A DNA stretch of 64,000 nt from Hemileia vastatrix. Lineage: Eukaryota; Basidiomycota; Pucciniomycetes; Pucciniales; Zaghouaniaceae. Below the pieces are notes generated by a model, which saw nothing but the letters and a program-made list of their open reading frames with translations, searched no databases and was not told the origin of the DNA. The position numbers and the translations under genes were made by a program. This document shows, in pieces, positions 1 through 64,000 of the stretch. Every line of letters begins with the position of its first letter. Positions within the stretch are counted from its first letter, which is position 1. The stretch is taken from positions 13,154,683 through 13,218,682 of the forward strand of contig JASXTE010000002.1 of the NCBI GenBank assembly GCA_030280995.1. The letters run 5' to 3'.

Positions 1-2623
1 GCTGCTCTATTTGTTGTAACAACCCAGCTCTCTTCCCATTTAATCTTTTAGATTTCTGACAAGAGTCACATTTTTCAATGTATTTTTGTACATCTTCTTT
101 CATGTTTATACACCAGGCTGTATTTTTAACTCTGTTTAATGTTTTGTTAAAATCAAAATGACCAGATAAGATGTCATCATGACAAGTACTCAACATTAAC
201 TCTTTCATAGAAGGTGGTATCACTATTACATTACCTAATTTTTTCCTGTAATATATATATCCATCTTCAATTGACAGTTTACCTTTTTCCAACGCATTTC
301 TATACTTTGGAGGCAAGGTTTTAATTAATGCACTCATGGAGGCATTAGTTGGATCATTTAGAATGGTAGATAGTTTAGTCAAATCTTTATCAGATGAATA
401 ATTTTCCAATATAGTTTGCATAAATTCCTCCTCTAAATCCACTATATAAATCCCAAATATATGTATAACCTCATTTTTAGGTACATAAGCTGGGTTGTCA
501 GCATCATTTGGCAAAGGACTTCTGGATAATAAATCCACATTAGAATGCAATGTTCCTGCTCTGTGAGTGATTGTCATTCTTCCTCTGTACTCTTGTACAG
601 CTAGTTGCCATCTAAACATGTGCCTATTAGGGGTTTTCATGTTTAGTAATGATTTTACTACACTGCAATCTGTTATAAGTTCAAACTTCTGGTCTTCCAG
701 ATAGTAATGAAGTTTCTCAAAATCCCACACCATGGCTAAACATTCTAGCTGTGTGGTACCATACCTTAATTCTGTTTTTCTTAAGGTTCTGGATATATAA
801 CAGATAACTACTTCAGATAATTTTCCATTTATTATCTGTTTCTGCTGTAAAGCAGCACCTAAACCTATGAAGCTAGCATCAGTGTACAAGATAAAAGGTA
901 GGGTGAAATCTGGAAGTCCCAATATTGGAGCTGACATTAAACATTCCTTTAATTTATTAAAGGCGTGTTGTCTTTCATTATTCCAAATGAAAGCTTCATT
1001 TTTCCTGATTAATGTTTTTAAAGGAGCTGCAATGGATTGGTAATTTTTAATGTACTGTCTGTAATATCCACACATACTCAAAAAACTTTGAACCTCTTTT
1101 ACATTTTTAGGTATACCAATGTTTTTAATTGCTGCCACCTTATTCTGGTCAACATAAAGTTGTAATCCAGATACAACATGTCCAAGTACTTTCAAGGATT
1201 GAAATCCAAACTTACATATCTTTAATGCAATTGTCATTTTTATTTCATCCATCTTTTGAAAGACTCTTTCCAGGTGATTTAAATGTTCATCATATACTTT
1301 TGAAAACACTATGATGTCATCAATATAGACCAAGAGCCATCCTTCAACCATTTCCTGATGGAAAACACTATCCATTAATTTTTGGAAGACTGAAGGTGCA
1401 TTTTTTGGGCCAAATGGCATTCTCACATACTTAAATATACCCATATTTGTGGTCATTAATAAGTAATTTTGAGAATTATTTTCCTCAGGAATCTGGTGGT
1501 AACCCTTGTTTCCATCCAGACAGGAAATATATTTTGCTCCTTGTAAGGTAGCATGGATAGAAGCTATCCTTGGTGGAGGGTAAATATCATCTACAGTGTA
1601 TGTATTCAGAGCTCTATAATCACCACATAATCTTGCCTTATCTTTTTCATAAGAGATTAATACTGGTGAAATAACACAATACTTAGGTGTTGTGTCTACC
1701 TTTTCAACAATACCCATTTCCAACAACATTTTTATATTGTCTTCAATATCTTTCCTTTTTGAAGGAGATGCTGGGTAAGGTTTATTTTTCAAGCGGCCAG
1801 GAATATTATCCAAATCACAACTTGAAGAGATTTTCATCTCATGGTCTTTGACCAATCCCAGATCATTTGAACAATGAGCAAATGCCATAGGATATGATTT
1901 AATCAATCTCAAAATATTTTCTTCTTCAAATTTTGAGAGTTGAGGACTGAAAGAGGCCTTTTGGATTTCATTGTCCAATTCAACCATTTCAGTGGTGGTT
2001 CTTCCACCTTTCAGTTGTTCTTCTCTAGGAGAAATGGCATACACTGAGTTTTCAGAACATATTTTAAATTTTCTCTTACCATTCACACCTATAGTGAAGC
2101 AACTGTTTGCAGGATCTAGTTTAATGCCAAATTTTGTCAATAAATCATTTCCAATAATAAACCAATCACTACAATTTTTATTATCCATTACTACAAACTC
2201 ACACACTGCTCTAACATATCCATTATTATATTTAAAGAATACAGCAGTTTTGTATTTGAAAACTGGATTTAATACTGAACCAAAACCTCTCCAGTTCTTT
2301 GTTTGAACAGGTTCTAGTTTTTCCTGGTACTTACTATCAAGTTTCATTAATGTCTTAATTTAAACTACAGTACCTGCAGCCCCAGTGTCAAGAATGGCAT
2401 TCATTTCTCTTCCACATATTATAACAGGTGCTCTGATAGGTGTTATTTTGTAATTATCATGAGTTACATCTTTAATTATTTCAGCTTCCTCAATGGAGGT
2501 TAAAGATGTGTCTGTATGAGGTATAGCATCATTCAGGAACATAATATCCTGTTCTAATACAAATATCTCATTTTCATCATCACTGTAAGATATGTTACTT
2601 TTGAAATCCTCACTGGATTCCAC
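1..2623 (-). pseudogene. Element A pol: protease, RT, RNase H, integrase N-terminus
   Basis: Retrotransposon polyprotein that would cleave, reverse-transcribe and integrate the element. The minus frame is open from about 2347 to the left edge and closed above that by a TAA at 2360-2362. Upstream of the stop is the aspartic protease motif LDTGAAGTVV. Downstream come the RT core with the YIDDIIVFSK motif near 1310-1340, RNase H starting LYTDAS near 880, and an integrase zinc-binding region with CHDDILSGHF and CDSCQKSK near 30-190. The stop falls just after the protease active site, in a position that is coding in element B. The catalytic part of integrase lies outside the window. Confidence 0.88.
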
Positions 2624-3676
2624 ATTCTCATCTTCATGATTACTTGGTTAAGAATTTTGTGAGGTTTCAATAACATTTATTCTTTTCTTACATGTGTGAC
2701 CCTTTACCCAAGGTTCATTACATTTGTAAAAAGTGTTTTTTCCTGTCTCTTAGGGACAAGGGGAGCTGAAGGTTTTTTCTTCTCCACTGGCAATTTACTT
2801 GTAGTAGGTTTTACCACATCAACACTTTGTCTGTAATTGTTATACTTGGTTTCATACTTGTGGTTCAATAATATCTCATTGCATATATTAATGAATCCAG
2901 AGGTATCTCTGATGGTTTCAGTTCTAGCTACAATAATGTCTCTAACTGATATAGGCAACTTGTATATTATCTTTTCTTTCCACTCTTCATAATCCATTTT
3001 TTGATCCATGGCTTTCATGATTTTTATAAAATTCATTAAAAATACCATGGGTTTATCTCCAGCATTTGGATTATATCTGGCTTTTTCATGCAATCTTTGT
3101 TGAGTGATTCTAAATTTTGGGCCACCAAATTGCCTTTCAATTAGTTCCTTCCATTCATTCCAGGAGTAATTAATTCCCTCACTCAATACAGATTCAAACC
3201 ATAATAAGGCTACATCTGTAAATAAAGATATTAACTTTGAAGTAATTTCTTCATCAGGTAATTTGTATAAAAATTTTAAGTTATCAATTCTTTGTATGAA
3301 TTGCTGCCAATCAGATTTTGAATCCCCGTCAAAAGAAGGGTACTGATCTAACTTAGGCCAGTTCTTTTGGTTAGTTCTTGCTTCCCTAAACTGAGGAATA
3401 TTCAGTAATTCACTTACTTTGGAAAGATGATCATTTATTTCATCTTTTAGTGATTTATAGTTCTCAGAGCCCATGACACTATGTTCATGTTCCATCATTG
3501 GTGTTTCATTTGCATGTTTCATGAAAACAGGTACTCTTGCCACATAAGAAGTGTTATCTTTTATTTTTTCACTATTTTTCAATATGTTTGCTACTTCTAT
3601 CTCTACTCTTTGTAACCTATCCATTATTACAGGTACATGAGTCAGAGTATCATTTATATTTGAAAAAGATAATTTA
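2624..3676 (-). pseudogene. Element A gag, C-terminal part
   Basis: Capsid/nucleocapsid part of element A. The 306-residue open stretch at 2704-3624 holds the Ty3-type gag core, including WPKLDQYPSFDGD and DWQQFIQRIDNLK, which match B and C. Near 2735 the frame is lost by a one-base change, and the zinc knuckle (CX2CX7HXC in B) continues in another frame, with a further stop near 2646. The frame continues upstream across the solo LTR insertion at 3677-4452 into the coiled-coil region. Gag and pol appear to have been one reading frame originally, as in element B. Confidence 0.85.
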
Positions 3677-4452
3677 TGTCAAGGGGTGCTTTTGGTCTAG
3701 AAGCTTGGTTTGAGGTTTATACGAGGAGATTTAGGGTTTTATTTAACTCTCAAAGAATAGTATGTATTTTCTTAATCAAAAGAATTGTTTTACTCAAATA
3801 AAAGAGGTAGTTATAAGATATCAATATAAATTATAGATTAGAATTACGGTGTTGTAAATACTAAAGTTATAAAATATAGGAATAAATGTATTATTGTGAG
3901 GGTAATAGTAATGTAAGTAATAAAAGAATGATTTGAAAAGCACAAAGTAAGAGGCCTTTTATAGGCAAAACATGAGGGAATAAAATATACGGAATTTACA
4001 CCATATATTGTAAGCATGTGAGAAAAAGAATGACTGAAAGGAGTACATATATGACACAAGAATTAAATAAACTGGTATGTCAACAAGGACATCAAATTTA
4101 TTAGCAATAAAGTTTGAGTTCCTTGGACTGTCACAATTAATTACACATATTACTTTCACAGGATTCCAGATCTCTCACTGAGGTAATATAATTGTTTTAA
4201 AGTTTTTTTATTATAATTTTATTATTAAATTTGATTCCCATTGACTTATACCATTGAGCACAGTGTTAGGGAGTAAAATTGTAAGGGACATTTTATTTAC
4301 ACTAATTAATTATATTACTTATTGTACTTAACTAGTTAATTTTAAGTAATGCTTAAGTAGGTAATTAATTATTAGTAAGAAGAAGGGGTGTGGCTTCAAC
4401 TCAGTAAAATAATTAATTATTTTACTGGTTAAGTCTAGTAGCCTGGCTGACA
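3677..4452 (-). mobile_element. Solo LTR inside element A gag
   Basis: A 776-bp LTR that starts TGTCAAGGGG and ends GGCTGACA on the plus strand. It is flanked by a 5-bp target duplication, ATTTA, at 3672-3676 and 4453-4457. It is related to the element B LTRs: same termini, the same terminal stretch around the AGTCTAGTAGCCTGG motif, and the same TATA context. With one target copy removed the gag frame of A reads straight through, so the insertion is younger than A. No internal element sequence remains, as expected after LTR-LTR recombination. Confidence 0.93.
3953..3967 (-). promoter_or_regulatory. LTR TATA-box region (solo LTR)
   Basis: On the minus strand this reads GCCTATAAAAGGCC. The equivalent place in the B and C LTRs reads GCCTATATAAGG. 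Conservation in three otherwise diverged LTRs points to the core promoter of this retrotransposon group. Confidence 0.6.
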
Positions 4453-4993
4453 ATTTAACACGTCCCTCAATGGTAGCCATAACATTCTGAGTATGTTCTA
4501 ATTTACTTTCTAAATTTCTAATCTCAGAATTCAATATTTTATTCTCATTGATTAATTCATCATTTGAATTTTAAATAGTTTTTAATTTATTGGCTGTAGT
4601 ACTCAATGATTGTGTTAGCTGTAATAATACATTTTCTGTATTATTGTTTGACTCTTTTGAGAACTCTTCCAATTTTTAAATTCTCAATAATAATTTACTT
4701 ATTATTTTTGATTCCTTTGGATTCTCTTTCAAAAAATATTCTATTTTTTTGGTGTTCAACTCAGAAGACTCATCATTTGATTCCATTTTTATATTAATAG
4801 CATTATCCTGGTGATCAATAAAACTATTTACATTGTCCTCATGTAAAGAAAAGTTTAACATATTTTTTTCAAATGAATAATCCTTTAAATCATTATCAAT
4901 AATATCAAATATTTCCTTATCAATCTTATTACCTATAATTAATTCATTTTCAGGTTGATACAATTGATTATGAGGAGTTGGATGACTTACCAA
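4453..4993 (-). pseudogene. Element A gag, N-terminal coiled-coil part
   Basis: N-terminal region of the A gag frame, downstream of the upstream ORF's stop. It is Asn/Lys/Glu-rich and predicted coiled coil, with heptad-like stretches around 4453-4530. In-frame stops occur near 4676 and 4573. The start position corresponds to the ATG of gag in B and C, but here the codon is TTG at 4991-4993 (CCTTGGTAAG instead of CCATGGTAAG). A has therefore lost the start, or never used it. Confidence 0.6.
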
Positions 4994-5463
4994 GGTCTTA
5001 TCCCACTTCCCCTGCCTCTCCTTGCCTTTCCCCTGTAAGGGCAACTTCTGGAGCCCTGCTGTTGAGGATTGTTGTAATTTTGGGCGTACCAATCCCATTT
5101 CCATTTGATTACTGTGATTTTTTGATCCTCCTCTTGGGATGGAGGTGTTGCTATAGAATTTGTGGGTGCCACTGTTGGTGGTTAAGCCTTTATGTCCACT
5201 AGAGCTTGGTTGACTTTGATGAAACCTTGAGCTGCTCTTTTCTCCAGGTTGTTGATCTGGTCCACTATATTGTTGACTCTTATTGTCAAGGTGTTCAATA
5301 GGGTGGATAGGGAGTGAATTTGTTCTTGTAATGTATTTTTTACATTCTTTATTGAAACTTGCTTTAAAAGCCTTTCCCTTTTCTCCAGAGAAATTGGCGG
5401 AGTGTTGTTTATTATGGGAGAGTCCTGGACCTCTATTTGAATGTCCTGTAACAGGTCTTTCAT
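4987..5463 (-). pseudogene. Element A ORF1: coiled-coil/KWKWD protein, frame-overlapping
   Basis: A small ORF upstream of gag in a different frame (about 158 codons), with one in-frame TAA at 5182-5184. Order: a coiled-coil half (leucine/isoleucine heptads, 5190-5463), a Pro/Ser linker, KWKWDW near 5100, a basic RGKARRGRG stretch and a terminal RPW before the stop. Elements B and C have an ORF of similar length and design at the same place, also ending in Pro-Trp. I do not recognise the family. A longer alternative frame (4676-5524) is open over the same bases but has no match to the other copies here. The role is unknown; RNA binding or assembly would be guesses. Confidence 0.6.
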
Positions 5464-5524
5464 CTCTAGGTCTTAAGTTATAAGGTTTTGCCTTATTACT
5501 TACAATGTCATTGTTGTCACACAT

Positions 5525-6098
5525 TTTTATGTGGAATTTTTTTTAGAGAATTGAAAGTTTAGATATAAAAACTTCAAAATGAGTTTTATCAGTATTTATC
5601 AATACCACTGAAGACAATTTTATTTCTTATTTATTGGTATGAAGTGAATTTCTAAGTGCCAAAAGTCAAATATGCTTTTGAAGTGGTCACTTGATTTAAC
5701 TGGTCTACAATATGTAGCCGTGTTTTTATATTTAAAAAGAAAACAACTGTTAGTAAGATTCTTTTTCAAATATAAATGAATTTTACAAACCAATAGAAAG
5801 GGATTAAAAGTCCTGTTAAAAGAAAACAATTAATCAGTTTAATTGGTTATCATCTGCAAAGATCACAAATTTAATTGGTCTATTGACAGACTCCCACTAA
5901 GAACAATTATATGTTAAATTAGTGGTAAAATTGTTGATTCAATATCATAATTTTATTATATAGCAGGGCTTCTTTTTCTGAAATCACTATATAAGTGACC
6001 CCAACCTGTTGTAATTATCCAAATATTTCTATAGGGATTTTATTTACGTGTACCTTCTTTGAAATTTTTACTTACTGGATTATAACAGAATTCTTGAG
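5525..6098. other. Element A leader, no gene seen
   Basis: AT-rich leader between the primer-binding site and the first ORF of A. I see no ORF worth calling. The TTTAATTGGT motif occurs twice near 5838 and 5870. Confidence 0.4.
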
Positions 6099-6110
6099 GA
6101 AAGGTCCCCA
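6099..6110 (-). promoter_or_regulatory. Primer-binding site of A
   Basis: On the minus strand this reads TGGGGACCTTTC, two bases downstream of the 5' LTR end. B has TGGGGGCCTTTC and C has TGGAAGCCTTTC at the same two-base distance. The TGG start fits priming by a tRNA CCA end. I cannot name the tRNA. Confidence 0.7.
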
Positions 6111-6112
6111 AT

Positions 6113-6572
6113 TGTCAGGCTGAGATCAAGTACAAAGACGTGAACTAGCTTAAATGGTCAGTTTTCTAGAAGATTTTAATGGTCCTATATGAATACTGTA
6201 GTACAAATCCAACAAATAGTAAAATATAATCAAAAATAAAGGTCTCAGTAATAAAATTCTCACTATCTTTATATGTGGCTTACAATCTTTTTAGTTGGTA
6301 GAAAAATAGATTTTAATAATTCAGATACTATTCAAAAGTATTATGAAAGTACTAATTGATATGTATTGTAATTTATTTGGTTATATTGGTTAAATTGTAA
6401 TGATAAAGAATGATGAAATACAACCAAAAACCCTCCTCTTTTTATACACACTGAGTTCCCCAATGATTCCCTTGATGTAACACCCAATACACAGTTAATG
6501 TCGCCTCTAAAAAACTAATAGACATTCCCATCAACATTACCAGTAATCAATGTCATAATTAGAAGTGTAACA
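6113..6572 (-). mobile_element. Element A 5' LTR (outer limit uncertain)
   Basis: The inner border TGTCAGGCTG at 6113 is set by analogy with B and by the adjacent primer-binding site. The outer border is a guess: the minus strand starts TGTTACACTTC at 6572. The partner LTR is outside the window, so neither length nor target duplication can be checked. A TATAAAAAG box lies near 6440 on the minus strand. Confidence 0.5.
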
Positions 6573-7888
6573 ACTGGCAAAACCCTGTATTAATAAGGAA
6601 AATCCATCAAAATTAAGAAATAAGATAAAAAGAGAGTATATGCGTAATAAACAATAATATAAAAGTCTAAAGGGGAATTTTTAAGGTTAATAATATCTTA
6701 ATAATAAGAAAAATTCACTGTAGAAACAATGAGGCTAATCCTGACATTATACTACGTGAAATTCCCATTCAAAAATAACCAATATTGACTGAGAAACCAC
6801 CCATAAACTCAAAAAAGAGCGTGAGATGTGGGGTAATTACATGCAGTCCTTGGCAGGAACTTGCACGGATAAATTCTTGACTAAATTTAGACTAATTTAA
6901 GTGTGGTGATGAAATAAGAGGCCAAGAGTAAGATTATTAATGAAATTAGTGCATATAAACAAGGTCAATGCATTATTAATTAAGCTAGGACACTAAATAA
7001 GCACCTGTTGCCTATTTTAGTGTGTTTCCCCACAGTGGGCGTAGAATGTGGGGTAATTATAGTGTGAAAAAGCTAACTTTGCTAAAAATGAAGCTATTCA
7101 CATGGGAAAAAATCAGGCAGTATGTGGCCAGTACACAGAAGCCATTTCTGGCATAAAAAACACCAAATTTGAAAAGTGTTATTTTTATGCATTTAAATAG
7201 CCAAATCAATAGTCCTAAATGAGAAAAATTGATCTGTCAAAGCGCAATTTTGATATTCTCAAATTTATGGTGCATATAGTCAGCTTTTAAGTGAAATAAA
7301 GTGCATTTCTTGTTTTTTGCATAAAACAGTGAAAATAACAGCTTTAAGTGTACTTAAAAATTATGTAGACTTATACTTAAGGTTCTTAAGATTACCCTAA
7401 AATATTCCAACTTAATATTAAGTACATAAGACTTATAAAAGGTGGATATATGTGTGTATATAAGGTGTTATAATGGCATATTTTGTATATTATCATAATT
7501 TTACTTATGTATACTGTTTGTGTACTATTAATTATTATTCCCATGTATAGTTCATGTGTTTAACAAAACTTATAAGTACTTTTTACTCAGTCCTGTGGAT
7601 ATACAGGCTGAAAATATGATTGGGTTTCCCTCCTGGCATCATCATCTACTCACTCAAGTTTCTTCTGCACCAGATTATAAGACTAGTAAGGTTTTCCAAT
7701 TCTTGTGGTTTTTGTTTTTGTTTTTGCATTTTCTCAATTTTTAGCACCAAATATCCAGTTCTGAAGAAGAACTTACTATAAGATAGAGTGCCCTCTTTTC
7801 AGTTTTCTTTACCCCTGCCTTGTCTTCATTTGTATTGATTGAAAGGCTTTTAAGAATTCATTGAGAGATTTTTTTCTGCCATTGAAAT
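6573..7888. other. No recognisable gene
   Basis: AT-rich DNA with many stops in all frames. A phrase ATGTGGGGTAATTA occurs near 6827 and again near 7048. Several TTAAG/CTTAA palindromic motifs cluster at 7330-7430. I can support no gene here. Confidence 0.4.
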
Positions 7889-9312
7889 GGTTTATCTGGA
7901 AAGTGAATGCAGCTTAGCAAAATTTAGGAGTTACACCATGCCAGCTTTTCCCTCGACCAATGGGGAAAGCATGCTGGAGACTCATGAGATTGAAGATGAG
8001 TCAGGTTTTCCTAACTTTGAACCATCATAAGCAGAGGCCTATTTAATTAATGATTTGCTCATCCAAGATAGTAAAATCTTGTTTCATGAAAGACTTGAGA
8101 TGCTTGATAGTATTGGGTTAACTCTTGGTACCGGTGTATGAACTGGTGTTGATACACATAAAAAAAGGGAGTCATCGCAATTAATTCCATCTGCAACTGC
8201 CACATCCTCTTCAGGTTTAGAAACTGAAAAAAGGATTTAAAGATTCTTGCGATAGGAACAAAAACTATACTTATATATATATATAATTTCATCTCAATCT
8301 TTATTTACATACATCACTCCCAACAACAATATCCTCTTAGCTCTCTATTGTTTAAGATGTTGAAAAAAGTGACCCAGCCTCTCCAGGTGAATTTCCTCTT
8401 CTTCCTCAATCATGCTTTGACCCATGTAAAGATATTCCAAGTGAGGAAGTTGACACTTGACTTAATGGCCTGCAATAAAAGCTTAAAGATGCTCCCACCA
8501 GTAACCAATAGACACCCCTTTGCAAATCTATTCAGGCCACTATCCGCAGGACAAAAACCAAGCATGAAGAAAATGGAAAAATCTTTCCTCCAAGGTCTTC
8601 ATCATACTCAAAGCTGTTAGTCAATCATTCTTCAGCCAAAGAAGCTGAGCCTCATCCAGAAAGTCTCATTAAAAGAAGCCGAGAATTTTTTGGTCAAATG
8701 AGAAAGCCATCCAATCCCTCCTCGTAGACTAACCCTGATCTATTTGTGGGATCATCTTCCTCTGCTAGACCTTCAATCAATTTATTTGATAAATCTATTG
8801 TTGAAAATCAACTAGCATGGTTCAAACATAAAGTGGAAGAAATAAGAGGCATCATTGTTGCAAACAGGGAGTTTATGACACGCTAGGAAGCTATGAAGGG
8901 AAGGGAACAAATTGTGGGTGAGTTTTTTTAAAGAAAATCAATTGTCAATCAAGATCAAACTTTTGACAATAATATAATTTGTTCTATCAGATCTTGGTGT
9001 TATTTTGATGAAATGGGAACCCAAAGATGAGGTTGAAGTGCAGAACTCCAGTAGAATGGTAAGGAAGAAGACTTCATGGAATTAAGGCTGAGGGATGTCA
9101 AAAATATGCAGGCAGATGAAGGGAGGATTGATGAAATTATGAAATCAATCTGTTTACCTTCAGCCTCATATTCTACTGGAGTCCAACCCAAAATCAAGAC
9201 AGTGCTAGTATCTTCCTCTCCTTAATCAGGATAAGGAGCTAAACGCACATTCAATGAGAGGGAATTTTCTGATGAGTGCCAAAAGGATAGAAAAGTATCA
9301 CCAGAAAACTGA
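7889..9312 (+). pseudogene. Degraded multi-exon coding region, unknown family
   Basis: Several protein-like stretches lie in order on the plus strand. One begins MVYLESECSLAKFRSY at about 7889. A second runs from about 8550 to 8930 and contains IKRSREFFGQMRKPSNPSS and SIVENQLAWFKHKVEEIRG. A third at 9065-9300 contains MELRLRDVKNMQADEGRID. Stops and frame changes separate them, and a GTGAG donor-like site follows the second block at about 8918. The middle block is charged and probably helical. I do not recognise a family. It may be an old transposon ORF or a dead host gene. Confidence 0.35.
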
Positions 9313-10200
9313 AGTGATCAAGTCAAATTTCTATTTTTACTTAGTCTTTCAATATTACTCATTTGTGGATAGTTTCTCCTTTCTTGATTTAGTTAGTTTG
9401 TCCATTCAATAAATTAAATTTGATCTTTGTCTTTGACTGTGCCCACGAAAGGATCTGAAACCCGATTTCTCAATTTCTTCTAAAGCAGTGGCAACTGATT
9501 TGCCACCTGAAAGAAAACTCTGCCTTCATTTTTACTCTCATCTTCAAAACATTGCATCCAGCACTCATGTTACTAAATGAACAGCTTCAACACTGAAAAA
9601 TAGCTAGATTCCTCTAGTGTCAAGGTCTCAGGATGATTATTTCAGAATCCACCTGCCCACCGTTGAGACTAGTATTGAAATTTTTCAAGTGCACACATTA
9701 TTAGGTCCTGAATGTGCCACAGCTGGTTGGAGGATGATGAAGAGCGCAAGCATGTCATTACCTGCTGTACTTCCCCATAAAATGGCAGTAACTGAAGTTG
9801 CATTCCCAGCCACTAATAGATGTATTAAGATATCAACATGATAAAAGGGGAGTCTTAACACCCCAGAACCACTCTAATCTCCAAGTCATATTCCCTTGGC
9901 TTATTAATGAGTCACAGAAGTAAAAGAACCTCCAATTATATATATATAGTAACCTAGGAAGCACAAGTGGAAACATAACCCTACAGCATAGGATGCCAAA
10001 CCATCTTGAAATCCTGAATGTGCCACATCCTCAAAATGTGAGTTAAGCCCTAGACCTGGACGAGATTTTTGTGGATCCCAAGATCTTGGAAGATAATTTT
10101 TATATAGTTATTTATATTATCCTTACTAGTATCAGACTTGATGGATTGTGTTTTGCCACAGTTCTCTGAGTAGATTAGATGTGATAGTATTTTAAGAATA
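9313..10200. other. No gene supported
   Basis: Mixed sequence with short protein-like fragments, for example around 9620-9840, but no consistent frame, motif or splice pattern. I leave it unassigned. Confidence 0.35.
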
Positions 10201-10870
10201 GGGGGTGTCATTTCTGGAAAATCCACACTTAAATTTGACCAAATCTGCACTTATCTAAGTGTGGATTTCTGAAACACACCAGCTCCAACACTGGCTGATT
10301 TCAAAAGTGAAGTAAGTCACTTATTTCACTCACTTATGCACTTTCTCAACCAAAAGTGTTGATTTCACCATAAAGTCCCATTTCACTGATTTGTCTGCAT
10401 CATCCAATTTCTATGCAGTACTCCACAGCATAACACTTCATAACTCAAAACATTGTACATCATTTACATTTTTATACCATATAAGAGTGTTTTACTTCAT
10501 CAACTCAACATGAAATTTCATAATTTCTGAAATTGCATAACTTTTCAGTCATTATTTTATTCTTTCATTGCTCATATCCATTTTCTCTTCTCCTCTTGCA
10601 TCCCTCAAATAATTTGAATTCAATTTTTCTCTAAACTCATCTCTCCAGGTAAGTCATTTTTACTTTTATGTTTTCTAGTTATAATTTTTTTGTATTTTTT
10701 TCTTTTTTTCTATTCTTTTTTGCAAGTGGTTTTTCTTCTTGATTTTCAAGGTAAGATTAACATTTTTTTACTCTCTCCCAATTTTATTTCTTTCTTTCAT
10801 CTAAATCATCCTACTCTTCATCCCTCCTTGGAATGGTAATTATCCATGTAGGACTCTTATCTGGATAACA
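10201..10870 (+). mobile_element. Transposon terminus plus leader (PIF/Harbinger-like family, copy F1)
   Basis: Begins GGGGGTGTCA at 10201, preceded by AATA. The next ~450 bp match, in reverse orientation, the end of another copy at 48930-49388. Both carry repeated CACTT/AAGTG motifs near the end and a leader ending CTCCAGGTAAGTCATTTTT, which looks like a 5' splice site. A similar leader follows the transposase relic at 33180-33340. The downstream body of this copy is missing or replaced by old repeats. Assignment to PIF/Harbinger rests on that neighbourhood and is an inference. Confidence 0.5.
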
Positions 10871-10929
10871 GTGGACTTATTCAACTCCTCTTGTTATCAT
10901 TTTCATTATCACTTTTCATGTTTTTGTAA

Positions 10930-11482
10930 TAGTTCAAAAATTAGAGTCCAAATCAGAGTTAGGCTTCTTAAAATCCATTTATCTTTTAACAAAAGATTCT
11001 CCTGAATCCTATCTTTTATTTCACACAAACAGATTTAAATTTAGCTCAGTGGTTGCTGAGATATTAGCCTTTAATGTTGAGCCTTTTTTTATCAATTTCA
11101 CTTTTATTTATTTTGTGTTTTTATATTAATAAATTAAGGTTATACCTATTTGAATCACATTATCTTTTAAAGGAAAATTCTCCTGAAGCCTATCTTCCAT
11201 TTCTCGCAAATGGTTTTGGTTTTGGTTTAGTGGTTGCTGAGATATTGACCTTTAAAGTTGTTCCATTTTTTCCCAATTTTAATTTTATTTATTTCATGTT
11301 TGTATGTTGCATAATTAAAGAAAAAGGCTTATGAAGCTCTAATAATGTGTTTATATAGGATTTTAGCTCCCTTTTGTTGGAATTTTTATCATCACTTTTC
11401 AAGTTTTTGTGCAATTTTTAAAATCAGATTCAGAATTAGGATTAAGTTAATTTGAATCTAATTTTCTTTTAACGCTAGATTC
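10930..11482 (+). repeat. Array of diverged ~200-bp repeats, target of D and E
   Basis: At least three old copies of one unit, each with a CTTTTAA...GATTCT..GAA.CCTAT phrase, a GTGGTT..GAGATATT phrase and a CACTTTTATTTATTT tail. Copies start near 10930, 11140 and 11440. The third is split: its middle continues at 20151-20243 beyond element D and its tail at 27155-27190 beyond element E. The array was therefore present before both retrotransposons arrived. Confidence 0.65.
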
Positions 11483-12268
11483 TGTCATGTGCCATGTGAC
11501 ACTTGAAGAAAAAGTACCTCAAATACACCACTATTCAAGCCTAACTCCTAGCAATACACAAAAAGTGATCTTGGAACAATTACCTTCTATTGTGTTCTCA
11601 AATTAGTTGCGCTATTCAAACTTTAAAATAATCTTAAAAAATAAAGATGCTTACACTTTTAAAACTTAAGCAATGTACGTGCAGTCTAGCACTAAGGACA
11701 AGGCAATCTTCAAAAGGGGTAATTTTGGGTCTGAGGGTAAATTAGGAGGTCTGTGATAGAAGGAGCAGGATAGAAGGGATATAACGTTAGATTATTGATG
11801 GGATTTCTGGTGGATTAAATGGGTCTGTAAGTATATGGTGGACGGGTAATTAATGGGTCAGTGCAAGGAGGGATAGGATATTGAAAGGGGGTTACTTTGG
11901 TTTGAATTTCTCTAGAATTAAATTATAAAAATATATTAGTGATAGTAGTTAAATTCTTATTAAGCTATTATTATATTTGTCCTTTTCTCTCTTAATAATT
12001 AATTCTATAAAATCTTAAATACTTAAATCTTCCTTTTGATTATTAAGCTGCAACCCTTTGTGAGATTCACCATAATAGTTAGTGTCCTTACATTATAGAT
12101 AAATTATTCCTCAAAGATTATTAGAAAAAATTCTTAGTTACTCATTTATATCTTTGAATCACTTCCTCCAAGTAATTGTCTGTTCTTCAAAGTTGTAATT
12201 TCTCTCATCTATTTATCTCACTTACTTTGGGATCATCCTTTACCTTGTGCGTAGGTTGTCTGGTGACA
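11483..12268 (+). mobile_element. Element D 5' LTR
   Basis: Starts TGTCATGTGCC and ends CTGGTGACA. It is collinear with the 3' LTR at 19364-20150. No TGG-type primer-binding site follows directly: the next bases are GTATAATTTAATTC. Confidence 0.92.
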
Positions 12269-12335
12269 GTATAATTTAATTCTCCTTAATTCTCATCTTT
12301 TGTACTACTACAATTTTCAGGTGCTAAATCTAAAT

Positions 12336-13535
12336 ATGGTGCCTTTTCAACGTACTCCTCCTCCCATGGGCGCTACTACTAGAGATTGTGCTAGGGATAG
12401 GCTGACCTCATTACTTCCTGTTTCTGGCACTCACTCCCTCAAACCGCTTGATGTAAGGGAGCACAAACATTCAATTAAATATGTAGAGGACATTCCTCAG
12501 GATTTTGAGGACTCCAGAAAAGAAGATGAAGGGGAGGACACCATGCACAAGGCACCATCAGCCCTGGCTGCTGGACCTTCAGGCCAATCATCAAGTTCTG
12601 GACCAAATGCTTCATTGGAGGAATTCATGAAACTCCTGGTTAAAAACCTCACTAATTCTGACTCATCTGAAGGATCTAAATTCAAAACTACTTCAATGAA
12701 ATCTCCAGAAAAATTTGATGTTGAACATCCTAACAGATTGTGTCCCTTCTTGCAGACATGCAAGCTACTCTTTCACAATGACCCTTGAACCTTTAGTACA
12801 GATTGCTCCAAGGTAATTTAAGCCTCTTCTTATTTATCACGAAAGGCATAACCATGGTTCAAACCTTATCTTCTCATGCTTTCCTCAAACAAACCTCACT
12901 TACTCATTAATAATTTGGAAAAATTTGAGGACCAACTTTTTACGTTGTTTGGTGACCCAAACAAAACTGACAAAACAGAGATTGAACTTGATTTCCTTCA
13001 AATGAGCGATAATGGAAAAGCTTCTGAGTACATTCTAAATTTCAGGGCTTTACAAACTTGAGTTAGTTGGAATGATGCTGCTCTTAAATATCATTTAAAA
13101 AAGGGACTCCCTTCAAGGATTCTGAATCAGTTGAATCTTCACAGGCATAAAATGGAGAGTCTGACGGAATTAATGGATAGGACCCTTAAACTTGACTGTG
13201 CACATCAAGGATGACTTCAACAAAGGTGTCACGCACAAAAATCTCATGGTTCAAGCTTCAAATTTGGGCCTCCTTTGAACAATCATTCCTGACCAACCCA
13301 ATTGACTCAATCCAAACCCAGTCATAAGGGAAAGGAAAAGTCTAAACCCAAAATCTCAACTCCTAGTGATATCAGTAAGGTATTGGATCCAAAAGGAGAA
13401 TTAAAGGAAGCTGAAAAGAGAATACAGACTGATAATGGGTTATGTATGTATTTTTGAGGTAAAAACAAGTTGGAAGATTGTGCAAAATTGAAAGAAAGGG
13501 GAGTTAAAACATCAAATTCAAAAAACTAGAAGAAA
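12336..13535 (+). pseudogene. Element D gag
   Basis: Structural protein of a chromovirus-type element. The first ATG after the LTR is at 12336. An N-terminal low-complexity part is followed by the gag core, with SSYLSRKA near 12826, then FEDQLFTLFGDP near 12925 and ASEYILNFRALQ near 13020. A damaged zinc knuckle LCMYF.GKNKLEDC lies near 13440; in E it reads CMYCGGKHKLEDC. At least six in-frame stops interrupt it. Several of these are TGA where the family or copy E suggests arginine. Confidence 0.85.
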
Positions 13536-13543
13536 TTTTACTT

Positions 13544-16500
13544 TTGGGCAAAGAAAACTATTTTATTTCTCCCAGTTCAAAGAACCTCCATTTCTTAAGG
13601 ACTGGTGTTACCATTAACCATTTGAGATTGAATCTTTTTAAGGAGGATATACCCTTCAGTTGTCTCATTGACTCTGGAGCTTCAATTTCACTTATCAGTT
13701 TATCTTTTTCCAAAAAACTTAAGCTGACATTTGTAGATACCAATCAAATTCCAATTTATTTGGTCGAATCAGAGGAACCCAAGTATTGGGTTAGTAAGAA
13801 ATTTTTATGGGTTTTCAACTTTCCAAATTTTCCCTCCTTCAAGTGGGAATTAAAAGTCTTGGATGCCCCAAGGATGGACAATACCATTCTTGGCCATGAC
13901 TTTTTAATGCATTGGAATCCTGACATTAATTGGTCAGAGGGATTGATCACCCCTTGTTCTAAGTATATTTCTGATTCTTCAATGCAGGTCAACAGGGAGT
14001 TGAACAACCCATCTGAACCTGTCCTGAAAGAGGAAATATCTCTTCCAGATGACTTGCAACTATCTGATTTTTCTCTAAATGAAAATTTGGCTAACCTTTC
14101 TAGCTCAGTTACTTCACTCAAAGAGGTTTTCAACAGCCTTGAGGTAAACAATCCTTGCTCTCTAAATTGAGGTCTACCCTCAACAAACTTCTTTGAGGAT
14201 GAAGATGATGACCAAATCAATATTGAAGCCATTAAATCAACTCTACTGGAAAGTTTATCATTCCTTCCTCAATTTATTTTCAGTCTGTAAGGCCAAAAAA
14301 CTACTGCCTCATTCACCCTACAATCATCAAATAGAGTTAGAAGGTCCAGTAATTTTGGCAGGTCCTGTCTACTCACTATCAAAGGATGAATCTCAATTTC
14401 TTTGAGACTACATTGCAGAGAATGTGGAAAAAGTTTTCATTTGAGTCAGTAAATCCACAACTGGCTCTCCAGTTCTCTATGTTAAGAAAAAAGATGAAAG
14501 TCTTAGGTTGTGCGTTGATTATAGAAAACTCAACACAGTGACTAAGAAGAATGCATATTCATTTCCACCTATTTCTTTACTTCTTACTTTGCTTAGTGGT
14601 GCTAACTTCTTCTCTAAAATTGATTTCAGAGGCGCTTACAACCTTATACATATTGCTGAAGGCCATGAGCCCTTATCAGCAATACGCACTAGGTTTGGTA
14701 GTTTTGAATATTTGGTTATGCCTTTTGGGTTATGTAATGCACCCTCAACTTTTCAAACTTTTGTTAATGATATCTTTCATGATGTTTTTTAAAAATTTGT
14801 TGTTGTCTATTTAGATGATAATTTAATTTTTTCAAAGACCCTTGAGGAACATATTGCACATGTCTGACAGGTCCTCAATTGTCTTCAAGAGCATGGTCTC
14901 TATGCCAAGCACACTAAGTGCAAATTCCACCTAAAGTCTATTCACTTTTTAGGTTTTACATTATCCACTGAAGACCTTGTCATGGATGATAGAAAAGTTA
15001 ATTTTTTTTTGGAATGGCTGGAGCCAAAATCTGTAAAATTGTTACAAGGGTCTTTAGGTTTTGCAAATTTCTATAGAAGATTTATTAAATATTACTCTAA
15101 AACTATTACAAATATCACTTCTCTTCTTAGAAAAGATATTCCCTTTGTATTCAATGATACAGCTCAAGAGTAATTCAAAGCATTGAAGTCTGCATTCACC
15201 ACAGCTCCAATACTTTGACATTTTGACCCTTCTGCTTTGAAATTGTTGAGACAGATGCTAGTGATTATGCTATTGCAGGGGTTATATCCCAATTAAATCC
15301 TGAAACAAAATTGTTTCATCCTGTTGCGTTTTAATCATGCAAGTTTCTTGCAGCAGAGTTAAATTTTGAAATTCATGATAAAGAGTTACTTGCTATTATT
15401 CATTGTCTTAAAAAATGGAGTGCTTTTCTTCTCAGCCTTACTAGTCCTTTTCAAATTTTAACGGATCATAATGCTTTGAAATACTTTATGTCTTCCAAAG
15501 TCTTGAAGGGTAATCAAGCCAGATGGGCTGAGTTCTTATCTGAATTTTCTTTCACTATTACCTATTGTCCTGGAAATAATTGTGTAGTCCCAGACATATT
15601 GTCATGTTGGGTAAACGTTTACCCAGAGCGGGGGGAGGCATTTACTAACAAGACCCAGCAAATGTCAAATCAACTTTCAACAAATCAATGTTAATGACTC
15701 ATCAGCTCAATACAATGACCACCTAAACAATTCAAAATCCACTATCAAAAATTCAAGAAGCTAAATCAAAAGATGATTATTGTGTAGGGGTAAAAGACAA
15801 AATACTCTCGAGGCAAGGGGCCAAAAGATTCAGTATCAAATAAGGTCTATTAGTCTTCAAAGGTAGAATAGTCATCCCCAATGATAAGGATATAAAATTA
15901 TGGATTTTTAATAGTAGACATGATTCTCCATTAGCTGGTCACTTTGGGGTTGATAAAAGCTACCAGTTAATAGCCAGTGATTTCTTCTGGCCAGGAGTGA
16001 CTAGACAAATCAAGGCCTATATTAAAGCCTGTTATAAATGTAATAGGAGCAAGGTACCTTGACACAGGAAGTATGGGTTGCTTCAACTACTTCCAGTTCC
16101 CTCTAAACCTTGGGAATCAATTTAAATGGATTTCATTTCTCAATTACCTCCATCAGATAATTTTAATAGTATACTAGTTATAGTTGATAAATTTTCTAAA
16201 GTGTATATTTTTATTAAAACTTTTACTACTGCAACAGCAGAGGATTTAGAAAAATTATTTTTAAAACACATATTTTCTAAACATGGATTACCCAATGATA
16301 TTATTTTAGATAGATGTTCTTTGTGTGTTTCTACTTTCTGGACTCAATTATGTCAACAATTAAATATTACAAGGAAACTTTCTACTGCTTATCATCCTGA
16401 AGCCAATGAGCAAATGGAAAGAGTCAATCAAATCCTTGAACAATACCTTCAAATGTATGTTAATTATCAACAAGACAATTGGACCACATGGTTACCATTG

Positions 16501-17172
16501 GCCGAATTTGTATATAATAACTTGACACATTCTTTGACAAAACAATCTCCCTTTGAAACTCTCTATGGATGACATCTTTGATTCAATATTATTCATGTAG
16601 GAATAAATCATCCTGCTCAACATTATCTTTGAAAAATTTCATGACCTCAAGGCAAACTTCAATATAACCTGGAAGCATCAAATCAAAGGTATAAGGAACA
16701 GGCCAAAAAACATTAACAATCTGCTCCACTCTTTAAAACAGGCAACAAAGAATGGCTTGACGCAAAAAATATTTGAAAAACTGGACCATCTAGGAAACTA
16801 TCTCAGAAATGCTTGTGTCCATTTGAAATTGATGCGAAAATCTTAAAAAATGCATTTCGACTCAAGCTACCTCCAAAGTGGAAATCAATTCATCCTTTTT
16901 TCATGTATCTCTCTTTGAACTGGCTTGAGAAATATACCTGGGAAAGAACCATCCTCCTCTGGAACCAGTCAAAGTAGAAGATCATCTAGAGTGGGATATA
17001 AGCCGGATTCTTGATTCAAGAAGGCGCAAAGTGAAATTTCAATACCTTGTGGAATAGGAAGGCTACCTCAATGATACTAATAAAACATCCTGGAAACCAG
17101 CCATTAACGTTTCTAATTCTCCTGAACTAATAAAAACTTTTCATTTAAAATATCCTTCAAAACCTAAACCTT
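13544..17172 (+). pseudogene. Element D pol with chromodomain
   Basis: Order of domains: protease (LIDSGASISL near 13665), RT (CVDYRKLNTVTKKNAY near 14508; FGLCNAPSTFQ near 14723; VVYLDD near 14800), RNase H (near 15240-15640, badly broken), integrase zinc finger (near 15920-16050), integrase core from 16126 with MDFISQLP, then YHPEANEQMERVNQ. The chromodomain lies at about 16972-17165. Chromodomains of this type target integration to marked chromatin in other fungi. The second catalytic Asp lies in ILDRCS rather than the usual SDRGS seen in E. More than a dozen stops and some frameshifts make it dead. Confidence 0.9.
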
Positions 17173-17383
17173 CAATTCTTTTGCTCTTTTCTTTCATTCT
17201 CTGTTTCTTTCTTTTTCTTTTTTCTTTTCTAAAAATCTTAAATCTTAAAATATTCAACATATATATCAATTTTAAACTTAAAACTTCAAAATCATTTAAA
17301 TCTTAAATTCTTTTATCTATTCTTTTCAGTTTCTACTTTCTGTATATTTCTTTATACTAAATTTAAAATATTTAAAATAAAAC
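17173..17383. other. Element D polypyrimidine 3' region
   Basis: T/C-rich sequence directly after the chromodomain, matching a similar T/C-rich stretch at 24430-24550 in E. No ORF. Confidence 0.5.
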
Positions 17384-17826
17384 TAAAATAAAATAAAATA
17401 AAAAAAATAAAAATAAAATAAAATAAAATAAAATATAATAAAATATAATAAAATAAAATAAAATAAAATAAAATAAAATAAAATAAAATAAAATAAAATA
17501 AAATAAAATAAAATAAAATAAAATAAAATAAAATAAAATAAAATAAAATAAAATAAAATAAAATAAAATAAAATAAAATAAAATAAAATAAAATAAAATA
17601 AAATAAAATAAAATAAAATAAAATAAAATAAAATAAAATAAAATAAAATAAAATAAAATAAAATAAAATAAAATAAAATAAAATAAAATAAAATAAAATA
17701 AAATAAAATAAAATAAAATAAAATAAAATAAAATAAAATAAAATAAAATAAAATAAAATAAAATAAAATAAAATAAAATAAAATAAAATAAAATAAAATA
17801 AAATAAAATAAAAATAAAATAAAATT
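17384..17826. repeat. (AAAAT)n microsatellite
   Basis: About 440 bp of almost pure pentanucleotide repeat, flawless from roughly 17446 to 17812. The 153-codon Phe/Ile/Leu/Tyr-only frame on the minus strand is just this repeat. E has only about 100 bp of imperfect A/T-rich repeat at the same place (24555-24665), so this is an expansion within D. Confidence 0.98.
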
Positions 17827-18199
17827 ACAAAATAAGTAAAACATATATTAAAATGAATTCATTTTCACTTTTTCTTTCTTCTTAAATTGATTTGCATATT
17901 ATGTTATCATATTCTTTTCCAAAATTCTTTTCTTTCTTTTTCTTTTCAACATTCAAACTCTTTTTTATTTTCATTTCTCCTCTGTTTTCCTCAAAAATTA
18001 AACCATCAACACAACTTTCTTCAACAATTAATCTTGAATCAAACTTCTTTTAAATTCTAAATTTCCTTCAATTTCTTTTCTCTAAATTATCTTTCTTAAA
18101 AGATTTCTTTTCTCTTTTCTTCTCTAATTTTTTTCTCTCTTAAAACAAAAATTTTTTTTTCTCTTTATTTTCTTCTATTTACATAATAAACCAAAAAAT

Positions 18200-19247
18200 G
18201 AAACAATATTCAAGAAAAAAAACTATATACAAAAAAAAATTCTTTTCTCTAAATTATTTTTTCTTCCAATTTTCTTCAAATCAATTCCTTCATCTTCTCC
18301 ATGACTTGTCAAACTCACTTTTGACTCTTCTCAAAGACTTAATCACCTTCAGAAAACACCACCTCCCCAATATCCAACAATTCTTTTGCTATATCATATG
18401 ATGCCTAATCCATAATTTTCCCAACCTCATCACATAAACCCTTAACAAATGACATTTGAGGAGCGTGACATGGTTGCTTGGACCATAATTGATCCAAGGC
18501 TTTGACTGTTAAGTCAGCATTCTTGGTATTTGGCAGATCATTTTCAACTGGCTGTTTGACCTCAGTAGGAATTTCAGGGACTGGCCCACTGGTCGATGCT
18601 ATGGGAGTCTCCTCCGTGGTCTCCACCCCCTAAAAAAAGAAAAAAAAAGAAAAAAAAAGATCAGTTACAATCAAAGTAATAAAAATTTAAATTAAAAAGC
18701 ACTCACCCCAAATTCAGGGTCAACCTTGAGGAACAATGGTTTTTTCTCCACAAACTCTACTTCCACTTCATCATCATCCTCTCTTCAACAGGGAAGCTTC
18801 CTCCCTTGCTTGCTCTGCAGAACCTGTGACACTCTTGTCTACTTTGTCCTCTATCATCTTTCTCTTCCCCAAGGCTACATCCTTAGCCCAATCAGTTATC
18901 TCCAACCTCTCCTTCTGACTAAGTCCCTCCAATTCATCCACTTCCAAATTGCTTATAGTAGGCATGTCCCATATGTCTTCAACAACAGCCTTTGAGTCAG
19001 AAATTGACCAAAACTTTGTATTGGTGAATGGCTCAGCATTATTTTTGAGAGCCAAGGCATTACATGTCACTCAAAACCATCGAAAAAACTTGCATTTCTT
19101 TCAAGGACCTCAAGATGCCGTACTCTCCACGCAAAATAAGTCCATGGCCACACAGGCCATTCAGGGAGTCTTGAATTGTTTATTGGGAAGCCCCTTATCA
19201 GCTTGAGGGTGAGGAGGAGTAGGGTTTGGATTGGTATTTACAGGCAT
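18200..19247 (-). pseudogene. Antisense Zn2Cys6-like gene in element D (broken)
   Basis: A gene on the strand opposite to gag-pol, between pol and the 3' LTR. The ATG is at 19245-19247. It matches the E copy along its length: TPPHPQAD near the start, FCVEST, CKFFRWF, KFWSISDSKAVVEDIWD, then LFLKVDPEFG before a GTGAGT donor at 18706. The acceptor TTTTTAG is at 18630, and exon 2 contains ALDQLWSK and ASYDIAKELLDIGE. Of six cysteines in E, four remain; the first aligns to a TGA stop and the fifth is Phe. Exon 1 also carries a frameshift. Once probably a ~300-residue protein, now inactive. Confidence 0.75.
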
Positions 19248-19329
19248 TAAAATTTAAATAGATGAAGTTGAAAAAATAGAGAAATGGAAGGAGGTGATAG
19301 TGAAAGTTTATGTAATGAATTGTTCCCCA

Positions 19330-19341
19330 GCTCAAAAGAGC
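19330..19341. promoter_or_regulatory. Small inverted repeat before D 3' LTR
   Basis: GCTCAAAAGAGC lies within ~38 bp conserved between D and E just outside the 3' LTR. E has GCTCAACGGAGC at 26309-26320. It sits where a polypurine tract is expected; purine-rich DNA lies ~70 bp further upstream instead. It could belong to the antisense gene's promoter. Confidence 0.4.
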
Positions 19342-19363
19342 TTGCATTTAATACCCAGGCAGC

Positions 19364-20150
19364 TGTCATGTGCCACGTGACACTTGAAGAAAAAGTACCT
19401 GAATTACATCACTATTCAAGCCCAAATCCTAGTGATATGCAAAAAGAAATCTTTGAACAATTACCTTATATTGTGTTCTCAAATTAGTTGTGCTATTCAA
19501 ACTTTAAAATTATTTAAAAAAAATAAAGATGCTTACACTTTATAAACTTGAGCAATGTACACGCAGTCTAGTGCTAAGGACAAGGCAACCTTTGAAAGGG
19601 GTAATTGTGGGTCTGAGGATAAATTAGGAGGTCTTTGATAGAAAGAACAGGATAGAAGGGATATAACATTAGATGATTAATGGGAATTCTGGTGGATTAA
19701 ATGGGTTTGTGGGTATATGGTGGCTGGGTAATTAATGGGTCAGTGCAAGGAGGGATAGGATATTTAAATAGGGTTACTTTGGTTCAAATTTCTCTAAAAT
19801 TAAATTATAAAAATATATTAGTGATATTAGTTAAATTCTTATTAGGCTATTATTATATTTTTCCTTTCCTCTCTTAATAATTGATTTTATTAAATCCTAA
19901 ATACTTCAATCTTCCCTTTGATTATTAAGTTGCAACCCTTTGTGAGACTTACTATAATTGTTAGTGTCCTTACATTATACATTAATTATTCCTTGAAGAT
20001 TATTAGAAACAATTCTTAGCTACTCAGTTCTATCTTTGAATCACTTCCTCAAATTAATCCTCTGTGCTTCAAAGTTGTAATTTCCCTCATCCTTTTATCT
20101 CACTTACTTTGGGATCATCCTTGACCTTGTGCATAGGTTGTCCGGTGACA
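19364..20150 (+). mobile_element. Element D 3' LTR
   Basis: 787 bp, starts TGTCATGTGCC and ends CCGGTGACA. Followed by target copy GATTC at 20151. Confidence 0.92.
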
Positions 20151-20243
20151 GATTCTTGTGAAGCCTATATTTTATTTTCCATAAACAGATTTGAATTTGG
20201 TTCAGTGGTTTCAGAGATATTGACCTTTAAAGTTGAGCCTTTT

Positions 20244-20445
20244 TGTCACGTGCCACATGACACTCGAGGAAAAAGCAGCTCATTAAATCAATAATAAGAG
20301 TTTTAAATCCATACTCGAAGCGCAGAAAGCAATTCTGCATAGCAACTGTGACTTTCCTTTGTGTACTCGCTATTCAACTGTGCTAGTCTAAAATCTAAAT
20401 CTAAATTAGTCAATCTCTCAATAGTGTGTCTCAGTCTTTTTCTTC
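20244..20445 (+). mobile_element. Element E 5' LTR remnant
   Basis: Matches the first ~200 bp of the 3' LTR at 26344 up to the CAGTCTTTTTCTTC motif, then switches abruptly to gag sequence homologous to D near 13155. The switch shows an internal deletion after insertion, since the outer target duplication is intact. Confidence 0.88.
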
Positions 20446-20803
20446 TAATGGATTGAACCCTCGAACTCGACAGCGTTTACCAAGGACGAATTCAACATCG
20501 TCGATATGCCAACAAATCTCAAGGCCTAAATTTTAAATCGGGACCTTCTTCACACCCACGGAAAACTCAATCCTCCTCTACTCAATTCAAACCCAATAAG
20601 GGAAAGGACAAGCCTCAACCTAAAAGCTCGACCCCAGGTAATATCAGCAAAATACTGGATCCAAAAGGGGAACTTAAAAAAGCTGAGAGGAAGAGAAGAG
20701 CAGATAATGGGTTATGTATGTATTGTGGGGGTAAGCACAAGCTGGAAGATTGTTTAAAATTGAAGGAAAGAGAAGGTACTAGTTTGAAGTCAAAAAACTA
20801 GTA
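20446..20803 (+). pseudogene. Element E gag, C-terminal remnant
   Basis: Begins at the deletion junction with the equivalent of D's LMDRTLKLD, where Arg is TGA. It continues through GRIQHRRYANKSQGLNFKSG and a Lys/Pro/Ser-rich linker, ILDPKGELKKAERK, and an intact zinc knuckle CMYCGGKHKLEDC near 20716-20755. The gag core upstream is deleted. It ends at TAG codons just before the protease region. Confidence 0.8.
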
Positions 20804-23800
20804 GATAGTTTACTTGTGTGCAAAGCAAACTATCTTATCTCTCCCAGTGAACAGACCTTTCATGTCTTAAGGACTGGAGTTGCCTTAAATTGCTTGAGAT
20901 TCATTCTTTTTAAGGAGGATATCCCCTTCAGTTGTCTTATAGACTCTGGAGCTTCAATTTCCTTTGTCAGTTTATCTTTTGCAAAGAAGTTACAACTGAC
21001 ATTTACAGATATCGATTGAACTCCAATTTACTTGGTCAAATCAGAGGAACCCAAATATTGGGTAAGTAAGAAAGTTTTATGGGCTTTCAACTTTCCAAAT
21101 TTCCCCCCCTTCAAGTGGGAATTATCAGTCTTGGACGCCCCAAGGATGGACGATACCATTCTTGGCCATGACTTTTTAATGCATTGGAATCCTGAAATTG
21201 ATTGTACATGGGGATTGATCACCCCACGTACTAAGTATATTTCTGATTCTTCAATGCAGGTCAATAGGGAGTTAAACAACCCGCCGTACAATGTCCGGCT
21301 AGAGGAAAAATCTCTGCCAGATGACTTGCAAGCATCTGATCTTTCTTTAAATGAGCAATTGGCTAACCCTTCTAGCTCGATGACTTCACTCGAAGTAATC
21401 GAATTATGCTCTCTCAATTCTAGTCTTCCCTCAACATATTCTCTTGAAGATGATGAGGACGACCAAATTGATGTTGAAGCCATTAAATCAACTCTACCAG
21501 AAATCTATCATGATTTCCTCGATGTTTTCTCAATCCGCAAGGCCAATAAGTTACCACCTCATCGACCCTACGACCATCAGATAGAGTTAATAGGTCCAGT
21601 ACCTCCGGCAGGTCCTGTCTATTCTTTGTCGAAGGACAAATCTCAAGTTCTTCAAGACTACATTGCAGAGAATGTAGCCAAAGTTTTCATCAGAGCCAGA
21701 AAATCTCCAACCGGCTCCCCTGTTCTCTTTGTAAAAAAGAAGGATGGTAGTCTTAGGTTGTGTGTTGAATATAGAAAACTCAACACAGTCACTAAGAAGA
21801 ATGCATATCCTGTTCCTCCTATGTCATTACTTCTTACCCTTTTCAATGGTGCTAATTTATTTTCTAAAATTGATCTTAGAGGTGCTTATAACCTTATTCG
21901 CATTGCATAAGGTCATGAACCACTGACTGCAATGCGCACTAGTTTTGGTAGTTTTGAATATTTAGTTATGCCTTTTGGATTGTGTAACGCACCATCAACT
22001 TTTCAAACTTTTGTTAATGACATCTTCCAAGATGTTTTCAAACAATTAGTTGTCGTCTATTTAGATGATATTTTAATTTTCTCAAAGACACTGGATGAAC
22101 ATATTAATCATGTTCAACAGGTTCTAAATCGACTTCAAGATCATGGTCTCTACGCCAAGCACAATAAATGCAAATTCCATCTTAAATCAATCAATTTTTT
22201 GGGTTTTACGTTGTCCACTGATGGTTTAGTCATGGACAAAAAAAGGTCCAAAAAGTCCTGGAATGGCCTGAGCCCAAAACCGTTAAATCCCTCCAAGGAT
22301 TTTTGGGTTTTGCAAATTTATATAGAAGTTTCATTAAAGATTACTCTAAAACTATTTCCAATCTTACTTCTCTTCTTAGAAAAGATATTACTTTTGTTTT
22401 TACTTCTACAGCACAAAAGGAATTTGAAGCATTGAAGACTGCATTCACCACAGCTCCAATTCTTTGACACTTTGATCATTCTGCTTTGACAATTGTCGAG
22501 ACAGATGCAAGCGATTATGCCATCGCAGGGGTCATTTCTCAATTAAATCCTGAAACAAAATTGTTTCATCCTGTTGCTTTTGAGTCACGCAAACTCATTG
22601 CAGCAGAATTAAATTATGAAATTCATGACAAAGAGCTTTTAGCTATTATTCATTGTCTTAAAAAATGGAGCTCTTTTCTTCTCAGCTTAGATAGTCCTTT
22701 TCAAATCTTAACAGACCATAATGCGTTAAAATACTTTATGTCTTCTAAAGTGTTAATCAGGCGTCAAGCCAGGTGGGCTGAATTTCTGTCTGAATTTCCT
22801 TATTCTATTTCCTATCGCCCAGGTAAGAACTGCATTGTCCCAGATATCCTGTCACTTCGGGACAACATTTACCCACAGCGGGGGGACACATTTTCTGACA
22901 AGAGCCCAGCAAATGTGAAATCAATTTTCAACGAATCAATGTTAACAACTCATCAACTTAATTCAATGACAATTCAATCTTTTCAAAATCAACTATCTAA
23001 CATCCTCAAAGCTCAGTCAAAGGACAATTATTGTTTAGAGTTAAAAGACAAAATACTCTCGAAGAAAGGGGCCAAAAGATTTAGTATTGAATCAGGTCTA
23101 TTAGTTTTCAAATGTAGAGTAGTCATGCCCGACAACAAAGAAATAAAATTACGGATTTTCAATAGTCGACATGATTCTCCATTAGCTGGTCATTTTGGGG
23201 TCGATAAAACCTACCAGTTAATAGCAAGGGATTTCTTCTGGCCAGGTATGACCAGGGAATTCAAAGCCTATATAAAAGCTTGTTACAAATGTAATAGTAA
23301 TAAGGCTCCCCGTCACCGGAAGTATGGGTTGCTTCAACCACTTCCTATTCCCACTAAACCTTGGGAATCTTCATCAATGGATTTTATTTCTCAAGTTCCG
23401 CTTTCTAATAATTTTGATGCTATATTAGCAATAGTAGATAGATTTTCAAAGATGTCTATTTTCATTAAAACCACTACTACTGCTACAGCAGAAGATTTGT
23501 CAAAATTGTTTCTACAATATGTATTTTCCAAACATGGCTTACCTAATGATATTATTTCAGATAGAGGCTCATTGTTTGTATCCACATTCTGGACCCAACT
23601 GTGTCAACAACTCAATATTACAAGGAACCTCTCCACGGCCTATCATCCTGAAACCAATGGGCAAACAGAAAGGGTCAACCAAATCCTCAAACAATACCTT
23701 TGAATGTATGTCAGTTACCAACATGACGATTGGACCACATGGTTACCATTGGCTGAATTTGCTTATAATAACTCGACTCATTCTTCGACATGACAATCTC

Positions 23801-24426
23801 CTTTCGAAACTGTCTATGGAAGACATCCTCAATTCAACTCAATCCATGTAGGAACTAATCATCCTGCAGATCATTATCTTCGAACCATATCAGGACTCCA
23901 AGAGGAACTTAAATCAAATTTGGAATTAGCGATTCAAAGGTACAAGGAACAGGCCGACAAACATTGACAATCTGCTCCTTCTTTTAAACCAGGCGACAAA
24001 GTATGGCTTGACGCACAAAACATTTGAACGACTCGACCATCAAAGAAACTGGCTGAAAAACGCTTGGGACCATTTGAAGTCGACTCTGAAGTCTCTAAAA
24101 CTGCATTTCGACTCAAGGTACCTCCTAAATGGCAGGCTATTAACCCTGTTTTCCACGTATCTCTCCTGGAACTGGCTCGAGAAACATACCTGGGCAAGAA
24201 CCAACCTCCTCCAGAACCGGTCAAAGTAGAAGACCATCTAGAGTGGGAAGTAAGCCATATCCTTGATTCAAGAATACGCAAGGGGAAACTTCAATACCTC
24301 GTGGAATGGGAAGGCTTCCTTAATGATTCAGACAAAACATCCTGGGAACCAGCCATCAATGTTTGTAACGCCCCCAAACTTCTAAAATCTTTTCCTCTTA
24401 AATATCCTTTAAAACCAAAACCTTAA
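20804..24426 (+). pseudogene. Element E pol with chromodomain
   Basis: Protease (CLIDSGASISFVSL near 20930), RT (LRLCVEYRKLNTVTKKNAYP near 21752; FGLCNAPSTFQ near 21975; VVYLDDILIFSKT near 22052), RNase H (VETDASDYAIAGV near 22495), integrase (zinc finger near 23170-23300, MDFISQVP at 23378, ISDRGSLF near 23557, YHPETNGQTERVNQ near 23640) and a chromodomain (24226-24426, ending YPLKPKP). One frame holds protease-RT and another RNase H to chromodomain, after a frameshift between 22240 and 22480. In-frame TGAs at 21017, 22465, 23701, 23791, 23965 and 24025, plus a TAA at 21908, kill it. All three integrase catalytic residues are present. Confidence 0.92.
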
Positions 24427-25251
24427 AACTCTCTTTTTTTCTTTTCTTTTCTTTTTTTTTCTTCTCTTTAAAATATAAAACATCTTTACTTCTAAAAAAT
24501 TCCTTAATTTTGTTTCCTTCTTTATTCTTTTTCTTTTCAAAATTTTTCAACTTTCTTTAAAATAAATAAAATAAAATAAAAATTGAATTAAAATAAATAA
24601 AATAAAAATAAATAAATGAAAAAAAAACTAAAATAAAATAAAATTAAAAAAAAAAACAAATAAAATCAAAACCTTTTTTCTTTTTCTTTTTCCTTTTCAA
24701 ATTTTCTATATACATTCTTTCCTTAAAATTTCTTTTTCTTCAAACTATCAAAATTTTGCACGAACGCAACACGGCCATCTTCTCGAACTTCACTTCAACC
24801 TCTAAATCTCTCTTTTAAAATTCTTCAAACAAATTACTTCTTTTCTTTCAAATTCTTTTTAAAAAAATAATTATTTCTTCTTTTATTCTTTTATTTTCAA
24901 ATAACTAAAATTCCTCAAAACTTCAATAAATAAACTTTCACAAATAACAAATTTTTCTTTCATTAAATTTTAATTCTTAACAAAATTATTTCAATCAACT
25001 ATTTATTTCTTTTTCTTCTTTCTTCTTACTTAAATCTTTTTCTTTTTTTTTCGAAATTTAAAACTTAAACTCCTTCAATCAAATATTCTTTCTTTTCTTC
25101 TCTCATTTAAACTTCTTCTTTCAAAATTTAAAACAAAATTCAATTTAATCTTTTTTCTTTTTCTCTCAAAATCTTATAAAAATAAAATTTTAAAATTTTA
25201 AATAAAATAACTAAATACAAATTGTTTCTATTTTTCTTTTCTACTTCCATT
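24427..25251. other. Element E 3' non-coding, AT and polypyrimidine-rich
   Basis: About 0.8 kb between the convergent pol and antisense gene. T/C-rich and A/T-rich runs, including imperfect A/T repeat at 24555-24665 that corresponds to the expanded array in D. No ORF. Confidence 0.6.
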
Positions 25252-26251
25252 TTAAATTCTCTCCTTTATTTTCTCCCGAACCAATCCCTTCATCTTCTCC
25301 AAAATCTCCCTTATTTCATTCCTACATTTCTCAAAAACCTCCCCCTCTCCTACCGGTACCATTTCTCCAATTTCCAGTAATTCCTCAGCCACGTCAAAGG
25401 AGGCAGCATCGACAATCTTATCAATTTCGCCCCTTAAATCTTCAATAAACCGAGCTTGCCGAACCTGGTGAGGTTTTTTCGACCACACCTGATCAATGGT
25501 ATCTTCATTTTCCTACCTTGAGGCAATCACTGGTAATGGTTCTTCGGTTGGGATCGATGGGGCCACTTCTACAGCAGTGGCTTCCACAATGGGAGCTTCC
25601 AAATTCAAAGTTTCCACCGTAGGGGCTTCCGCAATGACATCTAAATTCTAAATCACATAGTCATCAGTAAAATTCTTCTTTGAAAAAACAAAATTAAAGT
25701 GAAGTAAAATAAAACAAACTTACTTGAAACATCGGGTCATCCTCGAGGAATAATTTTGATTTGGTTTCCGCCACCACTTCTTTCTCTTCCTCATCATCTT
25801 CAATGACCATCCGCCGTTTTTTCGGTGTCCGCCTTGAAATGGGGACTTCTTCCTCATCCACCTCCTCTTCTACCCTTCGTTTACCCATAAATCGAGTTAC
25901 CCAGGGCATTGTATCATCTTCGACTTCCTCTTAAGCTGCTTCTGACTGGTCATCTCCGATTGATACATCCCATATGTCTTCCACCACTTCTTTTGTCTTT
26001 GGTATTACCCAATATTTTGTCTTGGTAAACCGCCGTTCAATATCCGAATTTCTTGTTAAGGCATCGCAAGCCACCCATCTCCATCGACAAAACTCACATT
26101 TATGGTGAGGACCTTGAGTAGCTGTGCTTTCCACACAGAAATATTCCATGGATTCACAAGCCGTGCATGCTTGAGAATATTGTCGAGTGATGATCCCACC
26201 ATCTGCTTTGGGGTGAGGAGGCGTGGGAGCTGGAGTTAGACAAGCTGACAT
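25252..26251 (-). pseudogene. Antisense Zn2Cys6-like gene in element E
   Basis: Two-exon gene opposite to gag-pol. Exon 1 is 26251-25724 (176 codons from ATG); intron 25723-25648, 76 nt, GTAAGT...TTTAG, phase 0; exon 2 is 25647-25252. Total about 307 residues. Cysteines at residues 29, 32, 39, 52, 55 and 62 give C-x2-C-x6-C-x12-C-x2-C-x6-C, which fits the spacing of fungal Zn2Cys6 DNA-binding clusters, although the usual basic residues after the second Cys are absent and lie after the fifth (CRWRW). Then KTKYWVIPKTKEVVEDIWD, a basic patch RRTPKKRR near residue 145 in acidic surroundings, and a helical charged C-terminus. Two stops (TAA 25931, TAG about 25514) interrupt an otherwise open frame. 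Its ATG is 93 bp inside the 3' LTR. Function unknown; nuclear DNA binding is an inference. Confidence 0.78.
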
Positions 26252-26343
26252 AATAATAAATAAATAAAATTTAAATGAAGGGAGACTAGTGTGGGAAGTA
26301 TGTCTTATGCTCAACGGAGCTTGCGTTCTTATACCCGGGCATC

Positions 26344-27154
26344 TGTCACGCGCCGCGTGATACTCAAGGCAAAAGCAGCTCATTAAATCAATAATAAGAG
26401 GTTTAAATCCATACTAAAAGTGCAGAAAGCAATTCTCCATAGCAACTGTGACTTTCCTTTGTGTACTCGCTATTCAACCGCGCTAGTCTAAACTCTAAAT
26501 CTAAATTAGTCAATCTCTCAATAGTGTGTCTCAGTCTTTTTCTTCAATAAGCGACGCACAGCGCAATAGTCAATGTAATGGTGCACTAAAAGGTTTATTA
26601 AATGTCTATGAATTATTAAAAGGGGTAGTGAGAATGGATGGAATGGATAGTGGAGGACTAAGGAGTTAACGGATGTTAGTGAGGAGGGTCCAGGTGTAAT
26701 GGGTGTATTTTAATGGTCTGTGGTGTGCGGAATAGTGGATGGGTATGAGGTCAATGCGAGGAGGAGTAAAGGATATAAAAGGGGTTGAGTTTTTGGTTCG
26801 ATACTCTTTAGAATTAAATTATAGAACGTATATATAGTTAATAGTGGTAAAGCTTTAGGTTAAATCATTATTATTGTATCTTTCCTTATTTCCTCAAATA
26901 ATCATTTCTAAATCCTAAATCTTTTGATTATTGAGTTTCCAACCCTTCTTGAGATTTTAAGAATTTTAATATTACCTTTAAATTATATTAGAATCCTTCT
27001 CAAACATATCTAGAAGCAGTAGCTCTTCCTTTGAGTCATCTTTGAATCACTTCCTCAAATATTTCCTCTGTGCATCGAAGAAGTTTCTAAACTCCTCCCT
27101 CCATCTCACTTCCAGGAACACCCTCAACCTTTGTGCATAGGTCGTCCAGTGACA
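26344..27154 (+). mobile_element. Element E 3' LTR
   Basis: 811 bp, TGTCACGCGCCGCG to CCAGTGACA, with TATAAAAGGGG near 26776 as a likely promoter. It keeps CpG sites that are TpG or CpA in the 5' remnant and in D. Confidence 0.92.
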
Positions 27155-27190
27155 CTTTTTTTCACAATTTCACTTTTATTTATTTCATAA

Positions 27191-27929
27191 TGCATATAAT
27201 AGCATTTACATCATGCATATATCTATCCAGATTCCTCAAACTACCTTTCTCTTTCATCAAGGTGTTTATTTTATTTTATTTCCATTCTCATATGTCTAAC
27301 CCTTTACCCATTTTGGATGCTCTTTTCAGATAAGTTAAAAGCTAATCCAACAAATCAACAAGGTAAAAAAGAAGTTAAAAGTAACAGATTTAAAAAAAAA
27401 TTTATGTAGATCAAAAAAGTATAAGAATTTTTAGAGTCACCAAACATTTATTATTCTTTCATAAATTTTTAATAAATAAATCTGATATTTTAATTTAATA
27501 AACTGAAGTAATGGGAAAAAGACCTTGTATTTTATAGCTGATAATCATTATAACATTAATTTGTTTAAAAGAGTTCCTCTAGCCTATACCTGTGGAAATT
27601 CCTAAACTTCTGTCTCTAGACTTTATCTGCACTTTGGCTTGAGTAATTTTCATTACTTAAAAACTAGTAAATTTGAAATATCATATTTATTTTTAATTAA
27701 TTTATGTAATTTTATTAAATTTCGGTGACTTGCACCCCTTACTTCAACAAATTTCAGGGGAGGGTATTTCCAAATTTTCAGGGCAGATATAGATTTAATT
27801 TTAATTAGCTCTACTTAGAAATGCAAATTGGTGACAAGGTGATAAAACTATGTTGGTGATCATCCAAATCATCATCATTAATAAAAAAGCCAGTGGAAGT
27901 GCCAGAAGAGTAAGCCTTTTTCTATTTTA
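27191..27929. other. No gene supported
   Basis: AT-rich. The stretch around 27725-27775 (CCCCTTACTTCAAC...CAGGGGAGGGTATTTCCA) has a counterpart at 46559-46595, on the inner side of the other transposon copy, so part belongs to that family. Confidence 0.4.
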
Positions 27930-28586
27930 ATTGATAACTTGTGAACCTCTCTTTCATTTGCTTAGGATTGCTTTTGAATCTTCCTTTTGTTTTTTTCCTT
28001 ACTATGTTTTCCATCAAAAAGAAGCCATTGACTTTTGATGAAGGTGGATGTCCAATGCAGGTGGACTTCTGAGATCCAAAAAATGCATCATAATTTGATT
28101 CAATTTTGAGGAAGTTGTTGATAATGATATAATCTTCCTTTTTTAGCAGTAAATACTTTTATTTCTCAGGTGAAGGGCTTTATTTATGAAGCATTTTTTG
28201 AGTTGCCATTTGAGTGTTGGAATATCTGGGAGGCATTATGAGACTGGTATGTTACAAAAAAAGAGATTAAGAGGTTGAAAGCATAAAAAAACAAGGGAAA
28301 AACATACCTGGTTTAAATGTTGCAAATCTCAGTGAGGGGTGTGTGCCAAGGATTGATGAGGGGATGGAGGTCAGTGTGTCACATGTGACAGGGATGGAGT
28401 GGGAAAGGAAGATATTTTTTGACTAAAATGTGGTTGTGAAAAAAAAAATTGGGAAAAAAGTGCCAATTGAGGTCATAACTGACACCCATTTTTGAAATAA
28501 GTGACTTTTTTGCAAATCTCAAGTGCTTATTTGGTTTGAAATATGCACTTAAGTTAAGTGCAGATTTTCCAGAACTGACACTCTCT
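27930..28586 (-). mobile_element. Transposon end with SANT/Myb-like ORF fragment (copy F4)
   Basis: Minus-strand terminus GAGAGTGTCAGTTCTGG at 28586, similar to the F1 and F3 termini. Inside, at about 27960-28040, lies SKVNGFFLMENI followed by KTKGRFKSNPKQMKERF, which matches SKVNGYLLMAKEL and PKQMSEHF in copy F3 (48180-48290). This block resembles the N-terminal DNA-binding region of SANT/Myb-like proteins that accompany transposases in rust genomes. The copy is incomplete: no coiled-coil part and no transposase. Confidence 0.5.
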
Positions 28587-30801
28587 AATAGATTTGTGAA
28601 AAATTTAGCATTAAGAATAAAGAAAATCTTATTTGAAAGCAAAAAGAGAAACCTAGACACTGGTTATATACAGATAAACTGACAACACTTTGTGGAAATG
28701 ACCAAAAATTTTGAAATTTTTTGCTTTCATCAACACTGTGTCTGTATCCATGTATACAGCCTAATTTTCCTATGATTTATCTGAATTGCTTTGGAAGTAT
28801 TCAATATTATTTAATTATTGACCAGAAACTGGGAGTACAGAATTGGAAATGAACTGGAAATAGAATATGGCAAATAAATTCAGACAACCAATGGCCAAAT
28901 TAGGCTTTATGTGTGCTGGTGTTTGTCCAAAAAATTGTGGGGGAAAGGAAAAACTTGAATTTTTTGAGCATTCCCAAAAAGTATTTTTGGTTTAGCTTTA
29001 AACAAAATAATAGCTCAAATAAAATTGGAGCTATCATAATCTCTTACCACGAAGGGTACTTGGATATGAATGAAGAAGATTGTAAAATCCTATGACTTAT
29101 TGGCTGTTAAAAACTTATTGAAAGGAATAAATTCACATTATAAGTCTCACATAGCTTTGAAAAATGTGTCAATTTTACTTCTTTGGGTTGGGCTTCAGTC
29201 AATGTTCCTAGGCAGTGTTAAATCCATAGTACATTAAATTCATTTCTAGTCATAAAAATAATAGGAATCCAATCAATTTTAGGTCACCTATAGAAGGGTT
29301 CTTCAAATTAAAAAAATATCATAATAAAAGGTTTATTGAATACTTTTTTGATTGAAAAAAAGGAATTTCCAATAGCTAATTTTCCATGTTTAAAACCATT
29401 AATAATTGCCTATTAAATTTAATCAAAACCAAAACTTTTCTTATCTCTATTATTCTTGGCAAGTCTTAAAACTTGTTATTTTTTATTTCTTTTTGTTGAG
29501 ATTTATATTTTGAGATTCTATATCAGGATTTGATAATACCCCACATCTCAAACTGGAATATTTATTTATTTTTTAACTTGATAACATAATTTAAATTCAA
29601 TAATTTTTTCATTGATATAAAAGATAGAAATTTAAATAGTTTCAGTGTTCAATGATAGGGGGGTTATAATGGGGTCATCCTATGTCAACTATTCAATAAC
29701 TGGGGATTTTTAAGTGATTCTGAAAATGATATCAAACCAGGCTCAGCTGTTGAGAAGCTTGATCTTAATTTGGAATCACCTTCCCAATGCTTCACCAGGG
29801 TTTTTAGAGAATATATATTTTCATTCCAAAGGATGAAAACTCAATCAGGCTATGTAGAAAAATACCATATAAGGACTCTAGGACCCAAAAATATGAAAAA
29901 TTATGTCTGAGCCTTAAAAAATTTCATTCATTTGGCAGCTCTAAGATTTTGACATGAAATATTTTAAGTCCAAGTAAATTAGTGATAACAATAATAAAGA
30001 AGACAATTTGTGGGCTGACTACACTCAAAAATAAAGTAATTTCTGACTGTTTTTCCTTTTCTGTAATGATTCATTGTGGAAGAGTGCTTTTTGAAAGGCA
30101 AAACACCCACCTGGAATTTAATGGTGTATTGAAAAACTTTCTCAATGTTTCTCAAAATATACCTATAAATAATTCAATAATTTATTCTGTTGAAAAAAAG
30201 AAACAAAAGTGAGGTTTCAAGGTATTTGTGTCTTATTACTACTATCTATTCAGATATATATTTTGTTCTTACAGTTTTAATTTTAAGCACAATATTTCTC
30301 TCAGAATTAGATATTACCATAGCCTAAAAATTAAGATAAAAATAGCTATTCTGAAGGTGCTATTTGAGCTAGTGCTGAACTCATTGCTAAAATTTTTGAT
30401 TTTTTCTGTTTAATTTGAGAGTCTCACACATCATGTAAAGTGCTAAAAGGATGCTTTGAAGCATATTGTTGTTTTGATCCAATGAATCCTCAAGAATTCT
30501 TTATCATAACTCCAACTTTAGCTGAAATTAGGAGCAAAGCTATGGTAAGGTTTTGCATTTTTTTGTGTTACTGATAGTAATATTATTCTTATTTTTATGA
30601 TTATTCTCTTGATAGAAAATAAATCCAAGCCAAGTTACTCTTTGAAACCCCCTAACACCCTACAGTTCTGGTTTTAACAACAAAACAATCTGCCTTTGAT
30701 AAATTTTCAAAATGATGCAGCATTTAGTTCAAGCCTCATTGATTTAAATGCTTTGAAATTTAAATTGAGCACCACAAACACAGTTTTAACTCTCCAATCA
30801 G
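28587..30801. other. Mostly unassigned, one exon-like piece
   Basis: No consistent gene. At about 30421-30543 an open plus-strand stretch contains GCFEAYCCFDPMNPQEFF and ends at an ATG-GTAAGG donor-like site, which looks like a decayed exon. Around 29700-30200 there are protein-like fragments broken by stops. I recognise no family. Confidence 0.3.
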
Positions 30802-30927
30802 ATTAATTCACAGGAGGAAAAAAATGGCAGCCAGACATTGGCTTCAGTTCACATACTGGTTTGATTTAATCCAGTATGTGAACTGAACCCAATGTCTGGT
30901 TGCCACTTTTTTCTTCAATTAATTCAC
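30802..30927. mobile_element. Foldback MITE with 10-bp target duplication
   Basis: A 106-bp insert (30812-30917) whose two ~45-bp arms pair almost perfectly around an 11-nt loop: the CAGACATTGG and TTCAGTTCACATACTGG motifs face their complements. It is flanked by a direct repeat ATTAATTCAC at 30802-30811 and 30918-30927. A target duplication of 9-11 bp would suit a Mutator-like source, but no transposase is present. Confidence 0.75.
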
Positions 30928-31576
30928 TGTCAATTTTAGAAGCTAATCAATACCAACTTTGGAAGAAGTTAATTTTGAAATTGAATATAAAATGGTTGAG
31001 TTTTTTTGATATTAAAAATTCAACCCTATTTATGGTGAGATAAAATTCACTTTAAAAGAATTCATCTTAATTGTTGGGCTTTCTTCTGTGACTTAAAAGC
31101 CACACAATTTGAAGAACATGGGATACCAATTCCCTATTCCTATGCTTTATTGAGAATCTCAAAAACCTATCCAGCCTATCTTAGACATTAAGTGAGAAAA
31201 TAGATGTGACTCTAATATGAAGTTTAAATTATGATAAAATCTATTTTATTTATCTAATTTACTAATTATATTGGAAATGTTGGAAATTCAAAAATTAAAT
31301 AATTTTTTAATGTAATTAATAGAAGGTATCAATTTTCAGGAATCTGCAATTAGGGATCAGGAATTATTTTTCCCGGGATCAGACATTATTAATTGTGGAA
31401 GATTATAACCCACTAGCCACAGGGCTAGTGGATAAGGAATTCACAATAATGCATCATCCTGCCTCTTATACCCCAATTTCCATGCCTAAACCCTGATCCC
31501 AAACTCATCACATCCATGATGGATTTTTAAGAAAGTCACATGACTTATAATTTCTAGTGCCATCCTTAAGTCTTTC

Positions 31577-31706
31577 CCCACTCTATGATACTTAATTTTG
31601 GTGGCAAAAACATAACATTTTTTCTCATCCTTATGTGTCTCTTCACTCTATGATACTTAATTTTGAAGGGGAAGACATAACATTTTTTTCTATCTACACA
31701 CCCCAC
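31577..31706 (+). repeat. Two tandem ~64-bp repeats
   Basis: The phrase ACTCTATGATACTTAATTTTG followed by ACATAACATTTTTT occurs twice, at about 31580 and 31643. It lies just upstream of the transposase relic and may be part of its 5' region. Confidence 0.7.
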
Positions 31707-31783
31707 CTGCTCATTTGGTGGAAAATTCCCACTTTCCACTCATCACCTGAACCTTCTACCAACAAACATTTCTACCAAAAATA

Positions 31784-33046
31784 ATGAAGCACCTCCGTAC
31801 TAGGAAGCAACTTCACACAGCTATAAATTCTATCACTTTAGTTTTAGCTGCTGACTCTGATTCTTACTGTGGTTTGGAAGACACTTTAGCTTATATGTCT
31901 TAACTTTCCAAAAAGTGTTACATCATCCCAAGGGGGCCAAATCTTTATCATGATCCCAGATATGATTTCCACTCCATTCTCAACATTCCTCAACTAAAAT
32001 TCACTTAAATATTTACAACTTCTCCTGATTCTTTTTTCAAACTTTTTCAAATTGTCTCCAATCATCCTATCCTCCATAATAATTCCCATAACAAACAGCC
32101 TGATCCTGCCTTTCAACTTGCTGTCGCACTATGTTGCTTTGGTTCAAATAGAAATGGTGCTGCTGTAAGACGTTTAGATAATCTCTTTACCATAAGATAT
32201 GGTACCATCATATTATACACCAAGCGCTGCATGATTGCTATCCTTTCTCTCAAGTCTCAACCACTTGCTTGGCAAGCTCCACAACAGTGACTTGAATCCT
32301 CTCAAGTAATGCAAGCAAAAGGTTTCCATGGATGTGTAGGTTTTGCTGATGATACAAATATACCTTTGAGTCAAAAGCCTGCTCATGATGGCAACCATTA
32401 TTTTGATTGAAAAAAAAGGTTTCTTCAAAATGTTCTCCAATTTCTCATCTTTCATAAACTAAATTTTTATCTTCTTTGTAGATACTCTATTGCCTTTCAA
32501 CTTGTCTGTGCCATCAACAAAAAGTTTATTGCTTTTCATAGTGGCTTCCCCGGCTCATGTTATGACTCTTCCGTCTTCCAAAGAATGAGGATTTCTCAAG
32601 TTCCTGACTCATACTATGACAAATCTCATCACCTCCTTGCAGATTCAGCATATGCAAGTTGAAATTACATTATACCTGCTTTCTGTGGTGCAAATTTAGA
32701 AAAAGACCCCAAAACTACCTTTAATTATCACCTTTCCCAATTAAGAGTATGGATTGAACATGCTATTGGGATTTTAAAGGGAAGATTTTATAGTCTCCGG
32801 GAACTCAGAATCCAATTTCAAAAAAAAATGGAAGTAAAAACTGCAAATTAATGGATAATGACTTGCATTATAATCTACAATTTCCTAGCTGATTTAAAGG
32901 ATGAGTGGAATGATCTTTATGAAGAAGAAGATCATAAACCAGCACCGGCTCTCCCCTCCCTTGAATCACAAAACATTCATTCAACCGGCATACACTCTGT
33001 CATTATGCCAATCACCCTCCACCATTTTTACACACAACCCTTTTAA
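31784..33046 (+). pseudogene. PIF/Harbinger (HARBI1-like) transposase relic
   Basis: DDE-type transposase of the HARBI1 family, which cuts and pastes PIF/Harbinger elements. One frame from ATG 31784 carries the whole protein, with in-frame stops near 31901, 32006, 32288, 32408, 32660 and 32849. The three acidic catalytic positions can be placed: FADDTNIPL near 32342, GSCYDSSVF near 32551, and WIEHAIGILKGRF near 32750 (Glu). The N-terminal helical part (LAVALCCFGSNRNGAAVRR near 32118) also fits. About 420 codons, normal for the family. The 3' end is duplicated at 34261. No terminal repeats were found directly around it. Confidence 0.85.
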
Positions 33047-33360
33047 TTTTTTGTTTTTATACTCTACAAATGTTCACTTTGTATACTTTACTCACTTGGC
33101 TTGGTATTTCTGTTTGTTGCATATTCTTTTTTATGAATTTATGGTGAATATCTCTATTTTGGATGGCTCCTTGGTTTTCTTTCACCAGCTCAACATGAAA
33201 TCACATATTTTTTCAGTGTTTCTTTTTTTCATTCTTCACTAATATCCTTTTCCTCCTCTCCTCAAACATCCCTCAAATATTTTGGTTGCATTTTTTTTAA
33301 CTCATCTCACCAGGTAAGTCATTTTTTGAATTTTTATTGAATTTTTATTTGCTAATCATG

Positions 33361-33433
33361 TTTTTTTTTTTGCTTTTTTTTGCTTTTTTTTGCTTTTTTT
33401 TGCTTTTTTTTGCTTTTTTTTGCTTTTTTTTGC

Positions 33434-33469
<36 letters not shown>

Positions 33470-33684
33470 TTTGCTTTTTTTTGCTTTTTTTTGCTTTTTT
33501 TTGCTTTTTTTTGCTTTTTTTTGCTTTTTTTTGCTTTTTTTTGCTTTTTTTTGCTTTTTTTTGCTTTTTTTTGCTTTTTTTTGCTTTTTTTTGCTTTTTT
33601 TTGCTTTTTTTTGCTTTTTTTTGCTTTTTTTTGCTTTTTTTTGCTTTTTTTTGCTTTTTTTTGCTTTTTTTTGCTTTTTTTTGC

Positions 33685-33720
<36 letters not shown>

Positions 33721-33748
33721 TTTTGCTTTTTTTTTGCTTTTTTTTTGC

Positions 33749-33785
<37 letters not shown>

Positions 33786-33790
33786 TTTGC

Positions 33791-33841
<51 letters not shown>

Positions 33842-33893
33842 GCTTTTTTTTGCTTTTTTTTTGCTTTTTTTGCTTTTTCTTGCTTTTTTTTGC

Positions 33894-33929
<36 letters not shown>

Positions 33930-33944
33930 TTTGCTTTTTTTTGC

Positions 33945-33981
<37 letters not shown>

Positions 33982-33987
33982 TTTTGC

Positions 33988-34024
<37 letters not shown>

Positions 34025-34055
34025 TTTTGCTTTTTTTGCTTTTTTTTTGTTTGTT
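33361..34055. repeat. (TTTTTTTTGC)n array 1, ~69 copies
   Basis: Ten-bp unit repeated for nearly 700 bp, with a few 9- and 11-bp units towards the right end. All three plus-strand frames are open but encode only Phe/Leu/Cys/Ala low complexity, so they are not genes. A-tracts in register every ten bases are expected to curve DNA strongly. Confidence 0.97.
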
Positions 34056-34972
34056 TTTGTTTTTTTAATTTTTTAATTTTGTAAGTGCTTCAATTATTTT
34101 TGTTCAAGGTTAAACTAATTTTTTTCCCTCCCTCTTTTCTCTCCCTCTTTTCTCTCCCTCTTTTCTCTCTTGTCCTCCTTTTCCCTCCTTTCACCCCCTT
34201 TCACCCCCTTTCACCCCCTTTCACCCCCTTTCACCCCCTTTCACCCCCTTTTCCCCCCCTCATATGCAAGTGGAAATTACATTATACCTGCTTTCTGTGG
34301 TGCAAATTTAGAAAAAGACCCCAAAACTACCTTTAATTATCACCTTTCCCAATTAAGAGTATGGATTGAACATGCTATTGGGATTTTAAAGGGAAGATTT
34401 TATAGTCTCCGGGAACTCAGAATCCAATTTCAAAAAAAAATGGAAGTAAAAACTGCAAATTAATGGATAATGACTTGCATTATAATCTACAATTTCCTAG
34501 CTGATTTAAAGGATGAGTGGAATGATCTTTATGAAGAAGAAGATCATAAACCAGCACCGGCTCTCCCCCTCCCTTGAATCACAAAACATTCATTCAACCG
34601 GCATACACTCTGTCATTATGCCAATCACCCTCCACCATTTTTACACACAACCCTTTTAATTTTTTGTTTTTATACTCTCCAAATGTTCACTTTGTATACT
34701 TTACTCACTTGGCTTGGTATTTCTGTTTGTTGCATATTCTTTTTTATGAATTTATGGTGAATATCTCTATTTTGGATGGCTCCTTGGTTTTCTTTCACCA
34801 GCTCAACATGAAATCACATATTTTTTCAGTGTTTCTTTTTTTCATTCTTCACTAATATCCTTTTCCTCCTCTCCTCAAACATCCCTCAAATATTTTGGTT
34901 GCATTTTTTTTAACTCATCGCACCAGGTAAGTCATTTTTTGAATTTTTATTGAATTTTTATTTGCTAATCAT

Positions 34973-35205
<233 letters not shown>

Positions 35206-35335
35206 TGTTTTTGTTTTTTTAATTTTTTAATTTTGTAAGTGCTTCAATTATTTTTGTTCAAGGTTAAACTAATTTTTTTCCCTCCCTCTTTTCTCTCCCT
35301 CTTTTCTCTCCCTCTTTTCTCTCTTGTCCTCCTTT

Positions 35336-35690
35336 TCCCTCCTTTCACCCCCTTTCACCCCCTTTCACCCCCTTTCACCCCCTTTTCCCCCCTTTCCCCC
35401 CCTTTCCCCCCCTTTCCCCCCCTTTTCCCCCCTTTCCCCCCCTTTCCCCCCCTTTCCCCCCCTTTCCCCCCCTTTCCCCCCCTTTCCCCCCCTTTCCCCC
35501 CCTTTCCCCCCCTTTCCCCCCCTTTCCCCCCCTTTCCCCCCCTTTCCCCCCCTTTCCCCCCCTTTCCCCCCCTTTCCCCCCCTTTCCCCCCCTTTCCCCC
35601 CCTTTCCCCCCCTTTCCCCCCCTTTCCCCCCCTTTCCCCCCCCTTCCCCCCCTTTCCCCCCCTTTTCCCCCCTTTTCCCCCCTTATTCTC
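35336..35690. repeat. (CTTTCCCCCC)n array, ~35 copies
   Basis: Again a ten-bp unit. The first units are of the type CTTTCACCCC, the rest CTTTCCCCCC. The complementary strand has runs of seven G every ten bases, and the whole block is pure pyrimidine on one strand. Proline-rich frames here are artefacts. Confidence 0.97.
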
Positions 35691-36180
35691 TTTCTAACCC
35701 CTGATTCCCCCCTTCCCCCCCTTGTATCCCCTTTAGGTGTTCTTTTTTCCCTCTTTAGGCCCTCTTTACCCCCCCTGTACTCCCTTTTCCCCCCTTTAGG
35801 TGGCCTCACCCCTCTCCCCCCTCCCCCCTCCCCATTTTCCTTGGCTCCTCTTCCCTTTTATCCCTAAACAATTGGAGCTGGACCAATTTTTTATTACTAA
35901 ACAAATCTCTTAGTGATTTGTTTAGATATATATCTATGGGAAGAAGGGAAGGAAAGAGGTGAGGGGGGAGGGGGGAAAGGAATAAGGGGTAGGGGGATGA
36001 GGGGGGAAAGCGGTGGAGGGGATAGTGGGATGAGGGGGGGGGGGGAAGGGGTGAGGTGGTCTAAAGGGGGGAAAAGGGAGGAGGAACTTGTGAAAAAGGG
36101 GGGTAAGGGGATTTTGAGGAGATCAAGAAGGGGGAGGCAGGGTTTGAGGACACCAAAAAGAGGGAGATGAAGCAGAAATG
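35691..36180. repeat. Imperfect inverted repeat with C-rich to G-rich strand switch
   Basis: The left part (35691-35860) is pyrimidine-rich and the right part (35935-36180) purine-rich. The reverse complement of the left arm shares GTGAGG...CTAAAGGGGGGAAAAGGGAG with the right arm at about 36050-36085. At the centre is a perfect 11-bp stem, CTAAACAAATC / GATTTGTTTAG, at 35898-35926. Confidence 0.7.
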
Positions 36181-36565
36181 GAGGGGTAATATGGGAGTTT
36201 GTGAAAGATGAATTTTATTATTTTTATTAACATTATTTTGTATTTTTTTTTGTTTATTTTTTACAGAATATTATAAAAAAATTTTTTTATGGTTCAAGCT
36301 GAATCAAAAATAAATTTGGTGTGTTTATAATTTTTATTTTTTGGGACAATTTTTTGGAAACTTTTGGAACACTTTTTGGGCACTTTTGAGACTCATATTT
36401 GGCAACTTTTGGGGCTCTTTTGTTGAGCTTTTGGGACTCCTTTTGGGCAATTTTTGAGACTATTTCTTTCAGGTAGTTTGAGGAGAGCTTTTTAGGTAAG
36501 TTTCATCCAATTTTGTTTGATTTTTTCTTTTAGATTGATATTTTTCTTTTTTTTTTTAGAAAAAA

Positions 36566-37545
36566 ATGACTGAGAATCTAGACTCATCTAAAAATAAAGA
36601 AATGTCTTCCTCAAACTAATTTCTTTTGTCACTTACCTCAATATCTTCATCTTCTCTTTCTTCACTTTCTTCAATATCATCTCTTTCAAAAACTGGTCAC
36701 AGTAAAAATTACACAAGATAAAAACAATTTTTTTCCAAATTGATTGGCAGTTCAACTGGCTTCAGTTACTTCAAAACTAGATTTTTCCAAAAAAAAAGTT
36801 ATCTGAAAAAACTACCTGAAAATATAATTTTTTTTCCTGAGCCTATAACTGACAAAAAATTAAAGTCAAGTAACAATGAAGAAGATAAGACTGGAAATAA
36901 AAAAAATGCTGTTGTTTCTAATTCTTTCAAACCTCAATTTATTTTTGAGATTCACTCATTTGAAGAAAATATAAATGAAATGTTTTAAAATTTATCAGAT
37001 CTTATATTGACTTTGTATCAAATGGCCTTAGCTTGTCAACCTTGATCAAACAAAAATATTCTTGGAGGTTTCATGTATGGTATTGGTTGGAGACCAGGAT
37101 ATGGCAAAGGTATTTCACTCGGTAAGCTTATTTATAGATGAATGAATATATAAAATTGAATATTATTTCTACAGGTATTTATTCTTTACTTTGAGATCTT
37201 ACTGCCCAAGAAATGAAAGAATATTTTAAAAAATGGGACTCCTTGTCAACATTCAACCATTTTGTAGCTCATCAATTAAATAATCTATGTCAATATTCTT
37301 TTTAATCTTATCATGAATTGGAAAAAAAGTTTAGAATCTCTAATTGGACAGATGAAGAATGGCTAAAACTTGGTGATGATGATATTTTTTATTCCAATGT
37401 TACAGTAAACTTTGGTGGTTTTTATAACAAATTCTAATGGATAAAAACAATCTCAACTCACTCACATTTGGAATATTCTCATATATTAATCCAAAAACTG
37501 TTCTTCCTATCCCCTTGCCCTCCTCATCTACAAAAGGTCATGGTC
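36566..37545 (+). pseudogene. TET/JBP-like 2OG-Fe(II) oxygenase, 5' part
   Basis: Related to the TET/JBP dioxygenases that are expanded and transposon-associated in basidiomycetes; active members oxidise methylated bases. A leader intron (GTAAGTTTC...TTTTAG) ends just before ATG 36566. A Ser-rich N-terminus is followed by GGFMYGIGWRPGYGKGISLG, then a 53-nt intron 37122-37174. Next come FNHFVAHQLNN, TVNFGGFYNKF and, after a frameshift, DKNNLNSLTFGIFSYINP. The frameshift falls where the HxD iron ligand should be. Several stops (for example 36617, 36986, 37041) also break it. The gene continues at 46029 beyond retrotransposon B. Confidence 0.68.
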
Positions 37546-37550
37546 TATAC

Positions 37551-38360
37551 TGTCAAGGGGTCTTTCAAGTCTAGAAGGTTTTATAGGGAGGTCCAATGGC
37601 GGTAACGACGGTTTTTAAGGGATTCAAACTCAGGTACGTATTTTCCTATATTAAAGATTATTTACTCAATAATAAGAGGTAAAGAGTTGGATTATTATTA
37701 AAATTAATGGATTAGAATTACGTTTAATGTAACTACTAAGGCAATAATAAATAGTAATAAAAGGATTGTAAATAGTTGTAATAAAATAAATAAGTAATCA
37801 ATGAATAAAAAACAGCCAAGAGAGAGGCCTTATATAGGCAAAGGAGGGACAAACTACGGCAATGAAATTCTAAAAACAGTAGTATGAGAGAGAGAGAAAA
37901 AGAATATTCCAGAAGGAGTATTTCAAATAACAAAGTTGTTCTAAAAAGAAGGTGTCAAAAAGATGTATTTTAAAGATGTATTTACAGAGTATGTCAGAAA
38001 AACATAAATTTATTTAATATTTACTGTAGAAGTCAATTCCAAATAATAAATTTGAATTTTTTGTATATATTTATTTTTATTTGAATATTAAATTTTATTT
38101 TAATTTAAAATCTATTTTTTAATATAAAATTTTACTTCTTCCAACCTTTCAATGAGCACGGTGTTAGAGAATAAAAATATAAGGGACATTTTATATTTAA
38201 TTTTAATTATTCATTTAATTTTACCATTCTGTAACTAGTTAATATATTACAGGTAATTTTAATGTAACTAATTTAATTAAATAATTAAAATAATAAGGTG
38301 TGGCTTCATCTAGTAAATAATTAATTATTTTACTGGGTAAGTCTAGTAGCCTGGCTGACA
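37551..38360 (-). mobile_element. Element B 3' LTR
   Basis: Plus-strand ends TGTCAAGGGG and GGCTGACA. About 55 bp longer than the partner, owing to extra A/T-rich stretches near 37695 and 38090. Confidence 0.94.
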
Positions 38361-38372
38361 CTCCCTCACTCT
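38361..38372 (-). promoter_or_regulatory. Polypurine tract of B
   Basis: Minus strand AGAGTGAGGGAG abuts the 3' LTR. Identical sequence in C at 54765-54776. It primes plus-strand DNA synthesis. Confidence 0.85.
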
Positions 38373-38393
38373 AAAAAAACAATAATAAAAATG

Positions 38394-39933
38394 CTATGAT
38401 TTTTTCTTTTTATATTTCTTTATCAGAGTGGGAAGATTACATATTTCCTTCCCAGGTATCCAAGAATCATATTCAGAAGATTTATTCTTGAATCTCAACA
38501 AGTATTCTGTACCTTTTTCAGCAGTAACTATTGTGTCATTTAGAATCTTATCAATTTCTGCTGTCTCAGTGATTTCATTATGGGTCTTTTTTGGTCTTCC
38601 CCTCCTTTTGGGAAATAAATCACTATTGGATGTATAAGGTTTCAAAAGAGATATTAGAAAAATAGGATGTTTTCTGTCATATGGAGAATACAAAATAACT
38701 TCAACTGCATTATCACCAATCATTCTTCTTACAACAAATGGACCAACAAATGGGTCTTTCAATTTGTTATTACCTTGTAAATTGAAGTGGACTGTAGAAA
38801 TCAACACCTCATCACCCTTTTTAAAAGTGTATTCTTTATCGGATTTGTCCCATCTCTTCTTCTCATATTCAAATGATTTTTCAATACATTTTTGAGCATG
38901 ACTCCTGCAAAGTTGTTTCATTTGAAGAAAAGATTTTACACCAGGATGTAAATCCAATTTAGGTATTTTATTATTGAGAATTTGGGCAGGAGTATTTGGA
39001 ACATATCCAAGCCAGAGCTCAAAAGGCTTTCTTTGAGTAACAGAATTAACAGTGCTATTATAAGCAAATTCCAACCCAGGCAGTAAGGTAACCCAATCAT
39101 GAGTGAATCTGTTATTCTCTTTGTACTCAAGGCCAAAGGTACAGTACCTTCTTATCATGTCCTCTAGAGTCTGAATCATTCTTTCAGCTAATCCATTAGT
39201 CTGAGGGTGATGGGCAGTAGATAGTTTCAGATCACAACCACACACATCCATCAGAGACATCCAAAATTCAGAAGTAAATTTAGGGTCTCTGTCAGAAATT
39301 ATGGCTTTAGGAAAACCAGAAGTATTAAACATATGAGACCACCATAAGAAAGCTAATTCCCTAGTGGATACATCCTTGTTAGTAGGGATAAATTTACACA
39401 TTTTGGTGAATCTGTCCACAATAGCCCAACAAGAGTTATAACTGTCTTTTCCAGCAATAGGTAATCCTGTTACAAAATCCATGTTTATTATCTGCCATGT
39501 TGCATCAGAAGGTTCAATATGTTGCATTAATCCAGCTCTCTTGCCAGTAAATCTTTTTGATTTTTGGCAAGAATCACAAGATTCAACATATAATTTGGTG
39601 TCTTCAGACATATTAACCCACCAAGCAGTGTTTTTAATTCTGATCATTGTTTTTTCAAGATCAAAATGTCCAGCTAATATGTCATCATGACAAATTTTCA
39701 AGATGATTTCTTTCATAGAAGGAGGAATAACAATGACATTACTCAACTTTCTTCTATAATATAGATATCCTTCATCAATTGAAAATTTACCTTTTTCCAA
39801 AGCCCTCTGGTACTTTTTTGGAAGGGTTTTAATTAATTCTTGTATTGAAGCATTCTTTGGATCATTTAATATGGTGCATAACTTTTTCAAGTCAGTGTCC
39901 TTATCATATGAATCCAGAATAAGCTGTAATATC
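38394..39933 (-). pseudogene. Element B integrase with chromodomain-like tail
   Basis: About 500 codons, open at 38394-39890 and closed upstream by a TAG near 39933 that interrupts the RNase H-integrase linker. Zinc-binding H-H-C-C: CHDDILAGHFDLEK and CDSCQKSK. Catalytic core: MDFVTGLP, ISDRDPKFTSEFW and HPQTNGLAERMIQTLE supply D, D and E. The C-terminal barrel VGPFVVRRMIGDN is followed by a basic RRGRPKK and a chromodomain-like TEYLLRFKNKSSEYDSWIPG. It is in another frame from the preceding ORF because of one extra base near 40088. The protein fragment itself looks intact and could be functional if translated separately. Confidence 0.9.
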
Positions 39934-40087
39934 TATTCCTCCATATCAACCACATATTTCCCATGAATATGAATAAATTCATCCTCAGGATCATAAGCAG
40001 GATTAGAGTCATCATTTGGTAAAGGTAACCTTGATAACATATCCACATTTGAGTGAACAATACCAGCCCTATGAATAATTTTCATTC

Positions 40088-43000
40088 CCCTCTGTATTCC
40101 TGAACAGCTAACTGTTATCTGAACATATGTCTGTTAGGTGTTTTCAAGTTTAAAAGGGATTTAACTGCACTGCAGTCAGTAACAAGTTCAAATTTCTGGT
40201 CATCTAGGTAATAATGTAGCTTTTCTAGAGCCCACACTATGTCTAAACATTCAAGCTGAGTGGCACCATATTTCAATTCACTATTTCTCAAGGTTCTTGA
40301 AATATAACAAATTACTACTTCTGATACTTTATCATTCATCACTTGTTTTTGATGGAGAGCAGCACCAAGACCAATAAAACTGGCATCAGTGTACAAAACA
40401 AATGGCTGATTAAAGTCAGGTAAAGAAAGAATTGGTGTTGACATCAAAAAGTGTTTCAAAGTGTCAAAAGCTCTCTGTCTTTCACTATTCCAGACAAAAG
40501 CAACATCCTTTCTAGTCAGTTGGGTAAGGGGTGAAGCTATGACTTGGTAGTTTTTAATATACTGTCTATAGTATCCACACATTCCCAAAAAACTCTGGAG
40601 CTCTCTAAACGTGGTAGGAGCCTTCACCTGCTGTATGGCTGCCACTTTATTTTGGTCAACACATATCTGTAACCCTGAAACAACATGACCCAGCACTTTT
40701 AAGGAATGAAAACCAAATTTACATTTCTTCAAAGCAAGTGTCATATTTATTTCATCCATTTTGTGGAATGCTTTACACAGGTGGGTGAGATGGTCCTCAA
40801 ATGTTTTTGAGAATATAATGATATCATCAATATAAACCATCAGCCATCCTTCAATTATTTCTTGGTGGAATGTGTTATCCATAACTTTTTGAAAAACTGA
40901 AGGGGCATTTTTAGGGCCAAATGGCATCCTAATATACTTATAAATACCCATATGAGTAGCAATCATCAGAAAATTCTGGGAATTATTCTCAACAGGTACC
41001 TGGTGATATCCCTTGTTACCATCCAAGCAGCTTATATATTTTGCACCTTGTAAGGTAGCATGTATATAGCTAATTCTAGGTAAAGGGTAGATATCATCAA
41101 CAGTATAAGTATTTAAAGCTCTATAATCACCACATAACCTGGCTTTGTCCTTCTCAAAAAAAATTAGGACAGGTGAGATAACAAAATATTTAGGTGCTTC
41201 AACTACCTTTTCAATAATATCCATTTTCAAAAGGGTAGAGATATTATCCTCAATATCTTTTCTCTTTGAAGGAGAAGCAGGGTAAGGCTTCTTCTTCAAA
41301 CTAGGTGGTATGTCAGTTAATGGACAAGATAATGAAAGTTTCATTTCTTCCTTAACTAATCCTAGTTCATGTGACCCATGAGCAAAGGCCATAGGAAAAG
41401 ATTTTATCAATTTAATGATGGAATCTTTATCCTCACCAGAAATTTGTTCTCCAAAAGAAGCATTGTCAATTTCAGACATAAGAGCATGCATTTCCTTTGT
41501 AGACCTTCCTTTATATTGAATCACAGAATTACATGTGTTCAATTCTGGTTTTAATAATTTTTTGGGGGAGGAAATCTTAAGTTTTCTCTTCCCATTCATC
41601 CCCATTGTGAAGCATTGGTTTGAAGGATCTAATTTTATGCCATATTTGGTTAAAATGTCATTTCCTATGATAAACCAACTGCTTAAATTATCATTTTTCA
41701 TGACAACAAAATCACAAATAGCTCTTACAAAACCATGGTTATATTTAAAAAACACTGTGGCTTTGTATTTACCAATGGGGGACAAAACAGAGCCATAAAC
41801 TCTCCAATTTTCAGAAATGATAGGCATCAGTTTTGATTTATAGTCTTGATCCACTGAAGCAAGTGCTGTTTCAGATACTACACTTCCTCCAGCTCCAGAA
41901 TCCAGAACAACTTCAATGCTGGTAACATTGATCAAGACTGGTGCTTTGAGAGGGGCAATAACAATTGAGCTATCCTTAATGTTCCTTATGATCTCAGCAT
42001 CCTCAACTGTAGATAAATCATTATTATCAATATAAATAGTGTTTAAATAATGAATATCTTCTTCCAGCATCAAGATTTCTTGTTGAGATTCATATGAAAT
42101 ATTGCTGGCACAATCACTTGAAGTATCATCCAGTGCTATTGTGTCATCAGCCTGCTCCTCAGTTTGTTCAACAAGATTTATCCTCTTGTCACAAACATGG
42201 CCTTTCTGCAAAGTCTTGTTGCACTTGAAGCAAGTGTTTGTTGCATACTTTTTAGATGCAACAGGGGCAGAAGGTTTACCAACCTTTTCCAGAGGTTTCT
42301 GTTGGTAAGTGGAGTATTTCTCCAAAGGGGTCCTAGGAATGAATCTTCTGGCATCATACTTTTTGTTTAGAAGGATCTCATTGCAATTATTAATGAAAGA
42401 ATAGGGTTCTCTGGAGAACTCAGTCCTGGCCACTATCAAGTCTCTCAAAGACATTGGTAATTTATAAAAGATCCCGTCCTTCCATAACTCAAACTCCATA
42501 TTTGGGTCCATTTCCCTCAAGATTTTTACAAGTTTCATTAAGAACTCAATAGTTTTATCAGTAGAAGAGCTATATCTAGCTTCCTCATACTGTCTTTGTT
42601 GAGCCATCCTAAACTTGGAGCCACCAAATTGTGCTTTAATCAATTTTTTCCAATCTTCCCATGAGTAGTCATTCCTATCCAGGAGAACAGATTCATACCG
42701 CATTAGGGCTACATTGATAAACAAAGAAATTAACTTATACACAATTTCCTCATCTGGGAGTTTGTAAGAATTTTTTAAGTTATCAGTTCTACTAATGAAT
42801 TGCTGCCAATCAGAAGAAGAATCACCATCAAATGTTGGGTACTGGTCATGTTTTGGCCAATTCTTTTGATTTGAAGGAGCCTCCTTAGTATTAGCTTGTT
42901 TCTGAGTAAGAAGCAGCTGTAACTTCTCCAATTGTGCAGTAATCTCATTGTTTAATACTTCTGTAGAAGATCCTGGTGCATTATCAATTTTTGATGGAAA

Positions 43001-43816
43001 CTCAGTGGTATCAACAGGAATTTCTGAATCTAATTTTACTTTAGATGAACTAGCAACAGGTAAACTTGGAGCATCCTGTACCATATGTTCCTTTAAAGAA
43101 GTTTCAGAATATTTTTGATCATTCAACAATCAATTCAATTTTTCTTCAATGGTTGTTAGTCTGGTTTTCACTCTTGGAAGACTAGATAAACTCTCATTGA
43201 CTGTTGCAAAAGATAACTGGGTTTTATTTTGAAAAGATGAATAATGATCACTCAATCTTTTCAGGTTCATCTTATCTACCTCTAGCTCCAGGCAACAGGT
43301 AGATACAGTATCTTGCAGTTTAGACAAATCATTTTTAATATTTTGCCATAAAGCAACTTTCTTTTCATGGGTTGCTTTGTAATGAAACAAATAATCAGAA
43401 ACTCTCTGTAACTCACTCCTCAATGCTTGATAACCCTGTTAAGTTAACAAACTATTATATATGTGAGTCAATTGCATGTTATTCATTATATGATTTTGTT
43501 TAGCAATAATATCCCTCAAATATTCATCATTAATGTTAGCTACATCTGGAGTGTTTCTCAATAAGGAAACAGAGTAACTTTCCAGATTATCATAAAACTC
43601 AGAATCAAGTGTTTCATCAATAATAGCCATATCAGGACTTATCATTGAAGTAGCAATTAGAACTAAAGGATTAGATACATTTGAAATTTGAGTAATTTGT
43701 CTACTGTTCTCAGCCTCTACAGGTCTCACAGTCTCATCTCCTCTTCCAGAATTACCTGAAGGAACTGAATCAGTTACAAGAAATGGTACTTGAGATTCAA
43801 TAGAGGGGCTTACCAT
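40088..43816 (-). pseudogene. Element B gag-protease-RT-RNase H
   Basis: One frame from ATG 43814-43816 to TAA 40115, about 1233 codons, with internal stops TAA 43439 and TGA 43130. Order: N-terminal region (NPLVLIATSMISPDMAI conserved with C), coiled coil, gag core (NWPKHDQYPTFDGDSSSDWQ near 42850), zinc knuckle CFKCNKTLQKGHVC, protease VVLDSGAGGSVVSE near 41890, RT (RMPFGPKNAPSVFQ near 40905; YIDDIIIFSKTF near 40820), RNase H (LYTDASFIGLGAALHQ near 40370). Gag and pol share a frame without a frameshift signal. The last stop replaces a Trp that is present in A and C. Confidence 0.92.
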
Positions 43817-44292
43817 GGCTTGGGAAAGACTTGGATGTGGTTGTTCTTTCTCCTTCTTCCTCCTTGATAGGGATGAGGAGGTATTGGATTGAACTGATTT
43901 GTTCTTGAAGGACCTGCCTGAGGTACTTGGTGCTGTTGCTGTTGGGACAGATAATCCCACTGGGTGTTCAGCCAATCCCACTTCCACTTTGAGACTTCCA
44001 CCTTTTCTTGTTTCTGGGGGGCCAGTTGTGGAAGGGCTTTTGGAGGAGGAGGTTTCTTCTTCTCTTGAAGAAAAGACTTTATGTTTCTTACCTTGTCTTC
44101 TAGACAGTCTATCCTTGACCTCAGCTTGAGGTTTTCTGTCCTCAACTCCTTGATGTGAGTAGAGAGATTTTTTACCTGCTGTTTTAAGGGCATCTTTTTT
44201 ATCTTGAAGCCTTTGGGAAGCTCTTCTGCGGGGTTTATCAAAGGTTTTTGTTCCTGGGAATTTGTCTCTACCAGAATCTCCACTTCCTCCAT
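43810..44292 (-). CDS. Element B ORF1: coiled-coil/KWKWD protein
   Basis: An open 160-residue frame upstream of gag in another frame. ATG at 44290-44292, aligned with the ORF1 ATG of element C; an upstream GTG start is less likely and a TGA lies just before it. N-terminus KPLINPAEELPKGFKIKKM, then a coiled coil (QQVKNLSTHIKELRTENLK), Lys/Pro and Gln-rich linkers, SKWKWDWLNTQWDYL, GGRRRK and the end FPKPW. The stop TAA overlaps the gag ATG as ATGGTAA. Seven bases separate ORF0 from ORF1. C shows clear similarity in both halves. I know no family. Dual coding with the open gag-frame extension is the alternative. Confidence 0.7.
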   Translation of the reverse strand: MEEVEILVETNSQEQKPLINPAEELPKGFKIKKMPLKQQVKNLSTHIKELRTENLKLRSRIDCLEDKVRNIKSFLQEKKKPPPPKALPQLAPQKQEKVEVSKWKWDWLNTQWDYLSQQQQHQVPQAGPSRTNQFNPIPPHPYQGGRRRKNNHIQVFPKPW

Positions 44293-44299
44293 TTCCACG

Positions 44300-44431
44300 T
44301 CATGATTGGTTCAATGATTTATTAATTTGAGCTAATTTTGTAGTTAAAGGAGAACTCACAGAAGTAGACTCATCATAATCAATAAGATGCAGTTCATCTT
44401 CAAGTGCAGCAGAAAAATCTTGGTCAGTCAT
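44300..44431 (-). CDS. Element B ORF0: small acidic peptide
   Basis: 43 residues, start MTDQDFSAALEDELHLIDYD, followed by a Ser/Thr stretch SVSSPLTTKL. Element C has a 36-residue ORF at the same place with similar acidic LH..D and SVGSSKLT parts. It may be a short protein or a regulatory upstream ORF. Evidence is modest because of its size. Confidence 0.45.
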   Translation of the reverse strand: MTDQDFSAALEDELHLIDYDESTSVSSPLTTKLAQINKSLNQS

Positions 44432-44529
44432 TGTTTTAAATCTAACCTGAGGTGAGGGAAAGAAAAAATAAGATGAATCAGTTTTATTTTTGCTTTATAA
44501 AATAAAAATAAATAAAAAAAGAATACAAA

Positions 44530-44920
44530 ACTCTTCAGGATAAAAATCAACTGAAAATAATAATCAATTATTTATTACTTCAAACTAATCTTATAACCAG
44601 GATTAAAAAGAAATCAACTGAAGAAATAAAAATAATTTTTTAATTTAACAAATAAATTAATGATGATTATCAGGATTTAAATCAACTGAAGGATATTTAA
44701 TTACCAGGACTCAATGTCAACTGAGATAATTTAGTATAGTTTTATTTTTTATTAATTAAATTTTTTATTGTCAGGACAATTTGTCAACTGGAACAAAAAA
44801 AATATTTTAATTTATAAGGACAAAGTCAACTGAAAATTACAATTAATTTTAAAAAAATAAAAATTTATTACTTCTAGGACTAAGATCATAATTGCTCTAT
44901 CTTTGTCAACTAGGAAAATA
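44530..44920 (-). repeat. Leader repeats in B (seven AGGAY..TCAACTG motifs)
   Basis: In the transcribed leader a composite motif, plus-strand AGGA(C/T) then 5-28 bases then TCAACTG or TCAACTA, recurs at about 44537, 44599, 44671, 44705, 44773, 44817 and 44877. Spacing is 34-72 bp, and the sequence between is A/T filler. C's leader has a related GGACTAAG...GGTCAAC motif at 61170-61310. Confidence 0.65.
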
Positions 44921-45259
44921 AATAAATAAAATAATTTCAATTTACCAGACACCTCCCCCTGTAAAATGAGAAAATTAATGCCACTTACATAGTGCCAAGT
45001 AAAAGGAAATACGTAGAGTATGAAGAGTGCAAAGTGACCCACAAATAGTAATCAATAATTACCACAAAATATATAACTATTAGTTAGAATATAAGCCTAA
45101 GTTTTGGAGCGTGGTTTTATTCCTGTTCGCAGCAAAAAATAAGTCACATGATATATGATGTTTGTCGTTTTCGTTGTCCACTCGTCCTTATAGGTACCTC
45201 AATGGCGATGGTCCCATGGTCTCCGGTCCTCAAGATAACAATTCTCCATTGACGATTCA

Positions 45260-45271
45260 GAAAGGCCCCCA
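45260..45271 (-). promoter_or_regulatory. Primer-binding site of B
   Basis: Minus strand TGGGGGCCTTTC, two bases after the 5' LTR. Shares the pattern TGGRRRCCTTTC with A and C. Confidence 0.75.
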
Positions 45272-45273
45272 AC

Positions 45274-46028
45274 TGTCAAGGGTTCTTTCAAGTCTAGAAG
45301 GTTTTATAGGGAGGTCCAATGGAGGTAACGACGGTTTTTAAGGGATTCAAACTCAGGTACGTATTTTCCTATCTTAAAGATTATTTACTCAATAATAAGA
45401 GGTAAAGAGTTGGATTAGAATTACGTTTAATGTAACTACTTAGGAAATAATAAATAGTAATAAAAGGATTGTAAATAGTTGTAATAAAATAAGTAAGTAA
45501 TGAATGAATAAAAAACAACCAAGAGAGAGGCCTTATATAGGCAAAGGAGGGACAAACCACAGCAATGAAATTCTAAAAACAGTAGTATGAGAGAGAGAGA
45601 AAAAAGAATATTCCAGAAGGAGTATTTCAAATAACAAAGTTTTTCTAAAAAGAAGGTGTCAAAAAGATGTATTTTAAAGATGTATTTACAGAGTATGTCA
45701 GGAAAACATAAATTTATTTAATATTTACTGTAGAAGTTAATTCAAAATAATAAACTTGAATTTTTTGTATATATTTATTTTTATTTGAATATTAAAATTT
45801 TATTTCTTCCAACCTGTCAATGAGCATGGTGTTAGAGAATAAAAATATAAGGGACATTTTATATTTAATTTTAATTATTCATTTAATTTTACCATTCTGT
45901 AATTAGTTAATTTATTACAGGTAATTTTAATGTAACTAATTTAATTAAATAATTAAAATAATAAGGTGTGGCTTCATCCAGTAAATAATTAATTATTTTA
46001 CTGGGTAAGTCTAGTAGCCTGGCTGACA
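45274..46028 (-). mobile_element. Element B 5' LTR
   Basis: 755 bp with the same termini as the 3' LTR. A TATA box (minus strand GCCTATATAAGG) lies near 45529-45543. Confidence 0.94.
45529..45543 (-). promoter_or_regulatory. Element B LTR TATA box
   Basis: Minus strand GCCTATATAAGGCC, in the active 5' LTR, about 255 bp from its inner end. Same motif in the C LTRs and, with one change, in the solo LTR. Confidence 0.65.
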
Positions 46029-46281
46029 TATACTATCCAGACCATCAATGTATTATTTACTTTGGAACAGGAAATGGAATAATTGCAGTAATTTGGTATT
46101 CAAATCTTCACAATCACCAGACTACTAAAGCACCACCTGGCTTAGAATCCTGTGAATAATTCACACATTTTGGATTTTCATTTCAAATCAATAGGGAGCT
46201 GGTCAATAGGATTGATAAGGTAAGAGAAAAAGTTGAGGTAAAACAAAAAACATTAAGTAGAAAGAAAAAGTATTGGGTGTA
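46029..46281 (+). pseudogene. TET/JBP-like 2OG-Fe(II) oxygenase, 3' part
   Basis: Continuation of the gene interrupted by element B. From the right-hand target copy the frame reads YYPDHQCIIYFGTGNGII, VIWYSNLHNHQTTKAP, one stop (TAA near 46158), then FTHFGFSFQINRELVNRI. In TET/JBP-like proteins this region forms the end of the double-stranded beta helix and carries the last iron-binding His, here probably in LHNHQTT. With one target copy removed, the frame joins exactly to the left part at GHGLY/YPD. It ends near 46281. Confidence 0.68.
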
Positions 46282-47194
46282 ATATAGGTTTTCAACTTTT
46301 ATTTTTATTTCACAAATTAACATTTTACAAGTCATATATGATACTCTACTTACCTAAATTAATGAGCCATTGGCCATGTGTCATATAACGGTAATCATGA
46401 GGTTCATGTATACATTTGTGTTTGATTTCATTGAATTTGGTCACAGAAGAGTTTCACTCACATTTTTACTTAAATTGTGATTAATTTGGGTTTGTTAATT
46501 ATCTTATAAGACTTTTTTCATGTTAATTTATGCAATGAACATAAATTTTGGCAATCTATGCCCCTACTTCAATGAAACACAGGGGAGGGTATTGCCATGT
46601 TTTTTTTGTCATAAATTTGTTTCTGACTTGGAAAAAAAATGGTGATCCCCACCCCCTGTTATGGTTAATAGCAGGGGAGGGTATTGTCAAGAAAAAATTA
46701 CAAAACTTATTCCTCAAGTGATAAATCTGGTGAGTTTGGAGAAATACTTTATGTATATAAAATTAAGACTCAATAAAAAAATAAATTTTTTAGCTAGAAA
46801 GCAGTCATGGAAACATCATTCTTCAAGTAGCACCACGGGAAATCAGGGGCTGAGCTGCTACTTATGCATAACTTGAGATCAATTGAGGCTCATTTTTTTG
46901 GAAAAATATGAGTATAAATTTAAATCTGACTCTAATTTACTTATGTTTATAAAGTTTTCATAAATGTAGCATAATGAAGGGACACTCTAAAGTTCAGGAG
47001 AGGGGATTGCTAGCAGTTCACCCCTAGATTTCCTGTGGCAAATGTTTCAAATCTCAGTGAGGAGTGTGTGCCGAGGATTGATTATTAGCTTTAATGCATT
47101 CTATCAAGAAAACTTTGTAAAAAAAATAAAAAAAACTAGTTTTCAAACATTCCCATTAAGCATTCAATTCCCTCAATAGATTTATTAGCTTTAA
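46282..47194. other. No gene supported
   Basis: AT-rich flank of the F3 copy. Contains the AGGGGAGGGTATTG phrase twice (46580 and 46672); a related phrase is at 27759. Confidence 0.4.
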
Positions 47195-48360
47195 CACATT
47201 CTCTCAAGAAATCTTTCTTTTTTGAACCATCTTTAAGTTGATACTTGAGTTTCATTTGATCTAATAGTAAATTTCACTCAAGAGCCTTCTCCTCTTTCTT
47301 TATCTTGATTTACTTCTCATCCAAGTCATGTGCCCTCTCATCCCTCTTTAAAGAAATCTCGAATTTCTTCTCCTCAAATTCTTGTACCCTCCCATCCCTC
47401 TGTAAAGAGAGCTCAAATTTCTTCTCCTCAAAGTCTTGTGCTCTATCATCCCTTCATAAAGAGAGCTTGTATTGTTTCTTTTGAAAGTTGAGAGTATCTC
47501 TTGCAACTTCAACTTTACCTAGAGTGAAAAGGAATATTAACAAAAGAAAAGAAAAGCTCACTTAATTATTAAGAGGTATGCTATCACTTACCAGATTCAT
47601 GTTTCTTCATAAAATCATCAATGGAAGAAAAAGGGGTTTAGGAAAAACTATCTCTGTTTTGCTTTCTATGACTGTTGAAATTCAAAGTAGTTGATTGTCT
47701 TTGATTTTTTTGGAGGTAAAATTTTCATCTTCATCATTGATGCTAGCTTCAGGCCCACTTGCTTGAGGATCCTGGGTTTGCTCATTAGACTTTTTAGAAA
47801 TAAAAAAATAAAACAACTAGAGAAGAAATAAAAACTTTCTGGAGTGGGAACAAGTTGGTTTATATCACCATAAGGATCTATTAGAAAGCTATCTAGATTA
47901 ATTGAATTTACAACAGGGGAGGCTTGAGTGAAGGTAGAGGATGGGAAGAGATATATTTCAAAATAATGTTTGTAGGTAGAATCTTCACCATCCAACATGT
48001 TGGAAGGATTAACATCAGCTTTCTCTACAAAAATAGCATCCATCTCTTTAAATTATGGACATAGCAATTAAAGTTTATCATCTATGAATTTTATGCCCTT
48101 ACTGATATTGATGTCGGTAATACCAAAAACATTAGAAAATGAAAGAGTCTTTTCCTTCTTTTATTTGGCTTGGTAATGCTTAAAATGTTCAGACATCTGT
48201 TTAGGCAAAAGATAAATCCTTCCCTTTGTCTTATTTTGTAATTCTTTTGCCATTAGAAGATAGCCATTGACTTTTGATGCAGGGGGCCATCCTAATTTAG
48301 TTTCATTCTCAGTACCAAAACAAGAATCATAATTAGTTTTTATTTTTAGCCAGATGATAA
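47195..48360 (-). pseudogene. SANT/Myb-like transposon ORF with coiled-coil tail (copy F3)
   Basis: Accessory-type protein of a DNA transposon. N-terminal block with SKVNGYLLMAKELQNKTKGR and PKQMSEHFKHYQAK, then GIKFIDDKL, a FKEMDAIFVEKADVNPSN block around 48000-48050, an acidic linker and a C-terminus of repeated EFEEKKFELSLQRD-like units (47280-47500) that should form a coiled coil. Probable introns lie near 47780-47860 and at 47520-47590 (GTAAGTG donor). Stops are scattered. I place it with SANT/Myb-like ORFs from rust transposons by memory of their LCP..R(M)(D/H)AIF pattern, not by a search. It shares its N-terminal block with copy F4. Confidence 0.5.
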
Positions 48361-49388
48361 TTATGAGATGATCATCTTTTTTTAGTTGAACAGTATTTTA
48401 TTTCTCAGCTGAGCAGGGGAAAGAGGGAGTAATGGGATTTGAAGAACAACTGGGGGAAGGCTGCCTTTGAGAAGATCTATGATGATGGGGAATGTTGAGA
48501 TATTTGAAGATGAAAAGGAGAAGAAAAAAACAGATGAGAGGGGGAGGGGTTTTGAACGGAAATAAATAGACAGGATGGGAGTGTGCAGCAAGGTAGGGAG
48601 GCTGTCACATCCAGAAAGTTGTCCAAGATGTGGTTATGAAAATGTGAGGATAAAAATTTTGGATAGAGGTGAACATTGACATGTAAAAATTCTAATAACC
48701 CAATTATTAGAAAAAATAATTGTGAAAAATAATTGGGGTATAATGATTTTTATCTGCAATTAATTTAATTGCAGAATGGTCAACATTGATATCCCCTAAT
48801 GATTTGGTATTTAGGTAAGTTATTGCTAGGCAGAGAATCTTCCTGGCTGGGGTTTCCAAGGCAAGAGGAGGTGGGGGAGGGTAAAGGTACCCCAACCAGG
48901 CAGTAAAGCTGCCTGGTTGAGGTGGAGGAGAGGTGGGAGGCATAAAATACCCCATTCAGGCAGGGGGGAGAGGTGGGAGGTAGCCAAGGAGGGGGAGGAA
49001 GGGGGATGATGGAGGGAAAAAAAGAAAAAGAAAAAAATTAGTCTAACTTTGAAAACCAAAAAAAGCACTTACAGAAAAATAAATTTAAAAATAAAAAGAA
49101 AAAAATAATAATTAGTAAATATAAAAATAAAAATGAAAAAATGACTTACCTGGAGAGACAAGTTGAGAAAGGATGATACTGATAAATCAGTGAAATGAGA
49201 CATTATTGTGAAACTAGCACTTTTGGTTGAGAAAGTGCAGATTTGAGTGAAATAAGTAACTTATTTCATTTTGAAATTCACCAGTGTTGGGGCTAATGTG
49301 TTTTGGAAAACCACACTTAAATAAGTGTGTATTTGGTCAAATTTAAGTTGGGATTTGTAAGTGCAGATCTTCCTGAACTGACACCCCC
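48361..49388 (-). mobile_element. Promoter/leader and terminus of transposon copy F3
   Basis: The terminus on the minus strand is GGGGGTGTCAGTTCAGG, starting at 49388 and preceded by AATA. Subterminal CACTTA/AAGTG motifs recur. The leader holds a CTCCAGGTAAGTCATTTTTT splice-donor phrase (about 49139-49155), also found in F1 and twice at 33300-34930. A pyrimidine-rich zone follows, with a perfect 10-bp hairpin AACCAGGCAG / CTGCCTGGTT near 48893-48917. Confidence 0.55.
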
Positions 49389-51535
49389 TATTATAAGTCT
49401 TTCTTATAAGTAAATGAATTATTTTAAATTTATGAAAGGTGTGATTTCAAATTTTGAAACTGAAAACTTAAATATTTTCTACTCCATGAGCTACAATGTA
49501 TGTATGCATATAAACTAATACAAAAAGTATTTTTGAAATCAACCCATAATTGTACATTGTGTGACAATTCAAGCACACATATAAACCAAAAAAAGTTGAT
49601 TTTTAAAAAATCACACATAATTGTATGCGGTGTGACTTGAAATCATTTTTTGAAAAGCTTTATAGCTTTTCAAACTGGTGATTAAATTTTATAAAAACTT
49701 GTGTATTTATTTGAGGTGATGTCACAAATAATTATAATAAACTAAAAGGCATACATGACCCATTCTCTGAATGGGATTCAATTTGGAATCAGAATATGTA
49801 ACACATTCCCTGTGTAGGACTTAGAGTGAAATGACAATTTCTGGTGGGGGCTTCTGCATGCAGCTGAAAATTTCCCAGCTGATGTGCAGCCATGTGTATT
49901 CAATGTGGAGTGAGTTGGGGTCAGCTAGTGTTCTGGCCTAAATTCCTAAAAATAGGGGCTAGGTTAAAAACGAGCAAATATTAATATATTCTAATAAATA
50001 ATTAAATATATACATCATGGCAAGTACCCACTTTCTTTAAAAAACTTTTTTGTCAATATATTAGTAAATAAGACTTTTTTTCCAACCATATTAAATACTT
50101 CATCATTAGGCCTACCTTTTAATTTGGAATATCTTTTCAGGCTTCTACTGATGAAAAAAAAATTCAATTGGATTGTAATTAGGAGATTAAGAAGAGAAAT
50201 ATAGATATCTACAAACACAAATTCATATAGTCTCAGATATTTCTCTACTATGCTGGAAAGATACATTATATAAAAAAAGTACACTATTTGCTGCTCAATA
50301 AGGAATAATCTATGGAATCTACACAAATAAAAAGTGAAAAAAATTTAAGTACAAAAAAAACACCAAAATATAGAAACCAATAATAAATACCAACATTTTT
50401 TCCAAAAAAAAAACTCAAAATGGAAGTGTGTAACTGATAAATTTTTAATTTTCCCCACAACCAATCCAGTGAGTGACTCAGCACAAATTAACTTAAATAT
50501 ATGAGATTCCCAGACATAAGAAATGTGTTTTGTGCTGTGGCCCTTTGAATCCCATCCATGATTCAAAAATAAATTATCAAGTGATATACCACACACATCT
50601 TTTTACAATCAAATCAACAAAAATATTAAGAATCATCCAATTATTCATGAGTGAAAAAATAAAAACTCACTGTTAAATACCAGATGAGATAGGTGTGGAA
50701 TTTAAAAAGAAGAGAAATATCTTGCACTTTGTAAAGGGTTTTGTACTTAGTTGACAAATTGAAGTTTTCTTTTCTCATGAGAAGGAGATAAATTAATTCT
50801 TTTCCTACAGTAGGTTTTGATACCATAATGCTTTTTATTCTTGTAACCTGAGTTGAGTCTCATCCTGATAAAAATTTGGGTGTTAAACTACAATTTCTAA
50901 GATCAATTGTCTATACTTCAGATTTAGACTTAAAAGACAGCCTTTTTTGAGGTAAATTCTTGGATCAGTGACCACTTGTTTCATCTTTTTTATAGAGGCT
51001 AAGCTAATTCCAAAGGAAACTTTATTGAATGTTGAAATATTTTATTCCATTAATTTTTTCAAGTGACCCTCCATTCAAAGCCTCTATTACTACCATAACT
51101 TTAAAATAAATATGGATAATATTTCTGGTAAGGAATAGTTTTTAGTGAGATAAACATAAATTTAATAGGCAGAAAGGCAAAATAATAAATCTAAGAAATT
51201 GTTAAAAAATAGAATAAAAAGACTTAAAAGCCTCTAAATATATAAATGGTAGGGAGAAACAGAATGATATCAATGGCTATAAAAAATTGAAAAATGATAA
51301 AAGAAGAAATTTTAACTTACAAAGCAAGCAAGAATATGGAATCCACAAAATGAGGGAGGAAGCTACTCAGAGAAGAGGTTTGTATTTCAGGGAAATAAAA
51401 AATTAATTATGGGTGATGTAAAGCAAGAGTTCCTCACTTGTTGCACCTAGAATTTTTTCTTTCAGCTTTTAAGAAGATTGGAGCACCAATTCAGAGAAAA
51501 TAATAAGTTGGAAAGTTGTGCATCTCAGATTTTTT
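49389..51535. other. No recognisable gene
   Basis: Low-complexity AT-rich DNA. A perfect short hairpin (TTTGAAAAGC / GCTTTTCAAA) sits near 49650. The phrase CATAATTGTA...GTGTGAC repeats near 49544 and 49614. The open stretches on the minus strand at 50015-50596 show no motif or copy elsewhere in the window. Confidence 0.4.
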
Positions 51536-51800
51536 TATTTGAAGGGGATGATAACTTCTCACAGGGATCAACTCAACCTGGGAAAGGATAGAGATAGAAA
51601 ATTGGTGGGAAATAACTCTACTCAGTGATATAATGAAAAGATTGAGAATAACTCTACCTGATAAGATGATTATGTGCAAATAACTCTACTCAGAAATTTG
51701 ATGTGATGGGGAATAAATTTACCCAGAAAATTGAAAACATGGTGAAAAACTCTACCCAATGTAATTTTTAGACAAGAATTAACTCTACCTACTTTTAAGA
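51536..51800 (+). repeat. Degenerate ~32-36-bp minisatellite
   Basis: The motif AATAACTCTACYCAG or close variants recurs at about 51609, 51646, 51679, 51711, 51743 and 51776. Spacing is mostly 32-33 bp, with A/T- and G-rich filler. Copies are diverged, so it is old. Confidence 0.65.
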
Positions 51801-53100
51801 ATAATATTTAAACAAAATTTTGAAGAAAAGGATCTCAGGGGCAGTTATAATTGTTTATAAACAAGGATGAATTTCAAGTTAGTAAATTTATATAATGAGC
51901 ATGATGTAAGAGTAGATTAAATGTAATGAATAGTAGTTTTATCTTGTGATAATTTATTATAAACAAGTATTTAAAATAGAACAGAATATTTCAATCCCCA
52001 TATTCTAGATAATTATAACCAGTATTAGGTTTCAAATACAAAGTAGGGTGATTATATTTTTTAGATGATTTATTACATACATATATGTATGTATTTTTTT
52101 TGTAGAGCTAATATATATTCAATTACATTGGTCAGTGAGCAAGTGAAATTTAGAAATTGATAGATGAATTAAAATAAAAGTTGTTTGAAAGATATAACTA
52201 AGAAAACTGGTCAAAATTTAATTGTGAAATAATCAAGATAAAATTAAAAAATTAGATAATAGTGTGAGCCACAAGATCCAATAAATTGAAAAGTGTCATG
52301 GTGGAATCTCCTAAAAATAGTTCAGGAATATTTTAAAAGTTATAACTTGTTAATTTCAACAAATACTTATTGGCCTATCTCTATATGTTAAATAGATTAT
52401 TGAATAATCCTAGTTTCTCACATCCATGATACTTTTAACACAGAAGTCAAGGGATTTGAGGATTGTGGAATTTACCAAATTTCTTCTCCTTACATTTTCT
52501 TTTTCTTTCTAATAGCTTGTCTCTTACCTTAACCACTATTCATTATAAAACACCTATTTAAACAGCCTAATAAATACTTAATGTTGTTTCAACAATTAGT
52601 TACTTGTTTTTTCATTATTTAATTGATTTATTATAACATATTAAATAACTTTTATAAATTAAATCAATTTTATTAAATAGATCTTTTTTCTAAAGATGGA
52701 TTCCCAATCATTATTTAAGCATCCACCTTTTTTGTTCTCTCTTTTTAATTTTAGATAACCACTTTACTGATCTGTCCAGTATATATATTTTTAAGCTTTA
52801 ACTAGTCTCCCTAATTATGAAAAGAGAAGCTTAAGAATATCCAGCCAAGAGCATTAAATTTGTGCAGAAACTTTAAGCAATTCATGTACAGCACCCTGAA
52901 AGAAGTCCTTACAATTCCTTTTGCATAAAGGCCTATGCCAATCAGAATCAAATTTTAAGGAAATCTTTTAGGGTACTGTAAATTTCTCAGAAGTAAGTTG
53001 TAAGAAACCTTTTTATAATACTACTCTCACAAAACATATTTTATTACATTCAAATATTATTACATGGTCAAGAGAGACCTTAAGATTCATAATATAACAT
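51801..53100. other. No recognisable gene
   Basis: AT-rich with stops in all frames; nothing supported. Confidence 0.4.
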
Positions 53101-53103
53101 AGG

Positions 53104-53190
53104 TTTGTGATAGTTTAGATGGTTATATCATTGCCTGGGTGGAAACTAGTCATTTTGACTTTTATGTCATGGGTTTGAATCCCTTCTGCC
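53104..53190 (+). other. tRNA-like sequence with Pol III A and B boxes
   Basis: TAGTTTAGATGG (53111-53122) fits the A box exactly, and GGTTTGAATCC (53172-53182) fits the B box with one C-to-T change, 50 bp further on. The T arm can form (ATGGG/CCCTT, one mismatch), but the acceptor stem does not pair. I take it for a tRNA pseudogene or the head of a tRNA-derived SINE rather than a working tRNA. Confidence 0.35.
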
Positions 53191-53466
53191 TCTTCCCTAT
53201 TTTAACCAAACACTCATTTTCCATGGCTTTTATGCTTGTTTTTATTATTTTGGTAATGTCTTATTCTCCCTCAGAAACCTTTAGTGTATTTCAGTTTATG
53301 GAAACATATGTGAATGCTGGAAAACCCACCCCACTTTACCAACCCCCCCCCCAATATCTGCATGGACATACTTATTAATTTAACTTGATTCAACTCCAGA
53401 ATCCAAATCCCCAAAATTTCTCAAAAAACACTAACCATAAAACCACAACAACCCCTTGAGGATTAC

Positions 53467-54764
53467 TATTGGCTGGTTGTCTAGAAGAAGGTGAGGAAAA
53501 GAGGAAGGGTAAAGAAGAAGAGGAAGAAATATAGGGGGAAGATAATAAAAGATAAAGAAATAAAAAATCATAAAAGGATTATTATTCTGAGATAGAGAGA
53601 GGTGACAAGATTCCTTGGGATTTGACACAATGGTGAGGCTTATTAAATTATAATATATTTATTTAAAATAAGTATTACTTTCTCTGCGCAGAAAACACTA
53701 TTATTACTATTAGACTTATTTCAACCTGTAGTTATTTATATAAAATTTAAATTAGAATTGTAATACTAATAAAAATAATAATAAACGTATTATATTAAAA
53801 AAATATATTCAATTTTGATTGTATAATAAGTGATAGAGCTACAGGAGGTTTACCAAGGCCCTTATATAGGCAAGGTGCCCTCTGAAGTGCCACAAGAAAT
53901 TATATCCTATAAAAAATAAGATAAGAAATAATTAATAGTTAAAATTAAGTGTACCAAATCTGTAAGGGGAAAATATAAAACAATTAATTAAAAAATAAGT
54001 AAGAGCCCAAAAAATCCACCAATTTAACCCCAAACAAATCTTTAAAATAAGTGAGTAATGAAATAAGATTTAAACACTTGAAGTTTTAACTAATTCAATT
54101 TATAACACGTTTGATAATAGCCCATTTTAAGTGAGACATAAAAATTAAACTATTTTAATAAAATAATTAGTATAATTAATTAATTAAGTCTGGAAAATAA
54201 GATATTAATTAATATAACCCATTTTATTAGTGTAATAATTAAATTAGGTTAAAACAATTTATTAATTTAATATTATTACTAAATTATAGAATACAACATT
54301 AGTAATTAATTAAATAAAATATTTTGACTAATTTAATACCTTAATGACATAATTATGAGTCAAAAAAGCGCTCAATACTCATAATTCATATGATATAAAA
54401 GTTTTATTTTAATACTTTAATTTAATTTATTTATTTAATTATATGATAAGTTAATATTTTGATTTTTTAACTATAATATATTTAATAAATTAATTAATAA
54501 TTTATAGGTATTAAATACATAAAAAATGAGCCAACATTTTATAGAATATAAAGTATTTAATGAGTTTTAGTTGTATCTATAATTTATTTAATAATAAATT
54601 TAATATAACCCTTATTTTAGTTATATTATAATACAATTGTTATATAATTTTATTATGCAATATAATATTAATTTATATACATAAAATGCATAATTTTTTG
54701 CCCTCATTAAGCTCAAATAGATTAACATACAATTTACTGGGCTCCTGGTATAGCCTGGCTTACA
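53467..54764 (-). mobile_element. Element C 3' LTR
   Basis: Plus-strand ends TATTGGCTGG and GGCTTACA. It carries ~19 bp extra near 53505-53525 compared with the 5' LTR. TATA region near 53860 (minus GCCTATATAAGG). Confidence 0.9.
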
Positions 54765-54776
54765 CTCCCTCACTCT
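54765..54776 (-). promoter_or_regulatory. Polypurine tract of C
   Basis: Minus strand AGAGTGAGGGAG, directly next to the 3' LTR and identical to B. Confidence 0.85.
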
Positions 54777-54799
54777 AAAAAAACAATAAAAAAAATGCT

Positions 54800-57700
54800 A
54801 AGATTTTTTCTTTTTGTACTTTTTTAACAGAGTAGGAAGATTTGAAATCTCCTTGCCAGGTATCTATGCATCATGTTCAGATGATTTTTTCTTATATCTC
54901 AATAAATATTCAGTACCTCTTTCAGAAGTGATAATTCTATCATTGAGAATTTTATCAATGTCTGCAATTTCTGTGACTTCCTGAGGGTTTTTCTTAGGTC
55001 TTCCCCTTCTTTTGGGAAATAAGTCACTGTTGGAAGTATAAGTCTTAATCAAAGAAATGGGAAAAACAGGATGTTTCCTATCATATGGAGAATACAATAC
55101 AACTTCTACTGCATTATCTCCAACCATTCTTTTAACAACAAATGGTCCTACAAAAGGATCTTTTAATTTGTTGTTACCTTGTAAATTGAAATGGACAGTA
55201 GATATCAACACTTCATCACCCTTGTTAAATGTGTATTCCTTATGGGATTTATCCCATCTTTTCTTTTCATATTCAAATGCTTTATCAATACAGCTTTGAG
55301 CATGTTTTCTGCATAGCTGTTGCATTTGCTTATAAGGTTTTACACCAGGGTGTAGTTCCAACTTAGGTAATTTATTATTGAGAATCTGAGAAGGAGTATT
55401 TGGGACATAACCTAACCAAAGCTCAAAAGGCTTTTTCTCAGTGACAGAATGAACAGTGCTATTATATGCAAATTCAAGACCAGGCAATAGAGTGACCCAG
55501 TCATGAGTAAATCTGTCATTGTCTTTATATTCTAAACCAAAAGCACAATACCTTCTAATCATATCTTCCAGAGTTTGAATCATTCTCTCAGCTAGACCAT
55601 CAGTCTGAGGATGGTGAGCTGTAGACAATTTTAACTCACAGCCACAAATATCCATCAAAGAGGTCCAAAACTCAGAAGTAAATTTAGGATCTCTATCAGA
55701 GATAATGTCTTTAGGAAAACCAATATTATTAAACATGGAAGACCACCATAAGAAAGCTAATTCTTTTGTGGATACATCTTTGTGGGTAGGAATAAATTTG
55801 CACATTTTTGTGAATCTATCTACTATTACCCATAAGAGTTAAAGCTGTCTTTACCTGCAACAGGAAGACCAGTGACAAAATCCATGTTAATTATTTGCCA
55901 AGGAGCATTAGGTGCTTCAATATGTTGTAATAACCCTGCTCTTTTACCTGTCAACCTTTTAGATTTTTGGCAGGAATCACAAGATTCAACATATAATTTT
56001 GTGTCTTCAGACATATTAGCCCACCAAGCAGTGTTTTTGATTCTAATCAATGTTTTTTCAAGATCAAAATGACCAGCTAATATGTCATCATGACAAAGTT
56101 TGAGGATAGTTTCTTTCATAGAAGGAGGAATTACAATTACATTAGTAAGCTTTCTTCTATAATATATATAACCATCTTCAATAGAAAACTTTCCTTTACT
56201 CAAAGCATTTTGATACTTTACAGGAAGAGTCTTAATCAATGCTTGAATTGAAGCATTCTTAGGATCATTTAAGATAGTAACTAATTTATTTAAATCAGAA
56301 TCCTTATCATATGAATCCAGTATTAATTGCAATAACTCTTCTTCCATATCAACTATAAATATACCATGGATATGAACAGTATCATCTTCAGGTACATAAG
56401 CAGGATTTGAGTCATTATTTGGCAGAGGCAATCTGGACAGCATAGAAACATTGGAGTGAAAATGTCCAGCCCTATGGATAATTGTCATCTGTCCTCTGTA
56501 TTCTTGAACAGCAAGTTGCCACCTGAACATATCTCTATTAGGTGTTTTCAGGTTTAAGAAGTACTTTACAGCACTACAGTCAGTTACCAATTCAAACTTT
56601 TGGTCATCTAGATAGTAATGAAGCTTCTCAAGAGCCCATACAACTGCTAAGCACTCTAATTGAGTGGAACCATATTTCAATTCACTATTTCTCAAGTTTC
56701 TTGAAATATAAAAAATTACAACCTCTGAGGATTTATCATTAATAATTTGTTCTGGTGAAGGGCAGCACCCTGACCAACAAAGCTAGCATCTGTATACAGG
56801 ACAAATGGTTTGTTAAAATCTGGAAGAGCTAAGATAGGGGCTGTCATTAAGCAACATTTTAATGTATCAAAAGCTTTTTGACAGGCAATATTCCAGATGA
56901 ATGCAACATCTTTCCTAGTTAGTTTGGTAAGAGGCAAGGCTATGACCTGATAATTTTTAATATATTTTCTATAATAGCCACACATACCCAAAAAACTTTG
57001 GATTTCTCTTACAGAAGTTGGTGCCTTCACATTTTGAATTGCAGCAACTTTGTGGTGGTCTACACAAATTTGTAAACCTGACACAACATGGCCAAGGACT
57101 TTCAAAGATTGAAAACCAAATTTACACTTTTTCAAGGACAAGGTCATATTGATTTCATCCATTCTTTGGAAAACCCTATTTAAATGAACCATATGTTCAT
57201 CAAAAGTTTTAGAAAAAACTATGATATCATCAATATACACCATGAGCCATCCCTCAATTATTTCCTGATGGAAAGTGCTATCCATGACTTTTTGAAAAAC
57301 TTAAGGGGCATTTTTAGTTCCAAATGGCATTCTAACATACTTACATATTCCCATATGAGTAGCAATAAGCAAAAAATTTTGAGAATTTTTCTCAACAGGA
57401 ACTTGATGATACCCTTTATTTCCATCCAGAAAACTAATAAATTTTGCACCTTGCAAGGTAGCATGTATTGAATTAATTCTGGGTAAAGGATAAATATCAT
57501 CAACAGTATAAGTTTTTAATGCTCTGTAATCTCCACATAATATAGCCTTATCTTTTTCATAATAAATTAAAACTGGGGAGATGACACAATATTTGGGGGT
57601 GACATACACTTTCTCAATGATATTCATTTTTAATAATGTGGCAATATTATCTTCAATATCCTTTCTTTTTGCTGGAGAAGCAGGATATGGTTTTTTCTTA

Positions 57701-58675
57701 AGACTAGGAGGAATATCACTCAAGTTACAGGATAAGGTAATTTTCATTTCTTCCTGAACACTTCCTAAGACATGAGAACCATGAGCAAAAACCATAGGGA
57801 AAGAGGTAATTGAGGCAATAATAGAATCCTTTTGTTCACTAGTTAACTGATCACCAAAAGAAGCAGTATTTGTTTCATTTAATAAATCATCCATTTCAAT
57901 TTTTGTTCTGCCTTTACACTCGATCAGTGAGTTACAAGACTTTAACAGATTCCCAGAAGGTTTTCTAGAGGAGAAAATTTTGAATTTTCTTTTGCCATTC
58001 AATCCCAAGGTGAAGCAATTATTTTCTGGGTCCAATTTCACACCAAACATGGTTAAAATATCATTACCCATAATAAACCAATTGCTTAAATTATCATTTT
58101 TCATGACAAAAAATTCATAAATAGCTCTGACAAAGCCACCATTATATTTGAAGAATACAGAGGTTTTGTATTTGCCAATAGGAATTAAGGTAGAACCATA
58201 CCCTCTCCATTTTTCAGAAGTTGTAGGTAATAATTTACTCAAATAATCCTTATCTACTGAAGTTAAAGCTTTTTCAGACACTACACTTTCTCCAGCACCA
58301 GAGTCAAGAACTACATCAACATCTTTACCATTAATGATAACAGGTGCTCTCAAAGGGGATATGGCTATAGAATTTTTAGTAATATACTTAATTATTTCAG
58401 CATTTTCCACTGAAGATAAATCCAATACACATACTTCAGATATATTATCTAAATAATGGACATCCTGTTCCAACATTAAAACATCTTTAACAGAGTCATT
58501 GTCATAGGAGATATTACTTTCACAGTCACTAGAAGAATTATTGACATCAATTTCAACCTCATCAGTGTCTTCATTTTGTTCAACAAGATGAATTTTCTTT
58601 TCACAAACATGACCCTTTTGCCATGGTTTGTTACATTTATAACAAGTATTTGTTGCATATTTTTTAGGTGCAACT
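54800..58675 (-). pseudogene. Element C pol: protease, RT, RNase H, integrase
   Basis: Protease VVLDSGAGESVVSE near 58290, RT (RMPFGTKNAP at 57330; YIDDIIVFSKTF near 57220), RNase H (LYTDASFVGQGAALHQ near 56800), integrase (CHDDILAGHFDLEK near 56080; CDSCQKSK; MDFVTGLP near 55880; ISDRDPKFTSEFW near 55690; HPQTDGLAERMIQTLE near 55600), basic RRGRPKK and chromodomain-like tail. Breaks: TAA at 57301 (Ser in B), a lost base near 56745, a lost base near 55835 between the first catalytic Asp and the rest of integrase, and TAG at 54864 in place of the conserved Trp of the tail. Confidence 0.92.
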
Positions 58676-60290
58676 GGGGAGAGGGTTTACCATATTTTTC
58701 TGGGGGCTTTGTTGAGGGTTTATTTTGATCATGATAAGATTTACCAAGGTAATTCTTTGGTTCATATCTATGGTTGAGTAGTACCTCATTACAGATATTA
58801 ATGAAAGAAGAATTTTCCCATACATGCTCAGTTCTAGCTACAATTAAATCTCTAAGAGAATTTGGTAATTTATACAAGATTTTATCTCTCCAAATATCAT
58901 AATCCATCTTTGGATCAATTGCTCTCAGGATTTTTGTTACTTTAATAAGAAAAAAAATGGGTTTTTCAACAGGGGAGGATACATATCTAGTATTCTCATA
59001 CAGTCTTTGATGAGCCAACCTAAATTTTGAACCACCAAACTGATTCTCAATCAAGGATTTCCAATCATTCCATGTATAATGATTGTTATCTAAAAGAACA
59101 GATTCATACCACATCAAGGCTACATTGGAAAATAAAGAAATTATCTTAGAAAAAATTTCCTCATCAGGTAGTTTATAAGATCTCTTTAAATTATCAATTC
59201 TTTGGACAAATTGTTGCCAATCAGAAGAAGAATCACCATCAAAGGTAGGATATTGGTCCAATTTAGGCCAATTTTTCTGACTACTGGGATTGTCCATCTT
59301 TTGGTTTGAATTATTCATCAATAATAATTCCTGAAGTTTAGCCAGGTGTTCAGAAATTTCATTATTTACAGAAACAGCTGCTACATGACCATCACAAGAT
59401 TTTTTGCTAGTAGCAAAAGATTTTACAGACTCATTGTCAGTTTTTTTAATGGATGAAATATGAGGAAGAAAGGAGGAACTCTGTTCAGGTTCTTTTTCTT
59501 TATTTTTATGCAGCTTATGGGCAGCATTTTCATTTATACCATAATTATTGATGGCTAGGGTTGAAAATTTTTCCTGAAGGTCAGACACATAGTTTCTTAT
59601 CCTTGGAATTTCAGACAACTTGTCATTTACTTTTGCAAGAGATAAAACATTTCTGTCCTCAGAAACTGTGTGTTTGGCACTCAGTGCATGGAAATCATTT
59701 TTTAGCTTTTTAAACTCATTTTGTAGAGATTTAATTTCACTTTTTAATGAATAATTTTCCTCAATAAGGGGTTTCAATTCACTCAAGGCTTTATGTAGAT
59801 TGATATTTTTATCTGAGATAGCTCTATGGTCACTCCTTATTTGTTTTTGTTGGCTAAGAACAATATTCAAGGTTTCTTTGATTTTAAAATAAGCTGTATC
59901 TTGTACAGAAGAACTTACTTTACAATGCAAGTGCAAATTATTTAATCTATCACTCTCATGGATTAACACATCTCTTAAATGTTTGTCTTTTACAACATTA
60001 AAATCAAGGTTATCTTTCAATATTTCTTCAGAAGTTTTCTCAATTAAGGTATAGACTTCAGGGGAAACAGAATCATTCTTAATTGCAAGAGAAGGATTAA
60101 TTAAAGAAGTAGAAGTCAAATTTAAAGGTTCATCAAATGATAATTTGCTAATTACATCATTGGGGATACTCATTAAAGGAAGTTGTCTTTTTAAGGCTTT
60201 AACTGCTCTTTCACCAGAATCCACAATATTACCTGAAGAAGCTTTGTTATTATACATACCAACATATTTATCAAACAAATTACTCACCAT
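58476..60290 (-). pseudogene. Element C gag
   Basis: ATG at 60288-60290, chosen because it matches the B start and overlaps the ORF1 stop (ATGGTGA). Order: N-terminal part (PLNLTSTSLINPSLAI as in B), long coiled coil (about 59560-59900, regular heptads), gag core (NWPKLDQYPTFDGDSSSDWQ near 59220-59280). The zinc knuckle is reached only after a one-base loss near 58675, which puts it in the pol frame. The 58476 stop is in the wrong frame and not the natural end; gag and pol were one frame. An upstream in-frame ATG at 60452 would extend it over ORF1. Confidence 0.88.
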
Positions 60291-60786
60291 GGTAAGGGAG
60301 GAAACTTCCCCTGTGCCTTCTTTCTTCTGCCTCCCTGAAAAGGATGGGGCTGAGGAGATGGATGGTAGGTTGGTGTCCTGGATGGGCCAGGGTGTTGAGC
60401 TGGTTGCTGAACATTCTGTTGGTAATGGCTCATCAAGTAATCCCATTTCCACTTTTCCACTTGCAGAGTGCTTTGATTTTGCATGAAGGAGCTGGGTACC
60501 TGATTGGGCTGAGGTTGAGGCTGAGGCTGAGAGGCTGGGAAATGAGAAGTTTGAGCCTGTTTGGTATTTAACAATTCCTGCATCTGCTGCCAGAGTGTGT
60601 CTACCCTTGCCTTGTACTTCATGCTTTCTGCTTCAGTTCTTTGATGTGACTGGACAGATTGTTTACTTGTTGGGTTAGAGGTATCCTTTTTATTTTTATA
60701 CCTTTGAGTTGATTGTACTGATTTATTAGAGGTTTTACTTCTTTCAGAGGTGTTTGGTGAGGGGGGTTTTTCACTTCTCTTACCAT
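60284..60786 (-). pseudogene. Element C ORF1: coiled-coil/KWKWD protein (one frameshift)
   Basis: The ATG at 60784-60786 is aligned with the B start. The first part (KPLINQYNQLKGIKIKRIPL, then QQVNNLSSHIKEL) matches B closely. One base is missing near 60622, after which the frame continues as a coiled coil, a Gln/Pro-rich linker, VEKWKWDYLMSHYQQ, PHPFQGGRRKK and the end PPLPW. Length would be ~167 residues against 160 in B. Similarity on both sides of the frameshift, in a frame that gag does not use, argues that this was a real protein. Confidence 0.65.
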
Positions 60787-60814
60787 TTCCACATCCTGAA
60801 AGTTTTTTGTCGGC

Positions 60815-60925
60815 TTAATAACTTTTGTAAGTTAATTTAGAAGAACCTACAGATTCAGTGTCATTATCCACTTCAATCTCATCTACATGTAAGGTATCCA
60901 TGCTGTTAGCCAAACTACTGGACAT
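60815..60925 (-). CDS. Element C ORF0: small acidic peptide
   Basis: 36 residues: MSSSLANSMDTLHVDEIEVD, then TESVGSSKLTYKSY. Open and located like ORF0 of B, 28 bases before ORF1. Too short for a firm claim. Confidence 0.4.
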   Translation of the reverse strand: MSSSLANSMDTLHVDEIEVDNDTESVGSSKLTYKSY

Positions 60926-61590
60926 TTAAACTGTTAAAATAGAATCAAAATTATTTAATGATTCAAATTGTTATTTCAAAATAAAATTTATTGAATTTTT
61001 TTTAAAAAAAATTAAAATTTTTATCAAAATCAATTAATTAAGAAAAATGTAATACAAATAAATGTAATTACAATTATTTATTAAGAATTAACAGTAATTA
61101 AAATGGGACTGACCAATAAAGGTTTAATAAGTCAACCAAAATAATTAATACCAAAAATTAATATAATGGTAATATTGGGACTAAGTACTGAGTACTATTA
61201 TGGTCAACCAATAAACAAAAAATAATAATAAAATTAATTTAATAATTTATTAAATATTAATTGTCTTCTAGGACTAAGAGTTTTACTCTATTATGGTCAA
61301 CTAGGAAAAAAAATTAAAAAATAATGAACACTTACACTGAGTGAATCAGCAATTAAGCCACAAACACTGTTATTGCAGTAAAAATATAATAATATGAGTG
61401 AGAGGTGCAAAGGTTAACTTACTACAGTGATCATAAAATCACTTCAAAATAATATATGATTTAATTTAATATAAACCTAGATGATCAAACCCAAGTTTGA
61501 AACACAGTCGCGGCAAAAGTTTCTTTTTTGGCTGGGTGGTCCGTGGGCTATGTCGTTTGTCGCAAGGTGGCATATCGTCGTTGTCGTTTG
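60926..61590. other. Element C leader
   Basis: About 665 nt of A/T-rich leader. GGACT...GGTCAAC motifs occur near 61105, 61180 and 61270, like the repeated motif of the B leader. No ORF. Confidence 0.5.
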
Positions 61591-61602
61591 GAAAGGCTTC
61601 CA
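61591..61602 (-). promoter_or_regulatory. Primer-binding site of C
   Basis: Minus strand TGGAAGCCTTTC, two bases after the LTR end. It supports placing the LTR border at 61605. Confidence 0.7.
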
Positions 61603-61604
61603 CT

Positions 61605-62883
61605 TATCGGCCAGTCGTCTAGAAGAAGGTGAGAAAAAGAGGAAGAAATATAGGGGGAAGATAATAAAAGATAAGAAAATAAAAAATCATAAAAGGATTA
61701 TTATTCTGAGATAGAGAGAGGTGACAAGATTCCTTGGGATTTGACACAATGGTGAGGCTTATTAAATTATAATATATTTATTTAAAATAAGTATTACTTT
61801 CTCTGTGCAGAAAACACTATTATTACTATTAGACTTATTTCAACCTGTAGTTATTTATATAAAATTTAAATTAGAATTGTAATACTAATAAAAATAATAA
61901 TAAACGTATTATATTAAAAAAATATATTCAAGTTTGATTGTATAATAAGTGATAGAGCTACAGGAGGTTTACCAAGGCCCTTATATAGGCAAGGTGCCCT
62001 CTGAAGTGCCACAAGAAATTATATCCTATAAAAAATAAGATAAGAAATAATCAATAGTTAAAATTAAGTGTACCAAATCTGTAAGGGAGAAATATAAAAC
62101 AATTAATTAAAAAATAAGTAAGAGCCCAAAAAATCCACCAATTTAACCCCAAACAAATCTTTAAAATAAGTGAGTAATTAAATAAGATTTAAACACTTGA
62201 AGTTTTAACTAATTCAATTTATAACATGTTTGATAATAGCCCATTTTAAGTGAGACATAAAAATTAAACTATTTTAATAAAATAATTAGTATAATTAATT
62301 AATTAAGTCTGGAACATAAGATATTAATTAATATAACCCATTTTATTAGTGTAAGAATTAAATTAGGTTAAAACAATTTATTAATTTAATATTATTACTA
62401 AATTTTAGAATACAAAATTAGTAATTAATTAAATAAAATATTTTGACTAATTTAATACCTTAATGACATAATTATGAGTTAAAAAAGCGCTCAATATTCA
62501 TAATTCATATGATATAAAAGTTTTATTTTAATACTTTAATTAAATTTATTTATTTAATTATATTATAAGTTAATATTTTGATTTTTTAACTATGATATAT
62601 TTAATAAATTAATTAATAATTTATAAGTATTAAATACATGAAAAATGCGCCAACATTTTATAGAATATAAATTATTTAATGAGTTTTAGTTATATCTATA
62701 ATTTATTTAATAATAAATTTAATATAACCCTTATTTTAGTTATATTATAATACAATTGTTATATAATTTTATTATGCAATATAATATTAATTTATATACA
62801 TAAAATGCATAATTTTTCGCCCTCATTAAGCTCCAATAGAATAACATACAATTCTCTGGGCTCCTGGTATAGCCTGGCTGACA
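61605..62883 (-). mobile_element. Element C 5' LTR
   Basis: Plus-strand ends TATCGGCCAG and GGCTGACA. Very similar to the 3' LTR over >1.2 kb. Differences near the inner end are mostly C/T and G/A transitions. TATA box near 61978-61992 on the minus strand. Confidence 0.92.
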
Positions 62884-62888
62884 ATTAC

Positions 62889-63617
62889 ACTCCCCACTTC
62901 CCCCCTATGGCAACCCCATCTGTGTTCTTAAGCCATCTGGCTCCCACCTATTTTTTCCTTACAAGTTCAATTTAATAATATTATTATTCTCCTTAGAAAA
63001 AGGGCTGTACTTATAGAAAATAAGAAACTTTTGTTCATAATTTTTAATCAAATAATATATTAATTCATTGTCAAATCTTAAAAAATTAATTTTAGTTCTA
63101 TAGCTCTACTCAAGTCTTTTTTTGATGTCTCATCAACTCTTGAGAAATGCTTGAATATCTTATATTCCTTTTACCTCAAATACTTCAGGCCCTAATTTAC
63201 CTTCAAAAATTTTGGCAAAAGGATAAAATCTAATTCAACCTTACTAGCTTACTTACTCTATCCCCCTTGTCTATTTTTCTTTTAAATTTCTTATCAACTC
63301 ATGTATACTTCTGAAATTCATCCCACCTCCTAACATCAATTGAGGTATAAAAAATTTTGTTTTTGACTAATATCTATTAAACTCATACTTATTACACAGT
63401 TAAAATTTATAAAATAAAGACAATCTTCATGCTCCTAGCTGGGTGAGATTTTAGGAAGTAAAAATCTTTTTTTCTATTTTTTCTTTTTTTTTGAAATTAT
63501 TTTTCAAAAATTGGAGATATTTCAATTTTTTTTGTTAAAATATTAGAAAAACAAAAAATCTGGTTGTATTGTAAAAATTCAAGATTTTTATGTCAAAAAA
63601 TTTGGGGTACCTTTACA
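62889..63617. other. No recognisable gene
   Basis: AT-rich DNA with pyrimidine-rich segments; no motif or consistent frame. Confidence 0.4.
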
Positions 63618-63867
63618 CACCACACAATATGGGGGGCAGACTTGCTAGCAAGTCCACAACCTTGGACCCAAGCTCACCACAGATTGAACACAAATTGAGC
63701 TATTGATAAAGGAACTATACAATCAGGGATGAACACCACTCAGAAGAATTTTTTTAGGTGGGTGTTCAAGTAGAGTTCAGTATGGGTTCAGTATGAGTTC
63801 AGTCTGAGTTCTATCTGAGTTCAGGTTGAGGACTTGCTAGCAAGTTCACCCCCTATATTGTGTAGTG
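63618..63867. mobile_element. MITE with ~38-bp terminal inverted repeats
   Basis: The left end CAC.ACACAATAT.GGGGG and the following ACTTGCTAGCAAGTCC repeat in inverted form at 63830-63867, with few mismatches over 38 bp. Total about 250 bp with no coding capacity. Inside, at 63770-63830, GAGTTCAGTATG-type 12-bp units repeat about five times. A three-base ACA flanks both ends but is weak as a target duplication. Family unknown. Confidence 0.65.
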
Positions 63868-64000
63868 ACACATGGTGAAAAATTCCTGAACTAGAGGTCA
63901 AGTTCAGTTTTTGGTTGCAGGATGAGACTCTTGGCCTGATTTATTGAGTGACCCTGTTTTACCCCATCTTATTTATTTGCTTTTCTTACATTGGAATCTC
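63868..64000. other. No feature seen
   Basis: Short remainder at the window end without a recognisable gene. Confidence 0.4.

Follow-up and report, generated by a model that had tools for sequence, protein, structure and literature searches.

Thousands of copies of a Ty3/gypsy chromovirus in the genome of Hemileia vastatrix carry, between pol and the 3′ LTR and on the opposite strand, a gene of their own, and the protein of this gene was under selection while the element spread. The place of the gene, its two exons with their conserved splice signals, its conserved cysteine segment and the selection on its protein are the established part. What is such a protein for? From the sequences at hand, its most likely role would be to bind DNA and regulate the LTRs of its own element, a reading to which we give even chances.

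The window analysed here, a stretch of 64,000 nucleotides (assembly GCA_030280995.1, contig JASXTE010000002.1, positions 13,154,683 to 13,218,682), contains two related elements, E and D, each with a copy of the gene. E lies on the plus strand and is a Ty3/gypsy chromovirus; Pfam scans found the reverse transcriptase, RNase H, integrase and C-terminal chromodomain of this class (PF00078, PF17917, PF00665, PF00385, PF24626). Its integrase C-terminus and chromodomain occupy 24064-24426 (+; PF24626, and PF00385 with E=9e-11), and its 3′ LTR, at 26344-27154 (+), is followed by the target-site repeat CTTTT (27155-27159). The same CTTTT at 20239-20243 precedes a 5′ LTR remnant (20244-20445, +), which consists of the first ~200 bp and is joined by a deletion to a region located in the gag part of D. 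D is a longer relative of E with LTRs of 786 and 787 bp (89% identical), at 11483-12268 and 19364-20150 (both +), flanked by GATTC target-site repeats at 11478-11482 and 20151-20155. Two further LTR elements lie on the minus strand of the window, at 37549-46028 and 53513-62883, with LTR identities of 90.4% and 97.6%. In both of these families the last pol frame, the integrase end, almost abuts the 3′ LTR, and neither gave a match to the antisense gene. Elsewhere in the window, a tandem duplication within 32649-35767 (32649-33610 and 34261-35228, 97.8% identical) bears long TTTTTTTTGC and CCTTTCCCCC arrays, and a 282-codon frame at 4676-5524 (-) matches DUF960 below threshold (22.8 bits, cut-off 25, E=1.4e-4).

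In E the antisense gene, read on the minus strand, runs from 26251 to 25255 and is flanked by the chromodomain ORF and the 3′ LTR, which is where the first-pass annotation had placed it. Exon 1 (25724-26251, -; 176 codons), which is homologous in all of the 30 copies described below, contains six cysteines at codons 29, 32, 39, 52, 55 and 62 (26066-26167, -), and on rereading their spacing is indeed C-x2-C-x6-C-x12-C-x2-C-x6-C, which is conserved. It also contains the basic patch RRTPKKRR at codons 140-147 (25811-25834, -), a possible nuclear signal. A phase-0 intron of 76 nt (25648-25723, -; GTAAGT...TTTAG) separates it from exon 2 (25252-25647, -, stop codon included), whose 131 codons end at 25255. 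The homolog that had been pointed out in D is the same gene, at 19247-18252 and with four of the six cysteines remaining: a broken exon 1 (18707-19247, -), an intron at the same position (18630-18706, -) and a broken exon 2 (18252-18629, -). As for the ~307-residue product first proposed for E, the two exons stand and the intact frame does not, since a TAA interrupts exon 1 at codon 107 (25931-25933, -) and a TAG interrupts exon 2 at codon 221 (25513-25515, -). In D the gene is broken by nine in-frame stops and a single frameshift. Both copies are pseudogenes, broken after insertion, and these dead copies still bear the signature of a protein. When all frame pairs of D and E were aligned as proteins, the top two alignments were exon 1 (score 271) and exon 2 (200), the best pair on the other strand scoring 172. 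Differences between D and E fall on the three codon positions of the antisense gene as 129/111/189 (chi-square p=9e-6), and its pN/pS is 0.51 (bootstrap 0.43-0.61). Much stronger evidence comes from tests across the family.

How widespread is this gene? The assembly searched comprises 747.6 Mb in 791 contigs. A search of it with residues 1-106 of E returned 6,085 first-look candidates, and all of the 150 that were scored match at 79% identity or more; the D exon gave 5,754 candidates, and among the 150 scored the identities, D itself aside, are 58-75%. A degenerate K-C-E-F-C-x-W pattern has 2,637 exact matches in the genome (1,324 + 1,313) and the reversed pattern, used as a control, has none; the motif is present in 25 of the 30 copies read. 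Listed gene copies of the E and D types are spread over about twenty contigs. The 30 E-type copies that were read, E included, are the best-scoring ones and so not a random sample. All 30 have a GT..AG intron at one place, 55-79 nt long, with the 5′ splice site GTAAGT in 28 and GTAATT in two and with TAG at the 3′ end in every copy. The exons differ in length from those of E by a multiple of three in 17/30 (exon 1) and 22/30 (exon 2), and most of the remaining exon-1 lengths bear one recurrent deletion of 16 bp. Two subfamilies with ~40% protein identity both have the intron at the same place. The six cysteines are kept in 29, 30, 30, 30, 28 and 30 of the 30 copies, and a D-type copy with an open exon 1 (L052) has all six with the same spacing. 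In the basic patch, R140, K144 and K145 are kept in 27-28 of 30, and R141, R146 and R147 are variable, with Q or W as the usual replacements. The suggestion of a family-wide gene is borne out in that the two-exon antisense gene is widespread in the family, as seen from the 2,637 motif matches and the intron in 30 of 30 copies.

It is to be noted that the place of the gene within the element was looked at from both sides. Among 20 ten-kb regions chosen by the gene, 15 have an LTR pair with the gene immediately inside the 3′ LTR, which backs its position as an accessory antisense ORF located between pol and this LTR; in 19 a sense-oriented chromodomain lies upstream. When copies were chosen by the chromodomain only, in a stretch of contig C2 with listed motif places, the gene was at the expected place and strand in five of seven (four through the exon-1 motif, one through exon 2), and controls in opposite orientation and upstream gave 0; these seven are a small sample, taken from the best 150 chromodomain places. 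In the other two the gene may be missing or its motif altered. Genome-wide, an exon-2 place accompanies at least 5 of the 150 chromodomain places (E being one of them), and on C2 the exact exon-1 motif lies at the right distance from at least two of eight exon-2 places, although 25 of the 30 copies read have this motif; both overlaps are lower bounds, because the chromodomain and exon-2 lists each hold the best 150 of thousands. This comparison covered 46 of 150 exon-1, all 150 exon-2 and all 150 chromodomain places and 100 of the 2,637 motif places. The linkage of gene to chromodomain is thin in these lists, and we count this against our best explanation. In some copies of the family the pol frame is open throughout, reaching up to 1,237 codons. 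At one place (G000:C631:28354780-28370408) three equal-scoring chromodomain matches follow one another at intervals of 7,634-7,635 bp, and every one has a 769-codon open frame; they are perhaps a tandem array of young elements with common LTRs. A search of genome contigs with pol gave one short match, a 3.8-kb contig filed under a Synechococcales metagenome-assembled genome (L001, CADCWO010000091.1), which encodes a 42% relative of the RNase H-integrase region of E and is probably eukaryotic contamination; the search of viral contigs with pol found none.

If selection acts only during mobility, variants shared among copies should avoid amino-acid changes and private ones should not. Variants shared by at least three of the 30 copies fall on codon positions 66/64/143, with a ratio of nonsynonymous to synonymous changes (N:S) of 137:134, and private variants fall on 125/115/125, with 286:78, the neutral N:S by site counts being 3.66 (shared vs private, Fisher p=1.6e-13). 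Because shared variants stand at 137:134 and private ones at the neutral ratio, the protein was under selection as long as the elements were mobile, and its decay followed their insertion. Fixed differences between the two main clades (18 vs 12 copies) are 13:26 and fall on codon positions 7/7/26. Reading the copies one or two bases out of frame moves the excess to another codon position, as is expected of an excess on the third positions of the antisense gene. Two artefacts were considered and rejected. CpG decay does not account for the signal, since after removal of every column with a CpG in any copy the shared variants are still 62:64 vs 219:48 for private ones (p=8e-11). Selection of copies by the query does not account for it either, since the part of the gene outside the query gives the same result (p=4.5e-9). 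In 16 copies, E included, the RNase H-integrase part of pol has 37:47 shared vs 206:60 private, and the antisense gene in the same 16 has 75:79 vs 147:83 (p=0.003), so that by its shared variants the antisense protein is conserved like the other element genes. The contrast in these 16 is weaker than in all 30, which we count against our best explanation; it is perhaps due to the smaller number of copies, by which some old variants count as private. Purifying selection, the check that had been proposed together with the annotation, is thus found family-wide in the 30 copies, both in shared vs private variants and in the differences fixed between clades.

These data bear on three other explanations. 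An open frame might have arisen by chance and its cysteine spacing likewise, and the stops in both copies of the window would agree with this. It is contradicted by the intron in every copy, the contrast of shared and private variants, the cysteines, the motif matches and the clade-fixed differences; since the family-level tests, of selection and of fixed differences, refute it, we hold it hardly credible, and the gene is probably an accessory control gene. Another possibility is that one lineage picked up a fragment of a host gene, which then multiplied as a passenger. An intron resembles a feature of host genes, but two subfamilies of ~40% identity both keep the gene at one place, it exists in thousands of copies, and selection is seen between the main clades, which makes such a capture very unlikely. 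A third explanation, that not a protein but the antisense RNA is functional and limits the element by forming dsRNA and siRNAs with genomic RNA, appears slightly more improbable still. The antisense overlap with the genomic RNA is ~1 kb, and such a role is raised as a possibility for plant elements in a review (PMC7264820). Against it, the shared variants avoid amino-acid changes, the codon-position excess remains tied to the same bases under a shifted frame, and the cysteines are near-invariant. Selection at the amino-acid level argues against antisense RNA as the sole function, and an RNA may act in addition.

How old and how decayed are the copies? In 15 copies the paired LTRs share 90.4-96.7% identity; the copies sampled are therefore not recent insertions. 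Both exons are stop-free and in frame in only one of the 30. Codon 46 is a stop in 11 copies, Arg in nine, Gln in nine and His in one, and codon 56 is a stop in six and Arg or Gln in the others; we read these recurrent stops as CpG decay, CGA having changed to TGA or CAA. The remaining stops arose in several ways, most often from TGG to TGA (10), and C to T does not dominate among private changes overall. An RIP-like process, which was also considered, is not indicated by these two observations. The recurrent deletion removes 16 bp (19 bp in L016) between TGGGTAA repeats at about codons 115-121 of E, and it is found in 10 of 30 copies (L003, L004, L009, L010, L011, L016, L022, L023, L024 and L027), which are spread over seven distinct clades of a FastTree tree with weak support for its shallow branches. 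It can shorten the frame to about 121 codons with the cysteine segment retained. Probably, either repeat-mediated slippage in reverse transcription or a tolerated short form lies behind it. Since this frameshifting deletion is so frequent and scattered over the tree, not every copy requires the protein at full length. We count this, the age of the sampled copies and their broken frames against our best explanation.

What kind of protein is encoded? Fungal Zn2Cys6 proteins have the consensus spacing C-x2-C-x6-C-x5..12-C-x2-C-x6..8-C and basic residues between the second and the third cysteine. The antisense protein fits this spacing (x2, x6, x12, x2 and x6 in E, and also in L052), and the second half of its segment is basic (C-E-F-C-R-W-R), as in Gal4-type factors. 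The first-pass annotation had likened it to fungal Zn2Cys6 clusters, and as far as spacing is concerned this holds in both subfamilies. Membership in PF00172 has to be given up: none of ten copies reaches the 21-bit cut-off, the best score being 10.2 bits over residues 52-64 only. Two copies match below threshold (10.2 and 8.3 bits), with alignments confined to the second cysteine triad. Between Cys2 and Cys3 the protein is acidic and not basic, ESMEYF in 19 of 30 copies and mostly a one-letter variant of it in the rest. The protein thus differs from Gal4-type factors in its sub-cut-off score and its acidic first loop, and no solved relative was found, a PDB search giving no match better than E=0.66. 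Pfam scans of the protein gave no match above cut-off, and neither the public protein database nor viral contigs gave a relative of the gene, negative results which, with that of the PDB search, count against our best explanation. A single-sequence structure model has a mean pLDDT of 34 and is uninformative as to a binuclear zinc fold. By its sequence, the six-cysteine segment is Zn2Cys6-like, with a putative fold. When the genome was searched with PF00172, 13 matches were found among 150 scored of 3,260 candidates, and none of these 13 places coincides with a listed gene copy. Twelve of them lie at positions below 111 kb on contigs without listed copies (C472, C511, C313, C446, C632, C698 and others), and these contigs are possibly foreign fungal DNA in the assembly.

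Outside the coding part, two further features are conserved. A TATA box (TATAA, 26329-26333, -), which predicts an antisense promoter, lies 82 nt upstream of the ATG of E, and TATAA is found at -81 to -97 from the ATG in all 30 copies, 29 by pattern and L016 by eye. The 3′ LTR of E begins with a 19-bp dyad, TGTCACGCGCCGCGTGATA (26344-26362, the first 19 bp of the LTR), which reads TGTCA-N9-TGACA exactly in 24 of 30 copies and is off by one or two letters in the other six, E among them. From start to start, dyad and TATAA are 29 nt apart in all 24 copies with the exact dyad. In the ten-kb regions the dyad is found within two letters at the expected LTR tip in 20 of 20, and it opens all four LTRs of D and E in the window (at 11483-11501 and 19364-19382 in D). 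The LTRs of the other two families of the window start with TGTCAGCCAGGCTA or a close variant, without the dyad.

From these features a mechanism can be drawn. Transcription of the antisense mRNA would begin from the TATA box next to the 3′ LTR, and the transcript would be spliced. How can the intron outlast transposition? The genomic RNA would contain only its reverse complement, which is no substrate for splicing, and it is because of this orientation that the intron would not be removed. The product of ~300 residues, with a six-cysteine segment of metal-binding type, a basic patch, an acidic middle and a helical tail, would enter the nucleus and act on the element's own LTRs through the dyad at their tips. 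The dyad of the 3′ LTR is 29 nt away from the antisense TATA box, and that of the 5′ LTR lies on the outer flank of the sense promoter region. With these positions, the protein would control its own gene and also damp or time sense transcription, a dual control in the manner of HBZ of HTLV-1. A regulatory function is plausible, and an HBZ-like nuclear regulator of the element's own LTR would be the most likely form of it. It is to be noted that the dyad contains CACGTG, and its role may simply be to serve a host bHLH factor or end recognition by integrase; we count this against the regulator.

The main rival is a selected antisense protein which works in replication or integration, as a nucleic-acid-binding partner in the cDNA complex, as an adaptor for nuclear import or as a targeting factor beside the chromodomain. 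The same data on selection and conservation fit it, the cysteine segment is no recognisable Zn2Cys6 DNA-binding domain, and in a review antisense ORFs of plants are suggested to have roles in the nucleus or in the integration complex (PMC7264820). However, the gene's own predicted TATA promoter beside the dyad suggests expression timed separately and not packaging with gag-pol, and the Pfam scans gave no motif for such roles. We consider it a serious possibility, though one on the lesser side of probable. The LTR regulator remains our preferred reading. Its full form, an independently arisen HBZ-like circuit in which a spliced antisense gene encodes a metal-cluster DNA-binding protein recognising an LTR-tip palindrome and in which an intron is tolerated only because it is antisense, is tentative and rather unlikely as a whole; if it is true, each new LTR would bear the operator. 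Whichever is the case, the family gives an example of how an intron-bearing gene can persist in a retroelement. With thousands of copies, selection on an antisense protein can be read directly from shared vs private variants, and the predicted promoter, the intron and the candidate binding site at the LTR tip make the function of an antisense gene testable. What antisense genes do in LTR retrotransposons is described as unknown in two sources (PMC7264820, PMC11963269).

Several known systems resemble this gene. Antisense ORFs between pol and the 3′ LTR are described in plant elements and in Boty elements of Botrytis (PMC7264820, PMC8365987), so the suggestion that such a gene would be new is right only in part. 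What appears to be new is the conserved intron, the metal-cluster-like segment and the LTR-tip dyad. In the passages of open-access literature searched for fungal antisense genes, no intron-bearing example with a cysteine cluster was found. Gene23 of maize Grande, RIRE2 of rice and ORF4 of Silene Retand are described as being at the same place and strand and family-wide; a promoter of its own is reported for gene23, and a long pol-to-LTR region with tandem repeats for Retand (PMC7264820, PMC11963269). In the same accounts these are plant elements with TRP28, SMC or unknown domains, Retand belonging to a non-chromovirus lineage, and no intron or cysteine cluster is mentioned in them (PMC7264820, PMC11963269). 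Brtn of the Boty-like elements of Botrytis cinerea is described as an extra antisense gene of a fungal LTR element and listed beside the plant cases (PMC7264820, PMC8365987); fungus and element are different. The nearest functional analogue, by analogy only, would be HBZ of HTLV-1. Together with aph of HTLV-2/3/4, hbz is described as antisense, driven by the 3′ LTR and spliced, the proteins being mostly nuclear, and HBZ, APH-3 and APH-4 lower the output of the 5′ LTR (PMC10186651). These products are bZIP or unrelated proteins of animal retroviruses, to which no homology is claimed, the promoter and function in H. vastatrix being predicted ones.
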